The notes under the pieces: generated by a model
Database searches by the model: none
Told to the model about the DNA's origin: nothing
Seen by the model: the letters and a program-made list of their open reading frames with translations, nothing else
From: a virus
Virus record (IMG/VR): IMGVR_UViG_3300010396_000056
Location: 1 to 47,071 of that record
DNA: 47,071 nt
Direction: 5' to 3' (one strand)
In this document: positions 1 to 47,071 of the stretch, in pieces
How positions within the stretch are numbered: the stretch's first letter is position 1
How the letters are laid out: each line of letters starts with the position of its first letter
Program-made: the position numbers and the translations under genes

Positions 1-123
1 CGCGCTCGAATAGGGTGGGCTGCATTACTTCACTTTCAGGCTTTGCCAGCTGTGCTTCTTCTTCAGTTGTCCAAGTAGGGAATCGGGATACGGCACCTTC
101 AGCAGTTTGTCGCGCTCGCACTC
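1..123. repeat. Left copy of 123-bp terminal direct repeat
   Basis: Bases 1-123 are identical to 46949-47071. The helicase and KTSC-like genes read through the join in phase (TAATG overlap), so the sequence is a circle with a redundant end. An overlap this short is more typical of an assembler k-mer overlap than of a biological terminal repeat. It holds the 3' end of the KTSC-like gene and a second copy of the first codons of the helicase gene. Confidence 0.95.
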
Positions 124-279
124 TGCCACGTTCGGGCCGTGGATGTAGACCGATGCGCCGTGCGTCTTGCTGGGCGGATACTCCACAACGAGGTACCCGG
201 CGTACCAACCGATGCGGCTCATGCGGCCCTTGGGGACGGGTACGAGGTTGGCCTTGGCTACTACCTCACTCGTCGTCAT
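25..279 (-). CDS. KTSC-domain-like small protein
   Basis: An 84-residue protein. A run of roughly IGWYAGYLVVEY... followed by a variable loop and a basic C-terminus resembles the KTSC domain, a short fold proposed to bind nucleic acid and often found in phage replication regions. The ATG at 279 is chosen because GGAGGA lies just upstream and the ATG overlaps the preceding stop as TGATG. Its own stop overlaps the helicase ATG as TAATG (seen at 25-27 and again at 46973-46975), so it is translationally coupled to the helicase. The frame stays open upstream, but that extension is out-of-frame shadow of the neighbour. The assignment rests on pattern resemblance only. Confidence 0.6.
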   Translation of the reverse strand: MTTSEVVAKANLVPVPKGRMSRIGWYAGYLVVEYPPSKTHGASVYIHGPNVAECERDKLLKVPYPDSLLGQLKKKHSWQSLKVK

Positions 280-536
280 CAGAATCCTCCCATGAACGTA
301 TCGACCTCGAAAGCAGAGATGCCGCACTTGGAGCAGGAAACACTGTAGGCGTTGCCGATCTTCACTGTGCCTCCATCCCACACGTGATCTTCCTCGGTGC
401 ACTTGGGAGGCGAGCAAACAAAAGATGTGACCGGGGATGTTTCCTCAAGTTGGCAATCACAGTAGCACCCGTTTCCAGTACAAGCAGAGTGCATTCCGTC
501 GAAGCAGGAGGGGCATACTGGATAAGTTTCGCTCAT
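279..536 (-). CDS. Cysteine-rich small protein, probable zinc binder
   Basis: An 85-residue acidic protein. It has an N-terminal C-x2-C, a cluster of closely spaced cysteines near residues 19-28, and two later C-x2-C-type pairs (CSPPKC, CSKC). These could form one or two zinc ribbons. The gene sits in the leftward early unit, overlapping the upstream gene by ATGA (533-536) and the downstream KTSC-like gene by one base. I do not recognise a specific family. Small zinc-ribbon proteins are common among phage early host-takeover genes, but no function can be assigned. Confidence 0.7.
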   Translation of the reverse strand: MSETYPVCPSCFDGMHSACTGNGCYCDCQLEETSPVTSFVCSPPKCTEEDHVWDGGTVKIGNAYSVSCSKCGISAFEVDTFMGGF

Positions 537-751
537 GGATGCGCCGCCAGCTTCCGCCCCTCAACCCACGACAGGTCGGCGGCTATGCTGCACTTCAAGC
601 CGAACGACTCGCCGGGAAGCACAGGCTCGCGGTGGCACTGGAAGCACATGCCCTTCGGTGGAAGGATGACCGGACGGCGTTGGCGGCGCATAGGATCAGG
701 GCCGTAGTAATCGCGGTCGTGTGCAATTTCGGTGCTGGTAGGTTGCCTCAT
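533..751 (-). CDS. Small basic protein with one CxxC, unknown function
   Basis: A 72-residue basic protein of unknown family. A central CFQCHREPVLPGESFGLKC stretch (C-x2-C ... C) suggests a half or atypical zinc knuckle. ATGA overlaps on both sides (533-536 and 748-751) place it firmly in the translationally coupled early series, and that is the main reason to call it a gene. Confidence 0.6.
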   Translation of the reverse strand: MRQPTSTEIAHDRDYYGPDPMRRQRRPVILPPKGMCFQCHREPVLPGESFGLKCSIAADLSWVEGRKLAAHP

Positions 752-1002
752 AGCTCTCCCTTCAGCGGTACCCTCATCAACTCGTCAGCCTTGGCCCAGC
801 ACGCATCCCTCTGAGCCTCGTACTTCGCCAACAGACGCGTCTGCATAGGCGTGCAAAGGACGGGTTGTCGCTTCACATCTTCGGCAATCTCCGCACGGTG
901 GCGCTCGTGCATCCAGCCAACCTCAACGTACATCCAGTAGTGGCGGTACGGAGGTCGGAGTGAACGCCAGCAGCGGAGCAGGAAGTAGACCATTGTTTTC
1001 AT
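748..1002 (-). CDS. Small protein, hydrophobic-aromatic N-terminus
   Basis: An 84-residue protein of unknown family. The N-terminus (MKTMVYFLLRCWRSL) is hydrophobic and then rich in Arg, Trp and Tyr; the rest is charged and helical. The ATG at 1002 is preferred over the longer open frame because it overlaps the upstream stop as ATGA (999-1002) and has GAAAGG upstream. It could be a small membrane-associated protein, but the hydrophobic stretch is short. Confidence 0.6.
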   Translation of the reverse strand: MKTMVYFLLRCWRSLRPPYRHYWMYVEVGWMHERHRAEIAEDVKRQPVLCTPMQTRLLAKYEAQRDACWAKADELMRVPLKGEL

Positions 1003-1184
1003 TCGTAGCAACCTTTCTCTTTGTTGGCCCTCCATCCACGGCGCTTGGCAATGGTGGCGGCGTACTCTTTGCACTCTGGGGTCTCTGAGCGCATGAGAGG
1101 GATGATGAACCGGTTGAAGCTCTCCAGCGTGTTGCACCAGCCCACCATCACCTTCCATGTGCCAAGATGTTTGTCGTCGCTCAC
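999..1184 (-). CDS. Hypothetical early protein (61 aa)
   Basis: A 61-residue protein with mixed composition (MSDDKHLGTWKVMVGW...) ending in a Lys-rich tail. It has no recognised domain. It overlaps the Gp157-like gene upstream (ATGA at 1181-1184) and the next gene downstream (ATGA at 999-1002). The coupling and a plausible start support expression, but nothing suggests a role. Confidence 0.6.
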   Translation of the reverse strand: MSDDKHLGTWKVMVGWCNTLESFNRFIIPLMRSETPECKEYAATIAKRRGWRANKEKGCYE

Positions 1185-1702
1185 TTGATGCGCAGGAACC
1201 TGGTCGGCGGGTTCTCGTGCACGTTGATGGCGTTGGGGAGGGGATCGCCGGCAGAGAACCTGTTGCGAATCGCCGTGGTGTTCAGCGCGTAGGTCTTCTT
1301 CACCAATTCACTGTCCGTCACGTCCAGCGCCATGAGGTCAGCATCCGGCGCGAGTTCGATGGTCAGCGAAGGTGCTGCGTTCTGTCCCCAGATGGTGTTC
1401 TTCGCTGTCTTCAGCTTGCCGTTGAACGCGGCATCTACAGCGAACAACATGCGTGCCTTCAGGGACTCCGCAGCGGCCTCCAGTGACTTCTGACGCTCGC
1501 TGTAACGCTTCGCCTCGGCCTTGCATACCTCCGCGTCCGCTTCGATCTTGCGGACGACCCATGCAGCGCCGTCAAGAGACTCTGAGCCTTGCGCGAGCAG
1601 GGCGTCGATTGATGCTTCAATCTCTGGGGTGATTTCCCCCATTGACTCGTAAAGCGCATCCGAGATTGCGATGCCTGCGGTTCCGATGTCGAGTAGTTTC
1701 AT
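1181..1702 (-). CDS. Gp157-family phage protein
   Basis: A 173-residue protein resembling the Siphovirus Gp157 family. The N-terminal half is a long helical, coiled-coil-type segment with a pattern like EIEASIDALLAQG...KIEADAEVCKAEAKRYSER. This is followed by the conserved beta region with KLKTAKNTIWGQNAAPSLTIE. Proteins of this family usually lie next to phage single-strand annealing or RecA-like genes, as here: the upstream Sak4-like ATPase overlaps it by ATGA (1699-1702). It probably acts in phage recombination or replication, though its biochemical role is not established. The start is set by the overlap; the open frame upstream is shadow. Confidence 0.85.
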   Translation of the reverse strand: MKLLDIGTAGIAISDALYESMGEITPEIEASIDALLAQGSESLDGAAWVVRKIEADAEVCKAEAKRYSERQKSLEAAAESLKARMLFAVDAAFNGKLKTAKNTIWGQNAAPSLTIELAPDADLMALDVTDSELVKKTYALNTTAIRNRFSAGDPLPNAINVHENPPTRFLRIK

Positions 1703-2628
1703 GCCGATGCTCCTTCGACTACAGGTTGAGTGTCGTATTCCTCGGTTCCCGATACAGGTGTGGCCCACTTCAGCAATTCGGCGTAGGCTTCGGGCGTGAT
1801 GTTGTTCACATCCTTTACATCCAAGCGAGCGAACTCGGCCTTGATTTCCTCCTTGGTCTTCGCGGAGAATTGGCACTGCTTCCACAACTCCGCAACCTGT
1901 AGAGGGTCAACAAAGCGCGGCGAAAGACCGTTCGCCATCCAGTCGCGGATGGCACCAGCTACCTCGGGAGATGTCAGATCAATCGGCTCATCCCCCGCGA
2001 ACAGGTTGGTGCGGTTCTTCGACGCCGTTGCCTGATGGCTCATGCCAACCTCGAAGACGATGGTGAACTCGTACTCCAGTCCGTCACGCTGAATCGGAGC
2101 CAATCCCACCTTGCGCGGCTGTTGCTTGCCCTTCGCGTTGGTCTCCAGAACGTACTCCTGCTTTGTCCGCAGTGTGCAGATTGTGTGGATGGGAATCTGC
2201 TTGATGAACTCCACGAACTGCGTGTGCTCCGGGGTGTAGGTGCTCCAGTTCGTGTAGCTGTTCGACCCAGGCTGACGGTCAAGAGCCTCCTTGCGGCGCA
2301 GAATGCCACCTTCTCCGTCCCACTGCTGCGTCAGGCTGTCCACGATCAGCACATCGTACCCGCCGTCTACAGCGGCTTGCATGGCCTTGCGGTAGCGTTC
2401 CGAGGTGTATGGTGCGGTAAGTGGGATGGTGTCGAAGTCGTAGCGGTCAGCGTAGAGCGATGCCGACTCGTTCTCGGTGTCCACGACAAGGATCTTGGCG
2501 TTGGGGACGAAGTTCTTTGCCAGAGCCAACGCCCCCTCAGTCTTGCCGGAACCGGAGGGGCCTTGGATTGCCATCTTCAGCTTGACGCTGTGCTTCTGCG
2601 CCTTGCGGGGTTGAAATTCATTTGCCAT
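1699..2628 (-). CDS. Sak4-like AAA ATPase (RecA-fold recombinase)
   Basis: A 309-residue RecA-fold ATPase of the AAA_24/Sak4 type. Walker A is GPSGSGKT (residues 23-30). KILVVDTENESASLYADRY follows, and a Walker B-type strand DVLIVDSLTQQW lies at about residues 92-103. Sak4-like proteins are short phage RecA relatives that promote strand annealing or exchange, usually with a single-strand binding protein; I see no SSB gene here. The start ATG has TAGGAGG in a small hairpin loop (2635-2650). The gene is coupled downstream to the Gp157-like gene. The C-terminal third is helical and less conserved. Confidence 0.85.
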   Translation of the reverse strand: MANEFQPRKAQKHSVKLKMAIQGPSGSGKTEGALALAKNFVPNAKILVVDTENESASLYADRYDFDTIPLTAPYTSERYRKAMQAAVDGGYDVLIVDSLTQQWDGEGGILRRKEALDRQPGSNSYTNWSTYTPEHTQFVEFIKQIPIHTICTLRTKQEYVLETNAKGKQQPRKVGLAPIQRDGLEYEFTIVFEVGMSHQATASKNRTNLFAGDEPIDLTSPEVAGAIRDWMANGLSPRFVDPLQVAELWKQCQFSAKTKEEIKAEFARLDVKDVNNITPEAYAELLKWATPVSGTEEYDTQPVVEGASA

Positions 2629-2634
2629 TTATCG

Positions 2635-2650
2635 TCGCCTCCTAGCGCGA
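2635..2650 (-). promoter_or_regulatory. SD-in-loop hairpin upstream of Sak4-like gene
   Basis: Read on the minus strand, TCGC-GCTAGGAG-GCGA forms a 4-bp stem with the SD core AGGAG in the loop, 6-7 nt before the ATG at 2628. It belongs to a set with those at 3452, 4786, 5965 and 45025. Confidence 0.5.
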
Positions 2651-2666
2651 TTTTACTGCGGTTGAA

Positions 2667-3449
2667 CTACTTTCCTTCCATCGCATCACGTACTGCCCGG
2701 ATGGTGTCGCGGTGGATCTCTACCACCATCGCGTCCGGTTGGGTAGCGGCCTCGGCAAGCAAGATATTCAGCGCCTTGCGTACCTTGGGGTCGATAGCTA
2801 CGGGCTTAGGTGCGGCTGCTGGGGCTTGCTCCTTCACGTCCGCCAGGGTAATCTTCCCCGGCTTCGCAAGCACCTTTGCCTGAGCGTCCTTGGACAGCTT
2901 CGCAATCGCCTTCACTGCTGGCCCTACAACGCGCTTGGCGCGCACGGCGGTCTCTGCGGCAGGGGAAAGCTCCAGCAATTGCAAGCGGCCCCGAATCCAG
3001 CCCGGCGTGGCGTGGTATACCTCAGCCGTCTGCGCTTCGGACATCTGGTAGACGTTGATGAGCCGCTGGATGTTGTGAGCGTCGTCCAGTTCGGTGGTGA
3101 CATTGCGCACGCGGTTCTCGGAGATGTTGGCGATGAATGCCTGTTGCTCCGTGAGCTGCGTGTACTTGCACCACAGGCGGAACGGCACCGGGGTAAGTCC
3201 GCGCTTGTTTATCTCCACGGCAGCACGCCAGCGCGAGAAGCCAGCGGTGAGGACAGGCTTGCCGGCCGTTTTGCGGATGCTCACCGGCTGAATCTGGCCG
3301 TGGGGCAACAGCATGTCCTGCACTAGCCATTCGATGTCGGGCAGATCGTGACGCCCGTTCATGGTGGGGTCAACCGTCAAGTCTTCGGGGAGCGCAGTCC
3401 ATAGACCTTCGCTGCGCTTGATGTCTGAGTCGTCAAATGTTACGGGCAT
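2667..3449 (-). CDS. ParB/sulfiredoxin-fold DNA-binding protein
   Basis: A 260-residue ParB-like protein. The N-terminal ParB/Srx domain includes a G-FSRWRAAVE segment, matching the family's G-x-R-R-x-x-A motif, preceded by a strand around ILPHGQIQPVSIRKT. A helical HTH-like middle follows (ISENRVRN...TAEVYHATPGWIRGRLQLLEL), as in ParB/Spo0J. The linker is Ala-, Pro- and Lys-rich. Phage ParB-fold proteins serve in partition, transcription control or as nucleases; no centromere-like repeats were seen here. Its SD lies in a weak hairpin loop (3452-3465). It is separated from the upstream small membrane gene by about 70 bp. Confidence 0.85.
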   Translation of the reverse strand: MPVTFDDSDIKRSEGLWTALPEDLTVDPTMNGRHDLPDIEWLVQDMLLPHGQIQPVSIRKTAGKPVLTAGFSRWRAAVEINKRGLTPVPFRLWCKYTQLTEQQAFIANISENRVRNVTTELDDAHNIQRLINVYQMSEAQTAEVYHATPGWIRGRLQLLELSPAAETAVRAKRVVGPAVKAIAKLSKDAQAKVLAKPGKITLADVKEQAPAAAPKPVAIDPKVRKALNILLAEAATQPDAMVVEIHRDTIRAVRDAMEGK

Positions 3450-3451
3450 GT

Positions 3452-3465
3452 GGCCTCCTAGAGCC
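3452..3465 (-). promoter_or_regulatory. Weak SD-in-loop hairpin upstream of ParB-like gene
   Basis: Minus strand GGC-TCTAGGAG-GCC, a 3-bp GC stem with AGGAG in the loop and a 4-nt spacer to the ATG at 3449. It is the weakest member of the set and is listed because the loop sequence is the same. Confidence 0.3.
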
Positions 3466-3519
3466 GATTAGTGTAGCGCGGGGATGGTCGCTTATAGTGC
3501 CAACTGAAGCCCGCGAAGT

Positions 3520-3642
3520 CTAGTGCTTGATATGCTGTACGGCACCCACAAAGAGGCACCGAAGGATGTAGGAGATGGCAAGCAGATCGCCAGCCACGAG
3601 GAAGAGGAAAGGGTGCAGGTAGACGCGGTGCACGGGCTTCAT
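3520..3642 (-). CDS. 40-aa membrane miniprotein
   Basis: A 40-codon gene supported by its ATGA overlap (3639-3642) with the HTH gene upstream. The translation begins MKPVHRVYLHPFLFLVAGDL and continues hydrophobic to a short basic end, so one transmembrane helix (about residues 11-30) is predicted, with the basic N-terminus inside the cell. The family is unknown. A small membrane protein co-expressed with a leaderless regulator could act in takeover, exclusion or signalling; the sequence cannot say which. Confidence 0.6.
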   Translation of the reverse strand: MKPVHRVYLHPFLFLVAGDLLAISYILRCLFVGAVQHIKH

Positions 3643-3824
3643 TGCATCATCCTTTCAATCGAAGCGTAGGAGATGCGAACGATGCCTTGCTTGCTGGCGC
3701 TCATCTTTCGGGAGACCAGCTTACCTTCTGCGGCCCATCGCGTGATCGTGCGAACAGAAACGCCCAACAGACCAGCAGCCATTGCTTTGCTGATCCATTG
3801 GGCGGGTGTGGTTGGTTGTGCCAT
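3639..3824 (-). CDS. HTH regulator (excisionase/MerR-like), leaderless
   Basis: A 61-residue winged-helix/HTH protein. ISKAMAAGLLGVSVRTITRWAAEGKL is the canonical pattern of phage excisionase- or MerR-like DNA-binding domains (helix-turn-recognition helix, then a basic wing with RKMSASKQGIVRI). The ATG at 3824 has no SD. It lies 7 nt after a TAGTAT -10 box with TTGACA 17 bp upstream, so the mRNA should start at or beside the A of the ATG. An inverted repeat, AACAT-N5-ATGTT, sits between the boxes and may be an autoregulatory operator. The longer open frame upstream is non-coding. With no integrase present, a transcriptional role is more likely than an excision role. Confidence 0.8.
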   Translation of the reverse strand: MAQPTTPAQWISKAMAAGLLGVSVRTITRWAAEGKLVSRKMSASKQGIVRISYASIERMMQ

Positions 3825-3831
3825 GAGAGGA

Positions 3832-3860
3832 ATACTACAGAACATGGCGTATGTTGTCAA
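3832..3860 (-). promoter_or_regulatory. Sigma70-type promoter with internal operator for HTH gene
   Basis: On the minus strand, -35 TTGACA is at 3860-3855, the spacer is 17 bp, and -10 TAGTAT is at 3837-3832. The inverted repeat AACAT-N5-ATGTT (3841-3855) fills most of the spacer. The TGA inside the -35 hexamer is the stop codon of the upstream zinc-finger gene. Confidence 0.75.
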
Positions 3861-3976
3861 GTGTTGTCTTGTGCGGGCTTGCATTTGTGGCCCGTCACCT
3901 TGCTTGACGGCATCACGGCCTTGCAGTTGAGGCACTGGAACAGCTTGGGGGGACGGCCAGGAGCGCGTGTGGTCAT
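3857..3976 (-). CDS. 39-aa zinc-finger miniprotein (C-x2-C...H-x3-C)
   Basis: A 39-codon gene with ATG at 3976 overlapping the upstream stop as ATGA. The translation begins MTTRAPGRPPKLFQCLNCKA and continues with a GHKCK segment, giving C15-x2-C18 ... H32-x3-C36 or similar, a compact zinc-finger pattern. The basic GRPPK segment is AT-hook-like, so DNA binding is plausible. The stop TGA lies inside the -35 box of the next promoter. The family is unknown. Confidence 0.6.
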   Translation of the reverse strand: MTTRAPGRPPKLFQCLNCKAVMPSSKVTGHKCKPAQDNT

Positions 3977-4158
3977 GGCTGCGACTCCTTGAGACGGAAC
4001 TGAGTGCAGCGGCATGTCGCGTACTCGCAGTCGCTACCCTCGGGCGTCTCGCTCCACGTGTGATCGTCATAACTGTGACCACAGACGCAGAGAAGGTCAA
4101 AGTCCGCGTCGCAAGTGATGTTTAGCGGCAAGGTGGTTACGTGTATGCGCTCGCTCAT
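3973..4158 (-). CDS. 61-aa Cys-rich protein, probable zinc ribbon
   Basis: A 61-residue acidic protein with five cysteines (C16, C24, C26, C43 and a CRC pair near residues 49-51) and a histidine, consistent with a zinc-binding fold. Its organisation (LLCVCGHSYDDHTW ... YATCRCTQF) resembles phage proteins with the pattern CxCGH...H...C-x-C. ATGA overlaps at both ends (3973-3976 and 4155-4158) place it in the coupled early string. No function can be assigned. Confidence 0.6.
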   Translation of the reverse strand: MSERIHVTTLPLNITCDADFDLLCVCGHSYDDHTWSETPEGSDCEYATCRCTQFRLKESQP

Positions 4159-4388
4159 TTGCCCCTCGCTTTCAGTTTCTCAGCCCTGACCCTTGCAGCT
4201 TCAATCTTGTACGCCAGGTGTGCGACAGCCTCCCAAGTCACCGCAAGGCGCTGGCGGGTGCCTTTGAGCCTCACCACGGCGTACTCTGGCTCAGCTTCGA
4301 TGACGATGGGGCGGTATCGGCGACCGTCTCGGAGTTCTGAGGCGGTCTCGAATACCAGACGGGAGCGGCGTTCGCGGAGGGCGGTCAT
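4155..4388 (-). CDS. Hypothetical basic early protein (77 aa)
   Basis: A 77-residue, Arg-rich protein predicted as two or three beta strands (VIEAEPEYAVVRLKGTRQRLAVTW) followed by a basic helix (AYKIEAARVRAEKLKARGK). This is compatible with nucleic acid binding. The ATG at 4388 is chosen because it overlaps the stop of the 26-aa membrane gene (ATGA at 4385-4388). The longer open frame reads through that gene out of phase. The family is not recognised. Confidence 0.6.
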   Translation of the reverse strand: MTALRERRSRLVFETASELRDGRRYRPIVIEAEPEYAVVRLKGTRQRLAVTWEAVAHLAYKIEAARVRAEKLKARGK

Positions 4389-4465
4389 TTGGCCCACATC
4401 CAGACGACACAGAGGGCAGTGAGAGCGCCGAGCAGGTAGGTGGTTAGGTGGCGTAGGATGGTCAT
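4385..4465 (-). CDS. 26-aa membrane micropeptide
   Basis: A 26-codon gene, ATG at 4465 and TGA at 4385-4387, with ATGA overlaps on both sides (4462-4465 and 4385-4388). The translation is MTILRHLTTYLLGALTALCV followed by VWMWAK, a single predicted transmembrane helix with a basic N-terminus. Both overlaps and the clean membrane profile argue that it is translated. Function unknown. Confidence 0.5.
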   Translation of the reverse strand: MTILRHLTTYLLGALTALCVVWMWAK

Positions 4466-4782
4466 GCGAATAGCTCCATCGCCATCGCGTAACGTTCTGA
4501 ATCACGAAAGATGCACTCCTGCTGAAACTTCATATTGCTCTGCATGATCGAAACGAATCCGTAGCTGGTAAACTCTGCGATGTAGGTCTTTCCATCACTG
4601 CCGTCTACGATACGGGCCATCTTCGCAAACGTGAGTTTCTTCGGCTCTCCGGTCGTGGTGCGAACCGCACGCTCACCGCGGTTGGTTTGCTCAATCTCGA
4701 ACCGAGCGGTGACTCGCTTGCTTCCACTCGGCCAGTCGTGAATAACTGCGGACATTCGTGGGTTGTTGTACGTGATTTCCAT
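4462..4782 (-). CDS. Hypothetical early protein (106 aa)
   Basis: A 106-residue beta-rich protein of unknown family. Alternating strands (RVTARFEIEQTNRGERAVRTTTGEPKKLTFAK, then a K-T-YIAEFTSYGFVSIMQ segment) suggest a small beta barrel, but I cannot name a fold. The start at 4782 follows an SD presented in a 7-position hairpin (4786-4807). The SD's TAG is also the stop codon of the upstream gene. It is coupled downstream to the 26-aa membrane peptide. Confidence 0.65.
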   Translation of the reverse strand: MEITYNNPRMSAVIHDWPSGSKRVTARFEIEQTNRGERAVRTTTGEPKKLTFAKMARIVDGSDGKTYIAEFTSYGFVSIMQSNMKFQQECIFRDSERYAMAMELFA

Positions 4783-4785
4783 TTG

Positions 4786-4807
4786 TCATTGCCTCCTAAA
4801 GCGATGA
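4786..4807 (-). promoter_or_regulatory. SD-in-loop hairpin upstream of 106-aa gene
   Basis: Minus strand TCATCGC-TTTAGGAG-GCAATGA, a 7-position stem with one mismatch (C/A) and AGGAG in the loop, close to the ATG at 4782. The TAG in the loop terminates the upstream gene, so terminating ribosomes would pass through the hairpin. Confidence 0.5.
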
Positions 4808-5074
4808 ACGGGTTATGCTGCTGTTGGCGTCTAGTTTCATGTTGCGTTGAGCGCGACGGGCGATAGCGCGGGCCTTCACGTTCGGTTGCCGCTTTGCTTC
4901 AGTGGAAGCCTTAGCGGGGATACTGTGGACGTGGCGCTGTACCGCCTTGCATTGTTCGGAGCGGTCAAGAGCATCGAAATCCGCATGACCGTAGGCGTTG
5001 CGGGTTGAATCCCATGCCGATACGAAGCCGGGGCGTTTCGGGGCGTACCAGGTGGTTGTGTGAGTGAACATCAT
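4796..5074 (-). CDS. Hypothetical basic early protein (92 aa)
   Basis: A 92-residue protein with an aromatic, His-rich N-terminus (MMFTHTTTWYAPKRPGF) and a strongly basic C-terminal helix (KRQPNVKARAIARRAQRNMK), suggestive of nucleic acid binding. ATGA overlap (5071-5074) couples it to the clamp-loader-like gene. It ends in the TAG that forms part of the next gene's SD. No family recognised. Confidence 0.6.
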   Translation of the reverse strand: MMFTHTTTWYAPKRPGFVSAWDSTRNAYGHADFDALDRSEQCKAVQRHVHSIPAKASTEAKRQPNVKARAIARRAQRNMKLDANSSITRSSL

Positions 5075-5742
5075 GCCCTCAATGCGTCTAGTTTTGAATC
5101 GAGAATGGAGAGAGCAGCGCGAACGTTTCCGTTCTGCTCTTTGATGAGCCGGGCCATGTTTGGCGCGGGTGAGTCTGTTTCAGCCGTCCACACACGCTCT
5201 AGAAGCTGCGTCGCGTCCGACTGTATGCCGTAGGTAGAGAATGGGAGAACGCGATTGCGGGACAGGAAACGGTCTGCGAATCGATCAGTAGCATTGCAGG
5301 TGAAGATCCACACGCAGTCTGGTATCGTGGCCGTACCGTCGAGGTAGGACAGGCAAGCAAGCTGCGCCGCGGCACTCATCTGGTCAGCTTCATCTACGAT
5401 GATTACGTGGCGAGTGAATCCAGGTGGCGCGTAGTAGTGACAAGAGAACGCCAGTTCGCGCACCTTGTCTACGGTGCATTGGCCGGCGGGGACGTGATGC
5501 ACGAACCCTTGCAGTTCACGAGCGACGGCTAGTGCCATGCTCGTCTTTCCGGTTCCGGCAGGGCCACAAAACAACATTCCGATTGCACGCGGATTGCTCA
5601 CGAAACCTGCTAAAGTACGTTTAGTTTCAGTGAGTCCGGCGAATTCAGCGATGCGCGTTGGGCGGTATTTCTCGCAGAGCGGCTCGGGGAAAGCGAATCC
5701 TGGCATCGGGGCGAGTTCGGGGAATAGGAGAGTGGATGTCAT
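5071..5742 (-). CDS. Clamp-loader-like AAA+ ATPase
   Basis: A 223-residue AAA+ protein closely resembling a clamp-loader small subunit (RFC small/DnaX type). The N-terminal EKYRPTRIAEFAGL is the RFC box. Walker A is GPAGTGKT (60-67) and Walker B is VIIVDEAD (113-120). A TCNATD sensor I region follows, then SRNRVLPF at about 161-168, where clamp loaders have the SRC arginine-finger motif; here Cys is replaced by Asn. It is shorter than usual (300 or more residues) and lacks most of the C-terminal collar domain. No sliding clamp or DNA polymerase is visible in this genome, so it may recruit or remodel the host replisome. It sits second in the early operon, coupled on both sides by ATGA overlaps. 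Confidence 0.85.
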   Translation of the reverse strand: MTSTLLFPELAPMPGFAFPEPLCEKYRPTRIAEFAGLTETKRTLAGFVSNPRAIGMLFCGPAGTGKTSMALAVARELQGFVHHVPAGQCTVDKVRELAFSCHYYAPPGFTRHVIIVDEADQMSAAAQLACLSYLDGTATIPDCVWIFTCNATDRFADRFLSRNRVLPFSTYGIQSDATQLLERVWTAETDSPAPNMARLIKEQNGNVRAALSILDSKLDALRA

Positions 5743-5960
5743 GCCGAAACCGCCAGCGTGATGTCCGACTCGCAGTCGAGCATTTCACCTTCGAGCACTT
5801 CGAGGTTCCATGAACGTCCTCCGTCTGTCCAGTAAACGAAACGGTCAACCTTGTTCGTGGCATACTCGCCGGTGTGAATCTCGCACACCAAGCCAACCGT
5901 GCGAGTGCGGTCAAGAACTACAGTTCCAACCGGAACGTCCCTCAATTCGAGGTATGTCAT
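5739..5960 (-). CDS. First early-operon gene, hypothetical (73 aa)
   Basis: A 73-residue acidic, beta-rich protein of unknown family (MTYLELRDVPVGTVVLDRTRTVG..., with YWTDGGRSW). It is the promoter-proximal gene of the leftward unit. The ATG at 5960 is chosen for its strong SD AGGAGG inside a perfect 6-bp hairpin (5965-5983). Upstream in-frame ATGs lie within the promoter region and lack an SD. It is coupled to the clamp-loader-like gene by ATGA (5739-5742). First-expressed early genes are often host-takeover factors; that is inference from position only. Confidence 0.65.
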   Translation of the reverse strand: MTYLELRDVPVGTVVLDRTRTVGLVCEIHTGEYATNKVDRFVYWTDGGRSWNLEVLEGEMLDCESDITLAVSA

Positions 5961-5964
5961 CTGG

Positions 5965-5983
5965 TATCGCCTCCTAAGCGATA
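5965..5983 (-). promoter_or_regulatory. SD-in-loop hairpin of the first early gene
   Basis: Minus strand TATCGC-TTAGGAG-GCGATA, a perfect 6-bp inverted repeat with the SD (TTAGGAG) filling the 7-nt loop. A GGA in an apical hairpin loop is the geometry bound by CsrA/RsmA-type repressors. It is the best example of the repeated element in this genome. Confidence 0.65.
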
Positions 5984-5988
5984 TACAT

Positions 5989-6017
5989 ACAGTAAATGAC
6001 AACAACGTTATTGTCAA
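5989..6017 (-). promoter_or_regulatory. Leftward early promoter with 20-bp palindromic operator
   Basis: On the minus strand, -35 TTGACA is at 6017-6012, followed after 17 bp by TACTGT at 5994-5989, a weak -10. The near-perfect palindrome TGACAACAACGTTATTGTCA (5997-6016, one mismatched pair) overlaps the -35 and the spacer, as expected for a repressor operator. The region is AT-rich compared with its surroundings. The start of the leftward unit at 5960 fits. Confidence 0.65.
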
Positions 6018-6051
6018 CATCTAAATAAATCCAGTGTTTATGCGGTTTCTA

Positions 6052-6060
6052 TGCTACAAT
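6052..6060 (+). promoter_or_regulatory. Rightward promoter candidate, extended -10
   Basis: TGCTACAAT is an extended -10 motif (TGn plus TACAAT at 6055-6060) with no good -35. It begins an 11-bp direct repeat, CTACAATTGCC (6054-6064), whose second copy is at 6119-6129. Confidence 0.45.
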
Positions 6061-6118
6061 TGCCTATCGCTTGATACGTCCGACTCTCAATCGGATAGCT
6101 ATTCGCGGTCAATCCGCT

Positions 6119-6129
6119 CTACAATTGCC
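6119..6129 (+). promoter_or_regulatory. Second CTACAATTGCC repeat; -10 for leaderless start at 6132
   Basis: This copy holds TACAAT at 6120-6125, ending 6 nt before the ATG at 6132. No SD precedes that ATG, so transcription from this box would give a leaderless message. No convincing -35 was found at 16-18 bp. Confidence 0.45.
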
Positions 6130-6131
6130 GC

Positions 6132-6620
6132 ATGAGCACCACGATAGAAGCAATACAGTCGGCACCTGACGCTCCACGGCGTACTGCGAGACGCTACACA
6201 GGGCCAACAGGTGCCGCTCCTCTCATCCGCAGAGCCAAGCAACGCAACCCAAACCTCACAAACTCAGAGATAGCTCGCCGTGTCGGATGCTCTCCAAGCA
6301 ACGTTGACTACGTATTGAAGCGCTACTTGGGCAAGAACAATGAAGCCGACCTGCGCCAATTCCAAGATAATCAAGCGGATGCGTTCGATGCAGTCGCAAT
6401 GCGGTCATTGTTATCCATCACACCGAAGAAGTTGGCAACAGCGAGCGCGGTCCAGCTGATGACGGCTGCTGCGATCGCTACAGACAAGGCGCGTCTGGTA
6501 CGCGGCCAGGCTACAGGCATCAACGTCAACGTGCTGATGGATGTGGTTGAGGCGATAAGGCTTAGGGGTAGACAGCCTGTAGTTCAGAAGCCAATCAGCG
6601 GTGGATCTGCGGGTGAGTAG
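6132..6620 (+). CDS. HTH DNA-binding protein, possible terminase small subunit
   Basis: A 162-residue protein. After a basic N-terminus (RRTARRYTGPTG), residues about 42-63 form an HTH (NLTNSEIARRVGCSPSNVDYVLKRY). A helical region follows, with the pattern SITPKKLATASAVQLMTAAAIATDKARLVRGQAT. That second region resembles the oligomerisation part of HTH proteins found near phage terminase genes, so a small terminase role is possible, although TerL is 3.8 kb away. The alternative is a regulator, supported by its position at the divergent control region and its apparently leaderless start. No SD is visible upstream of the ATG. Confidence 0.7.
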   Translation: MSTTIEAIQSAPDAPRRTARRYTGPTGAAPLIRRAKQRNPNLTNSEIARRVGCSPSNVDYVLKRYLGKNNEADLRQFQDNQADAFDAVAMRSLLSITPKKLATASAVQLMTAAAIATDKARLVRGQATGINVNVLMDVVEAIRLRGRQPVVQKPISGGSAGE

Positions 6621-6792
6621 CTGCGAGTCGTGCGGGTTCCGGCGCGGTCGCATCACCGTGGTGTGGCCTAGTGGTGAGAGGCTACATGTCTGCGGTCGCT
6701 GTTGGTACGCTATACGAGACAACCGCTTTGCTATCAATGGCTTAGGTTGGCGCTCACGCTGCACCATGCACAGGCTGCAACGCGTGGTGTAG
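6613..6792 (+). CDS. Zinc-ribbon small protein (59 aa)
   Basis: A 59-residue basic protein with two C-x2-C knuckles, CESCGF near the N-terminus and CGRCW at about residue 31, so one zinc ribbon is predicted. The GTG at 6613 overlaps the preceding stop region (GTGAGTAG) and gives a compact protein; an upstream in-frame GTG at 6601 is the alternative. It is probably translationally coupled to the HTH gene. It may act as a nucleic-acid or RNA-polymerase binding factor, but this is unproven. Confidence 0.55.
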   Translation: MSSCESCGFRRGRITVVWPSGERLHVCGRCWYAIRDNRFAINGLGWRSRCTMHRLQRVV

Positions 6793-6815
6793 GTGGCTAT
6801 GTGTAACATTTTGTT

Positions 6816-6852
6816 GGGGTTGGGGCCATATAAGAATGCTTGTGGGGTGGGG
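6816..6852 (+). other. Four G4 runs, potential G-quadruplex
   Basis: GGGG runs lie at 6816-6819, 6822-6825, 6844-6847 and 6849-6852, in two closely spaced pairs separated by 18 nt. Each pair is followed by CCAT, so the segment is also an imperfect duplication (GGGGTTGGGGCCAT and GGGGTGGGGCCAT). It lies in the non-coding stretch 6793-6959 upstream of a strong promoter. Confidence 0.4.
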
Positions 6853-6906
6853 CCATCCCCCATGCGTTGACGTACGCCCGTCGAGGGTTCATATCCCCGT
6901 CTCGCA
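6842..6906 (+). other. tRNA-like fold remnant (not a standard tRNA)
   Basis: A 65-nt segment folds on paper as a closing stem GTGGGGT/GTCTCGC (all pairs possible but four wobbles). Inside are a GGGG-CCAT-CCCC hairpin, a GCGT-TGACGT-ACGC hairpin and a GGG-TTCATAT-CCC T-arm-like hairpin, ending in A then T5. It is too short, has a 6-nt anticodon-position loop and lacks A58, so it is not a normal tRNA. It could be a decayed tRNA or a tRNA-derived attachment sequence. Confidence 0.2.
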
Positions 6907-6924
6907 TTTTTCCGCTAAAACAGG

Positions 6925-6953
6925 TTGACATGTGTGTTCATTTGTAATACTAT
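6925..6953 (+). promoter_or_regulatory. Strong sigma70-type promoter for leaderless RHH gene
   Basis: TTGACA (6925-6930), a 17-bp spacer, TACTAT (6948-6953), then 6 nt to the ATG at 6960. The sequence is AT-rich, and no SD precedes the ATG. It is the best promoter match on the plus strand. Confidence 0.8.
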
Positions 6954-6959
6954 GTAGTC

Positions 6960-7334
6960 ATGTTGATATCGCTTAGAATACAAGATGAGTTGATGGTTGA
7001 GATTGACCGTTTGGCTGAGTCCGATGGTCGTAGCCGAAACTCGTTCATTGTTCGAGCGCTGGAGGGGATGTATGGAAACGGCAGAGTTGATGGGTCAGAG
7101 TCGGGATCATCGGTTGGCGGAGGTGGGGACGGAACCGGAGTGTCCGTTGTGCGGAAGGCCGAGGGTGACAAGAAGCTGTTACATCCGGTGCAACCCTTGC
7201 GGGGTGAACTGGCTGGACGAGGAGATGCACCTGCCCAACTACCTCCAGCGGGACCCGCGAGTAGTTCGCCGGGAAGCTGCCCTCATGGTAAACGGAACGC
7301 GGCCTACTGCCGGGCAACCGGGGGCGGGTGCTGA
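6960..7334 (+). CDS. Ribbon-helix-helix regulator, leaderless
   Basis: The open frame gives 124 residues. The first 39 or so (MLISLRIQDELMVEIDRLAE followed by SDGRSRNSFIVRALEGMYG) form a complete Arc/CopG ribbon-helix-helix domain: one beta strand for DNA contact and two helices for dimerisation. The remainder is low-complexity (Gly, Ser, Pro) and overlaps the next gene in another frame, so it may be a disordered tail read through an overprinted region. The ATG lies 6 nt after a consensus promoter without an SD. It is a likely regulator of the rightward unit. Confidence 0.7.
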   Translation: MLISLRIQDELMVEIDRLAESDGRSRNSFIVRALEGMYGNGRVDGSESGSSVGGGGDGTGVSVVRKAEGDKKLLHPVQPLRGELAGRGDAPAQLPPAGPASSSPGSCPHGKRNAAYCRATGGGC

Positions 7335-7338
7335 ATGA
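7072..7338 (+). CDS. Zinc-ribbon protein overlapping the RHH gene
   Basis: An 88-residue protein with CPLC (about residue 24) and C-x3-C-x2-C (SCYIRCNPC) motifs, a clear zinc ribbon. The ATG at 7072 is preceded by GGAGG at a good distance. It overlaps the RHH open frame by about 260 nt in the +1 phase, and its codon pattern looks more natural there than the RHH tail. It overlaps the next gene by ATGA (7335-7338). Function unknown. Confidence 0.6.
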   Translation: METAELMGQSRDHRLAEVGTEPECPLCGRPRVTRSCYIRCNPCGVNWLDEEMHLPNYLQRDPRVVRREAALMVNGTRPTAGQPGAGAE

Positions 7339-7499
7339 ACGACACAGGCATTGGTTCTGACGTGTACAAGGTTGTGGCAGGGTGTACGAACTGTTGGCAT
7401 TGGGGGTTCATCACTGGCAAGCGCGGGGAGAAGATCACTGGAAAGCATGAGTGTCCCAACTGTGGGTGTAAGACGTTTCTGAAGAAGTCTGAAATGTAG
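7335..7499 (+). CDS. 54-aa zinc-ribbon miniprotein
   Basis: A 54-codon gene, ATG overlapping the previous stop as ATGA. The translation has CTNCWHWGF ... CPNCGCKTF, two C-x2-C pairs about 26 residues apart, the simplest zinc-ribbon layout. It is the third consecutive zinc-ribbon gene here (6613, 7072, 7335). Basic C-terminus. No specific family. Confidence 0.65.
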   Translation: MNDTGIGSDVYKVVAGCTNCWHWGFITGKRGEKITGKHECPNCGCKTFLKKSEM

Positions 7500-7532
7500 T
7501 GGCATGTACGGGAAAGAGCAGAAGGTGAAGCG

Positions 7533-7784
7533 ATGAGAAAGATTTCCGCGAAGGTTGTTCAGTCAGAGATAGATCCTGTTCCTGTGGAGTTGATAGCTTC
7601 GTCTATCCGTGACATCGGTATAGCGGCTCGGAGGATCGAGGCTTCTGGTTTGTCGGAGCGTGCTCTGTGCCTTCTTCTTTCGGATTCTTCGCAGGTACCG
7701 TTTAGCACATGCCGCCTGGTTCTGCGTTCGATTGTGGCCCTTGAACAGAACTACGTCAAGAAGAAGGTCAAAGGAGGCAGTTGA
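7533..7784 (+). CDS. Hypothetical helical protein (83 aa)
   Basis: An 83-residue, largely helical protein (MRKISAKVVQSEIDPVPVEL...) ending in a Lys-rich tail. No domain recognised. AGAAGG precedes the ATG. Its stop overlaps the next start (TGATG region at 7782-7786), so it is coupled to the next gene. Confidence 0.6.
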   Translation: MRKISAKVVQSEIDPVPVELIASSIRDIGIAARRIEASGLSERALCLLLSDSSQVPFSTCRLVLRSIVALEQNYVKKKVKGGS

Positions 7785-7978
7785 TGGCAAAGGTAGGCGA
7801 GGACGCAGCAATGGAACTTCCACTGAACGATGAGCGGGTGGAACCGAAGAAGCACAACCGGCACGTACTGGTGGCGTTGAACCACCTTCACAAGCGTCGG
7901 GACACTCTGTTGGTGGCGCGGCAGAAGATCAACGATGAGTTGGATGAGATCCTGGAGTCGATACACGCACTCGGGTAG
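7784..7978 (+). CDS. Hypothetical helical protein (64 aa)
   Basis: A 64-residue protein. The last 35 residues form a probable coiled-coil helix (LNHLHKRRDTLLVARQKIND...). The ATG at 7784 has AAAGGAGG upstream and is preferred over the TTG at 7781. No function inferred. Confidence 0.6.
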   Translation: MAKVGEDAAMELPLNDERVEPKKHNRHVLVALNHLHKRRDTLLVARQKINDELDEILESIHALG

Positions 7979-8012
7979 AAGAACGGCGGAGAACCCGCTT
8001 AGGAGAGCACTA

Positions 8013-8294
8013 ATGGCAGCATTGAACGAACAGCAGAAGTACCTTCTCAGTCGTATTCCATCGCGGTATGACATCAAGGACGCGTCTATACCGGACACAA
8101 CCGAAGTGAAGCACGCTCGTAAGGTGATCGAGGCCCACGACAAGAAGACTGCGGAGCATCGGTGTGAACGGTCGAACAAATTCAACAAGTCTCTTACGGC
8201 AGCGCGAGAAGCCATCTACTTCAAGAAGCCGGATGAGGCTCTGGCCTTGGTCCGTGCGCTTGAGGCCGAGTTCCCCAAGAAGTGCACCTGCTAG
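8013..8294 (+). CDS. Hypothetical protein (93 aa)
   Basis: A 93-residue protein, charged and helical, ending FPKKCTC. The ATG at 8013 follows TTAGGAG, which lies in a 3-bp hairpin similar to the early-gene SD hairpins. The longer open frame upstream overlaps the previous gene and lacks an SD. The family is unknown. It is the last gene before the hairpin at 8311-8353. Confidence 0.55.
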   Translation: MAALNEQQKYLLSRIPSRYDIKDASIPDTTEVKHARKVIEAHDKKTAEHRCERSNKFNKSLTAAREAIYFKKPDEALALVRALEAEFPKKCTC

Positions 8295-8310
8295 AATCCT
8301 CATCACCAAC

Positions 8311-8353
8311 AGCGAAGCCGCCAAACCTCGTATGGGTTTCTGGCGGCTTCGCT
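8311..8353. terminator. Strong hairpin between convergent genes
   Basis: Perfect 13-bp arms AGCGAAGCCGCCA (8311-8323) and TGGCGGCTTCGCT (8341-8353), with an inner AACC/GGTT pairing. It lies between the plus gene ending at 8294 and the minus gene ending at 8383, so it could terminate both. There is no T-tract on either side, so intrinsic termination is uncertain. Confidence 0.55.
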
Positions 8354-8382
8354 GTGCTTAGGAGGCGTGTGGTGCAGTTCAA

Positions 8383-8622
8383 TTATGCCACAGGTTCGAT
8401 CGGGCCGGGGTCGTCGGTGGTTGCGGTGGCGGCGACCTGATTGAGAGCCTCAGCGACCGCCTGGATGCGCGCAATCTCCGGTGTGGCGTCAACCGGGTTG
8501 CCGGGGACGGAGTTGAGCTTGGCGGTGAGGTCGTTCAGTGCGGACGTGATGGTGGCGGCTGCGGTGGTCTCGGTTCCTTCGAGGGCGGTGATGGCGGCGT
8601 CAAGAGCGTCGAGTGTTGCCAT
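8383..8622 (-). CDS. Small phage protein of the ...LDAAITAL... type
   Basis: A 79-residue Ala- and Thr-rich helical protein, beginning MATLDALDAAITALEGTETT. Similar short helical proteins are widespread beside phage virion and lysis genes; their role is unknown, and a fibre- or needle-associated coiled coil is one idea. The ATG at 8622 has AAAGGA upstream. The frame stays open to a GTG at 8709, only 4 nt after the upstream stop. That longer form would add a hydrophobic membrane-anchor N-terminus (TLIIGVLCLQAWTLLEILI), giving two possible products. It lies on the minus strand inside the plus unit. Confidence 0.65.
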   Translation of the reverse strand: MATLDALDAAITALEGTETTAAATITSALNDLTAKLNSVPGNPVDATPEIARIQAVAEALNQVAATATTDDPGPIEPVA

Positions 8623-8713
8623 ATGGGATATTTCCTTTCGGGTTATGAGGATTTCGAGGAGAGTCCACGCCTGAAGGCAAAGAACGCCGATGATGAGTGT
8701 GTTGGTCACGGAT

Positions 8714-8887
8714 TTACTTTACCACTGACCCGAAGGCGTGCCAGCCGAGAATGCCGACCAGAATCCAGAGCACCAAGTAGGCTCCTGCACGGCGGTACCA
8801 GAGGGGTTCGGCGGGGTTGTAGTTCGACCAGAAGCCAAAGACGACCGCGATGACGTAGAGCATCCAGAACAGGATTCCAAGTGGCAT
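8714..8887 (-). CDS. 57-aa two-helix membrane protein
   Basis: A 57-codon gene, ATG at 8887 with AGAGGT upstream. The protein starts MPLGILFWMLYVIAVVFGFW and ends with a second hydrophobic stretch (AYLVLWILVGILGWHAF), so two transmembrane helices are separated by a short loop with Asn, Pro and Trp. This pattern is seen in small phage membrane proteins near structural genes. A holin-type function is possible but unproven. It pairs with the gene at 8383. Confidence 0.65.
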   Translation of the reverse strand: MPLGILFWMLYVIAVVFGFWSNYNPAEPLWYRRAGAYLVLWILVGILGWHAFGSVVK

Positions 8888-8910
8888 GGTGGTTACCTCT
8901 TACCGTGAGA

Positions 8911-8937
8911 TGCAGAAAGACCCCGCTGGGGGCGGGG
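8911..8937 (-). terminator. GC hairpin with U-rich tail on minus strand
   Basis: CCCCGC/GCGGGG arms (8921-8926 and 8932-8937) with a 5-nt loop. On the minus strand the stem is followed by TCTTTCT (8914-8920), an intrinsic-terminator layout. It lies just upstream of the minus gene at 8887, so it would act as an attenuator or end a leftward transcript. Modest support. Confidence 0.35.
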
Positions 8938-8940
8938 CCA

Positions 8941-9380
8941 GTCTGAGCTTAGGAGGCATGTTCGGATGCATCTGCCAGGACTCACGCGAACAAGTACATC
9001 TTGACACAATCAGATGTCTCATGCAAGTATGAAGTTGCCAGTGACTCTTATGCGGACGACCCCCGAACAATTCGGCTCGATACTCCCCACGACATCACAG
9101 GTCCGTGCATTCGGCTCAATTGGGAATTGCTACCCGAGAGAGTAACCGGCCCCTTGTGGGGGCTGCCCCCGCTCACTGGTCGATAGAGGATCGGTCTTCT
9201 GCGGGAGCCGAGCGTAAGCAATTGTGAGCTTGCAGAGCGATGGCGCATACCGGATAAAGGCATACCTTTACCAGCCCACGGAGACCAAGTTCACCCTTGT
9301 TTTCCGTGGCACACCCGAAACAGGCATCACTAAAAAAACTTGCTTTTGTTGTTGCTTCTAAAATGATTGCTGAGGCTTAT
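8941..9380. other. Non-coding stretch with short repeats
   Basis: No convincing gene. A TTG-started open frame at 9001-9186 lacks an SD and looks non-coding. The stretch has a direct repeat ATTCGGCTC (9070-9078 and 9109-9117), an inverted repeat CAATT-GGG-AATTG (9117-9129), a GGGGG-CTG-CCCCC hairpin (9158-9170), two GCATACC copies near 9245 and 9260, and an A/T-rich tract (9325-9380) leading to the dpdA-like gene. It could hold an origin or a promoter for the late region; neither is shown. Confidence 0.4.
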
Positions 9381-10106
9381 ATGAGGTTCTTCGTAGGACT
9401 CCACCAACCTAGCGATGCCAAGAACTTTTCGGCCTCGTTCGTTTCGGTGAATAGAATCCGCGATAGAAAATCTTCCTTTGAGATTGGCGACTGGATCATG
9501 GACAGCGGCGCGTTCACGGAAGTATCTACGCACGGTCGGTATCGCCATTCAGTTGAGGAATACGCAGAACAGATACGACGATGGAAAGACAATGGCAACT
9601 TGCTTGCGGCGGTATCTCAGGACTATATGTGCGAGCCCTTCATCGTGGAGAAGACTGGACTATCGGTTGCCGAGCATCAGGCGCTCACCATCGAACGCTA
9701 TGACACTTTGCTGACTTGTAATACTGGGGTTCTAATAATGCCCGTCCTGCAAGGATTCCACCCCGATGATTACGTTCGCCATATCCGCATGTACGGCGAG
9801 CGCTTGAAACCTGGCATGTGGGTTGGCGTGGGTTCTGTCTGCAAGCGCAATGGAAACATCCGAGCCATAGAAGATGTGCTGCTTACAATCCACCGAGAGA
9901 GACCGGATTTGAGGTTACATGGCTTCGGATTGAAAACCACGGCTTTATCATCTGGTCTTGTTCAGGAGTTGCTTCACACGGCAGATTCTATGGCCTGGTC
10001 ATTTGCAGCTCGCATTTCTGGGAGAAACGGAAATGACTGGCGCGAGGCTAGGGATTGGTCGAACCGTATAACGTCGAGGGCTGTACAGATGCCAATGTTT
10101 GTTTGA
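9381..10106 (+). CDS. dpdA: DpdA-like deazaguanine DNA transglycosylase
   Basis: A 241-residue protein of the tRNA-guanine transglycosylase (TGT) superfamily, of the phage DpdA-like type that exchanges guanine in DNA for a 7-deazaguanine and so protects against restriction. The active-site-type segment WIMDSGAFTEV (38-48) matches the TGT DSGGFQ motif. PVLQG (121-125) matches the substrate-site VQGG, VGVGSVCKR (148-156) follows, and ADSMAWSFAAR (201-211) matches the region of the catalytic Asp. MRFFVGLHQPSDAKNF at 9381 is a typical N-terminus for these proteins; the open frame upstream is A/T-rich leader. No folE, queD, queE or queC homologue is visible, so the deazaguanine would come from the host. 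Confidence 0.8.
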   Translation: MRFFVGLHQPSDAKNFSASFVSVNRIRDRKSSFEIGDWIMDSGAFTEVSTHGRYRHSVEEYAEQIRRWKDNGNLLAAVSQDYMCEPFIVEKTGLSVAEHQALTIERYDTLLTCNTGVLIMPVLQGFHPDDYVRHIRMYGERLKPGMWVGVGSVCKRNGNIRAIEDVLLTIHRERPDLRLHGFGLKTTALSSGLVQELLHTADSMAWSFAARISGRNGNDWREARDWSNRITSRAVQMPMFV

Positions 10107-10119
10107 AAGGAGACGCCCC

Positions 10120-10179
10120 ATGAAGATCCACTACTGGATATACGGACTCATCGTTGGTATCGCGGTGCTTTGCTGGTAA
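10120..10179 (+). CDS. 19-aa membrane micropeptide
   Basis: ATG at 10120 with AAAGGAG upstream, TAA at 10177. The product MKIHYWIYGLIVGIAVLCW is one hydrophobic helix with a basic start. It lies between the dpdA-like gene and the next gene, each with its own SD. Translation is plausible, but the peptide is too short for certainty. Confidence 0.4.
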   Translation: MKIHYWIYGLIVGIAVLCW

Positions 10180-10199
10180 GTTTGGAAGGGAGACGAAGG

Positions 10200-10421
10200 A
10201 TGAGCAAGGAAATAGACTGGGAAAAAATAACAGGATGTCAGCCGTGGATCGAAGCTGGCATTGGCGACCGCGTGGTGACTTGGGATGAATGGTGCGCACT
10301 CCTGGCCGAGTACAAGGTGTACCGAAGGCTGACGGAATTGCAGATCCAAGCAACAGTGCAGAGCCAAGCAGACATCGACCACTATTTAGATTTGGCCCGC
10401 TCAGAGATTGCCGAGGGATAG
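10200..10421 (+). CDS. Hypothetical protein upstream of terminase (73 aa)
   Basis: A 73-residue acidic protein (MSKEIDWEKITGCQPWIEAG...) with a helical C-terminus. GGAAGGGAG precedes the ATG at 10200. It lies directly before the large terminase, where a small packaging subunit often sits, but I see no HTH, so that role is only a possibility. Confidence 0.55.
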   Translation: MSKEIDWEKITGCQPWIEAGIGDRVVTWDEWCALLAEYKVYRRLTELQIQATVQSQADIDHYLDLARSEIAEG

Positions 10422-10428
10422 GAACCGA

Positions 10429-12150
10429 ATGGCTCGCAAGGTAGCTGCACCGACACCCGCTCCCGACCTACTCGAAGGCTACGACCCTAAAGACCCTGCG
10501 TCTCTACAGGTGATCGAAGACAAGGTACGCAGCTACGTAAAGCTGGCGTTCCTGAAGATGAACCGGGCGCAGGAGCCGTTCGTTCGCATCAGGAACAAGC
10601 GGGGCCGGATGCCGAGGGTGCGTCTGTTCGAGAGCGGAAATCAAACGGGAAAATCTGCTATAGGAGTAGCCGAGGACATTGCACACGCGATGGGATTCAG
10701 GCCGTGGTTGGACAAGAACGACCCCGACTACAAGATCAACGTGCGCGTCCCCAACAACGGCCTGGTGGGTTGCGAGGTCGCAGGGCAGACGTTGGCGCAG
10801 AGGATCGAACCGGAGTTCATGCAACTCATCCCGGCGTACTGCGGGGTGACAACCACCCGCTACTCTGACGGGTCAATCAAAAGCCTCCACATCACCAACG
10901 ACTTCAACGGCAAGCCCTGCGGTTCCACCATCCACTTCCGCTCGTACGTGCAGTCAGCAGAGAGCTACGAAGGCGTTGTGCTGGACTGGATTCACTTTGA
11001 CGAGCCGCCACCGCAGGAGATTCTTACCGCTGCCACACGCGGCCTTATGAGCACCAACGGGCCAAGCTGGTACACCATGACGCCGTTGAAAGAGGCGTAC
11101 ATTTACGACCTGTTCTCGCTGCACGCTTTCAACCAGGGCGGCGAGGATCAGGAGATTGCCGTCTTCCGTGGCTCGACGTGGGACAACTGCCAAGACTGGT
11201 GCCGCGACTGCGACACGACGATCCCCGAGAACGACCCTGAAGTTTTGAAGGCGGGGCAGGTTCGCCCGGTGGACAACTGCCCGAAGTGCGGTCGCGTTAT
11301 GGGATTCCTGCCCCGCGCCGGCATTGAGAACTACCTGAAGAAGATCACCGACCCGGACGAGCGCGAAGCGCGCGAAGAAGGCAAGTGGAAGCATCTATCT
11401 GGACTGGTTTACAAGGAGCTTGACCGTGAAAAACACATATACGAAGACTTTCAAATTCCTAACGACTGGATGCGCATCGAAGTCCTCGATCCCCACGATG
11501 CCAGACCTTGCTGCTGGCTATTCGGAGCCGTATCGCCAGAGGATATCTCAGTTAATGGAAGAGCAGCGAACCGAATGTACTGGTACGCGTACCTTCGACC
11601 TAGTGGAAACATCGAGTCCATCTGCCGTCAGGTTCGCGTGAAGCGTGCCGAACACAATTACAAAGAGCCCGCAATGCTCATCATCGATGTGAAGTTCGCG
11701 GCCGCTGAGAAGCCCCTGCATGGAGAGTCCTACCCGTCATGGGAAGAGGAGCTTGAGAAGGCCGGCATGAAGCGCATCGTCCACTCCTGCTCGAACCCCG
11801 GCGACGTGTCTCTCGGTCACAAGCGAGTGAAGGAGTACCTGCAACCGCACTACTCCACAGTGAAGGACAAGAGTTTCCCCGGCATGATGTTTGCGAGGCA
11901 GGGAACCAGCGGTGACGGTGGCCCCATGCAGCACATGAGTAACTACGCCTGGAAAGAAGGCAGCGACAAACCGATGGAGGCGTACAAAGACTTCTGCGAC
12001 TGCGTGCGCTACGCTTGCCTCGAACAGCCAACCTATTCCCCGCCGCAACCAGAGATAGACGAAGCGTTCGCACGCATGCTCATGGATCGAGAGTCCATGA
12101 AGCCCCCGGAGAGCATTCTCTTCAGCGGCCTGAACATGAGGAATCAGTGA
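10429..12150 (+). CDS. terL: Terminase large subunit
   Basis: A 573-residue DNA-packaging motor. The ATPase has a Walker A variant SGNQTGKS (69-76) and a Walker B with catalytic acidic residues in VLDWIHFDEPPP. A TMTPLKEAY coupling segment follows. A zinc-knuckle insertion (CQDWCRDC ... CPKCG) sits between the ATPase and nuclease halves. The RNase H-like nuclease shows LIIDVKFAAAEK and a distal acidic DFCDCVRYA segment. It cuts and translocates DNA into the prohead through the portal at 13310. The ATG at 10429 has AGGA upstream. It overlaps the GNAT gene by GTGA (12147-12150). Confidence 0.92.
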   Translation: MARKVAAPTPAPDLLEGYDPKDPASLQVIEDKVRSYVKLAFLKMNRAQEPFVRIRNKRGRMPRVRLFESGNQTGKSAIGVAEDIAHAMGFRPWLDKNDPDYKINVRVPNNGLVGCEVAGQTLAQRIEPEFMQLIPAYCGVTTTRYSDGSIKSLHITNDFNGKPCGSTIHFRSYVQSAESYEGVVLDWIHFDEPPPQEILTAATRGLMSTNGPSWYTMTPLKEAYIYDLFSLHAFNQGGEDQEIAVFRGSTWDNCQDWCRDCDTTIPENDPEVLKAGQVRPVDNCPKCGRVMGFLPRAGIENYLKKITDPDEREAREEGKWKHLSGLVYKELDREKHIYEDFQIPNDWMRIEVLDPHDARPCCWLFGAVSPEDISVNGRAANRMYWYAYLRPSGNIESICRQVRVKRAEHNYKEPAMLIIDVKFAAAEKPLHGESYPSWEEELEKAGMKRIVHSCSNPGDVSLGHKRVKEYLQPHYSTVKDKSFPGMMFARQGTSGDGGPMQHMSNYAWKEGSDKPMEAYKDFCDCVRYACLEQPTYSPPQPEIDEAFARMLMDRESMKPPESILFSGLNMRNQ

Positions 12151-12587
12151 TAAAACCTGTCAGCTACGCCACCATCCTTGACGACCCTAACGCAGAGGCA
12201 TTGCTGCGCGAATACGCCGCCGAATGTTCGCTGCCTGAGTTGGGAGAGGCCAAGCCGCAGCGTGAACTGTACGCGATGCTGGAGGCGTCTGGGGGGTTTC
12301 AGGCGTTCGGAGTGTACGACAGGGAGACACTTGTCGGGTTCGCGGCGGTTCTAATTTACGTCCTGCCCCACTACGGCAAGAAGATCGCGGTAACGGAGAG
12401 CATATTCGTGGATAAGGGGTATCCTCTGGGACACGCTCTACTTGGATACATCGAAGAGTACGCTAAGGAAAACGGATGTGAGGCTTTTCTTTACAGCGCA
12501 CCAATCGGAAGCAGGTTCGACCGATCGATGAGAAATTCCGAACATCACTACCGCCACACGAACAATTCGTATCTGGTGAAACTATGA
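12147..12587 (+). CDS. GNAT-family N-acetyltransferase
   Basis: A 146-residue GNAT-like protein: a substrate-side N-terminal helix, the central sheet ETLVGFAAVLIYVLPHYGKKIAVTESIFVD, and a helix with YPLGHALLGYIEEYAKENG in place of the acetyl-CoA P-loop. Phages often carry such a gene right after terL. The GTG at 12147 is the start, overlapping the terL stop as GTGA. The target is unknown; host or virion proteins are possible. Confidence 0.75.
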   Translation: MIKPVSYATILDDPNAEALLREYAAECSLPELGEAKPQRELYAMLEASGGFQAFGVYDRETLVGFAAVLIYVLPHYGKKIAVTESIFVDKGYPLGHALLGYIEEYAKENGCEAFLYSAPIGSRFDRSMRNSEHHYRHTNNSYLVKL

Positions 12588-13033
12588 GCGAACTGCGCTG
12601 CTTTCAAAGGACCATACCTGCAACATCTGAGGATGTCGTGATGAAGTTGCGGACGCTCGAAGACTTCATCCGGCAGCATCCTCAGACCGAGTTCGAGACC
12701 GAGCATGTGTTCCACGCTGGCATGTACATCCGCACTGTGAGGCTCCCACATCCGAAGCAGGGCGAGGCCACCATATTCACCAGCGTCCTCATCAAGCGGC
12801 CTACGATGGTCATCGTCAACGGCGTGTGTGACGTTCTCATTGACGACATCGGCGTGAGGCTTGCGGGATACAATGTGGTCGCGTGCGATGCTGGACGCAA
12901 GCAGGTCTACATCGCTCACACGAAGCTGGAACTTACGATGTTCTTCCCGACCGACGCCACGACGGTAGAGCAGGCCGAGGCGGAGTTCACGGACGAAGCC
13001 GACAACCTACTCAGCCGGAAAGTGATATCTTGA
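12584..13033 (+). CDS. Hypothetical protein paired with GNAT (149 aa)
   Basis: A 149-residue protein. The central beta-rich segment (HAGMYIRTVRLPHPKQGEATIFTSVLIKRPTMVIVNG...) looks like a cupin-type barrel, followed by an acidic helical tail. Such a protein commonly follows the acetyltransferase in podovirus head clusters. Translationally coupled by ATGA (12584-12587). Function not established. Confidence 0.65.
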   Translation: MSELRCFQRTIPATSEDVVMKLRTLEDFIRQHPQTEFETEHVFHAGMYIRTVRLPHPKQGEATIFTSVLIKRPTMVIVNGVCDVLIDDIGVRLAGYNVVACDAGRKQVYIAHTKLELTMFFPTDATTVEQAEAEFTDEADNLLSRKVIS

Positions 13034-13037
13034 GGCC

Positions 13038-13310
13038 ATGTCTGGAATCTCAACCGCAACCGCTCTCCTGATATCGGCAGGCGTGGGCCTTGCTACCACA
13101 GGAGCCACGCTGGGCTACGAGGCATCGCAGGGTGGCCCACAAGCCCCGTCAGCGACCGACACAGAGAAGCAGCAGGCGGAAGCCGCCAACGCATCGGCGC
13201 AGGCCCAGGCGCTGGCATTGCAGAAGCGGCGCGGCATGGCAGCGACACAACTCACAAGCCCACTCGGGACGAACACTCCCGCGAACGTGGCGAAAGCGAC
13301 CCTCGGCTAA
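13038..13310 (+). CDS. Small Ala/Gln-rich virion-type protein
   Basis: A 90-residue protein with an N-terminal hydrophobic stretch (ATALLISAGVGLATTGATLG) and a helical Ala/Gln-rich remainder. Its start MSGIS-T-ATA-L-LI is nearly identical to that of the protein at 24978, which lies among the internal virion proteins. A virion or membrane-associated role is inferred. GAGG precedes the ATG. TAATG overlaps the portal gene. Confidence 0.6.
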   Translation: MSGISTATALLISAGVGLATTGATLGYEASQGGPQAPSATDTEKQQAEAANASAQAQALALQKRRGMAATQLTSPLGTNTPANVAKATLG

Positions 13311-15175
13311 TGGTGCCCATGATGGCCGCAACCCGGCAAGGTCTGTCGAACTCATACGGTGAGTCGAAGCTGGGTGCTCGCAACAACGACCAGAAGGCCA
13401 AGGACTGCGAGAAGTACCTTGAGGTTCTTGCGCTGCAACGCCTCTATTGGGAACCGCAGCTCGACAACATCATCGCGTTCGTAAACCACGGAAGACGCTT
13501 CATCCAAGACCGCGACTTGCAAGACGGACAGCAGACCGGACAAGAGGTATTTGACGATACGGCGATGCTGGCACGTAACAAACTGGTTGATGGTATGACC
13601 GGCTATCTCTGCTCGCGCAATCAGCCGTGGTTCGGTCTGGAACTACCCGGCAAGATCAACTTCCCCCGCACGTCGGGGATGCGTGCGTGGAACGGTCAGC
13701 GTGTGGACTCCTATCCACAGGTGCAGAAGTGGCTACAGGACTGCGGTGAGGTTCTGTACTCTGCGTTCAACCGCTCGAACTTCTACGACAAGAACCCGGA
13801 ATTTATCTCGGACGGAGCGACATGCGGTACGGCCTACTTCCTGATCGAAGAGGACATCAAGAACAGCCGCGCAGTGTTCACGGTTCCCCACTTCCGCGAG
13901 TGCTTCATTGCCGAAAACGAGTTCGGACAGGTGGACACCAACTACCGCGTGTACCGCATGACCCTGCGGCAGATGGTTGAGAAGTTCGGCATGGACGAGA
14001 TGGAGAAGGCCGACCGAAACTTCAAAAAAGACTACGAAGCAAACATGTACGCCGAGCGCGACATCCTCCACGCCATCTACCCGCGTGCGGACTTCAACCC
14101 CGGACGCGCCGACGCCAAGGGGAAGAAGTGGGAGAGCGTGTGGGTGTACCGCCAAGGCGGAAAGATTCTCCCGCGCCAAGGTTCCACATCTGGCAGGGAC
14201 GACAAGATCACCATGCTCCACGAGGGCGGCTACGATTCCATGCCGATTATCTCGTGGCGCTGGCGGGTGAACAGCGATGAGGTTTACGGTCGCGGCCCCG
14301 CTCACGATGCTTTCGTGGCTATCGCTCTGGCAAATCAGATGGGGAGAACCAATCTGGTAACTGCCCAGCGCGCCGCAGAGCCTCCGCTAGTGGCGTACTC
14401 GGACATGCGCGGATCAATTCAGCGAGGGCCAGCGGGCATCACGTACATGGAAGGGAACCGTGGCGACATCCGCACACGCGCTCCGCAGCAGTTGACGACC
14501 GGCGTGCAGAATCTTCCATTCACCGTGGAGTACCAAGACCGCCGCGCCGCGATCATCAACGAATACTTCCACACCGACGTTTTTATGATGATGTCGCAGC
14601 TTGCCAACGCGGGCAAGAGCGAGCGTATGGTGCAGGAGCAGGTACAGGAATTGCAGGGCGAGAAGGCCGCAATCCTCGGTACCCGCGTCGGCAACCTTCA
14701 GTCTGAGGCGTTCGACCACATCATCAACCGCATGTACGAAATCGAAGCCGCTGCCGGCCGCATTCCCATGCCTCCCGACATCCTGCTCAACTCGATTCAC
14801 GCGAAGGTGGAGATTCAGTATCTCGGGCCACTGGCGCAGGCGCAGACGCGGCTCACGGCGGTTCGCAACATCCAGTCGGGACTTGGACTGGTGACGGCGA
14901 TCGCGCAGATCAACCCAACGTCCGTGGACATGATCGACTACGACCAGGCGGCGATTGAGGCGCTTCAGGCGGTCAGCTTCCCAGCGTCGTGCATCCGCGA
15001 TACCAAGCAGGTCACAGCCATCCGTCAGCAGCGTTCTCAGATGCAGGAAGCGGAGCGCAAGACCGAGGCGATACCGAAGCTGGCGGGAGCGGCGGCAAAG
15101 CTGGCGAAGCAACCGGAGTCGGGCAGCATCCTTGAGAAGCTGATGGGCGGAGGCGGCGATGCAGAACAGCAGTAA
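13310..15175 (+). CDS. Portal (head-to-tail connecting protein)
   Basis: A 621-residue podovirus portal. The N-terminus has the family pattern of a helical segment, then DNIIAFVNHGRRFIQDRD and a DDTAMLARNKLVDGMTGYLCSRNQPWFGLEL segment. This matches the bacteriophage head-to-tail connecting family of T7-like connectors. Twelve copies would form the DNA entry channel and contact TerL and the tail. It starts by TAATG overlap with the preceding gene; GTG or ATG codons at 13313-13322 are alternative starts. The Ala/Gly-rich C-terminus (GGGGDAEQQ) is overlapped by the next gene. Confidence 0.9.
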   Translation: MVPMMAATRQGLSNSYGESKLGARNNDQKAKDCEKYLEVLALQRLYWEPQLDNIIAFVNHGRRFIQDRDLQDGQQTGQEVFDDTAMLARNKLVDGMTGYLCSRNQPWFGLELPGKINFPRTSGMRAWNGQRVDSYPQVQKWLQDCGEVLYSAFNRSNFYDKNPEFISDGATCGTAYFLIEEDIKNSRAVFTVPHFRECFIAENEFGQVDTNYRVYRMTLRQMVEKFGMDEMEKADRNFKKDYEANMYAERDILHAIYPRADFNPGRADAKGKKWESVWVYRQGGKILPRQGSTSGRDDKITMLHEGGYDSMPIISWRWRVNSDEVYGRGPAHDAFVAIALANQMGRTNLVTAQRAAEPPLVAYSDMRGSIQRGPAGITYMEGNRGDIRTRAPQQLTTGVQNLPFTVEYQDRRAAIINEYFHTDVFMMMSQLANAGKSERMVQEQVQELQGEKAAILGTRVGNLQSEAFDHIINRMYEIEAAAGRIPMPPDILLNSIHAKVEIQYLGPLAQAQTRLTAVRNIQSGLGLVTAIAQINPTSVDMIDYDQAAIEALQAVSFPASCIRDTKQVTAIRQQRSQMQEAERKTEAIPKLAGAAAKLAKQPESGSILEKLMGGGGDAEQQ

Positions 15176-15404
15176 GTCGCCACAGCAACTCGCAGCGGAG
15201 ATGCAGCAGATGTATCGCAACGTCTTCGGCACGATGGAGGGCCGGATGGTGCTTGGTCACATCCTCACCCAAGGTCACTTCGGAGACGAACTAATTTCTG
15301 TTAACGATATGGCGGAGAACAATTTCGCTGTTACGATTGCACGTATGGCTGGAGCGTTTGACCCGCTCTGGATGAATCTCGGTTTAGTTCCAAAGGAGAA
15401 ATGA
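15159..15404 (+). CDS. Small virion-cluster protein (81 aa)
   Basis: An 81-residue helical protein (QQLAAEMQQMYRNVFGTMEG... HILTQGHFGDE). This resembles the short proteins that follow portals in many podovirus and siphovirus head clusters; some are bound to the host RNA polymerase or capsid, but the function is unknown. It overlaps the portal end by 17 nt. No other clear features. Confidence 0.6.
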   Translation: MQNSSKSPQQLAAEMQQMYRNVFGTMEGRMVLGHILTQGHFGDELISVNDMAENNFAVTIARMAGAFDPLWMNLGLVPKEK

Positions 15405-15405
15405 C

Positions 15406-15798
15406 ATGGCAGGCAATCCCCCTGATTACGACAATGTACGGTGGCCCGGTGCGGATGGTCTGCGCGTCCCGCAGGAAGTTTCCCCAGCTACTCTGGCCGT
15501 CAAGAAGCTCTCCAACGTCAACATCGGCACGCAGGGAGCCAGCAGTTCGGTGACGCTCTATCCGAGCCAGTGCCTTGCTTCGGAGTTAGTCATCACGAAC
15601 ACGGTCAACTCCACCGTGGCTGCGTCCGTGGTATTCCCCGGAGCGTTCCCCGGCCACATCTTTGTGGCGAGCAACCAGACCGCTTCGGGATGCACCTTCA
15701 AGGTGGTTGGTCAGACCGGAGTTTCTGTTGGCTCTGGCAAGCGTGCTGTGCTGGTGTGCGAGTCTGTGGACATTGCGCGAGCGGCGGCGGATGCATAG
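15406..15798 (+). CDS. Small beta-rich head protein, decoration-like
   Basis: A 130-residue beta-rich protein with regularly spaced short strands and Ser/Thr turns (SSSVTLYPSQCLASELVITNTV...). The size and position between portal and scaffold fit a capsid decoration or cement protein. AAAGGAG precedes the ATG. No family named with confidence. Confidence 0.6.
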   Translation: MAGNPPDYDNVRWPGADGLRVPQEVSPATLAVKKLSNVNIGTQGASSSVTLYPSQCLASELVITNTVNSTVAASVVFPGAFPGHIFVASNQTASGCTFKVVGQTGVSVGSGKRAVLVCESVDIARAAADA

Positions 15799-16471
15799 TC
15801 CGCAACCCGTCGTGTTCCCGAATCTCGTTCGCGTGCGTGTGGGTGTAGCTCCCCGCGCACAGCCGTTCGATGAGTGCATGGACTCTCTCAACGCGGCCAT
15901 GCGGTACGCGCAGGAGTACGGGTTTCAGATCACGTGCGAGAAAGTCCGCGGTGGTTCCCCTGGATTCCAGACGACCGCTCCGGTGATGCATCACTTCATG
16001 GAGTCGGGCGACACACATTTCTTCAACGCCGCCGACGACGTGGTGTTTCCTCCCGACGCCATCGTTCGTCTCGTCAACGCTGACAAGGATGTGGTGTGCG
16101 GCATATACCGCAAGAACAACCTCCACCACATCGAGCCGGCCAACTTCATCGAAGACGGTGCGGAGTTCACGCGCAGGGTCAAGGCGGGCGGTCTGTACGA
16201 AACGCGGTTCGCATCCGGCCACAGCATGACCATCAAGCGCCACGTCATTGAGAAGATGATTGCGGACTACCCCGAACTTACCTACGACCAGGGCGACAAT
16301 ACGCACCACGCTTTGTTTCTGCCAATGGTTAACGACCGCGCAGCGTTTCAGGATGATTGGGCATTCTCCATCCGAGCGCGGCAGAGCGGGTTCACGCTGT
16401 GGGACGACTACGGGTGCAAGCTGCGCCACTTCTGTTCTGACTTCTTGGGATTCGAGGCGCTCGAAGCATGA
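15791..16471 (+). CDS. Glycosyltransferase-like (GT-A fold) protein
   Basis: A 226-residue protein resembling small phage GT-A-type glycosyltransferases. It has an N-terminal segment RVRVGVAPRAQPFDECMDSLNAA. A DTHFFNAADDVVFPPDAIVRLV segment follows, where DD could be the metal- and sugar-nucleotide-binding DXD equivalent. VVCGIYRKN and a C-terminal aromatic, acidic DDWAFSIRARQSGF complete the GT-A fold pattern. It overlaps the upstream gene (ATG at 15791, TAG at 15796) and is coupled to the methyltransferase. A role in modifying the capsid or DNA is possible; no acceptor is visible. Confidence 0.65.
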   Translation: MHSPQPVVFPNLVRVRVGVAPRAQPFDECMDSLNAAMRYAQEYGFQITCEKVRGGSPGFQTTAPVMHHFMESGDTHFFNAADDVVFPPDAIVRLVNADKDVVCGIYRKNNLHHIEPANFIEDGAEFTRRVKAGGLYETRFASGHSMTIKRHVIEKMIADYPELTYDQGDNTHHALFLPMVNDRAAFQDDWAFSIRARQSGFTLWDDYGCKLRHFCSDFLGFEALEA

Positions 16472-17028
16472 TGCACCATATCAGGCCGTACCGCATCTTT
16501 CAGCATCTCGGTGAGGATACTGACGTGCAGTTGAAGATCCCCACGATGCGCGGAACTGAGTCGCTGACTGTGATGGCGATCGACACGCTCCTTCTCATCG
16601 CGGTAGCTCGCATCATCCATGCGAAGTCGATACTGGAACTCGGTACCGGCCTCGGCTACACGGCGCTGCATCTGGCTCAGAACACGACCGCCGACATCAT
16701 CACTCTGGACAGCGAGAACAAGCCATGGGTGTTCTGCGGAACCCGTTGGTCAGAGAGCATCACTACCCTCACCGGTTCCGTGGAAGACATCAATCCGAAC
16801 CCGGTTGACATGGTGTTCTGCGACATCAACCCCGACTTGGAACTGTGCCAAATCTGTACTCGATTGGCCTTCGATTGCAAGCCCAAAGTCATCGCGTGGC
16901 ACGACTACCGCAACGCTGTTTACCCCGCGCAGACGGATAACCTTGACCGCCTGAGTCAGACGCACGCCATCTACCACGTAGAGGATACTGGGATGTGCTT
17001 CTGGTTTGCGGATGGGCGCACTCTGTAA
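16468..17028 (+). CDS. SAM-dependent methyltransferase
   Basis: A 186-residue Rossmann-fold methyltransferase. Motif I is SILELGTGLGYTALHLA (about 54-70), followed by the acidic strand DIITLDSENKP. A VDMVFCDINPD segment corresponds to motif IV and KVIAWHDYRN to motif V/VI. It resembles class I O-methyltransferase-like proteins in phage head clusters. It overlaps the glycosyltransferase gene by 4 nt, suggesting a joint modification step. The substrate is unknown. Confidence 0.75.
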   Translation: MMHHIRPYRIFQHLGEDTDVQLKIPTMRGTESLTVMAIDTLLLIAVARIIHAKSILELGTGLGYTALHLAQNTTADIITLDSENKPWVFCGTRWSESITTLTGSVEDINPNPVDMVFCDINPDLELCQICTRLAFDCKPKVIAWHDYRNAVYPAQTDNLDRLSQTHAIYHVEDTGMCFWFADGRTL

Positions 17029-17046
17029 AAAGCAACTTGACTTTCA

Positions 17047-17814
17047 ATGAGTTCCAACGTTTACTTTGAATCGAGCACACAATCAATGCCTGAAGCATCG
17101 ACCAGCACGACTACGTTTACCGAGCCAGCAGCGAACACTCCTCCGGGATGGGTTGCGGGTTTGCCGGATTCCTTGAAGTCTAACGAATCTTTGACAGGCT
17201 TCAAGACCGTTGGCGATCTCGCCACCGACTACCTTGCGACCCGCACAAAGGCGACTGAGCTTGAAGGAAAAATCAGCAACTCGATTCCCAAACTGAAGGA
17301 CAACGCCACCGACGAGGAACGTGGTCATTTCTACGACGCTTTAGGACGACCAAAGGAAGCCAAGGAATACGAGTTTGAGGGCGAGGACAAGAACGCCCCC
17401 GAGTGGACGAACCAGTGGAAGCAGACGTTTCACGGTCTGGGTCTGACAAAGGCCCAAGCCTCTGAGTTGAGCAAGAAGTTCAATGGCTCGATTCAGTCTT
17501 TGGTGGAGGCCCACAACGCCTCTCTCAAAGCGGAAGTAACGGCTGCGGAAACTGCGCTCAAAAGCGAGTGGGGAGACAAGTTCGATACCAACGTGGAACT
17601 GGCGAAACGTCTTTACCAGAAGCATCTCGGCAACGAGTTCGACAAGGACTTTGACGCAGGAACGGGCAAGACCCGACTCGCGACACTGAAACTCTTGATG
17701 AAGGTTGCCGCGTTGACCGGGGAAGACAAATCACCGCAGGGCGGACAGACTATCGCGGGTGCCGACAAAGCATCCTTCATCAACTACGACAAGAGTCCGA
17801 AGCCGCCTCGCTAA
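17047..17814 (+). CDS. Capsid scaffolding protein
   Basis: A 255-residue charged, helical protein directly before the major capsid gene. It has a disordered Ser/Thr/Pro N-terminus, a PDSLKSNESLTGFKTVGDLATDYLA segment typical of podovirus scaffolds, a coiled-coil-like middle and a short Lys/Pro-rich C-terminus. It should guide prohead assembly and leave before packaging. The ATG has no obvious SD; an internal ATG at 17086 is the alternative. Confidence 0.85.
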   Translation: MSSNVYFESSTQSMPEASTSTTTFTEPAANTPPGWVAGLPDSLKSNESLTGFKTVGDLATDYLATRTKATELEGKISNSIPKLKDNATDEERGHFYDALGRPKEAKEYEFEGEDKNAPEWTNQWKQTFHGLGLTKAQASELSKKFNGSIQSLVEAHNASLKAEVTAAETALKSEWGDKFDTNVELAKRLYQKHLGNEFDKDFDAGTGKTRLATLKLLMKVAALTGEDKSPQGGQTIAGADKASFINYDKSPKPPR

Positions 17815-17835
17815 TCCCTCTGAAGGAGTTCCACA

Positions 17836-18879
17836 ATGCCTGACGTATCGCAACTCCCTTACTCGACATTTACCGACATCGTGGCGAACTACTCGTCTCT
17901 CGATGCGGGCGCACGGTTCGTCATGCCAAAGCGCATCCTCGACCGCATGACGCCGCTGGTGAAGATGCTCCCGATGGTGGCGAGCAACAACATCCTCTCC
18001 AACATCGCCACCCGCACCGACTCCCTCCCGGTCGCTTCCACCAGGCGCTTCAACGAAGGCATCCTCGCGACGACTTCCAAGAACGCGCCGATCAACGACC
18101 CCATCGCCATGTTCGAGGACTACTCGGAAGTGGACATGGCTCTGTGGAAGTTGCAGAACAACCCGAACGCGTGGCGCTCCGATCAGGACATGAACCACAT
18201 CGAAGGGCTGTTTCAGTTGATGGAGTCGATGTTGTTCTACGGCTCCCTGTCGCAGAACCCCGGCGCGTTCAACGGCCTCGCGACTCGCTTCAACAACCTT
18301 GAGTCCTTCCCCAACGGCGACACTTCGTGGCAGCCGAACGTGTGGGACGGTGGCGCTCGCAACGTCAACTGCACATCGGCGTGGATGATCGAGTTCAGCG
18401 AAGACTCGGTGTATGGCATCTACCCGTCGAACAGCATGGCGGGCCTGAGCGTGCGTGACCTTGGCGAAGTGACCAAGGAGCGTCCGAGCGGTTCCGGGGC
18501 CATCGGCGCGAATTACATGTATCAGGTTCTCCGCACGATGCTCTCGTGGTACATGGGCATCCAGATCGCGGACGAACGCTGCGTGCAGCGCATCGCCAAC
18601 ATCAACCCCGTCGCTCTCTCGCAGGGCAACTTCGATGAGAACATTTTCATTCAGGCGAAGAACCAGCTTCCTCGCTCGGGTGAGACTTCGGGCACGGTGA
18701 TTCTCGTCAACCGCCTTCTGAAGACGCAGATCGACATCCGCGCTGTCTCGCAGAAGATCAACGCCTACACCATGTTCAAGCCGGGCATGGACGTTTTCGG
18801 CAGCCCCGTCACTGAGTTTCAGGGCATCCCGATTTACGTTGCTGAAAAGATCCTCAACACCGAAACCGTTCTGACCTAG
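17836..18879 (+). CDS. Major capsid protein
   Basis: A 347-residue protein following the scaffold, with the pattern of the podovirus HK97-fold capsid family. An N-terminal helical arm is followed by RRFNEGILATTSK ... MFEDYSEVDMALW and LFYGSLSQNPGAFNGLATRFNNL. The C-terminal half contains PVTEFQGIPIYVAEKIL, the sort of segment found near the C-terminus of this family. GAAGGAG precedes the ATG. The protein has no visible maturation protease site. Called from neighbours and from the characteristic internal segments. Confidence 0.88.
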   Translation: MPDVSQLPYSTFTDIVANYSSLDAGARFVMPKRILDRMTPLVKMLPMVASNNILSNIATRTDSLPVASTRRFNEGILATTSKNAPINDPIAMFEDYSEVDMALWKLQNNPNAWRSDQDMNHIEGLFQLMESMLFYGSLSQNPGAFNGLATRFNNLESFPNGDTSWQPNVWDGGARNVNCTSAWMIEFSEDSVYGIYPSNSMAGLSVRDLGEVTKERPSGSGAIGANYMYQVLRTMLSWYMGIQIADERCVQRIANINPVALSQGNFDENIFIQAKNQLPRSGETSGTVILVNRLLKTQIDIRAVSQKINAYTMFKPGMDVFGSPVTEFQGIPIYVAEKILNTETVLT

Positions 18880-18891
18880 AAGGAGGTCGTC

Positions 18892-19641
18892 ATGCCAGTA
18901 ACAGATGCATTGCTGTACGTTCATGGTGGCGGCGCGACCGGCCTTGGTCCGATCACAAGCACCGCCAATGTAGTGGGGTCTGGTTCGCAGGCTGGAACCA
19001 TCCTCACGATAACCACTGTCACGTCTGGGCAATTCCAGCCGGGGCAAACCGTCACCGGTACCGGAGTTCCGGCCAACGATGTCATCACGGCATTCGGTTC
19101 GGGCAGCGGTACGGCGGGAACTTACGTCGTCAGCCAGTCGTCCACGGTGGCTCCTGCCACAGTGTTCACGGCCAACCCTCCGACGTTGGGCGATCCCATC
19201 GGCACCGCTGGAAGCCAGTACAGCAACATCGAACTGGACTTCGGCGCACCGGCCAGCGGCGGCACCTACCCGTTCCTCGCGCAGTTCCCATCGCTCACGG
19301 AGAAGACGTACACGTTTCCTCCCGAAGTGGTTGGCGCTGGCGGCGTGGATTGGGGTCTTCACCTGATTGTTGGCGGTGAGTTCAACAACCTCACCAGCAT
19401 CAACTTTCAGGTCTGCACGTCGGCCACGACGAACGCAACGTTCAACTCGGCCGGCAACCCGATTGCAGCTCGCACGCTGTCTCTGGCGCAGTTGCAGATT
19501 TCCGGGGCGCACTACTACATCCCGCTGCAAGGTTCGGCGGTGCTGGAGTTCCTGCGCTTCTACGCGGCGATCACCGGCACCAATCCCACGGCGGGTACCA
19601 TCGTCGCATGGTTCGGGCCGCGCACCGGAGGCGAGCAGTAG
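18892..19641 (+). CDS. Capsid decoration or head fibre-like protein
   Basis: A 249-residue beta-rich protein behind the major capsid gene. Residues about 29-85 form a module with TILTITTVTSGQFQPGQTVTGTGVP..., a beta domain common in phage surface proteins and found again in tail tubular protein B at 21333. The C-terminal half (LHLIVGGEFNNLTSINFQVC...) is a second beta domain. A decoration or outer-surface role is inferred. AGGAGG precedes the ATG. Confidence 0.65.
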   Translation: MPVTDALLYVHGGGATGLGPITSTANVVGSGSQAGTILTITTVTSGQFQPGQTVTGTGVPANDVITAFGSGSGTAGTYVVSQSSTVAPATVFTANPPTLGDPIGTAGSQYSNIELDFGAPASGGTYPFLAQFPSLTEKTYTFPPEVVGAGGVDWGLHLIVGGEFNNLTSINFQVCTSATTNATFNSAGNPIAARTLSLAQLQISGAHYYIPLQGSAVLEFLRFYAAITGTNPTAGTIVAWFGPRTGGEQ

Positions 19642-20109
19642 ATGGTAGTCACGGCTAAGTGCATCAAGGAAGCGTGGGATTCGATGTCCTGCGTGCTGTA
19701 CAAGCCGGGCTGTGGCCCGTTACCGGACGGTCTCTATGAGATTGAACGGGACGGGCCGCTGTCAAAGCTGAAGACCGGGGAAGGCAAGTCGGCGCGGTAC
19801 GTGTTCGAGTTCGACCGCAACGCCGGGCCGGATGACAAGCCTCACGACTACACCTGTGAGAAGTGTGGGAAGAAGTGCAAGACTCTCAACGAGCTTGGCA
19901 CGCATACCCGCAGCGAACACAAGGACGTGATCGTGGTGGAGCCGGATGACGATGGAGAGGAAGTTGACCTGTCTGATCGTACCTGCACCGTCTGCCATCC
20001 TCCGAAAGTTCTGAAGACGCCCTACGGTCTTCGCTTGCACACCGAGAAGTCTCACCCGTCCGTTCCTGCGGCGGTTCCACATGAGGGTGCGGTCGAACAG
20101 GCCGCGTAA
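19642..20109 (+). CDS. Tandem C2H2 zinc-finger protein in the virion cluster
   Basis: A 155-residue protein. The N-terminal 60 residues are a small beta domain with two C-containing loops. Two classical-type zinc fingers follow: C72-x2-C75-x12-H88-x4-H93 and C115-x2-C118-x14-H133-x4-H138, separated by an acidic linker. Tandem C2H2 fingers are common in eukaryotes and archaea but unusual in phage late genes. It could bind DNA near the portal or be a virion or adaptor protein. The ATG directly follows the previous stop. Confidence 0.7.
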   Translation: MVVTAKCIKEAWDSMSCVLYKPGCGPLPDGLYEIERDGPLSKLKTGEGKSARYVFEFDRNAGPDDKPHDYTCEKCGKKCKTLNELGTHTRSEHKDVIVVEPDDDGEEVDLSDRTCTVCHPPKVLKTPYGLRLHTEKSHPSVPAAVPHEGAVEQAA

Positions 20110-20120
20110 GGCGGGGTTCG

Positions 20121-20891
20121 ATGAATTACAGCAAAACAAGTTTGGCGAATCTGGCCCTGAACCGCATCGGCGCTCGGGGTCAGATTGTCAACATCGACAC
20201 CGAACACAGCCCCAACGCCTTGAAGTGTCTGAACGTCTGGGATGCCATTTTCGCGGAAGTATTGTCCGAGCGCGATTGGAAGTTTGCCAAGACTCGCCAG
20301 CAGTTGCAACTCTCCCCTGTAACGCCGCTGTACACCTACCGCTTCGCATGGGCCTTGCCGGTAGACTTCCTGCGCTTTGTGCGTCCCCGCAAGCGGCAGA
20401 TAGACCGCAACTACGTGTGGTTCAACGGGCCGGAATGCGGTGGGTGGTACCACCGCGACGACCCTCCATTCTGGCCCAACGCGTTCGACTACAAGGTGGA
20501 GACGCTGACGGCAGGATGGCAGATCATTCCTCCTGCGCCTCCCGTACCCTATCCCGCACCGTTCCCCACAGGCCGGTACGCGCTTACGAACTACGGTGGG
20601 GAGTTTCAGGGTGCGCCAGCGGCCATCACGTACATCAGGCTCATCACCGACTACTCGCAACTCACGCCGGGGTTCGTGAACTGCTTTGCTTACCGTTTGG
20701 CGAAGGAACTGTGCATCGGCGTCACTGAGGACAAGAACAAGTGGCAGTTGATGGATGAGCAGTACAAGGAAGCCCTCAACTCGGCAGAGGCGCAGAACGA
20801 ATCGAGCGACACGCAGGAGGATGAGGCCGGGTCTGATTCGTGGGTTTCCGCAGGCCGTAACTATGGAGCGTGGGGCGGTGGTATCAGGTAG
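20121..20891 (+). CDS. Tail tubular protein A (T7 gp11-like)
   Basis: A 256-residue adaptor protein. The N-terminus MNYSKTSLANLALNRIGARG and following DTEHSPNALKCLNVWDAIFAEVLSERDWKFAK are the signature of T7 gp11-like tail tubular A proteins, which form a 12-mer ring under the portal and hold the nozzle. It then continues with TYRFAWALPVDFLRFVR and a helical C-terminus. GGCGGGG lies upstream of the ATG. Gp12 (21333) follows as expected. Confidence 0.9.
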   Translation: MNYSKTSLANLALNRIGARGQIVNIDTEHSPNALKCLNVWDAIFAEVLSERDWKFAKTRQQLQLSPVTPLYTYRFAWALPVDFLRFVRPRKRQIDRNYVWFNGPECGGWYHRDDPPFWPNAFDYKVETLTAGWQIIPPAPPVPYPAPFPTGRYALTNYGGEFQGAPAAITYIRLITDYSQLTPGFVNCFAYRLAKELCIGVTEDKNKWQLMDEQYKEALNSAEAQNESSDTQEDEAGSDSWVSAGRNYGAWGGGIR

Positions 20892-20902
20892 TGGAGGATG
20901 CG

Positions 20903-21085
20903 ATGGACGAAGCAAAGGAAGAACTCGGACAGGCAATAGACCGCATCGGCAACTTGGATGGAGCATTGCAGTTGCCGATGCCAGCGCAGTTCCACGTAGA
21001 CCAACTCAAGAAACTTCTACCCGAATGCGTTGCCGAGTTGCGCGCCGCGTTCGTGAAGGTTACAGGAGAAAACCCATGGGAATGA
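20903..21085 (+). CDS. Small helical protein between tail genes (60 aa)
   Basis: A 60-residue acidic, helical protein (MDEAKEELGQAIDRIGNLDG...). GGAGG lies 6 nt upstream of the ATG at 20903; a GTG at 20891 is the alternative. Possibly a chaperone or minor tail component. Overlaps the next gene. Confidence 0.55.
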   Translation: MDEAKEELGQAIDRIGNLDGALQLPMPAQFHVDQLKKLLPECVAELRAAFVKVTGENPWE

Positions 21086-21333
21086 ATGCGAGCGTCGAGA
21101 GCCCAACCTACCGTAAGTTCAAGCAGGATGATGGCGCTGCCACGCCTCACTTCGGAATCTCTTGCGACGAAGGGTGGCGCGAATCCATCGTCTGCACTGG
21201 GATGTATGAGTGGGTAGCGGATTGGATGCTTGAACAACTTCAGGGAAAGCCTTTCGCGGAAGCTCCCCGGAGCACTCGGACAGTATTGGATGCACGGCGA
21301 ATGGTTTGGCCGGGGGATGAGGTTTTGGCGTAA
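21076..21333 (+). CDS. Hypothetical protein (85 aa)
   Basis: An 85-residue protein with a basic start and a Trp-rich acidic C-terminus (EWVADWMLEQLQ). AGGAG precedes the ATG at 21076, which overlaps the previous stop. It ends at 21333 by TAATG overlap with the tail tubular B gene. No family recognised. Confidence 0.55.
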   Translation: MGMNASVESPTYRKFKQDDGAATPHFGISCDEGWRESIVCTGMYEWVADWMLEQLQGKPFAEAPRSTRTVLDARRMVWPGDEVLA

Positions 21334-24300
21334 TGCCCAAGAGCTACGTCACGCGTAACGCGATGAATGCCGGTGAGTTGAGTTCTCTCATCTCAGGCAT
21401 GAGAGACGACATCGCTAAGTACAGCAGCGGGTGCGTCCAACTCTCAAACGCGATGCCCCTGGTGGAAGGTGGCGCGAAGAAGATGCCGGGGACGTACTTC
21501 GCTGGGCCTGCCGGATCTTCGGGCGCGGTGTTCATCGGATCCATCTCAGGCAACACGCTCACAGTCACAGAAGTCATCTCAGGAACCATCCGCATCGGCT
21601 CTCCACTCATCGGCCCCGGCATCCTCCCCGGAACGACTATCACCGGCTTCATCCCTGCTACCACACCGTTCACGACGTTCTTCAACGTCACAGGCAGCGG
21701 TACTGGTACAGCAACGGGCGACTGGCAGTTCGTCGGCACTCAGTTCCGCACCCACTTTGAGCCGATCACCACGGCGCTCACCGACCTGTTCTTTAGCGGC
21801 TTCGGGTTCTCCATCCCGGTAGGCGCAACCATCCTAGGCGTCGAAGTCAGCACGCTGAACATCTCGCAGGCGGCAAGCGCCGCAACTGTGTCTCAGGTGT
21901 CGCTCTGGAACGGTGGCGCGGTAGGCACCGCCAAGACTCCCAGCAGCCCCTTCACGCCGTCGCTGACCACGGAGACATACGGAAGCCCCACCGACCTCTG
22001 GGGACTCACGGCGGGCGCGTTGCTGGGCATGGTGAATAGCGGAGCGTTCGGGTTCGCCGTGGCAGTGACGGTCCCTGACACCGTTCGCGTGTTCGTCGGG
22101 CAGCCATTCACAATGACGGTGTACTACTCCATCACCACGAACGTACCCAGCGGATCACCGGGCGGAGTAGGTCAGTACACCATCAGCACGAACCTCGCCG
22201 TACCCAGCGAGCAGATGCAGACCGGGGCGAGCGGAAAGAGCCGCCTTGCTCCCTTCCAGTTCTCGACGGCGCAGGGAGCCATTCTGGAGTTCTCGGCTGG
22301 CATCATCCGCATCTGGGAAGGAGCAACGCAGGGGGATTGGTCTCTGGGGCTTGCGCTACAAACTCCACCCTCGGGCGCGAACTACAGCCCGGCGACGGCG
22401 TACGCGGCGGGCAACATCGCGCTTGTGGGGCCGTATGCTGCGGCGCTGTTCTACACGCTGGTACCTTCGCCGCCTCGCTACATCCCTGACCCGTCTATGG
22501 GCGTGCTGACGTTCGCGGCACCCTACGGTACGAGCTTCGCGGCTACCGTCCCTGTCACCTTCACCACCAACGGCACGGACACCCTCTCCGTAACCGCGAC
22601 GGGAAGCTCACCGAATCAGGGTCTCAACATCGCTCTGGCGAACGCGACCCCGGCCAACAATTCAGCCGCGGCGATTCAGGCTCAGATTCGTGCGCTTGGT
22701 AGCCTCAACGCTCCGGGAAACAACTTCGTAGACCTGACGGGATGGACAGTTACTCCCGACCCCATCTACTTCGCCTCACCTTGGATTACCGCACCCACCA
22801 TCTCACCGGGTGCGACAGTCAACGTCGGATTCACGCCATCCTTCATCGCACAGGTGGTCACACCGAACACAGGAACGCAATTCCCCGTCCTGTACACCGG
22901 GGACTTCAACTCTGCTTTCTGGACGGACTACAACGCCAGCGCGCAGCCTCCGATTGAACTGGTGACACCCTACGCAGAGGCAGACCTGTTTGCGCTCGAC
23001 TGCTCGACGCAGAGCGCGGACGTGCTGTGGGTGTTCCACCACCTGTATCCGCCGGCAGTCGTGGAACGCCTCGGCCCAAACTCATGGGCGTACAGCCCGT
23101 CACTCCCCGGCCAGCAACCGGGAGAGCCGCCGTACCGTGGCACCTTGGGCGTGGTCAAGACGGGGTACTCGGCTCTCGGACAGAGCATCACGGCTATCAC
23201 CAAGGCCAACCCCTGCAACGTCACCATCGCGGCAACAGGCACGGTGTTCTCCGATGGCGACCGCGTTTACATGAACCTCATAGCCGGGATGGTGGAACTG
23301 AATCAGGGCGAGTTCATCGTCAGAAATCCGTCGTTTGGTGCGGGAACCTTCAGCTTCGACCTCGAAGATCCCGACACAGGTACGCCTGTAGATTCGAGCG
23401 GGTATCTTGCGTACATCAGTGGTGGGTTTGTCGTGCAGGTGGTTGCTCTGTTCTCCGCTCCGGGGGACTACCCCGCTTGTGGGACGCTGTATCAGGAACG
23501 CCTCATGGTGGGTGGAACCGACAACAACCCCACGCAGTTGAACGGGTCGGTGCAGGATGACTACCCAGACTTTATTGCAGACCCTAACGCCGATGACTTC
23601 GCGATCCAGTACACGCTCACGTCGAAGCAACTGAATCAGTTCCTCAACATGATTGGGACACCCAACGCTCTGCTTATCGGCACCGCTGGAGGAGTGTGGG
23701 TGCTGACCGCGAGCAACGGTACGTCCATAAGCCAAGTCAACATCGACGCCTCCGTTCAAAGCAATCTCGGAGTGAGCGCGCTGGAGCCGCAGCTTGTCAA
23801 CGGTTCGGCCCTGTTCGTGTCTCGCTCAAAGCGTATCGTTTCGTTCCTGGTCTTCAACTTCGGCACGAACACTTGGGAGAACAACGACCTCACCCGACTC
23901 AACCGAAACATCACTGTCGGAGACACGGAAGAGACTTCAGGCATCGCGCAGACGGCTTTCCAGATGGAGCCTTACCCGGTGTTCTGGGCGGTGCGGAATG
24001 ACGGTCAACTCATCGGCTTGGTGTTCAACACGCAGGATCAGGTGTACGCCTGGTTCCGCGTGGATATGACGCCGCTGGGTGGGTACATCGAATCGTGCGC
24101 GGTCATCACCGGATCGGGGAACGAAGATCAGCTTGTCGTGGTTGTGCGGAGGACGGTCAACGAGCAGACGGTTCGGTACGTGGAATACTTCATGCCGCAG
24201 GAGATTTTCGGTCAACTGTCGAACGCTTTCCACGTCTTCTCGGGGCAGCAGTTGAACGGCGGGCCGGCCGTTGCGATCAAGGGTATCTCGAACGCCAACC

Positions 24301-24974
24301 CCAACGTGGTAGCGGCTCCGGGGCATGGGTTTGCCAATGGTGACAAGGTGCAGATAACCGGCGTCGAAGGCATGACGCAGATCAACCAGCCTCCTACGCA
24401 GGCGTACACTGTGGCCGGGGCGACAGCGAACAACTTCCAGCTTCAGGGCATGGACTCCACGGCGTTCGGCGTATACACCGGGGGTGGAACGGCAACGCGG
24501 GTCTTCAACGAAGTCACCGGCCTCACGTACCTGCTCGGGAACACGGTGGTTGCTGTGGGCGACGGCGCACTCATCCTTGAGCCAACAGTGGTTACTTCGG
24601 ACAGCATCACCTTCCCCTACTACGCCAACCTCATCACCATCGGCATCCCGTACACAGCCACCATCCAGCCGACGAATCCCGTTCTCAGTTCGCAGGCGGC
24701 GACGACGCGGGGGATGCCTCAGAAGTTGAACCGCGTCACGCTGTCGCTATATCAGGCGATGGGCGGTAAGCAGGGCACCGACCAGTGGCACATGTACGAC
24801 ATCGACTACGGTGCCGGGACGATGGCAAAGAAGCCGTCACTCTTCACCGGAGAGGTAACGGTGGACATGGACTCGGACTGGAGCGAGCAAGATCGGTTCA
24901 TTGTCACGCATGATGTTCCGTTGCCCTTCACACTTCGCGGTATAGTTTTTAGAATGAGTGCCAATCAGGATTAG
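21333..24974 (+). CDS. Tail tubular protein B (T7 gp12-like nozzle)
   Basis: A 1213-residue nozzle protein of the T7 gp12 type, larger than T7's 794 residues. The N-terminus has the family's SLISGMRDDIAKYSSGCVQLSNAMPLVEGGAKKMPGT. It has a large beta-propeller-like body. An inserted surface module (about 67-133) is shared with the decoration protein at 18892. Two copies of a beta module, around residues 615-705 and 980-1060 (pattern NGDKVQITGVEGMTQIN), suggest internal duplication. It should form the hexameric nozzle and trigger DNA ejection. Confidence 0.85.
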   Translation: MPKSYVTRNAMNAGELSSLISGMRDDIAKYSSGCVQLSNAMPLVEGGAKKMPGTYFAGPAGSSGAVFIGSISGNTLTVTEVISGTIRIGSPLIGPGILPGTTITGFIPATTPFTTFFNVTGSGTGTATGDWQFVGTQFRTHFEPITTALTDLFFSGFGFSIPVGATILGVEVSTLNISQAASAATVSQVSLWNGGAVGTAKTPSSPFTPSLTTETYGSPTDLWGLTAGALLGMVNSGAFGFAVAVTVPDTVRVFVGQPFTMTVYYSITTNVPSGSPGGVGQYTISTNLAVPSEQMQTGASGKSRLAPFQFSTAQGAILEFSAGIIRIWEGATQGDWSLGLALQTPPSGANYSPATAYAAGNIALVGPYAAALFYTLVPSPPRYIPDPSMGVLTFAAPYGTSFAATVPVTFTTNGTDTLSVTATGSSPNQGLNIALANATPANNSAAAIQAQIRALGSLNAPGNNFVDLTGWTVTPDPIYFASPWITAPTISPGATVNVGFTPSFIAQVVTPNTGTQFPVLYTGDFNSAFWTDYNASAQPPIELVTPYAEADLFALDCSTQSADVLWVFHHLYPPAVVERLGPNSWAYSPSLPGQQPGEPPYRGTLGVVKTGYSALGQSITAITKANPCNVTIAATGTVFSDGDRVYMNLIAGMVELNQGEFIVRNPSFGAGTFSFDLEDPDTGTPVDSSGYLAYISGGFVVQVVALFSAPGDYPACGTLYQERLMVGGTDNNPTQLNGSVQDDYPDFIADPNADDFAIQYTLTSKQLNQFLNMIGTPNALLIGTAGGVWVLTASNGTSISQVNIDASVQSNLGVSALEPQLVNGSALFVSRSKRIVSFLVFNFGTNTWENNDLTRLNRNITVGDTEETSGIAQTAFQMEPYPVFWAVRNDGQLIGLVFNTQDQVYAWFRVDMTPLGGYIESCAVITGSGNEDQLVVVVRRTVNEQTVRYVEYFMPQEIFGQLSNAFHVFSGQQLNGGPAVAIKGISNANPNVVAAPGHGFANGDKVQITGVEGMTQINQPPTQAYTVAGATANNFQLQGMDSTAFGVYTGGGTATRVFNEVTGLTYLLGNTVVAVGDGALILEPTVVTSDSITFPYYANLITIGIPYTATIQPTNPVLSSQAATTRGMPQKLNRVTLSLYQAMGGKQGTDQWHMYDIDYGAGTMAKKPSLFTGEVTVDMDSDWSEQDRFIVTHDVPLPFTLRGIVFRMSANQD

Positions 24975-24977
24975 CCT

Positions 24978-25466
24978 ATGTCGGGAATTTCTTCTGCAAC
25001 CGCAATGCTCATCGCCGGTGGAACATCGTCTGCCCTGACAGCGGGCGGGAAGATATTGCAGGGCCAAGAGCAGAAGCAAGCCTACGACTACAACGCCGAC
25101 ATCACTAAACTCAACACCGACAACAAGGTAGAGGCCAATCAGGACGCCTTCACTGCCTTAGTGGGACGGCAAGCCACGGCATACGCTGCGTCCGGGGTGG
25201 ACATCGCCTCCGGTTCTCCACTCCTGACGATGATTGCCACTTCCGCGCGCGGTGCGCGAGAGGGGGAGCAGATTGAAGAGTCCGGTACGGAGCAGGCCAA
25301 CCTCCAGCGCTACTACGGGCGCATCGCCGCGTTCTCTGGAACTATGAGCGGCATCGGTGCATTTTTGCAGGGGATGAGTGGAGACCTTGCCTCCTACGCG
25401 AAACTCACCAACAACCCCATTCCGACCGGAGACCCTAACGCTCCCTACGGCCCCAACTCGGACTGA
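24978..25466 (+). CDS. Internal virion-type protein (162 aa)
   Basis: A 162-residue protein starting with a hydrophobic segment (MSGISSATAMLIAGG) and continuing helical, Ala/Gly-rich, with a QGQEQKQAYDYNADITKLNTDN segment. Position and character fit a T7 gp14-like internal core protein. The start is nearly identical to that of the protein at 13038. Start chosen at ATG with AGGA upstream. Confidence 0.65.
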   Translation: MSGISSATAMLIAGGTSSALTAGGKILQGQEQKQAYDYNADITKLNTDNKVEANQDAFTALVGRQATAYAASGVDIASGSPLLTMIATSARGAREGEQIEESGTEQANLQRYYGRIAAFSGTMSGIGAFLQGMSGDLASYAKLTNNPIPTGDPNAPYGPNSD

Positions 25467-25468
25467 CC

Positions 25469-27286
25469 ATGGCGAAGATACCCGGCGTACCCACAATCGA
25501 CCCCGTTGATAAGCCGATGGAATCCCCTGCCGAAGCGGGCAAGGTGGGAGCGGCCATTGCGGGTCTTGGTGAGGCTACGCAGGATGTTGTGCAGACCGGG
25601 TTTCAGGTTGAACTGTTCCTGAAGAAAGCACAGCAGAACGTAGACGAGACCACGTTTCAGAACAACGCTCACGCTCTCATGTTGCAGTATCAGGATGCGT
25701 TGGCGAAGACGACAAACTCACGCGACGTTGCCGCCGTTACTAAGGAGTATCAGGACAACCTACAGGCCAACGTCAAGCGGTGGGAGAAGTCCCCGGCGCT
25801 TATTCAGATTCAGCAGCAAGCCGATGGCCTCACTCCGCAGCTTACCCATCTGGGTACGGTGAAGACGGCAGACCTCCAGGTAAAGGAATCGGCGGTGCAG
25901 TCTGAGATTCAGAAGCAGACACTCCTCCCGCAACTCGTGAACGCCGTCCGCAATGGAGACAAGGCCACGGAAGACTTCATCAACGGGGCGATGGATCACC
26001 AGTACGCGGAGCGGGAGAAGGCGGGCCTCATCTCCCACGCTCAGGTGGAACTGGAAAAGAACGCAGACCAGATTCGTTTCCGCACGCAGTTGAATGAGTC
26101 GTACATCGAGAGCAACGACCCCAAGGAACGGCTGTCGGCCATAGCGCAACTCAAGAGCGGCGGGAGCGGCCAGCTGAACCTCGAAGGACTGGCGGCTGGA
26201 GACATCGCGGCGTTGCGCGTGCAGGCGGAAAGCAAGAACCGCGAACTGGATAACCTGGCCGAAGCGGGGAACCTGAACAAGGCTCTCAACGTAACGCAAG
26301 CTGCGTTCTCCGCACCGGAGTACAAGAACAACTATGAGGCTCGCGTGAACTCTCTTCAGGATGGAGACTGGCTAACCAAGCACGGCATCGTAGCCCCTGA
26401 CGGCAGCCCTGACCGCGTGATGGCTGAGAAGCTTATCGCCGAGACCAATCGGCAGCGTGGGGAGTGGGAGAAAGAGCGTGCCGACCGCGACGAAAAGGCC
26501 ATCAACAAGATCGAACCGCTCATCATCGGCAACAGCCTTTCGCGTGGGCAGCTTGTGCAGATTTCGCAGCAAGAGCAACTGTCTCCCCGCGCCTATGCCG
26601 CTGTGCTGGCGAAGTGGGATGAGAACCAACGCTACAACCATCAGGTAGCCACTGAAGGCCGCATACTGGCGAATCAGGAGAGACAGCAGCGCAGTCAAGA
26701 CGTGGCGGCTGGATTCAACCTGCTCATCGCCCAGGGCGGCGTGCCTTCGGTTCACGACATCCTCACCACTCCCGGCATGACGAAGGCCGACCAGTCCACA
26801 GTGATTGAGCGGGCAAAGCGGGCGAGAGAGGACAAGCCGTATCAGGAAGGTCTTTCGATCATCTCTAACGCCTACCCGGTGAACACAAAGAAGATGACAC
26901 CGGAGCAACAGAATCAGCAGAACGAAATGTACCTGCGGACGGCACAGGCTTACGACCAAGAAATCAACGCGCATCCCGACGAAGACAAGTCAGCCATCGC
27001 TGGCAAACTGGTTATGCCGAGCATCGTCCGCACGGCCATCCAAAAGAGTGTCCCGTCTACAGTACCCGTTGCTCCTGTGGCTGTGAAGACAGAGCATCAC
27101 CCACTGAAGGCCATAGGAGACTTCCTGTTCGGTGGAGCGTCGAAGGACTTGGAGAAGGGGTACAACGCCGCTGAAAACAAGCTCGCTCAACCCTTGGATA
27201 AGCCTACCTCCAAGCCGCCAACCAATCCAGCGAAGGGTGATAAGTTCAACGGGTTCACGTGGGACGGAAATGGATGGACGAAGTAG
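25469..27286 (+). CDS. Internal virion protein, long helical (605 aa)
   Basis: A 605-residue, highly charged helical protein with long coiled-coil-like stretches and Gln-rich segments. The position between the 162-aa protein and the 1318-aa protein corresponds to T7 gp15. It probably forms part of the ejected core that carries DNA across the cell wall. The C-terminus (KGDKFNGFTWDGNGWTK) is short and aromatic. No enzymatic motif seen. Confidence 0.75.
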   Translation: MAKIPGVPTIDPVDKPMESPAEAGKVGAAIAGLGEATQDVVQTGFQVELFLKKAQQNVDETTFQNNAHALMLQYQDALAKTTNSRDVAAVTKEYQDNLQANVKRWEKSPALIQIQQQADGLTPQLTHLGTVKTADLQVKESAVQSEIQKQTLLPQLVNAVRNGDKATEDFINGAMDHQYAEREKAGLISHAQVELEKNADQIRFRTQLNESYIESNDPKERLSAIAQLKSGGSGQLNLEGLAAGDIAALRVQAESKNRELDNLAEAGNLNKALNVTQAAFSAPEYKNNYEARVNSLQDGDWLTKHGIVAPDGSPDRVMAEKLIAETNRQRGEWEKERADRDEKAINKIEPLIIGNSLSRGQLVQISQQEQLSPRAYAAVLAKWDENQRYNHQVATEGRILANQERQQRSQDVAAGFNLLIAQGGVPSVHDILTTPGMTKADQSTVIERAKRAREDKPYQEGLSIISNAYPVNTKKMTPEQQNQQNEMYLRTAQAYDQEINAHPDEDKSAIAGKLVMPSIVRTAIQKSVPSTVPVAPVAVKTEHHPLKAIGDFLFGGASKDLEKGYNAAENKLAQPLDKPTSKPPTNPAKGDKFNGFTWDGNGWTK

Positions 27287-30200
27287 ATGCCAACCTACTA
27301 CGACCCCGTAACAGGTAAGCCTGTAGCGCAAGCTGCGAAGACCTACTACGACCCCACGACCGGCGCTCCTGTGCAGCAAGGCGCTGCGGATGTCCCACGC
27401 GCGAACCCCACTCCGGTAACGCTCCCCCCTGACTTCGGTTCCGACACTTTCAAGGCCGCAGTCCACGCTCAGATGCTCGGCATAGACCCCGGCATGGCGT
27501 ACACGAACCGCGAGGAAATCGACAAGCAACTGAAGTCGCAGGGCGCTGGAAGCTACGATGACGGGCAACTGGACGACACCATTGCCAACGACATCAAGGT
27601 AGGTTTCGAGTCATCCATCTTCGGTCTCCATCACCGCGAAGCACTGCCTGAAACCATCAAGAACCCCGGCATGATTGACAAGTTTGTCTCGGGTCTGTCG
27701 GAGATGTTCGCAGACCTTCCGTGGTACGTGGCTGGTGGTGTGGTGGGTGGAGCGGCCGGCTCTGAGGCTCCCGTAGTGGGAAACGCGGTAGGAGCAGCGG
27801 CTGGGGCTTTTGCTATCCCATCCGCGATGCGGGAAGCCCTTGTGCTGGGCATCAAGGACGGCGAGGTAAAGGACTTTCCTGACTTGCTTCGTCGTGCCGG
27901 TAAGGTGGTGTGGGAAGGAACTAAGGGAGCAGTGGTAGGAGCGGCGACCGAACTAACTGGAGGCATTGCCCCGGTGATCGCTAAAAGCCCGCTGACTTCG
28001 ATGGCGATCAAGGGGTTGTTTCAGGCGACGGGAATGACGGTGGCGGCGGATGTTCTTGAAGGCCATCTGCCAACGGCCAAGGACTTCGCTGGCAACGCTG
28101 CGCTCATCATCCCGCTGAACCTCATCACCCACGGCCTGCCGCTGCTTACCGGTGACGCCAAGCAAGCCGTGATGGACGTGTACGCCAAGGACGGCAAGAC
28201 GCCACAGGAGACAACCGAGACGCTCAACGCGCAGCCTCCGGTGAAGCCTGACCTACCCGAAGGACTGCGACCAGCAATCAAGCACGCAGAAGGAGTAACC
28301 GAGGGTGATACGACCGACACGCACGACAAACTTGCGGAGCGCGTACTGTCCGATAAACCTGTCTCGATGGAGAAGTTGGAGGCAGAACCGGCGCTTGCCG
28401 ATGATGTGTTGCAGAACCCCACGGTTCACGATCAGGATGTCATTGACCGGGCGTGGCAAATCAAGTCGGAAGCGATAAACGCGGGGGAGACTAAGGATCT
28501 TCCTGAAGGTGCTACTTCCGTTACCCGCGATGAGGCGGTGGAAGCTCGCGAGTCGGCTAACAAGACAGGAAGGCACGCGGAAAACATGCAGGGCGTTCGC
28601 TCTCTCGCCAGCGAAATGCCCGAAGGAGAATACGTTCGCACGGAGATACCGATAGAGAAGATCGTGGCGGCAAAGGATGCAGACCCAGAACTGGTAAAGC
28701 AGTACGCCGAACGCGAGGGCAAGTTCCCGCCTTCCTACGGAACGATGCAGAAGGGCAAGGTTCTTCTGGAGGATGGAAACCACCGCCTAGAAGCCGCTCG
28801 CGCTCGCGGGGACAAGAGCCTTGAAGTCATCATGCCGCGTGCAGCGTTTGACGCTTACTCTGGAGAAGAAAAGCCTCTGAGAATCGAGGATGAGTACGAC
28901 CGCGCATCCATGAAAACAGGGCGTGGCTTCGTTACCCCTGACGGTAAGTTTCTCAGCCGCTCCGAAGCCCGCGCATGGATGAAGGATAACGAACCTGACA
29001 CCCACGAAATTTGGTTGCAGGAGCAGAACGGAGACAAGCAGGCAGAACTTCACACAGAGGACTACGCCAGCGCACGGAACCGGGTGCAGGCGCGTTCGCT
29101 GGTGCAGGGTGACCCGGTTGCCTCAGATATTCCCCCCGACCTCAAGAGGTTCCTCGCAGAAGCGCGCAGCACTACCGGGATACTCAACAAGGTCAAGGCT
29201 GGCCTCGGCAGCGCGAAGTATGGCTACGAGGCCATCAGGACGCTGCTGGTTGGGCCGCGCAACTATCTCCGCGCCGAAGGGGAGCAAGTCGTCAGTGGAT
29301 TGCGGAAACTGGTACCTGACCCGGTGGAGCAACAGGCTCTCCACTTCGTTCGTGACTACCGCGATGACCCTGAAGCCCTGCGTTCGTCCATCGAAGAAAT
29401 ACGCTCCGGGGACAACGATAAGCTGAAGGCGTTCCTGCCTGCGATGGAGCGGGCGCTGGAGCCGATGTCTCCTGAGATGGAACAGGCAGACGCAGCGATG
29501 ACGGACTACTTCACCAAGGCGCTCGCCCTGGGCCGTGCCGTTGGGACGCTGGACTCTGCTATTGACCCATCGCGCTACAGCCCTCGCCTGTTCGCTCGCG
29601 TGACAGAGGAAGGCGCTACAGGAGGTACGGGCCGTCCCACGTTCACAGACCGCACCGTGAACTCCATCCGTCGCGACTACCTCCACACGCTAGACCCACT
29701 GAAGGATGGCACGACTGAGGCTCGCACGTTCAACGCGATTGATGAGATGTCCATCTACAACGACCGTCACGCTACGGCGGTATCCACTGCGCTGTTCAAA
29801 CAGGAACTCAAGAACTCGGCGCTTGGAGTAGAGGGTAGCCGCGGCAAAGTTCCCGCTGGATGGGTGGCGCTGACAAAGCAGTTTGAGGACAAGCGGACGT
29901 TCGTGCAGGATGACGGAACCAATGTCACGACCGTCAAGAATCTGTACGTACCGAAGGACATTGCGGACGCGCTCAAGCCACTTCTCGAAGATCCCGGCCA
30001 GCTTTCGCAACTGTCGAAGTTCCTGCATATCCAGTCCATCGTCAAAGGCATCGAGCTCACCCTGTCGGCGTTCCATATCAAGGCTCTCTCCGTGACGGCG
30101 TTCAACAACATGGGTCTGAAGGACTTCGTGAGCGCGATGCACGCTGACAGCAACTCTGCGGACGTTGCGGAGATTGAGAGGCGTGGTGCGCTGTACGGAC

Positions 30201-31243
30201 TGGAGACGACTAAGACAGGAGCGCCGTTCGACGCCTACCGTGGCCTCAAGCCTGACGTGGAAGCAACCGGCCTCGCTAAGCTCAAGGACAACGCCATCGT
30301 CAAGGGTGTTGACAGCTTCGCGCAGGGCATCACCCGCGTCACGTTCGACGTGGTACAGCGCAAGTGGAAGGTCATGGACTTTGCGAAGAAAGAGGCTGGG
30401 TGGATAGCCAAGCATCCCGACGCAAACCCTTCCGAGTACGCAACCGCGATGAAGGGATACGCGAAGGAAATCAACGCTGCCTACGGTGGCCTGAATTGGG
30501 ACGTAATGGGTGTAAGCCGGGGTGTGCAGAATGTCTCGCGCCTGTTCCTTCTCGCTCCGGACTGGGCATACTCTAATGTCGCCAATCTCAAGTACGCTTT
30601 CTCCGATGGTGGTACGTCCGGGGCGGCGTCTCGTGCCTTCTTTGTGAAGTCGTTTGCCACAGGCTTTGCGATGACGGCGGCGGCGAGCATCTTCATCGGC
30701 GGCAAGTACGACCCCTCGGACGTGAAGCATATCGATCAGGTGTACCTCGGCACCGACAAGGACGGCAAAGAGATGTACGCCAACTGGTTCTTTGCGGGCG
30801 CACCGAAGGACGCGATGAACCTCGTCAAGCGTTCGTACAGCGAAGGCCCGGTGGCTGGGCTGGCAGAAATCATGCTGAGTAAGGCGTCTCCGGTCGCGGG
30901 AACCATCGTGGATGTGGCGAAGAACAAGGACTACAAGGGAGCACCGATTTACAAGGCTCAAGACGATAGCGTGGACAAGACGGTAAAGACGGCCGAGTAC
31001 GCCGGAAAGAAGCTGCTCCCGATCACTGGCGTCAGCGCAGCGGAAACCGTTGTAGGTGCGCTCACTGACGAAACGCACGAATACTCCTACCGCGATATTC
31101 TGGAGATCGCAGCGGACGCCGTTGGTTCTCCTACGATGCATCAGAAGCCAGCGGACGAAGGTGGCAACAGCAGCGGACGCAGCACTGGAAGGCCAAAGGG
31201 AAGAACAGAAAGCAAGAGATTCAGCATACGGGGTGGACAATGA
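27287..31243 (+). CDS. Large internal virion protein with ParB-like domain (1318 aa)
   Basis: A 1318-residue protein in the position of T7 gp16. It starts with two copies of a TYYDPxTGxPV motif (residues 3-13 and 19-29). A long hydrophobic Gly/Ala-rich segment at about 145-175 could insert in a membrane. A ParB/Srx-type domain lies at about residues 445-530, with EDGNHRLEAARARG as signature. The remainder is helical. No lysozyme or transglycosylase motif (as in T7 gp16's N-terminus) is visible. It is probably part of the ejection complex. Confidence 0.8.
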   Translation: MPTYYDPVTGKPVAQAAKTYYDPTTGAPVQQGAADVPRANPTPVTLPPDFGSDTFKAAVHAQMLGIDPGMAYTNREEIDKQLKSQGAGSYDDGQLDDTIANDIKVGFESSIFGLHHREALPETIKNPGMIDKFVSGLSEMFADLPWYVAGGVVGGAAGSEAPVVGNAVGAAAGAFAIPSAMREALVLGIKDGEVKDFPDLLRRAGKVVWEGTKGAVVGAATELTGGIAPVIAKSPLTSMAIKGLFQATGMTVAADVLEGHLPTAKDFAGNAALIIPLNLITHGLPLLTGDAKQAVMDVYAKDGKTPQETTETLNAQPPVKPDLPEGLRPAIKHAEGVTEGDTTDTHDKLAERVLSDKPVSMEKLEAEPALADDVLQNPTVHDQDVIDRAWQIKSEAINAGETKDLPEGATSVTRDEAVEARESANKTGRHAENMQGVRSLASEMPEGEYVRTEIPIEKIVAAKDADPELVKQYAEREGKFPPSYGTMQKGKVLLEDGNHRLEAARARGDKSLEVIMPRAAFDAYSGEEKPLRIEDEYDRASMKTGRGFVTPDGKFLSRSEARAWMKDNEPDTHEIWLQEQNGDKQAELHTEDYASARNRVQARSLVQGDPVASDIPPDLKRFLAEARSTTGILNKVKAGLGSAKYGYEAIRTLLVGPRNYLRAEGEQVVSGLRKLVPDPVEQQALHFVRDYRDDPEALRSSIEEIRSGDNDKLKAFLPAMERALEPMSPEMEQADAAMTDYFTKALALGRAVGTLDSAIDPSRYSPRLFARVTEEGATGGTGRPTFTDRTVNSIRRDYLHTLDPLKDGTTEARTFNAIDEMSIYNDRHATAVSTALFKQELKNSALGVEGSRGKVPAGWVALTKQFEDKRTFVQDDGTNVTTVKNLYVPKDIADALKPLLEDPGQLSQLSKFLHIQSIVKGIELTLSAFHIKALSVTAFNNMGLKDFVSAMHADSNSADVAEIERRGALYGLETTKTGAPFDAYRGLKPDVEATGLAKLKDNAIVKGVDSFAQGITRVTFDVVQRKWKVMDFAKKEAGWIAKHPDANPSEYATAMKGYAKEINAAYGGLNWDVMGVSRGVQNVSRLFLLAPDWAYSNVANLKYAFSDGGTSGAASRAFFVKSFATGFAMTAAASIFIGGKYDPSDVKHIDQVYLGTDKDGKEMYANWFFAGAPKDAMNLVKRSYSEGPVAGLAEIMLSKASPVAGTIVDVAKNKDYKGAPIYKAQDDSVDKTVKTAEYAGKKLLPITGVSAAETVVGALTDETHEYSYRDILEIAADAVGSPTMHQKPADEGGNSSGRSTGRPKGRTESKRFSIRGGQ

Positions 31244-31386
31244 AGGGAAGAAAGAAAGCAAAGAATAACCGTCATGTTACGGCGGAGCAGCAAGCCGAGA
31301 ACCGCAGAAAGTTGCTCGAAAAACTCAAGCCTGAAGTGGCAGACATGACGAGACGAGAGTTTGCTCGGTTGGGTCTGTACCAATGA
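31240..31386 (+). CDS. 48-aa basic protein
   Basis: A 48-codon gene overlapping the previous stop as ATGA (31240-31243). The strongly basic N-terminus (MKGRKKAKNNRH) is followed by a helical region (AEQQAENRRKLLEKLKPEVADM). Coupled downstream by another ATGA overlap. Nucleic acid binding is conceivable. Unknown. Confidence 0.5.
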   Translation: MKGRKKAKNNRHVTAEQQAENRRKLLEKLKPEVADMTRREFARLGLYQ

Positions 31387-31493
31387 GACGCAGGCGCTAC
31401 ACCGACGAGTATGGCAACATTCAGGTGAACGACCTCGATTGGGCGCACGTTTGGCACTGCATCTGCGAGCAGTTGGGGATTGAGGAATTTTAG
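31383..31493 (+). CDS. 36-aa protein
   Basis: A 36-codon gene (MRRRRYTDEYGNIQVNDLDW...) with a basic start and a short acidic end. It overlaps the genes on both sides (ATGA and TAGTG). The overlaps are the support. Unknown role. Confidence 0.45.
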   Translation: MRRRRYTDEYGNIQVNDLDWAHVWHCICEQLGIEEF

Positions 31494-32749
31494 TGGAAGA
31501 CCTGAAGTCCAAGACCGTGGCGATATGCGACTCCGGGTTATTTGCCGAATGCGCTCGCACACTGTCACGCTCATTTGGCAAGGTCTACTATACGTCGCCG
31601 TGGGTGTCGGACTTCCCGTCCAGTACAAAAACCGAGTTGGGCGAAGGGTTCCCCGAATACGAGCGCGTCAAGGACATCTGGGACATCATTGACGACGTTG
31701 ACCTGTTCGTGTTCCCAGACCAGCATCAAGGACCGCTACAGCAGTACCTCGCAGCGCAGGGTAAGCGTGTGTGGGGAGCGCGGATGGGCGACGAACTTGA
31801 GTCTGCCCGCGCTGAGGCGAAGGACTACTTCAAGACGCTCGGCATCCCCCAAGGAAAGTACGAAGTCATCCAGGGCATGACGGCGCTCCGCAAGTTCCTG
31901 AAGGGCCGCGATGACAAGGTGTGGGTGAAGATCAGCCTCACGCGGAACGACACGGAAACGTTCTCGGTCTGTGGCTACGAAGGCTCGAAGAATCGGCTCG
32001 ACAAGTTTGAGGCGGAGTTGGGGCCGGCTGCGGAAGCAATGGAGTTCGTTGTCGAAGACGATCTTCCCGATACATTGGACATCGCCATTGACACGTTTTG
32101 TGTTGACGGCAAGTACCCCAAGCAGGCGTGCCTCGGAACCGAGAAGAAGGACGAAGGATACATTTGCGCCGTGCATGATTGGGACAAGATGCCACCGGGC
32201 CTGACGGACATCTACGAAAAGCTCGCACCCACTCTGGAGAAGTACGAATACCGCAACGTCATCTCTCTTGAGTCGCGGATGGATGGCAAGACAACGTACC
32301 TCGCAGACCCTTGCTGCCGTGGTGGTTCGCCGCCGTTCGAGTTGCAGCAAAACCTCTATACCAACCTCGCGGAGATTATGTGGGAAGGTGCAGACGGCAA
32401 ACTGGTTGAGCCGAAATTCGCAGCCCGTTATGGTGCTCAGTTCATCATCGAGAGCAAGTGGAGCATCACCAACCCCTTGCTGGTGGAGTTCCCGGCTAAG
32501 TACCGTGAGAACATCAAGCTTCGCTACGCAACCATGTTCGGCAAGCAACTGTGGATACTCCCACAACACTCGGACACTCCCAGCTTCGGTTCCATCGTCA
32601 CGACCGGGGAAAGTTTGGATGAGTGCTTCGACCAAGCAAAGGAGATTGCCCACGAGATAAAAGGCATCGGTATCGAGTGCCTTGTCGGAAGCGTGTCGGG
32701 CCTGCAAGATAATCTTAAGCAATTTGCCAAATGGAACGTACAATTCTAG
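31493..32749 (+). CDS. ATP-grasp-like (GARS/PurD-type) protein
   Basis: A 418-residue protein with an ATP-grasp-type layout: an N-terminal Rossmann-like part (LKSKTVAICDSG...), a central ATP-binding part (KVWVKISLTRND ... AMEFVVEDDLPDTLDIAIDTFCVDG), and a C-terminal part with YLADPCCRGGSPPFELQ. It resembles phosphoribosylamine-glycine ligase-like proteins found occasionally in phages. Such enzymes join a carboxylate to an amine using ATP. It sits between the core and fibre genes. The GTG at 31493 follows GAGGA and overlaps the upstream stop. The substrate is unknown. Confidence 0.6.
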   Translation: MEDLKSKTVAICDSGLFAECARTLSRSFGKVYYTSPWVSDFPSSTKTELGEGFPEYERVKDIWDIIDDVDLFVFPDQHQGPLQQYLAAQGKRVWGARMGDELESARAEAKDYFKTLGIPQGKYEVIQGMTALRKFLKGRDDKVWVKISLTRNDTETFSVCGYEGSKNRLDKFEAELGPAAEAMEFVVEDDLPDTLDIAIDTFCVDGKYPKQACLGTEKKDEGYICAVHDWDKMPPGLTDIYEKLAPTLEKYEYRNVISLESRMDGKTTYLADPCCRGGSPPFELQQNLYTNLAEIMWEGADGKLVEPKFAARYGAQFIIESKWSITNPLLVEFPAKYRENIKLRYATMFGKQLWILPQHSDTPSFGSIVTTGESLDECFDQAKEIAHEIKGIGIECLVGSVSGLQDNLKQFAKWNVQF

Positions 32750-32762
32750 CGAGGACACCACC

Positions 32763-33044
32763 ATGCCACTTGGAACAATCACGCTCGGAGCGGGCGCAAC
32801 CCGCCTCACCACAAGGCCGCTGCGGGCCATGCAGATCAAGTTCTGGCAGGGAGCTTCTGTGTCCTTCGTCGGAGACGATCCCAACGTCACCACAACCACC
32901 GGGATTCCAGTCAAGGTAGCGAGCGCTACGGCTGATCCTACGGTCATTGGCCCATTCACCAGCGGGGCCATCAACCTGAGCAACTACTACGCCATTGGCA
33001 CGACTGCGGATGTTGTTCACTATCAGTACACCGCTGAGGAGTAG
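32763..33044 (+). CDS. Small tail-cluster protein (93 aa)
   Basis: A 93-residue beta-rich protein (MPLGTITLGAGATRLTTRPL...). GAGGA precedes the ATG. Its position just before the fibre gene suggests a minor tail or attachment component. No family recognised. Confidence 0.55.
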   Translation: MPLGTITLGAGATRLTTRPLRAMQIKFWQGASVSFVGDDPNVTTTTGIPVKVASATADPTVIGPFTSGAINLSNYYAIGTTADVVHYQYTAEE

Positions 33045-33046
33045 AG

Positions 33047-34120
33047 ATGTCAGTCGTCACGCTCAATATCAGCGTTTCATACCTCTCATCGGGAAGCGTG
33101 GGGCCGTATGGCTTCAACTTCCCCATCAGTGACCCGTCTGCGCTCAAGGTCATCGTCAACAACAGCGTGGTTTCGCCTACCCTGTACACCATACTCCCGC
33201 TGAACAACAACTACGACAACGGCGGCAGCATCACGTTCGTCTCAGCACCTACGGCGGGGCAAACCGTTGTGTTGCAACGGTCTACCCCGCTCACGCAAAC
33301 CAGCCAGTTCCACGACAACATGCCGAACCCGATGGCGCAGTTTGAGGCGGGTCTGGACAAGCTGACGGAGATAGTTCAAGAGATTGCGGCCAACCAAACA
33401 GGCAGCGGCAGTGGGGCAACCATCGTCACTGCTGGGGCCGGTATCAACGTGACAGGAAGTGGAACCGTGGCTAACCCATACGTCGTGTCTGTGTCCACCG
33501 CTTTCGGCATCCTCACCTTCACTGGTGGGCAGGCTGGGGAGATTGGACAGAGCTTCACCAACCCTTCTTTTGCTGCGACGTACTCAGGCACTCCTACCAG
33601 CGCCAACGTCACGAACACGGACGGCATCGACTCTCCTCTGAATCTGACGGCTCCGTACACTTCGGCGGCGGTCATCGGCACGTTCCACCACACGGCGGCG
33701 GCTACGGTGACGTTCACCCTGACGGCAACCAACGGCGTGTCTAGTCCCACGGCTACGCAGACGCTTACGTGGCAGGAGCGCATCTTTGGCGGAGTGGGAA
33801 CGATTGGCGCAACATCTTCGGTGACAGCCACCGGGACAACGGCAGTGCTGTCAACTGGCGACGCTCTGCCGAGCGCAGGTCTGGGAATAGAGACGATAGG
33901 TCAGAACTTCGGCCCGTTCTCTCCTTCTGGACAAGCGGTGTACTTGCTGCTCAGTGGCGGGTCGCACACCTTCACCGACGCTCTGACCGGTTTCCCATTC
34001 GCCTTCAACACGCCAACATCAGTGACGTTCGTCAACCAGTTCGGCGTGTCGCTTTCGATGTTCCTCTATCAGTCAACCAACAGCCTCACCGGAACCTTCC
34101 AGCCCAAGGTGGCTTCATAA
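33047..34120 (+). CDS. Tail fibre with T7-type N-terminal domain
   Basis: A 357-residue fibre. The N-terminal 110 residues or so (VTLNISVSYLSSGSVGPYGFNFP... ITFVSAPTAGQTVVLQRSTPLTQ... FEAGLDKLTEIVQEI) match the T7 tail fibre (gp17) anchor domain that binds the nozzle. A short Gly/Ser linker then leads to beta-rich, Thr-rich distal domains. It should be the first link of the receptor-binding apparatus; the spikes at 34120 and 37470 may attach to it or act separately. TAATG overlap with the next gene. Confidence 0.8.
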   Translation: MSVVTLNISVSYLSSGSVGPYGFNFPISDPSALKVIVNNSVVSPTLYTILPLNNNYDNGGSITFVSAPTAGQTVVLQRSTPLTQTSQFHDNMPNPMAQFEAGLDKLTEIVQEIAANQTGSGSGATIVTAGAGINVTGSGTVANPYVVSVSTAFGILTFTGGQAGEIGQSFTNPSFAATYSGTPTSANVTNTDGIDSPLNLTAPYTSAAVIGTFHHTAAATVTFTLTATNGVSSPTATQTLTWQERIFGGVGTIGATSSVTATGTTAVLSTGDALPSAGLGIETIGQNFGPFSPSGQAVYLLLSGGSHTFTDALTGFPFAFNTPTSVTFVNQFGVSLSMFLYQSTNSLTGTFQPKVAS

Positions 34121-37100
34121 TGAGATTCAAATACCTCGCCGTCGCGTTCCTTGCCACCTTCCCGGCGTTGGCGCAGATTCCTGCTCCTCAGATACCCCTG
34201 ACCGGCAACATCGGCGCGCAGGGCTTCCCCGTGCTCAACAACGGCACGCTCATCATGGCCTCGGACGCCAACCGAACCTTGACGGCGCAGGAAACGAGCG
34301 CGATATCGGTCAAGGTGACAAGCTCGGTGTCGCTCACAGCCACGCGCAACATCATCTACCCTGCCGGACGCTTCCTCGTCACCGTGGAGAACGCCACGAC
34401 AGGCGGTCAAACCATCAACGTCTGCGGAGCGTCGGGAGGCTGCTATGCCGTCCCCAACGACGGCAACCTGTACACGGTATGGAACGACGGCACAGGGTTT
34501 GTCGGGCCTCCTGCGGGTGGTGGAGGTTCGGGTTGCATCCCTGGTGGTAGTACCGGCGTCTTGCAGAAGAACGGCGGCGGTGGAACCTGCTCTCCTTCCA
34601 GCATCACAGACAACGGCTCTACGGTGGTGGGTACGGAACCGGCGACATTCCCTGCGGTTAACACGGTCATCAACGCGGGCAGTTCGCTGTCGGCGGCTGT
34701 GACGGCGTGCGGATCTGCGCAGACTACCATCCAGATCACGCAGACTATTGCGGTGGGCTCGGGGATTACCGTGCCGGCGAACTGCACGCTGCAACCCGAT
34801 TCAGCAGGGCTACTGACTGGTACCTCGATCACGATCAATGGGCCAATCGTTGCGTCGAAGCATCAGATTTTCGGAGCGGGTCTCGCGGTCACGGGCCTGG
34901 GTGGAGATATCCCTGTCGAATGGTTCGGCGGGAAGCTGGACGGCACGCTCACGCCCAGCACCGGAACGGACAACTGCACACCCTTCGCAGCGGCTATCGC
35001 ATCCCTTACGGCGGGTGGCAACGTCACATTGCTGGCCGGAAACGGGACACTTCTGGGCTATCGAACTACCTGCGAGTGGGACATTACCACGACAGGAACA
35101 GGCATCGTTGGTGTGGCGCTTGACCAGAATTATGGATCACCATATCCCGGAGGACACGGATCGACTCTCATTCTCGATAGCGCCACGATCAACGGCATCA
35201 TCATCAGCCCGCCAGCTCAAGACAACACGGTGCGGAATGTCAACGTCGTGCGGACTGTGAGGCCCACAGGAACCACGTCGAAGGGCATCGGAGTTGTAGG
35301 AACTCCCAGCGCCTTGGTTCCGGGAGTGATTATCGAGAACAACGCATCCTCTGATAGCGTGAACGACTTCTATTTCAAAGGAGCGGCCTTCTCGGCGGCT
35401 GGTCGAGTCGCATATAACGGAGCCTATTGGGGCAATACGGGCCTCTCCTCGCCGGCAAGCGGAGGGTGTGGATTTTTCATTGATAGCGGAGACGGAACAG
35501 CCAGCAATTCGACCCTGTTCAATTCTCCTAACTCTGCTCAGACAGCTACAGCCAGCACTGGACTAACTGGACTCTGCATCAAGGGAATCAATGTCAGCGA
35601 CAACGTAATAAACGCCTTTCAGTCGGCCAACATGGATTACAGTATTGACGTTGAAAACACAGGCACCACCAGCTTTGTCGCACAGGACTTGGCTATTTAC
35701 AACTCAGTGAACACTTCCTGCAACATAGCCTGCGTGAAGATAAACGGTGCGCAGTCATCCACTGACCTTGCCCCCCACGTCATCATCAGCGGCGGAAATT
35801 TTTTCCCGACAGGTACGGGTGCCGTGGGTATTCTCGTTTCACACAGCACGAACGTTGGTGTGTCCGGAGCACAGATATTACCAGGGGGGTCGGGCGTCAC
35901 CGATATTTCTCTGGACACCGTGGATGGCTTCACGGTCACAAACAGCACGATAGACGGTCTCGACTTCGGTACAGGCGTAGGCGTTTCCTGCCTGAACTCC
36001 ACCAAAGGCACCATCAGCAACAACCAAATCAAGCTTTATACGAGCGGCACCGGCATCAAGAATGTTGGGTGCACGCTGGTCTCAGAGCAGGGCAACAGCA
36101 TCGCGGCCCCGACAGGTGGAACGCTAGGCACCGGCATGAGCTTCGACTCGGGCAGCTCGAACAACGGGCCATGGTCGCTGAACAACATCGACGCCGCGAC
36201 GGTGACTACACCGGTGAGCGATGCCGGGACGAACAACAACGATCCGCAGTTGAACTCCTCGCGCATGTCGCAGGCTACAACCTCAGCGTTTGGCGTGGTC
36301 AAGCCTGACGGAACGACCATCACCATCTCTGGCGGAGTAATCTCTGCGTCGGGTGGCGGCGGCGGTACCGTGGTAGACGGCGCAGGAACCACCACGCCGG
36401 GGCAGATTGCTATCTCCACCACCACGACGCATCAGATTGGCTACACGACGACTCCCGCCCTCGGTACTCCAGCCAGCGGCGTCATCACGAATCTTTCGGG
36501 TACATGCGCATCATGCAATATCGGCGGCAGCGCAGGAAGCGCAACGACTGCTACCAATCTTGCCGGCGGCGCACTCGGCTCCGCACCCTACCAGAGCGCT
36601 GCAAACGCTACATCCTTCATCACGAGCCCAACGACCAGCGGACACACGTTCTTCTACGGATGGCAGCCTTCAGGAAGTGCTATTGCTCCTGCGGCGATCG
36701 ATGGCGCGACGTATCTAGCATCTCCTCCAGCGATTGGAGGCACGACGCCTGCGGCGGTCACGGGCACAGCCGTTACTGCTACCAATGGATTCACATCTTC
36801 GGTAGCAGCAACAAATGCCAATCTTTTCTACGGCGGTACGGAATTTTTTTATAACCCAGCGGTAAATGATTCTTCGATCACTATTACAGGTGTGCCTAAT
36901 GTGGGAACTGGTACCACGTCTTTACCCCTCGTATACCTTCATCCATCCGCCGCCTCCACTGTATCAACATGGAGCACTTCTGGAACATATATGGGATGGA
37001 ATGCTGCTTCGGGTTTCGTGGGTAATTTCATGGACTTTCACGTAAATGGCGGAACTTCTGTAGCCAAATTGGATGCGAGCGGAAACCTTACTGTGGCGTC

Positions 37101-37479
37101 ATGCGCAGGATGCAGTGCAGTAAACAAGCGCTCCATCGCCTTCCAATACGGCTCCCCGGGCGGCTCTGCGCTATCGACCGGCGTCATGGGATACCTCACC
37201 GTTCCGTTCGCCTGCACGATCAGCGGCTGGTCGATTCAAGTTGACGCGGGAACGGCCACGATCAAGTTCCTGAAGGTCGCGGCGGGTACGGCGATTCCTA
37301 CCCTTGGATCGAACAGCATCAACACTTCGGGCGTATCGATCTCGACAGGCACGGTCATTCAATCGACCACGCTTACCGACTTCACGACGACTGCGGTCAC
37401 GGCGAACGACATCGTGGCGGCTGACCTCATCACTACTTCGGGCGTTGGGTATATCGCGGGGCAGCTCACATGCCAATAA
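34120..37479 (+). CDS. Signal-peptide-bearing beta-helix spike-like protein
   Basis: A 1119-residue protein. Residues 1-18 (MRFKYLAVAFLATFPALA) are a classic Sec signal with an AxA-type cleavage site before Q19. The body is long and repetitive with Gly, Ser, Thr and Asn, the character of a parallel beta-helix. A segment near residue 270-300 resembles pectate-lyase-3-type motifs of tailspike depolymerases (EWFGGKLDG ... NCTPFAAAIASL). Phage tail proteins normally lack signal peptides. The start overlaps the fibre stop (TAATG), with AAGGTGG upstream. No catalytic residues can be named with confidence. Confidence 0.75.
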   Translation: MRFKYLAVAFLATFPALAQIPAPQIPLTGNIGAQGFPVLNNGTLIMASDANRTLTAQETSAISVKVTSSVSLTATRNIIYPAGRFLVTVENATTGGQTINVCGASGGCYAVPNDGNLYTVWNDGTGFVGPPAGGGGSGCIPGGSTGVLQKNGGGGTCSPSSITDNGSTVVGTEPATFPAVNTVINAGSSLSAAVTACGSAQTTIQITQTIAVGSGITVPANCTLQPDSAGLLTGTSITINGPIVASKHQIFGAGLAVTGLGGDIPVEWFGGKLDGTLTPSTGTDNCTPFAAAIASLTAGGNVTLLAGNGTLLGYRTTCEWDITTTGTGIVGVALDQNYGSPYPGGHGSTLILDSATINGIIISPPAQDNTVRNVNVVRTVRPTGTTSKGIGVVGTPSALVPGVIIENNASSDSVNDFYFKGAAFSAAGRVAYNGAYWGNTGLSSPASGGCGFFIDSGDGTASNSTLFNSPNSAQTATASTGLTGLCIKGINVSDNVINAFQSANMDYSIDVENTGTTSFVAQDLAIYNSVNTSCNIACVKINGAQSSTDLAPHVIISGGNFFPTGTGAVGILVSHSTNVGVSGAQILPGGSGVTDISLDTVDGFTVTNSTIDGLDFGTGVGVSCLNSTKGTISNNQIKLYTSGTGIKNVGCTLVSEQGNSIAAPTGGTLGTGMSFDSGSSNNGPWSLNNIDAATVTTPVSDAGTNNNDPQLNSSRMSQATTSAFGVVKPDGTTITISGGVISASGGGGGTVVDGAGTTTPGQIAISTTTTHQIGYTTTPALGTPASGVITNLSGTCASCNIGGSAGSATTATNLAGGALGSAPYQSAANATSFITSPTTSGHTFFYGWQPSGSAIAPAAIDGATYLASPPAIGGTTPAAVTGTAVTATNGFTSSVAATNANLFYGGTEFFYNPAVNDSSITITGVPNVGTGTTSLPLVYLHPSAASTVSTWSTSGTYMGWNAASGFVGNFMDFHVNGGTSVAKLDASGNLTVASCAGCSAVNKRSIAFQYGSPGGSALSTGVMGYLTVPFACTISGWSIQVDAGTATIKFLKVAAGTAIPTLGSNSINTSGVSISTGTVIQSTTLTDFTTTAVTANDIVAADLITTSGVGYIAGQLTCQ

Positions 37480-39569
37480 TACGACTAGTAATCCTGCTGG
37501 CGCTTCTCTTCGTTCCTCGGGCCTGGGCGACGGCCTACACTGCATCCGTGACCGGCAACTGGAACAGCGCCGCTACATGGGGCGGGGCAGGCATCCCCGG
37601 CTCTGGCGATACGGCGGTCATCAACAACGGCGTCACGGTCACCGTTCCGAACGGATATACGGCAGTGATCGGAACATCGCCCGCAAACGACAGCGCGACT
37701 CCAGCCTTGGCCTGCGCCAACACTGGAAGCGGCACCGGAATCCTCATCGTGGCGACAGGAGGCACGCTTGTCCGAAAGGGAACCGTTATCAGGTGCAATT
37801 CAAACTGGACTTTTCAGGCGGGGAGCCATCTTTCGTATGACTCGACTGGTTCGGTAAACCCCACGACGGCGATGTATACCTTCCAGTCTTCACAGAACAA
37901 TTCCAACCCTAACGATCTTCTCATTTTCGCCGGAACGAGCGGTTCTCACGTCACCGTAGATTCAGTAAGCAATAACCCCACTGGTGGATTCGGCATAACC
38001 CCGGCGATCCGCTGGGCAGACGGCGGCAACATTCAGGCTAGTTATACCGATTTCAGCTATTGCGGGGCTTCCACTACCGGAGCTTGTTTCGAAACGAACC
38101 CCTCGACCAGTGCGGGCAAAGTGGCCTTAGACCACACCACCTGCGATCACTGCGGCCAGCTTGTTACTGACGCCAGCATAGGCGCGGCTTCAACCTTCAC
38201 CCTTGCAGAGACGAGCTGGACGAACCCCACAAACACGTCTTACACGCTGCAGCTCAATACTTCGACGGCTCGGACTACCGGCACGCGTCTCATCACCTTC
38301 TCGGTCATCACAGGGCAAATTTCGATCATTTCCACGGGCGGCCAGAGTACCGGAATCACCTTCACTCACAACGTCGTGCGGAAGGTCTTCACGAGCTCGG
38401 CTCCGATGTTCACCGGGACCAGGGACGTATCCTTTGACTCTTTCGATGACAACTTGGATTTCGCGAATACCAACAGCGGCTCCGCAGATCAATTCAGCTT
38501 GCCCTCGGGAACGGTCACAAATTTCTACCTGATGAGCCACTGCGATCCCATCGCACAGTGCGCCAACGAGCACCCGCTGTATAACCAGCCCGGCGCGTTG
38601 AATATGGACATCTCCAATTTTGTTGCGGACTATGACAGCAGCGACACCTTTGGGGATATCTTCGAGCCTCACAACGACGCGACATCTGCCGGCGTCACAC
38701 TGAAGGTTCACAATGGGGTGTTCCTGTGCGGATCTACGGGCCTTGCCATCGGCTCCTTTATCAACAACTCCTCCGCGACTGCTCAGACAAACCTCAAAAT
38801 TTACTTCGAGCATATTACTGCTTGCGGTGTGTTGACGGCGAGTACGCAGACCTTTGGAGTCGGATGCGAAGCCGGAACATCATGGCCCGCTGGTGCAGTC
38901 CCGAGCATCCAGAACAATCTTATTTGGGGGCCGGCAAGTAGCACGATCGGATTCATCGCCAATTCTCCACCAGCACAAGCCTGCTCGATCACAGCGGGCG
39001 CCGTCACTGTCGCGGACTATCAGGCCATTTGGAACATCTCTACCAGTATCTATGGTCTGCCTCTGACACAGTTCGCCGTCACCCCTGGCGCTCACGACCT
39101 CACCGGCGACCCGCAATACGTTTGCTCAAACTACGCGAACTGCAACTTCCTGGCGTATGACACCGCTCCGACGGGGTTGAATCACGCGCTGGGGACTGGC
39201 TGGGTTACATCTCACGCCTATTCGGTGGGCGACATCGTAAGCTCCAGCGACGCGACCTTCTTCGGCGGGGCGACGTACAACTTCATTTGCGTTTCGGCCC
39301 ATACAAGCGGGTCGACCACCAAGCCTGGTACAGGATCGGCATGGGCGGAGACGTGGGAACCTGCAACCGAGGCGGATATCGAGGCCAGCGTGCTTGCAGG
39401 GACAACCTTCACTGGCGGACGCTCCATGATCACACAGCTCATCAACTTCGTCCGGGCAGGATACGGCTTCCACAATGCGGCTTATCACAACTCTGGCAGC
39501 GATTCCCTCGACCGAGGCATACTCAACGGCTACGTTCCAGCGCCGAGAGCATTCTCGATGATTTTCTAA
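37470..39569 (+). CDS. Second signal-peptide-bearing spike-like protein
   Basis: A 699-residue protein. Residues 1-20 (MPIIRLVILLALLFVPRAWA) form a Sec signal with AWA|TA cleavage. The remainder begins with GNWNSAATWGGAGIPGSGDTAVI, a G8/beta-helix-type start, and continues as Asn/Thr-rich short strands. The C-terminus (SLDRGILNGYVPAPRAFSMIF) lacks the repeats. It overlaps the previous gene by 10 nt. It may be an exported surface-active enzyme or an alternate spike. Unlike standard phage spikes, it has no clear anchor domain. Confidence 0.75.
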   Translation: MPIIRLVILLALLFVPRAWATAYTASVTGNWNSAATWGGAGIPGSGDTAVINNGVTVTVPNGYTAVIGTSPANDSATPALACANTGSGTGILIVATGGTLVRKGTVIRCNSNWTFQAGSHLSYDSTGSVNPTTAMYTFQSSQNNSNPNDLLIFAGTSGSHVTVDSVSNNPTGGFGITPAIRWADGGNIQASYTDFSYCGASTTGACFETNPSTSAGKVALDHTTCDHCGQLVTDASIGAASTFTLAETSWTNPTNTSYTLQLNTSTARTTGTRLITFSVITGQISIISTGGQSTGITFTHNVVRKVFTSSAPMFTGTRDVSFDSFDDNLDFANTNSGSADQFSLPSGTVTNFYLMSHCDPIAQCANEHPLYNQPGALNMDISNFVADYDSSDTFGDIFEPHNDATSAGVTLKVHNGVFLCGSTGLAIGSFINNSSATAQTNLKIYFEHITACGVLTASTQTFGVGCEAGTSWPAGAVPSIQNNLIWGPASSTIGFIANSPPAQACSITAGAVTVADYQAIWNISTSIYGLPLTQFAVTPGAHDLTGDPQYVCSNYANCNFLAYDTAPTGLNHALGTGWVTSHAYSVGDIVSSSDATFFGGATYNFICVSAHTSGSTTKPGTGSAWAETWEPATEADIEASVLAGTTFTGGRSMITQLINFVRAGYGFHNAAYHNSGSDSLDRGILNGYVPAPRAFSMIF

Positions 39570-39673
39570 CCGCATCGCTTCTGCACGGCTGGGAAACGCT
39601 AGAATAAGCGGCAACGCAAAGATTCAATAAGCCCCTCGCGGGTAGTACGCTGAGCATCTAAGGAGGGTAGGCA

Positions 39674-39955
39674 TTGAGCGATTTGACGGAACGGGCCAGG
39701 CTGGACAGGGTTTACAACGATGTTTATTTCGGCAATGGCAAGCCGGGCCTGACCACGCGAATGCAATCGGCGGAGGAACGACAAGACGCTATGGACTTAC
39801 GATGCGACAAAGCTGATAAAGACCTCGCGAACACCCGCAAGATGTTCTGGGCCATTATTGTCTTGCTTCTGTCGATTCTCGGGTCTACCCTTGCGGACAA
39901 CTTCAAGTCACGCGAACAGGCCACACCAGCAGCAGGCCACAGCTTCAACTACTGA
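39674..39955 (+). CDS. Small one-TM membrane protein, holin/XhlA-like
   Basis: A 93-residue protein with a charged helical N-terminus (NGKPGLTTRMQSAEERQDAMD...) and one transmembrane segment (MFWAIIVLLLSILGSTLA) near the C-terminus, the layout of XhlA/hemolysin-type phage lysis proteins. The TTG at 39674 is the start, with AAGGAGGG 7 nt upstream. It is the first gene of the lysis-type cluster after the spike genes. Function is inferred from layout and position. Confidence 0.6.
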   Translation: MSDLTERARLDRVYNDVYFGNGKPGLTTRMQSAEERQDAMDLRCDKADKDLANTRKMFWAIIVLLLSILGSTLADNFKSREQATPAAGHSFNY

Positions 39956-39962
39956 GGACGCC

Positions 39963-40217
39963 ATGAGTACGCCACCCACCCCACCGCTTCCCACGCCTGA
40001 TCCGCAGTGGCCTGACCCGCCGCACAAGCCCGGCCCGTTGCCGCAGCCTCAACCGCAGCCGACGCCCGCTGAAGAGATGGCCCAGCAAGACGCTGACGTA
40101 GCCGAAGACGCAAGGGTGCGCGGCGCTCTGGACGTGGCCCTGATGAACTTCAATGCGCGCTGCGAGCTTCGGGGATTCGGCAAGTGGGAGTTGATGCCTG
40201 TGAAGGAGAAGAAGTGA
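39963..40217 (+). CDS. Pro-rich small protein (84 aa)
   Basis: An 84-residue protein with a Pro-rich first 40 residues (MSTPPTPPLPTPDPQWPDPP...), then acidic and helical. Pro-rich regions are found in outer-membrane spanin subunits, but no lipobox or signal is visible, so spanin is only a weak idea. GAGGA precedes the ATG. Coupled to the next gene by GTGA. Confidence 0.5.
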   Translation: MSTPPTPPLPTPDPQWPDPPHKPGPLPQPQPQPTPAEEMAQQDADVAEDARVRGALDVALMNFNARCELRGFGKWELMPVKEKK

Positions 40218-40447
40218 ACCCCGAGCAAGAGTCATACCGCACGCAATACCTCGCCGTGGGACTCATCGCAATGGCTGCCGTCTGCATTGCAGTCGGGGAG
40301 TTGCACAACTGGATACACATGATCGATTTCGCGAACGCTTTCGGCGGGGCTGGGGTCGGCATCTTGACCGGCCAAAAGATGACGCAAAGCACGAGCAAGG
40401 GTGGTGGTGATATAATCAATCCACCGGCTGCACCCGCAACTGAGTAG
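40214..40447 (+). CDS. Probable holin
   Basis: A 77-residue protein. TM1 is about residues 10-29 (YLAVGLIAMAAVCIAVGEL). A short loop follows, then a second weakly hydrophobic Gly/Ala segment (ANAFGGAGVGILTGQ), with a basic-then-hydrophilic C-terminus. Size, membrane profile and position in the lysis region suggest a holin. The GTG start at 40214 overlaps the previous stop, with AAGGAG upstream. Confidence 0.6.
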   Translation: MNPEQESYRTQYLAVGLIAMAAVCIAVGELHNWIHMIDFANAFGGAGVGILTGQKMTQSTSKGGGDIINPPAAPATE

Positions 40448-40463
40448 TACCCAAGGAGCCACA

Positions 40464-40928
40464 ATGAAACGCATCCTCCCGCTTCTCCTCTGCCTGCTGT
40501 GCGCACCGCTGGCCGGCTGCCCATCTCAGAACACTGCCGCCGCTCTTGTAGGCATCGCTGGCACAGCCATTGCCTCGCTCGAAACCATCGAAGGCCACGG
40601 TGACCTTGCAGCGCAGATCCAGAAGGACTTCGGTGACGCCCAGACCGCCGTACTCAACTGGAAGTCCGGCACCCCGACGCAGGACGTACACCAGGCGCTC
40701 GCCATCGTCGTCAATGACCTCAACCTGCTGCCGGTTAGCCAGCAGACGCAGGAGTACATCATTCTGGCGGTTGGCACCGTGCAGGCCGTGCTTGACCTGT
40801 TCCCCGGCACCGATCCTCAGTTCGCTACGACCGCAAGGGCTATGCGAGTGCAGATTGTGGCACCGAAGTCTGAGAAGGAATTCCGCGCCCGCTGGAATGC
40901 TCTGCCGGGCCATCTCGCACCGCTGTAA
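40464..40928 (+). CDS. Phage lipoprotein
   Basis: A 154-residue protein with a lipoprotein signal: MKRILPLLLCLLCAPLAGC, with lipobox LAGC at residues 16-19, so Cys19 would be lipidated. The mature region is helical (AALVGIAGTAIASLE ... YIILAVGTVQAVL). It could act as a spanin-type, superinfection-exclusion or envelope protein. AAGGAG precedes the ATG. It is the last gene before the convergent terminator. Confidence 0.7.
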   Translation: MKRILPLLLCLLCAPLAGCPSQNTAAALVGIAGTAIASLETIEGHGDLAAQIQKDFGDAQTAVLNWKSGTPTQDVHQALAIVVNDLNLLPVSQQTQEYIILAVGTVQAVLDLFPGTDPQFATTARAMRVQIVAPKSEKEFRARWNALPGHLAPL

Positions 40929-40944
40929 CCCTCCCCACAAACAA

Positions 40945-40978
40945 GAGCGCCGCATCCGATGACCTGGGTGCGGCGTTT
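40945..40978. terminator. Bidirectional terminator between the two main units
   Basis: A 10-bp stem CGCCGCATCC/GGGTGCGGCG (40948-40957 and 40966-40975, one wobble) with an 8-nt loop. TTTCTCTT follows on the plus side. On the minus strand the stem is followed by CTCTTGTTTGT. Here the rightward unit (ends at 40928) meets the leftward unit (ends at 41049). Confidence 0.75.
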
Positions 40979-41048
40979 CTCTTGGCTCTGGCGGTTGTCC
41001 GCAGGGGTCTCCTTCCATGCTGCTGAATTCAGTTCAAAGGTTTGTTGC

Positions 41049-41597
41049 TCATCGGCCCGTATCCGGGAGAGCGAGGATGGCCTCATTGGCGTCACGCTGG
41101 CTAACAACCGATGGATGATCTACCGCAGCCAGGCACTCAGCGCGCGTTTCGGCCTGCGATGTCGCTAGGGCTTTCTCGGCTCGGTTGGCGCGTTGAAGAT
41201 TGCAAGCGGCTTCCTTTTGCGCTTCGGCCAGTTCAAGAAGCGGCATGACCGTCTTTATATGCGCGTTTTCCTTCCGCAGCCTTTCAACCTCGGCCTCCAG
41301 AGCGCGTTCGCGGGCCTGAGATGCCAGAAGTTGGCGCTCGCGGCATTCCAATTCTTCGCACAACTCCGCATATTTTTGGCACGCGAGTTCGTCCATCTTG
41401 ACGTAATCAAGGGCCTCTTGCGCGAGGTACTTCCCGATCAACCGCTCCTCTTCCGTCACGTCCAACTCTGGCAATTCCCCTTTGGCCGGCAGCTTCGGGG
41501 CAAGCCTTTCGCGTACCTGTGCGATGAGAGAGAGGGCGAAGTCCGGATTCGTATGGGCGAAGTAAATTGCATCTCGCTCATCCATACGGCACGCCAC
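41049..41597 (-). CDS. Coiled-coil early protein (182 aa)
   Basis: A 182-residue protein dominated by a long coiled coil (AELCEELECRERQLLASQARERALEAEVERLRKENAHIK...). The GTG at 41597 is preferred, with AGGA upstream that includes the TAG stop of the preceding gene; the ATG at 41585 is the alternative. Last gene of the leftward unit. The N-terminal region (FAHTNPDFALSLIAQVRERLA) is unlike any domain I can name. Structural or regulatory role unknown. Confidence 0.65.
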   Translation of the reverse strand: MACRMDERDAIYFAHTNPDFALSLIAQVRERLAPKLPAKGELPELDVTEEERLIGKYLAQEALDYVKMDELACQKYAELCEELECRERQLLASQARERALEAEVERLRKENAHIKTVMPLLELAEAQKEAACNLQRANRAEKALATSQAETRAECLAAVDHPSVVSQRDANEAILALPDTGR

Positions 41598-41608
41598 GAC
41601 ATTACGTC

Positions 41609-41893
41609 CTACAGGCCCGTGCGGATCGGCGCTTCGGGAGACTGGAGGGAAGGGGGGTGCGTGAGTTTGGATGCGGCGTCTTCCCATGCGTGCGATTCCC
41701 GATTGTTGCCGAAGTAGGAGGATATGAAGCTATCGACATCGTCTGGGTCGGAGTTGATGGTTATGTCGAACCCTAGGCGATCGTCATACGGATGCATCTG
41801 CACATACGCCTTCGGATAAACCACCTTCACCCTCTGCTCTGCGCTCATCCCGCTTGCTGCTCCGCTTGCCACTGCTGGGTCAGGCCTGCTCAT
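41609..41893 (-). CDS. Hypothetical early protein (94 aa)
   Basis: A 94-residue protein with an Ala-rich N-terminus and a beta-rich middle (KVVYPKAYVQMHPYDDRLGFDITIN). GAGGAAA precedes the ATG at 41893. It overlaps the upstream gene by 14 nt. A later in-frame ATG at 41848 is an alternative start. Not recognised. Confidence 0.55.
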   Translation of the reverse strand: MSRPDPAVASGAASGMSAEQRVKVVYPKAYVQMHPYDDRLGFDITINSDPDDVDSFISSYFGNNRESHAWEDAASKLTHPPSLQSPEAPIRTGL

Positions 41894-42080
41894 CGTCTTT
41901 CCTCGCTTTCCGTTTTAGCTCAAACCTATAGACAAGCCACCCCGTCCCAGTTACAGCGGAAACGAGCAGGAACATCGTCATCCATACGTCGTGCTCTATA
42001 GGAGCAATCGCCCATAGGATGAATGTCACGATGAACGCTACTGCCCATGCCGAAGAAATTACCGAAAGTGCTTCCTTCAT
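41880..42080 (-). CDS. Two-TM membrane protein (66 aa)
   Basis: A 66-residue protein with two transmembrane segments (VISSAWAVAFIVTFILWAI and WMTMFLLVSAVTGTGWLVY) and a basic, cytoplasmic C-terminus (RFELKRKARKDDE). The ATG at 42080 overlaps the upstream stop as ATGA. A small early membrane protein. Function unknown. Confidence 0.65.
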   Translation of the reverse strand: MKEALSVISSAWAVAFIVTFILWAIAPIEHDVWMTMFLLVSAVTGTGWLVYRFELKRKARKDDEQA

Positions 42081-42331
42081 CGTGTCTCGCTTTCCTGTGG
42101 GGTGGGTGAGTTGCGCTTGAGTAATTCTTGCTGCCTGTGGTTCCAGTCGCGGCATACGGTGACGTTTGCGAATGCCTGTGGTTGCGCCCTCCGCAGCAGT
42201 TCCACGGCCTCCGTAAGCTCGCACTGAATAATCTGCGCATCCTTGTGCTCGACAGGAAGGTGGTCGAACCGCTCCCATAGCGCCACGTTTGCTTGCCCTA
42301 GCTGCTCCTGCGTCCAAACTTTGTCGCTCAT
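42077..42331 (-). CDS. Hypothetical helical early protein (84 aa)
   Basis: An 84-residue helical, charged protein (MSDKVWTQEQLGQANVALWE...). ATGA overlaps on both sides (42077-42080 and 42328-42331). No family recognised. Confidence 0.6.
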   Translation of the reverse strand: MSDKVWTQEQLGQANVALWERFDHLPVEHKDAQIIQCELTEAVELLRRAQPQAFANVTVCRDWNHRQQELLKRNSPTPQESETR

Positions 42332-42543
42332 CCTTGCCGCCTTTCGATGCGCTCGTACACCACAAACCTGCGGAATCCCAGCCACGAAAGCAGCTTTCCA
42401 TGCATAGGCCCACCGTGGACAACGGGCGAGAGATTCTGCGGCTTGATGCCAGCGTCACGAGACAATTCAGCCTGCGTCATGGCCTCCAACTTCTTGTGGA
42501 GATATTTGCGAACGTCTTGTTCGGTGAAAAGTTTTTTCGCCAT
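42328..42543 (-). CDS. HTH regulator (Cro/CI-like), leaderless
   Basis: A 71-residue protein. The N-terminal helix region (KLFTEQDVRKYLHKKLEAM) is followed by an HTH_3-like TQAELSRDAGIKPQNLSPVVHG segment, a compact Cro-like domain. The ATG lies 5 nt after TATTAT with TTGACA 18 bp upstream, and no SD is present, so the mRNA is probably leaderless. It is the second HTH regulator of the leftward unit. The short basic C-terminus could be a dimerisation arm. Confidence 0.75.
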   Translation of the reverse strand: MAKKLFTEQDVRKYLHKKLEAMTQAELSRDAGIKPQNLSPVVHGGPMHGKLLSWLGFRRFVVYERIERRQG

Positions 42544-42548
42544 GACTC

Positions 42549-42578
42549 ATAATAGTCACAACATTAGTCGCATGTCAA
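42549..42578 (-). promoter_or_regulatory. Sigma70-type promoter for leaderless Cro-like gene
   Basis: -35 TTGACA at 42578-42573, 18-bp spacer, -10 TATTAT at 42554-42549, then 5 nt to the ATG. The TGA within the -35 hexamer is the stop codon of the upstream HNH gene. Three TAGTC repeats (plus-strand reading 42553, 42565, 42579) overlap the site and may be operators. Confidence 0.7.
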
Positions 42579-42955
42579 TAGTCTTGTGTGATTACGTAGG
42601 GAATCTGCCGCGAGCCTTTGTCCGAATTGCAAGCAAAGTGGACTGCCGCGTTGTGCCACCGCCCATCAATCAGAATGCGGTCGTCACGCTTGCCTCCGCC
42701 CCTGCCGCGCTCGTGGTCGAAGGTCGTCAACTCCTCAGTCATCCACAGTCCACACAGAGCGCACAGGCAGTGCTGGCGGTCTCGCATGAGCATACGGCGC
42801 AAGCGGTACTCATCGGCCCCGGCCTTGGCCTGCTGCTGGCAGATTTCCCTGCCATCCTTCATCGTGCGGACGGCACCCTGCCAGTGAGCGGCCTTGGCTT
42901 TGTAACTCTGGATGCCCTTGCGCTGGCGGGCGGTGGTGTATCCCCATTTGCTCAC
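42575..42955 (-). CDS. HNH endonuclease
   Basis: A 126-residue protein. CALC (65-68) and a DHE element (TFDHERGRGGGKR) are followed by WHNAAVHFACNSDKG, matching the zinc-finger and H-N-H signature (C-x2-C ... DH ... HN ... C-N-x3-K-G). Typical of phage HNH nucleases that nick or cleave DNA near packaging or act as homing enzymes. The ATG at 42955 overlaps the upstream stop as ATGA. Confidence 0.8.
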   Translation of the reverse strand: MSKWGYTTARQRKGIQSYKAKAAHWQGAVRTMKDGREICQQQAKAGADEYRLRRMLMRDRQHCLCALCGLWMTEELTTFDHERGRGGGKRDDRILIDGRWHNAAVHFACNSDKGSRQIPYVITQDY

Positions 42956-43278
42956 ATCAGCACCAGCGCAACCATATCGATAGCTGCCCCGCTCTTGACC
43001 ATTTCAGGCGTAAAGCGAAACACCCGCCAATGGAATAGTGCCGCGAAGTTCATCTTCTCGCAGTCTGCGGCGTATCCTGCCCCGCGTGAGTGACGGCCAC
43101 CGTTCCATGTGCCACCGTCAATCTCCACGGCCACCTTCTTTTCAGGAAAGCAGAAGTCGAAACGGAATTTTCGGTTGGGCATGAATTTGTACTCACGCAC
43201 TGGCTCAAACCCGTAAGACTTGCAGTGCATCGCAAACAACTCTTCCCCTACGCTGAGGGCCTTCGGAATCTTACCCAC
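42952..43278 (-). CDS. PD-(D/E)XK-type small nuclease
   Basis: A 108-residue protein with a nuclease-core pattern: E12, KFRFDFCFPEKKVAVEIDGGTW (about 37-58; D41 and E52 with D54), and K75. This resembles small phage VRR-NUC or DUF559-like endonucleases. The GTG at 43278 follows AAGGAGG within the NinB gene end. Could process recombination or replication intermediates beside NinB. Confidence 0.7.
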   Translation of the reverse strand: MGKIPKALSVGEELFAMHCKSYGFEPVREYKFMPNRKFRFDFCFPEKKVAVEIDGGTWNGGRHSRGAGYAADCEKMNFAALFHWRVFRFTPEMVKSGAAIDMVALVLM

Positions 43279-43678
43279 GGTCGTCCTCCTTCGGCTCTGA
43301 CCAAATCACGTCCTTGCTGGCCCCATAAGCGTAAATGCACTCGATAAGTTCTCCCATTTCGCCTACCCCCATTTCGCTCGTTCGGGTTCCCAGCGCAATC
43401 CAGCCGTCGCCTTCGATGTTCGGGAGCATGACCTGGCGCTTGAGGTGAGCGGTAAACAAATCCTTCCACGACTCCGGCTTGAGCTTCTGGCCGTGGTGGA
43501 TAACCTGCCGGCTGACATCCGTGAGCATGGCCCAGAGCTTCGCATTCTGCACCAAGGAGCGTTTGGGCGGCTGGATCGTCACCAAGTACCCGTCTGGGGT
43601 CGCCGCGAGCGCCTTGGCCGCGTTCCGCCTCGCCGGGTGGGGTTCTGCGCGTAGGACGAACTGGATTTTGTCGCTCAT
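43271..43678 (-). CDS. ninB: NinB-family recombination protein
   Basis: A 135-residue protein of the NinB (Orf) family. The pattern KIQFVLRAEPHPARRNAAKALAATPDGYLVTIQPPKRSLVQNAKLWAMLTDVS is very close to it; lambda NinB has about 146 residues. Family members bind single-strand DNA and SSB and help load recombinases. Start at the ATG overlapping the upstream stop (ATGA at 43675-43678). Fits with the Sak4-like and Gp157-like genes on the other side of the circle junction. Confidence 0.9.
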   Translation of the reverse strand: MSDKIQFVLRAEPHPARRNAAKALAATPDGYLVTIQPPKRSLVQNAKLWAMLTDVSRQVIHHGQKLKPESWKDLFTAHLKRQVMLPNIEGDGWIALGTRTSEMGVGEMGELIECIYAYGASKDVIWSEPKEDDRG

Positions 43679-43896
43679 CTTCCATACCTCGCTATCCTGA
43701 AGCTCTTGTCGTGGTAAAGCTCGTCGAAAATGCGAGTCCATGCCCCAAACTCCAGCGTGTGCCGCGCAACGTGAATCTCCTTCAGGTTGTGCTTCCGAGA
43801 CTCTGTGCGGCATGGCTTGTCGGGTGGGGACAAGCACGTCGGGCAAGCCTGCGGTGACGTGTAGGGCATGGTGCAGGTGCTACGAGCGTAGGGCAT
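43675..43896 (-). CDS. Zinc-knuckle small protein (73 aa)
   Basis: A 73-residue basic protein. The motif CPTCLSPPDKPCRTESRKHNLKEIH (C-P-x-C-x5-PC-R-T...H) is a zinc-binding knuckle shared with other phage and actinobacterial small proteins. The ATG at 43896 overlaps the upstream stop as TGATG, and the gene overlaps NinB downstream. Function unknown. Confidence 0.65.
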   Translation of the reverse strand: MPYARSTCTMPYTSPQACPTCLSPPDKPCRTESRKHNLKEIHVARHTLEFGAWTRIFDELYHDKSFRIARYGR

Positions 43897-44447
43897 CAGA
43901 AAAGTACCTCGGCAATCTCTCGCCCAACAAACGCCGCCGTAACCCCCGGAGGAACCCTCGTCAGCGTGTAGCACTCAACCTCTGGGGCCGACTTCCAGTA
44001 TTCCAGCAGCCGAGCGTGCCTCAAGCGGGCTGTGTCGAGCGCCCTGTGCCACATTGCCGCCACAGAATCGCCCCGTATGAGCCTCGCGTGCAAAAGGGCT
44101 GCTACCGCCTCCCACTTTCGTACCTCGTCCGTCCAGTAGGCAATCTGTCGCTTGGTGCGGGCTTCTGCGTTCTCGGTCGCACGGCGTTTGCGCTGCATCT
44201 CCGCTCGCGCCTTCGGGTCAACCTTGGTGCCGTGGTCGTAGAACAGGTGGCTCATGGTCAGGCCGGCAGCTTTGAGGATGTCGTTTACGTCGCATCCCAT
44301 CGACCAGCACCGCAGGATGACGCCCCTGTTGCCCTCGCGGATGGAGAGGGATGGCTTGCGGTCGGGATGTGAAGGGCATAGCGCCACCCACTTGCCTTTG
44401 CCGATCTTCTTCGCGCTGAAGTGCATAGCTACCTCTGCCCCGTTCAT
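43896..44447 (-). CDS. CHC2 zinc-finger protein (primase-type)
   Basis: A 183-residue protein with an N-terminal CHC2-type zinc finger, C24-x2-H27 ... C47-x4-C52, in the segment WVALCPSHPDRKPSLSI ... VILRCWSMGCDVNDILKAAGL, as in DnaG primases. No Toprim domain follows; the C-terminal region is helical and basic. It could be a template-recognition partner for the host primase or a helicase cofactor. Overlaps the DUF559-like gene by ATGA (44444-44447). An in-frame ATG at 44426 is the alternative start. Confidence 0.75.
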   Translation of the reverse strand: MNGAEVAMHFSAKKIGKGKWVALCPSHPDRKPSLSIREGNRGVILRCWSMGCDVNDILKAAGLTMSHLFYDHGTKVDPKARAEMQRKRRATENAEARTKRQIAYWTDEVRKWEAVAALLHARLIRGDSVAAMWHRALDTARLRHARLLEYWKSAPEVECYTLTRVPPGVTAAFVGREIAEVLF

Positions 44448-45022
44448 CTCTTGAAACCACGCGCGATGGCGAAAGCCTTCTGCTTCGCCAGTATCATATT
44501 CATCACTCTGGTAGGATTTTTCGATAAACTTTCATTCTTGAATCGGATTACAGAATATCCCTTGCTTTTCAGGTGGCGCGTGCGTCGAGCATCATATTTT
44601 CTTACCCCTTCGACAGAGTGAATTCCTCCATCAACCTCTACGATCAGCATTGCGTCCACATTGCAGAAATCGGGTATGTATCCGTGGATAATCGGCTGAA
44701 ATACCCATCTTCCGATTGTTTCAGGATGGCAGGAAAGCATGGAACGCAGGATGGTCTCGGCAGCAGTGGGGTTCTTGCGAAGATTGTCCCTGAATTGCTC
44801 CTTACCGCTTCGAGCCTGAGTTTTAGAGAAAGCTATCGTGGATGATGGAATGAGTCGAGTGCTAGAAACCGGCTTAGGCTTGGTGCTGCGACGATTTCCG
44901 AACTTCTTGATACGCTCCACTCCATCTTGGCGATGATCGGAGCAATAGTAATACTCATTGACGCGATACAGTCCCTTTTTACCGCAGTGGCATAAGGTAG
45001 ACTTCTTGATGGGGGTAGTCAT
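44444..45022 (-). CDS. DUF559/Vsr-like endonuclease with N-terminal zinc knuckle
   Basis: A 192-residue protein. The N-terminal zinc knuckle CHCGKKGLYRVNEYYYCSDH leads to a Lys-rich linker. From about residue 80 comes a DUF559-like nuclease: E89 in NPTAAETILR, D118 in GYIPDFC, E129-V-D131 in LIVEVDGG, and R160-F161. Such domains are Vsr- or homing-type endonucleases. The gene has lower GC than its neighbours and its own SD hairpin, signs of independent acquisition. The ATG at 45022 has AAAGGAG upstream. Confidence 0.8.
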   Translation of the reverse strand: MTTPIKKSTLCHCGKKGLYRVNEYYYCSDHRQDGVERIKKFGNRRSTKPKPVSSTRLIPSSTIAFSKTQARSGKEQFRDNLRKNPTAAETILRSMLSCHPETIGRWVFQPIIHGYIPDFCNVDAMLIVEVDGGIHSVEGVRKYDARRTRHLKSKGYSVIRFKNESLSKNPTRVMNMILAKQKAFAIARGFKR

Positions 45023-45024
45023 AA

Positions 45025-45042
45025 ATCGCTCCTTTCAGCGAT
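45025..45042 (-). promoter_or_regulatory. SD-in-loop hairpin upstream of DUF559-like gene
   Basis: Minus strand ATCGCT-GAAAGG-AGCGAT, a perfect 6-bp stem with a 6-nt loop; the SD AAAGGAG spans loop and 3' arm. The stem is the same as at 5965 with one extra covarying pair (T/A). Confidence 0.6.
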
Positions 45043-45144
45043 AAGGCTTGCCCGGTGCTGAATACACCTGACGCCCCCATTTTACTACGTTTATAGGTGA
45101 CATCGCCGCCTATCGATTCTGATATTAGCGGTACCCAAACCATT

Positions 45145-45465
45145 TCATCTTGCGAAGTATGCATCCCATTCGGCCTTCTCTCTCGGACACACGTTCGTCT
45201 TCAGGTACCAATATTGACGGGCGCTGACGGCGTTATGTTTGTGGGCGTCCATCAACTCCAAGTTGCTGGGCCGGTTGTCGGTCTTTACTCCGTTGACATG
45301 GTGGACGTGTTCATCTTTTCGGATCTTCCGCCGTAGCTTCGATTCCATGATGACTCTGTGGACACGCTTACCGCGATGCTTGCCACTGGAGAAACACCAA
45401 TACCCCTTGCTGTCGATGTGCTGGCCCAACTCTTCCGCGAACCGGCCCTTGGCATCTCTGGTCAT
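45145..45465 (-). CDS. HNH endonuclease (homing-type)
   Basis: A 106-residue HNH protein: GYWCFSSGKHRGKRVHRVIMES ... DEHVHHVNGVKTDNRPSNLELMDAHKHN. The H-H-N...N-L signature is typical of group I intron or free-standing homing HNH enzymes. ATGA overlap at 45462-45465 with the helicase gene upstream. May be a mobile nuclease or support DNA processing. Confidence 0.85.
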   Translation of the reverse strand: MTRDAKGRFAEELGQHIDSKGYWCFSSGKHRGKRVHRVIMESKLRRKIRKDEHVHHVNGVKTDNRPSNLELMDAHKHNAVSARQYWYLKTNVCPREKAEWDAYFAR

Positions 45466-46973
45466 GCTGTCACCGCCTCGGATGCTTTCTTCTCCGCCAG
45501 GTACGCTTTGCGCTTCTCTCGCACGAACTGCTTTACCTCAGGTGTGGGAGCCATGCCCCTGGTCGGCAACGTCTCCGGGATGAAGCCAAACTTCTCCTCG
45601 AAAGCGTGGCGCAACCAGCCATTCTTGTAGCCCGAAGTGTCGCGGATCATCTTCAACTGCCGCAACCAATCACTCTGCTCGCGAGTGAGCGGCGGTGTGG
45701 CTTTGATTTCTACCAGCCTTCCATCCTTCACGGTCACACCGGGGTAGAGTGGCATCTTCTCCGCACAGGTGGGGCAAGCACGCGCACCGGGCCGCACCAT
45801 AGTCTGGCACTTCTGGCACTTGCGAGGCTTCGCGGGTTTGTAATCCTCTTTGAACGCCTCGGCTCGCTCACCGGGCTTGCGAGTGTCCAGCGTGTCGTGA
45901 AAGATATCCGAGAACAGGCCGAGCTTGGCGTTGTTGCCCGCGTGGTCGAATCCGGTGTACGTTGCGGTGGGGTCGCCAGTCCGCATCCGGCCCCATTTCT
46001 GTACGTGGCGCATCTCTGACATCGTGGGTTGCAAGTCTAGGATGTTGTACACGACTTCATCCACACCACGTATCAGGCACCCTACCGAAGCGATGCCCGC
46101 AATCTCTCCGTAGGCCATCTGGTCGAAGATGCGGCGGCGCTCGTCCTGGGGAACCATCGCATCAATGTAGCCGAAGGGAATCCCGCAGTCGTGAAACGCT
46201 TCCATCTGGGCCTTGGCATGGTCGCGGTTGACGCAGAAAGCAAACGTTTTCTCCCGCGAGCTCCGTTCCTTCCACTCCGTCAGCACGTCGCCCACGATGG
46301 TTGAGTCCGTCATTGCCGCGGACGCGCTTGCTTCGGTGAACTCACCCTTTTCTACTGACAGCGCCTCGCGGTCGATATCGTGTGGTGGGCCATAGATGGT
46401 GAAGGGACGAGCATAGCCGTCTGCGATGGCGTCCTGAATCGTTCCGCCGATGATGAGCTTCGACCAGCGCAGTCCCATCCCTCTTGCCCACGGTGTAGCT
46501 GATAGACCGATGACCACGACATCTTTCCATGCGCCTTCGAGTAAGGCATTGAGGCCGTCGAACTGCTCGTGGAACTCATCTATCAGAACCAAGTCCACAT
46601 CGATCGGCGCACGGCGCAAGAGGGTCTGCACGCTGGCAATCTGTACCGTGGCGTTGCGATCTGTGCGGGCGTGTTGGGCCTGCATCACTCCGATGTCATG
46701 GATTCCTTCAGCCTCGAACGCTGCGAGGGTCTGGTCAACCAGGCTGATAGCTGGACAGGTAAACAGTGGCCGCTTACCGCGCTTCAGAGCCGCCGCGATT
46801 ACGTGAGCAGCCCACAGGGTCTTGCCCCATCCGGTGTGCGCCTGTAGGCCGAAGTGCTTGTGACCCTCAGCTATCGCAGCGCGGGCATCGGCATACGCCT
46901 TTAGCTGCCTTGGACGCAGCGGGCGGATGACCTCGATCTGGGATACTTCGCGCTCGAATAGGGTGGGCTGCAT
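45462..46973 (-). CDS. DEAD/DEAH-type superfamily 2 helicase
   Basis: A 503-residue helicase. Motif I is AHTGWGKT (45-52), motif II DEFH (132-135), motif III SATP (158-161), and the motif VI-type QKWGRMRTG is near residue 340. A C-terminal zinc ribbon (CQKCQTMVRPGARACPTC) follows, then a helical tail. Start at 46973 overlaps the KTSC-like gene's TAA as TAATG, linking it across the circle junction. Likely unwinds DNA during phage replication or recombination. Similar SF2 helicases are common in phage early regions. Confidence 0.9.
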   Translation of the reverse strand: MQPTLFEREVSQIEVIRPLRPRQLKAYADARAAIAEGHKHFGLQAHTGWGKTLWAAHVIAAALKRGKRPLFTCPAISLVDQTLAAFEAEGIHDIGVMQAQHARTDRNATVQIASVQTLLRRAPIDVDLVLIDEFHEQFDGLNALLEGAWKDVVVIGLSATPWARGMGLRWSKLIIGGTIQDAIADGYARPFTIYGPPHDIDREALSVEKGEFTEASASAAMTDSTIVGDVLTEWKERSSREKTFAFCVNRDHAKAQMEAFHDCGIPFGYIDAMVPQDERRRIFDQMAYGEIAGIASVGCLIRGVDEVVYNILDLQPTMSEMRHVQKWGRMRTGDPTATYTGFDHAGNNAKLGLFSDIFHDTLDTRKPGERAEAFKEDYKPAKPRKCQKCQTMVRPGARACPTCAEKMPLYPGVTVKDGRLVEIKATPPLTREQSDWLRQLKMIRDTSGYKNGWLRHAFEEKFGFIPETLPTRGMAPTPEVKQFVREKRKAYLAEKKASEAVTA

Positions 46974-47071
46974 TACTTCACTTTCAGGCTTTGCCAGCTG
47001 TGCTTCTTCTTCAGTTGTCCAAGTAGGGAATCGGGATACGGCACCTTCAGCAGTTTGTCGCGCTCGCACTC
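46949..47071. repeat. Right copy of 123-bp terminal direct repeat
   Basis: Identical to 1-123. It holds the start of the helicase gene and the 3' end of the KTSC-like gene (both already listed at their primary coordinates). Joining the window at this repeat gives a 46,948-bp circle. Confidence 0.95.

Follow-up and report, generated by a model that had tools for sequence, protein, structure and literature searches.

The question raised by this locus is why small genes for DNA-binding proteins start directly behind promoter -10 hexamers, at a distance that would make their messages leaderless. The window, which is the whole stretch of DNA analysed here, is an IMG/VR virus record of 47 kb (47,071 nucleotides) with 57.8% G+C. 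Its podovirus-type genes are those for the terminase large subunit (TerL, 10408-12150), the head-tail adaptor (13310-15175), the major head protein (17836-18879), and an internal virion protein (24978-25466). The rightward genes are flanked on the left by a leftward block with clamp loader, ParB-like, Sak4/UvsX-like, and Gam-like genes, and at the right end of the window by a second leftward block with HNH, primase, and helicase genes. A queuine tRNA-ribosyltransferase-like gene (9297-10106, plus strand) separates the small regulator genes from the terminase. No lysogeny module was identified in the window. The adaptor matched only remote Treponema/Spirochaetia loci in genome_contigs (28-32% identity), and its named phage relatives, epsilon15-like and Pelagibacter-phage-like, are all below 30% identity; thus, no host is assigned.

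Four starts directly behind -10 hexamers

A sequence-only reading of the window had claimed that four genes for DNA-binding proteins start 5 to 7 nt after a -10 hexamer, three of them with TTGACA at 17-18 bp, and that they have no Shine-Dalgarno (SD) sequence while most other genes have one. The sequence, read again, agrees with this geometry. On the minus strand, a 61-aa HTH_17/MerR-type gene (3639..3824; Pfam HTH_17, 8.6e-7, above the cut-off; PHROG excisionase/MerR) follows TTGACA-17-TAGTAT with 7 nt (TCCTCTC) to the ATG (promoter 3825..3860), and the first purine downstream of the -10 is the A of the ATG. The second minus-strand gene (42328..42543; 71 aa) follows TTGACA-18-TATTAT with 5 nt to the ATG (promoter 42544..42578). 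It has no Pfam match of its own and is assigned to HTH only via a 41% identical homolog in the related locus L031, whose match to HTH_3 (E 0.0012) is itself below the cut-off.

On the plus strand, the first rightward gene (6132..6620) encodes a 162-aa HTH protein (Pfam HTH_24, above the cut-off), a possible small terminase subunit. It is preceded by TACAAT and a 6-nt spacer (6120..6131), with no recognisable -35. An exact 11-nt direct repeat, CTACAATTGCC, is present at 6054-6064 and 6119-6129 on the plus strand, 65 nt apart, and its second copy contains this -10. The fourth gene (6960..7334, plus strand) is of the ribbon-helix-helix (RHH), CopG-like type; residues 1-40 match Pfam RHH_1 at 5.6e-5, above the cut-off. 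Its promoter (6925..6959) is TTGACA-17-TACTAT with 6 nt to the ATG. An 88-aa zinc-ribbon ORF (CPLCG...CNPCG; 7072-7338, plus strand), preceded by an SD-like GGAGGGG, overlaps this gene in another frame, so the C-terminal 80 aa of the RHH protein may be merely an overlapping open frame.

None of the four starts has a convincing SD; a 4-nt match upstream of 42543 sits in the promoter. Among the called genes of the window and its relatives, 571 of 711 match at least 4 nt of the SD and 331 at least 5 nt, overlapping pieces being counted twice in both figures. A simple gene caller missed the genes at 3824 and 6960, and small regulators of this kind can be overlooked or given a wrong start by callers that rely on the SD. 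The early leftward operon provides a contrasting promoter (5961..6017, minus strand), in which a leader of 28 nt, with AGGAGG upstream of the start codon at 5960, follows TTGACA-17-TACTGT. One genome thus carries both designs, leaderless and SD-leadered perfect promoters.

Excess over chance and recurrence in relatives

Hexamers resembling a -10 could fall near ATGs by chance, with the true transcription starts lying further upstream. The window contains 436 TAnnnT sites, and 8 of them (1.8%) are followed at 5-7 nt by an ATG that opens a reading frame of at least 60 aa. When a perfect promoter is defined as TTGACA at 16-19 nt from TAnnnT, three of the four such sites are leaderless (3824-, 42543-, and 6960+; binomial p about 2e-5). 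The start at 6132 taken alone is at chance level, since about 1% of the sites with a poor -35 are leaderless by chance. It speaks for coincidence unless its relatives are brought in as evidence.

Relatives were collected with the adaptor protein as a query. It retrieved 58 related viral loci; the search covered 23 contigs, and most of their DNA was read. Statistically, these relatives and the overlapping records do not count as independent. The window and relatives together amount to 638 kb with 35 TTGACA/TAnnnT sites. An ORF start lies at 5-7 nt from 10 of these sites, 7 of them at exactly 6 nt, where the rate at 12-39 nt would predict 1.8. TTGACA-TAnnnT-N4-9-ATG was found 12 times in the contigs searched, and its reversed control twice. 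The layout is common to the orthologous HTH genes of L185 and L006 (TATGCT, 7 and 6 nt) and to the orthologous Zn-finger-like genes of L193 and L201. The L031 homolog of the 42543 gene shows TTGACA-17-GAGACT-7-ATG, with a weak -10. Pattern scans of viral contigs yielded no close homologs of 3824, 6960, or 42543; phmmer against the collected relatives recovered this 42543 homolog, with 3824 and 6960 giving weak matches.

For the 6132 family, conservation of the -10 to ATG distance in related phages had been proposed as a check, and in this family the distance is kept. Of 15 homologs, 9 have a usable start preceded by TAnnnT at 5-8 nt; counted in the same way, other distances give 1.5 on average (p about 3e-6). 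One of the nine also has TTGACA at 18 nt. Apart from the kept spacing, an alignment of the DNA upstream of these homologs gave no readable shared sequence. In G002 and G003 the homolog stands behind an SD leader instead, indicating that the leaderless mode can switch.

The base directly before the start codon is independent of how the leaderless set was selected, as it played no part in the selection. It is C or T in 25 of 26 leaderless candidates and in 152 of 331 SD-led genes (p 1.5e-7). Bacterial transcription prefers to start at a purine preceded by a pyrimidine, and a message beginning on the start codon should therefore show a pyrimidine at -1. This signature is the one observation that would place the 5' end of the message on the start codon itself. 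Together with the distance controls and the coincidence with perfect TTGACA boxes, it stands against chance placement, which is considered very improbable. As judged from sequence, the leaderless reading is well supported.

Gene content and the limits of a regulator class

The leaderless genes are associated with DNA-binding families. Pfam HTH, RHH, or ParD matches (E<=0.01) were found in 7 of 16 leaderless genes and in 1 of 138 small SD-led genes (p 2e-7), the single match among the latter being a Phd/YefM antitoxin. In the relatives, leaderless RHH genes are present in L195, L198, L204, L211 (two), and L208 (one), although the RHH assignment of those in L195 and L204 and of one in L211 is based on sub-threshold matches or homologs. 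Leaderless HTH genes are found in L186, L185, and L213. The claim that the design occurs only before genes for DNA-binding proteins holds for the window, where HTH_17, RHH_1, and HTH_24 score above their cut-offs and 42543 is assigned via its homolog. In the relatives, two of the leaderless genes, those of L191 and L215, have no DNA-binding assignment.

The best explanation, given good confidence, is that each of these genes would have its own promoter, used by the RNA polymerase of the host together with the main sigma factor, of sigma70 type. The +1 would be the first base of the start codon, giving a leaderless message that is translated without an SD. The genes would be mostly solitary ones for DNA-binding proteins (RHH, HTH, and possibly a small terminase) that need their own expression, in contrast to the replication and structure genes, which sit in SD-led operons. 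On this reading, the predicted promoters would fire and the encoded proteins would regulate transcription.

An explanation by compactness or host habit agrees with this one on the leaderless reading and differs on why it arose. Solitary small genes with their own promoter would tend to be leaderless in this host, and in these phages would happen to encode DNA-binding proteins, with no translational selection for regulators. It is favoured by the leaderless genes outside HTH and RHH, which comprise the L193/L201 pair (Zn-finger-like by inspection, with no Pfam match), a minus-strand gene for an HNH protein in L208, and those of L191 and L215. Leaderless genes are also common in some phyla, averaging 13% in Acidobacteria and 19% in Actinobacteria (PMC3160421). 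The SD-leadered TTGACA promoters of the same genomes argue against it, as none of the six (5960-, L193, L201, L211, L213, and L208) precedes an HTH or RHH gene; against 12 of 16 for the leaderless set, the difference is significant by Fisher's test (p 0.003, or 0.011 with orthologs collapsed). We give compactness or host habit slightly less than an even chance.

The proposal of a translation class for regulators stands in part. The leaderless design does recur in relatives with small DNA-binding genes, but it is not strict, since SD-led regulators exist: relatives of these regulators are SD-led in L012 (RHH), L039 (XRE-like), and L010 (HTH_17), in further agreement with compactness. Small genes with a low SD match that do not belong to the leaderless set also include a few HTH families. 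Viral contigs at large likewise show no regulator bias, in samples with a different host mix that are indicative only. There, 82 genes are listed behind perfect TTGACA-TATAAT-N5-7-ATG, a set rich in T4-type DNA metabolism and with no HTH among its 25 most frequent families, and HTH_3 accounts for 10 of the 84 genes listed behind SD-leadered perfect promoters. The link to regulators is thus a feature of this lineage rather than of phages generally. Among the genes listed, many T4-like DNA metabolism genes (UvsY, 5'-3' exonuclease, and others) have perfect TTGACA-TATAAT directly before the ATG, which suggests leaderless early genes in T4-like phages with these promoters.

In its strong form, the proposal makes leaderless initiation a selected, lineage-wide mode for DNA-binding proteins. 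Regulator synthesis would be tied to the state of ribosomes and initiation factors, responding to initiation factors, 70S ribosomes, or stress independently of the SD-led genes. The association with DNA-binding families is compatible with it, and leaderless mRNAs are open to 70S initiation and to distinct translation control (PMC12340547, PMC9938897). The SD leaders on members of the class in some relatives argue against a strict functional need, and the proposal is considered improbable.

Instead of regulating transcription, the 6132 protein may serve as a small terminase, which is a fair guess. Its gene is the first rightward one, with TerL at 10408-12150, and the predicted structure is all-helical (mean pLDDT 71), the HTH being N-terminal and the C-terminal part helical. 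Structure comparison gave weak matches only (best E 0.003 among viral proteins and 0.2 in PDB), and the viral ones include several annotated small terminases. A PHROG search with 6132 gave no terminase match.

Inverted repeats at leaderless promoters are mostly at chance level, and none is significant at the four promoters of the window. The compact layout would suit autoregulation, a possible feature of these genes. The palindrome search was clear only at L211 4152- and marginal at L204. In L211, a leaderless ParD-like RHH gene has the palindrome TGCACTTGACAAGTGCA around its -35 (p 0.007) and is the best candidate for autoregulation seen. A 20-bp near-palindrome, TGACAATAACGTTGTTGTCA, at 5996-6015 of the window, overlaps the early leftward promoter (start 5960-; p 0.02). 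In the other fetched loci it is absent, the window's own copy being the only one. It is a possible operator of that promoter.

Known leaderless systems

Classic leaderless cases are lambda cI and tetR of Tn1721 (PMC9938897). Lambda cI, when transcribed from PRM, is likewise a phage DNA-binding regulator whose message begins at the AUG. It is a lysogeny repressor in a known switch, whereas the genes described here are small HTH/RHH orphans. In phage PY54, cI and cro were both found to be leaderless by RACE, with strong promoters directly before the AUG (PMC4488713). This is a precedent for two leaderless regulators in one phage, although in PY54 the starts were mapped experimentally and the operator is known, while here the starts are read from sequence and the genes lie far apart in the genome. 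CvkR, a MerR-type repressor of V-K CRISPR-associated transposons, has a leaderless mRNA (PMC9938897). The parallel lies in a small MerR-like regulator of a mobile element, but the element is a cyanobacterial transposon, and for CvkR both the repressor function and the binding motif are established.

The leaderless transcripts of Burkholderia cenocepacia include a disproportionate number of transcription regulators (PMC4603805), and in Cupriavidus metallidurans the transcription class is enriched among leaderless mRNAs (PMC7563307). The bias is the same as here, though these are bacterial chromosomes with mapped starts, as opposed to predicted starts in a phage lineage. In Deinococcus, a -10 adjoining the ORF is a demonstrated promoter layout (PMC12340547). 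In Deinococcus-Thermus, as predicted here, TAnnnT a few nucleotides before the ORF drives leaderless genes; about a third of all genes there are of this kind, in contrast to a handful here, most of which have TTGACA too.

The leaderless layout is thus known for some phage repressors, and in the sequences analysed here it appears repeated across a podovirus lineage. Leaderless phage regulators have so far been known one by one. A lineage with leaderless promoters before DNA-binding genes and SD-leadered promoters before operons lends itself naturally to comparative work on why regulators so often lack a leader.

Follow-up and report, generated by a model that had tools for sequence, protein, structure and literature searches.

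A stand-alone DpdA-like gene of the PF23859 branch in a virus record, and the linkage of related genes to small transporter genes

Phages that carry DpdA and no genes for synthesis of its base form the largest group (76 phages) in Hutinet 2019 (PMC6884629), where a possible functional divergence of such singleton DpdAs was raised as a question and YhhQ correlated with no phage group. In two DpdA-only phages, Salmonella phage 7-11 and Pantoea phage MED16, dADG makes up approximately 0.02% and 0.13% of G, respectively, and MED16 DNA is still cut by most enzymes tested, with little visible protection from restriction (PMC6884629, PMC8306585). The DpdAs of both phages belong to the phrog_887 family, as do those of 9g, CAjan and Rosebush, which are encoded with FolE/QueD/QueE and QueC or Gat-QueC; in CAjan and Rosebush about 30% of G is modified. 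Another DpdA family, PF23859, persists in mycobacteriophages, whose host does not produce preQ0 (PMC6884629). Orion (B1, PG1-type), which is assigned to PF23859 through its relatives and not its own sequence, is the only measured phage of this type; mass spectrometry detected no modified base in it, and its host makes no precursor (PMC6884629).

The 47,071-base stretch analysed here (the window) constitutes an entire virus record, and its identical ends (Table 1) fit a complete genome, either circular or with terminal redundancy; the record is therefore probably complete, and the absence of a pathway gene from it carries more weight than absence from a fragment would. The dpdA-like gene heads the late/packaging genes, shortly ahead of the terminase gene. 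A nucleotide search with half of the window against phage records returned no match and a terminase search returned distant matches only, neither search pointing to a host. Additionally, the match to a head-tail adaptor/portal suggests a podovirus-like phage.

Table 1. Positions of features in the window and in related records
Record	Feature	Coordinates	Strand	Remarks
Window	123-bp repeat	1-123; identical copy at 46949-47071		Suggests a complete genome
Window	A/T-rich 51 bases ahead of the dpdA start codon	9330-9380	+	31% GC; GAGG Shine-Dalgarno-like element
Window	dpdA-like gene	9381-10106	+	241 aa; PF23859/phrog_1279
Window	19-aa hydrophobic ORF, MKIHYWIYGLIVGIAVLCW	10120-10179	+	AAAGGAG ribosome-binding site
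Window	73-aa ORF	10200-10421	+	Separates the 19-aa ORF from terminase
Window	Terminase large subunit	10408-12150	+	Context for dpdA
Window	Head-tail adaptor/portal	13310-15175		phrog_332 match, 7.4e-102
G039 (locus L073)	Features of the contig with both DpdA kinds	137-3346, 95687-96061 and 99420-100058		111-kb virus contig
L177	Example of a transporter-DpdA pair	3001-4226		
L178	Example of a transporter-DpdA pair	2279-3471		
L100	dpdA of Microcystis phage Mwe-JY25	3998-4768		Apparent frame shift
G044, contig C1	Region with queuosine-type genes	4095091-4119410		Paraburkholderia genome with dpdA prophage
G047, contig C35	Region with queuosine-type genes	25013-29252		Rhizobium genome with dpdA prophage

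The reading frame is open throughout, and its ATG agrees with the start of its relatives, which begin M(R/K)FF. The encoded protein matches the Pfam DpdA family at 2.9e-40 (138.5 bits, against a curated cut-off of 27) and phrog_1279 at 2.6e-67. Residues D41 (in MDSGAF), D81 (QDYMCEP), Q124 (VLQG), G149 and G151 (GVGSVCKR), H180 and G183 (HGFG) and D202 (ADSMAW) are invariant among the 80-81 sequences that cover each position, and remain so after more distant members are added; R156 is likewise invariant in relatives. The alignment of catalytic aspartates, which the earlier note had put forward as a check on its assignment of a DpdA/TGT-like gene, left that assignment standing, since in a comparison of profiles with the DpdA group of the 9g/CAjan/Rosebush type (E 1.9e-11) D41 and D202 fall on the invariant aspartates of that group. 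By analogy with TGT, D202 is likely to be the nucleophile and D41 the acid/base, with D81 likely to participate in base binding.

Neither phmmer nor the family profile found a relative of the protein among PDB sequences; matches were found by fold search alone, using an AlphaFold model (pLDDT 94.8, 60 relatives as input). This model is a TIM barrel of the TGT type, as in the TGT/DpdA superfamily, of which the two catalytic aspartates are likewise characteristic. It was best matched by the archaeal (archaeosine) TGT 1iq8 (Z 19.6, rmsd 3.1 over 228 residues) and similarly by the bacterial DNA preQ0 insertase DpdA 7ui4 (Z 19.4, rmsd 3.5 over 228 residues); the latter match spans the whole model, although 7ui4 is longer (413 versus 241 residues), shares 17% identity and functions as part of a large dpd cluster in bacteria. 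The family is labelled queuine tRNA-ribosyltransferase in PHROGs and GenBank; the CxCxxC zinc-site pattern of tRNA TGTs is absent from the window protein and its relatives, and a six-frame search of the record gave no match to PF01702 (tRNA-guanine transglycosylase). The protein is confirmed as an enzyme of the DpdA/TGT superfamily with its catalytic residues in place.

Within this superfamily two branches can be distinguished. The measured phage DpdAs that can be assigned, namely those of 9g, CAjan, Salmonella 7-11 and two relatives of Rosebush, Arbiter and Hedgerow, give a match to phrog_887 but none to PF23859, and that of MED16 also matches phrog_887. Members of PF23859 include the PG1-type mycobacteriophages Chah and Colbert, Validus, Gilgamesh, phiLM21, a Rhizobium phage, a Microcystis phage and the window. 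The window protein reaches E 0.016 against phrog_887, which falls short of a family-level match, and the six-frame translation of the record contains no phrog_887 match. A tree separates the two groups with full support, its long branches limiting any finer reading. The window shares with 9g, CAjan and Rosebush the fold superfamily and the catalytic aspartates, but not the family or the accompanying synthesis genes, while its likeness to the 7-11 and MED16 enzymes is confined to the profile level and to the lack of synthesis genes.

The closest described counterparts lie within PF23859. Over nearly their whole length the DpdAs of phiLM21 (Sinorhizobium) and RHph_TM3_3_3 (Rhizobium) share 55% identity with the window protein, but their neighbours are unrelated (DNA methyltransferases and replication genes); they are annotated as hypothetical or TGT, and no measurement on them was found in the literature. 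The singletons of the PG1/Orion-type and cluster K mycobacteriophages fall in the same PF23859 and phrog_1279 families, share comparable motifs (QDWMCEP, GVGSVCRR, HGFGVK and TADSMAWS) and similarly have no preQ0 genes alongside (PMC6884629); they differ in having about 39% identity to the window protein and a host that lacks the queuosine pathway. For PF23859 members in general, no published demonstration of DNA modification was found. In the C-terminal part, actinophage members (L101, L103 and L115) possess a conserved C-x(2)-KHxHCGNC-like segment resembling a metal site, in place of which the proteobacterial-type members, including the window, have GRNxNDWREA.

Six-frame searches of the record for FolE (PF01227), QueD (PF01242), QueE (TIGR03365), QueC (PF06508), YhhQ (PF02592) and the phrog_4899 transporter were all negative, while the same searches did detect these families in control genomes, in agreement with the earlier note, which had seen no synthesis or transport gene. 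The window thus has DpdA and no pathway genes, as in group 3 of Hutinet 2019, and lacks the genomic FolE, QueD, QueE and QueC of groups 1 and 2. It is a further member of the known DpdA-only phages and not new in kind; the earlier note's view of a stand-alone dpdA as unusual is not borne out, given the 76 such phages already described. Across the 44 virus records of the PF23859 family (window included), FolE, QueD and QueC occur together in one, a 111-kb virus contig (G039) that also has a QueE-like gene and DpdAs of both kinds. In this contig FolE, QueD and QueC adjoin the phrog_887 DpdA, with the PF23859 gene elsewhere, and the two enzymes may have different jobs. QueC-like PP-loop genes near dpdA in two further loci (L007 and L039) were considered as a source of preQ0 and rejected, their matches being partial and weak (19-22 bits); PAPS-reductase-like genes, which belong to the same superfamily, occur among dpdA neighbours. 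In genomes bearing close relatives of the gene (Paraburkholderia, Hydrogenophaga, Roseateles and two Rhizobium, possibly drafts), FolE, QueC and a full TGT are present, with a QueD match in each of them except Hydrogenophaga. As these prophage hosts have the pathway, the host queuosine pool proposed in the earlier note is the most plausible source of the base.

The earlier note had also regarded the A/T-rich leader and the 19-aa membrane peptide as unusual neighbours. Both are real: only 0.16% of 51-bp windows have a GC content as low as that of the leader, and the peptide ORF has a good ribosome-binding site. Neither gave a sign of function, as promoter and terminator scans of the region were at or below chance and a candidate preQ1 riboswitch in the leader was dismissed, Rfam returning no match with the E limit relaxed to 2. 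Both elements are unremarkable, with no recognisable signal.

A conserved neighbourhood was similarly rejected, as dpdA is the only window gene common to the large majority of relatives (91 loci), a few others having matches in two to seven loci and none in more, apart from shadow frames inside dpdA itself. In many relatives, dpdA is located beside replication and DNA-modification genes, whereas in the window it precedes a terminase gene. Its GC content (51%, compared with 57.8% genome-wide) suggests that it arrived recently, and among the 16 genes measured none has a GC3 as low as its 56% (58-84% in the others). On these comparisons dpdA behaves as single-gene cargo, moving between unrelated phages. 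By Pfam, the 126 genes adjoining dpdA in relatives include C5 methylases (6), N6/N4 methylases (2), MT-A70 (2), Vut_1 (3) and Lar (2), whereas 83 control genes located 4.5-9 kb away in the same loci include a single N6/N4 methylase and none of the other classes. DNA methyltransferases number 8-10 of 126 near dpdA versus 1 of 83 far from it (PHROGs lists two among the distant genes), with three transporters versus none and two Lar versus none. Categories may overlap and some methylase counts may concern the same protein, so this modest enrichment is suggestive only.

The transporters were pursued further. A PF02592/phrog_4899 gene abuts dpdA in three relatives, with an 8-bp gap or a 4-base overlap; it lies upstream of dpdA in L054 and downstream of it in the other two, L024 and L079. 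A full queuosine precursor transporter (QPTR) is found 959 bp from dpdA in L064, and no gene of this kind beyond these four was found in the 1.37 Mb of DNA retrieved. The three short transporters score below the NCBI cut-off for queuosine precursor transporter, and that of L064 well above it. A reverse search with the L024 transporter yielded 48 IMG/VR loci and 12 phage records, and a DpdA-like ORF was present beside the transporter in all 48 loci and in all seven phage records examined (55 of 55, L129-L183), a sample that includes the L024 locus itself and covers relatives of one transporter type. The two genes mostly overlap by a few bases and are separated by 217 bp at most. A seed profile built from five DpdAs, none of them from this set, detected all 55 (worst E 2.6e-6), and the transporters form 23 clusters at 90% identity and eight at 70%. 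This family is of unknown function in PHROGs and is named VUT in GenBank; a transporter of the same kind adjoins both PF23859 and phrog_887 enzymes, and no published description of the phrog_4899-DpdA pairing was found. We tentatively propose, at slightly under even odds, that DpdA and a small QPTR-like transporter constitute a phage module for DNA modification by salvage only, importing ready-made queuosine precursor for DNA, of which the window gene would be a transporter-less, PF23859 form that is mobile alone. The pairing in both branches predicts that these enzymes use imported or host-made queuosine precursor, names a small clonable gene pair and renders the question of divergence among singleton DpdAs testable.

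The reading that we favour for the window itself, with a probability of roughly 0.6, is that the enzyme places a 7-deazaguanine of host origin in DNA, at low density. It would be a minimal DpdA-type transglycosylase, consisting of the TIM barrel alone and lacking the zinc site, in which D202 would displace guanine with D41 as acid/base, after which preQ0 or a near relative drawn from the host queuosine pathway would be inserted, probably into the phage's own DNA. The base would be supplied by the host or, in some relatives, via a phage-borne transporter, and partial protection from host restriction may result. MED16 and 7-11, as DpdA-only phages carrying dADG (PMC8306585, PMC6884629), offer a precedent by analogy. 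The earlier note took the gene to suggest 7-deazaguanine in the phage DNA, but this does not follow from the gene alone, since Orion had none and 7-11 and MED16 have traces; with MED16 DNA mostly cut, strong protection is not to be assumed either. Against this reading, the measured enzymes belong to phrog_887, from which PF23859 is distant in sequence; Orion's unmodified DNA, the lack of a transporter in the window and the presence of both DpdA kinds in G039 also count against it.

Several of these points would also suit a PF23859 branch that has diverged into an active TGT-like exchanger with another base or another DNA target than classic DpdA, as would its retention in mycobacteriophages despite a host that does not make preQ0 (PMC6884629) and the difference between the actinophage and window C-terminal segments. 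We consider this unlikely, as the active-site aspartates are all retained, together with the GVGS loop and with D81 and Q124, which putatively bind the base, and a transporter of the same kind beside both enzyme families suggests that their base is also of one kind. A moron that is silent or nearly so, with precursor too scarce in this host for meaningful modification whether the gene is expressed or not, would agree with the absent or trace modification of Orion, 7-11 and MED16, with the poor protection of MED16 (PMC6884629, PMC8306585) and with the recent arrival suggested by base composition; it is nonetheless improbable, because relatives with 53-75% identity to the protein strictly conserve its active site, which implies selection for activity. 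Action on host or phage tRNA, altering decoding during infection, appears more improbable still: the overall fold is that of tRNA-guanine transglycosylases and the database name is in keeping with it, but the protein has no CxCxxC zinc site and, at 241 aa, is too short to accommodate the additional domains with which tRNA-type TGTs bind tRNA, the window contains no tRNA genes, and relatives adjoin DNA methyltransferases and Lar.

Two further observations were made in related records. In Microcystis phage Mwe-JY25 the DpdA frame seems to shift ahead of the region of the catalytic D202, which would mean a broken gene or a sequence error. Furthermore, the dpdA-prophage-bearing Paraburkholderia and Rhizobium genomes listed in Table 1 (G044 and G047) each contain a region in which a VUT-type transporter, QueC, QueD and a weak TGT match (a frame of 447-482 aa) lie within about 4-24 kb, and these regions look like bacterial dpd-type islands.

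Follow-up and report, generated by a model that had tools for sequence, protein, structure and literature searches.

The fibre module of the window

The window analysed here is the whole of a 47,071-nt stretch (IMG/VR virus record IMGVR_UViG_3300010396_000056) and represents a podovirus from a family of soil phages. Its gene set includes a terminase, a portal, a major head protein, the tail tubes gp11 and gp12, and internal virion proteins, and its portal is less than 30% identical to the portals of epsilon15, HTVC010P, and Carin1. At the fibre module, genes for a conserved 418-aa protein and for a small one are followed in order by those for the T7-type fibre P0002, for P0003 and P0001, and for an outer-spanin-type lipoprotein; the features of the module described below are all on the plus strand. 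The protein of ~418 aa (31493..32749) is of cytoplasmic type and, in nearly all relatives, lies at the upstream edge of the fibre module; 0/23 of these proteins have a signal peptide. It had no match in Pfam or PHROG and carries the motif SKxVxxxDxGxxxExAxxLSxSFGKVYYTSPWV; by eye, the protein looks ATP-grasp-like. P0002 (33047..34120, 357 aa) matches phrog_1640 (E 7e-11) and phrog_5510, and its residues ~1-115 are a phage tail-attachment N-domain. P0002 has neither a signal peptide nor a cysteine, whereas nearly all the fibres of its relatives carry a signal peptide and a cysteine pair. At the other end of the module, the lipoprotein (40464..40928; MKRILPLLLCLLCAPLAG↓C, by rule-based detection) is outer-spanin-like, and its predicted nature points to lysis of the ordinary kind in a diderm host.

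Between P0002 and the lipoprotein, the two open reading frames described in the initial annotation are intact. P0003 (34120..37479) is a predicted exported spike/fibre protein of 1119 aa with 20 cysteines in its mature chain, and P0001 (37470..39569) is a predicted exported protein of 699 aa with 15 cysteines. The clean Sec signal peptides claimed for both proteins are there, namely MRFKYLAVAFLATFPALA↓QIP on P0003 (34120..34173) and MPIIRLVILLALLFVPRAWA↓TAY on P0001 (37470..37529), where the arrow marks the predicted cut. Both N-termini have the positive n-region, the hydrophobic core, and the AxA-type cleavage site of the SPase I pattern. The annotation had named an upstream start that removes the signals as possible counter-evidence, but no such start is plausible for P0003 and there is none at all for P0001. 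The start codon of P0003 overlaps the stop codon of the fibre gene (TAATG), and an AAGG Shine-Dalgarno sequence lies upstream; the P0003 frame is open further upstream, but only across the fibre gene, which uses another frame. Moreover, the relative G003 (L170) retains this start junction and the signal peptide, with 64% identity over residues 1-128, and the signal peptide is also conserved in L287. The start of P0001 at 37470 overlaps the end of P0003 by 10 bases.

The absence of a membrane anchor, also part of the initial annotation, agrees with the mature chains, in which the maximal 19-residue Kyte-Doolittle value is 1.41 for P0003 and 1.28 for P0001. The description of both proteins as beta-helix-like was not confirmed, since neither has a match in Pfam, PHROG, or the PDB, and a single-sequence AlphaFold2 model of P0003 (pLDDT 36) is uninformative on the fold. 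The T7-type tail-attachment domain is missing from both proteins in PHROG and Pfam searches, and neither protein had a match in INPHARED or in single-protein IMG/VR scans. No relatives of P0001 were found among 50 family records. P0003 has an N-terminal domain (residues 19-128; 34174..34503) in common with G003 (64% identity) and L287 (63%), both of which are signal-bearing. Its C-terminal fibre domain (37126..37476), with the cysteine pair C1032/C1118, also ends the T7-type fibre G042, where it is 57% identical, and it is found in about 20 other phage contigs. L287 encodes tandem paralogues of the N-terminal domain; every one of them has a signal peptide and a GCQGFPC motif that is absent from P0003. 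We also considered P0003 and P0001 as superinfection-exclusion lipoproteins of the Llp/Cor type and rejected this assignment, since they have no lipobox and, at 699-1119 aa, are not small.

Signal peptides in related and unrelated phages

Relatives were collected by IMG/VR scans, which gave 78 loci with gp12 and 58 with the portal, and 20 of their fibre regions were examined closely. The window gp12 (21333-24974) has 1213 aa and the family profile has 1052 positions; the length differences among relatives are insertions in the N-terminal third. In a contig profile scan, the gp12 alignment found nothing but Acinetobacter proviruses of distant relationship, which did not point to a host; their genes at this place are without signal peptides.

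Signal peptides were called with a heuristic rule-based detector written for this analysis, not with SignalP. In the window, only P0003, P0001, and the lipoprotein at 40464 scored as signal-bearing genes, while a frame on the minus strand at 41049 fitted only the lipobox pattern. Among the relatives, counted as a non-redundant set, signal peptides were found on 26 of 27 distinct T7-type fibres and on 27 of 34 other fibre-module genes. None was found on the 398 capsid, scaffold, portal, gp11, gp12, internal virion (three proteins), and 418-aa proteins of the family. The background of the detector was 1/37 for terminases and 9/275 for the remaining genes of the non-redundant set, and 2.5% for all open ATGs in the window. 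In the 20 regions, nearly every relative has signals on the T7-type fibre and on the genes 3' of it, and in many cases a gene 5' of the fibre bears one as well. The only T7-type fibres without a signal peptide are those of G003 and of the window. The near-complete genomes hold no second, signal-free T7-type fibre; the signal-bearing copies are the sole ones, and thus it should be the virion fibre that is exported. The gene order of L225 deviates, with a signal-bearing T7-type fibre directly 3' of gp11. L245 (G071), whose gp12 matches at E 2e-82, is a remote member of the family; its T7-type fibre is 34% identical and also signal-bearing. G004 (L171) encodes two T7-type fibres, both of which have a signal peptide and the cysteine pair.

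The tail-attachment N-domain was detected in P0002 and in the signal-bearing fibres of the relatives by PHROG, tblastn, and fold. These proteins share the attachment domain, by sequence and by fold, with known T7-type fibres (gp17 N-domain; PHROG 1640/5510; BcepC6B, HTVC028P, Carin1, LME-1, and T7), as well as the place after the internal virion proteins; an equal role is expected. However, the known fibres begin at the domain itself (M-TVST...), without a signal peptide and without the two cysteines, while nearly all fibres of the relatives have both. The signal-free fibres of isolated phages open with M-TVST or a similar sequence in 10/10 cases (BcepC6B, HTVC028P, ZP6, Tyrion, JSF33, and others). 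The signal-bearing relatives read AxA↓TVTTQ, and the predicted cut aligns with the fibre start M-TVSTQ of the isolated phages. Because the A↓T cut falls at the canonical domain start, the predicted cleavage would restore an ordinary mature N-terminus. When the mature signal-bearing domain was modelled from a 23-sequence alignment (pLDDT ~90 over residues 10-80), the closest solved structures were the LME-1 portal-tail complex, the Carin1 tail fibre assembly, and the P-SCSP1u tail, and the T7 gp17 N-terminus also matched, with weaker E-values and further down the list. As modelled, the mature domain is a phage fibre-attachment fold.

The C-terminal domain of P0003 occurs in signal-bearing modules of contigs of 25-179 kb, mostly without the gp12 of the window family. 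Four of these contigs encode a tape-measure-like protein, and one of the four is over the family cut-off. Phage and plasmid searches with this domain gave no match. Furthermore, the cultured Acidobacteriota phages Tunturi_1 and Tunturi_2, which are grown on Tunturiibacter psychrotolerans X5P2, have five signal-bearing genes in one run in the spike region (gp12, gp13, gp14, gp16, and gp17), at their annotated starts. These genes are annotated as hypothetical, tail fibre, tail spike/pectin lyase, and virion structural protein, and signal peptides or export are not mentioned in the paper on the two phages (PMC11924767). Their gp17 is homologous to signal-bearing module proteins of the window family (28% over 612 aa, E 2e-25), whereas the core head and tail genes are unrelated to those of the window family and no match to the T7-type fibre domain was found in these two phages. 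The annotated fibre genes examined in Tunturi_3, 4, and 5 have no signal peptides, and thus export signals are not universal in Acidobacteriota phages. Judged from the Tunturi phages only, the window virus probably infects an acidobacterium.

N-termini that are hydrophobic by chance, or wrongly assigned start codons, could imitate such a pattern, as 2.5% of random open ATGs trigger the detector. However, the signal is called on 26/27 fibres compared with 0/398 other proteins, the start junction is conserved in G003, and an equal pattern is present in the isolated phages Tunturi_1 and Tunturi_2 at their own annotated starts. The chance of an artefact is negligible, and for the family it is already refuted. 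Sec export of the fibre-module proteins is a well-supported prediction from their sequences. The predicted export signals extend over the entire fibre module, occur in several phage types that are unrelated to one another, and are not a matter of two odd proteins.

Cysteine pairs and the history of the export signal

The fibre-domain alignment has 37 rows, 25 signal-bearing and 12 signal-free. Two cysteine columns are occupied in 25/25 and 23/25 of the signal-bearing rows, the other two being shifted by one position, and in 0/12 of the signal-free rows. In the attachment domain, the two residues are Cys14 and Cys68. A wider scan found exactly two cysteines in 24 of 25 distinct signal-bearing domains and in 1 of 24 signal-free ones. 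In the tree of the domain, the signal-bearing fibres formed one clade (100/99), and the fibres of the window and G003 were nested inside it as a pair (98/96). The simplest history is therefore a single gain of the signal with its two cysteines and a single loss of all three, so that the independent events behind the link between cysteines and signal in the fibre domain are few.

The number of cysteines is even in 45 of 52 predicted exported proteins, compared with 126 of 251 cytoplasmic structural proteins. It is also even in 45 of 54 homology clusters represented by one protein each, with the T7 domain removed (p=4e-7), a set that was defined by the detector and contains a small number of false positives, a terminase among them. 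P0001, with an odd number of 15, is an exception to this pattern. In a second, looser test, the cysteine pair of the P0003 C-terminal domain was present in 17 of 22 proteins; 11 of the 17 pass the strict signal-peptide rule, and among the others several have ambiguous starts and one is truncated. The pair is absent from all four contigs with signal-free modules, and also from the signal-bearing exception L286. Cysteine density was rejected as evidence, since it is ~1.9 per 100 aa in exported proteins and 1.7 in other genes, without a clear excess, and thus the argument rests on parity and co-occurrence. Disulfide pairing of the exported fibre proteins is a well-supported prediction from these patterns. 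The scaffold (17047-17811) and the three internal virion proteins (24978-31240) are, unlike the fibres, essentially free of cysteines over ~160 homologues.

Hydrophobic N-termini are able to anchor proteins generally, and the strong hydrophobic cores seen here would also suit an uncleaved N-terminus that serves as a membrane or virion anchor. This is very unlikely, however, because the A↓T cleavage motif lies exactly at the canonical domain start, and because the cysteines follow an even parity and were lost together with the signal.

Proposed export of the fibres and their attachment at lysis

Tailed-phage assembly is taught as cytoplasmic until lysis. The signals and cysteines of the fibre module suggest a route that is not known for tailed phages, in which fibres pass through Sec and are attached at lysis, and searches of open-licence papers found no report of Sec-exported tail fibres. 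The host Sec system would export the fibre proteins, with cleavage of the signal; their folding and disulfide formation would take place in the periplasm, at the time when capsids are being filled in the cytoplasm. Holin-driven collapse of the inner membrane would then let the virions meet the periplasmic fibres, and fibre binding would be the last step of virion assembly, followed by rupture of the outer membrane. We infer that exported fibres are incorporated into virions at this moment. In the window virus, the T7-type anchor P0002 would have reverted to a cytoplasmic form. The exported P0003 and P0001 would thus meet it, or become active, no earlier than the collapse of the inner membrane. 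We consider it fairly probable that P0003 and P0001 belong to such a Sec-exported tail-fibre module, with periplasmic disulfides and attachment to the virion at lysis. There is a slightly better than even chance that periplasmic construction of the receptor-binding apparatus is shared by several unrelated tailed-phage lineages, probably from Acidobacteriota, with Sec-secreted fibres that are locked by disulfides and attached only during lysis to virions made in the cytoplasm.

Virion proteins with Sec signal peptides are found in filamentous phages, as pIII and pVIII, of which pIII also has disulfides, and these phages extrude through the membrane. Here, in contrast, the capsid and tail proteins are signal-free and the signals are on the fibre module only. 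KP32, K1-5, and CBA120 have branched receptor-binding systems in which one anchor holds several depolymerase spikes, and the window resembles them in having consecutive large spike genes beside a T7-type anchor fibre. However, the spikes of those phages are made in the cytoplasm and are not known to have signal peptides, whereas P0003 and P0001 carry them. Addition of a fibre or spike as the last assembly step, possible even outside the cell, is known from the P22 tailspike and from in vitro complementation with T4 and T7 fibres.

The initial annotation took the signals of P0003 and P0001 as a sign of non-tail proteins and proposed secreted depolymerases or surface proteins for superinfection control. 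In the corresponding rival reading, the two are secreted non-virion enzymes or adhesins, exported during infection, that would degrade host polysaccharide or alter the cell surface. Its view of real export signals without an anchor, and of an exported class of phage proteins, holds. The signals are not evidence of a non-tail nature, because the canonical T7-type virion fibre of the relatives bears an equal signal and is the sole such fibre in near-complete genomes. A secreted depolymerase or exclusion protein is still a serious rival, above all in the case of P0003 and P0001, which have signal peptides and no anchor and adjoin an anchor fibre without a signal; in addition, residues ~265-320 of P0003 look pectate-lyase-like by eye. 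The case for a virion part is also weaker for these two proteins because their anchor P0002 has lost its signal. Nevertheless, a purely secreted role is unlikely, because the T7-type fibres of the relatives, which have no known use off the virion, bear an equal signal and occur as signal-bearing copies only, and because P0003 ends in a fibre domain. P0003 and P0001 may join P0002 at lysis or act as secreted proteins.

Exported fibres might also bind receptors from the periplasm or the outer surface and block superinfection or the trapping of progeny on debris, like Llp of T5, while a share of them joins virions. Sec export of receptor-binding modules and paired cysteines, which require an oxidising compartment, would fit this function. 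However, a blocker would need less than a large fibre of several domains whose tail-attachment domain is intact, lipobox and anchor are absent, and a signal-free virion copy was not found in the near-complete genomes, which makes receptor blocking quite improbable.

If fibres are attached at lysis as proposed, tailed phages would have a two-compartment assembly route with its final step outside the cytoplasm, and the gain and loss of export would be visible in evolution, as in the window virus and G003. Fibre maturation would depend on the Sec and disulfide machinery of the host, and fibres could be exchanged between virions or used before lysis. The combination of signal peptides and even cysteine numbers in a fibre module could serve as a sequence signature for the receptor-binding proteins, and perhaps the hosts, of uncultured soil phages. 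Tunturi_1 and Tunturi_2 are cultured isolates that carry predicted exported module genes.
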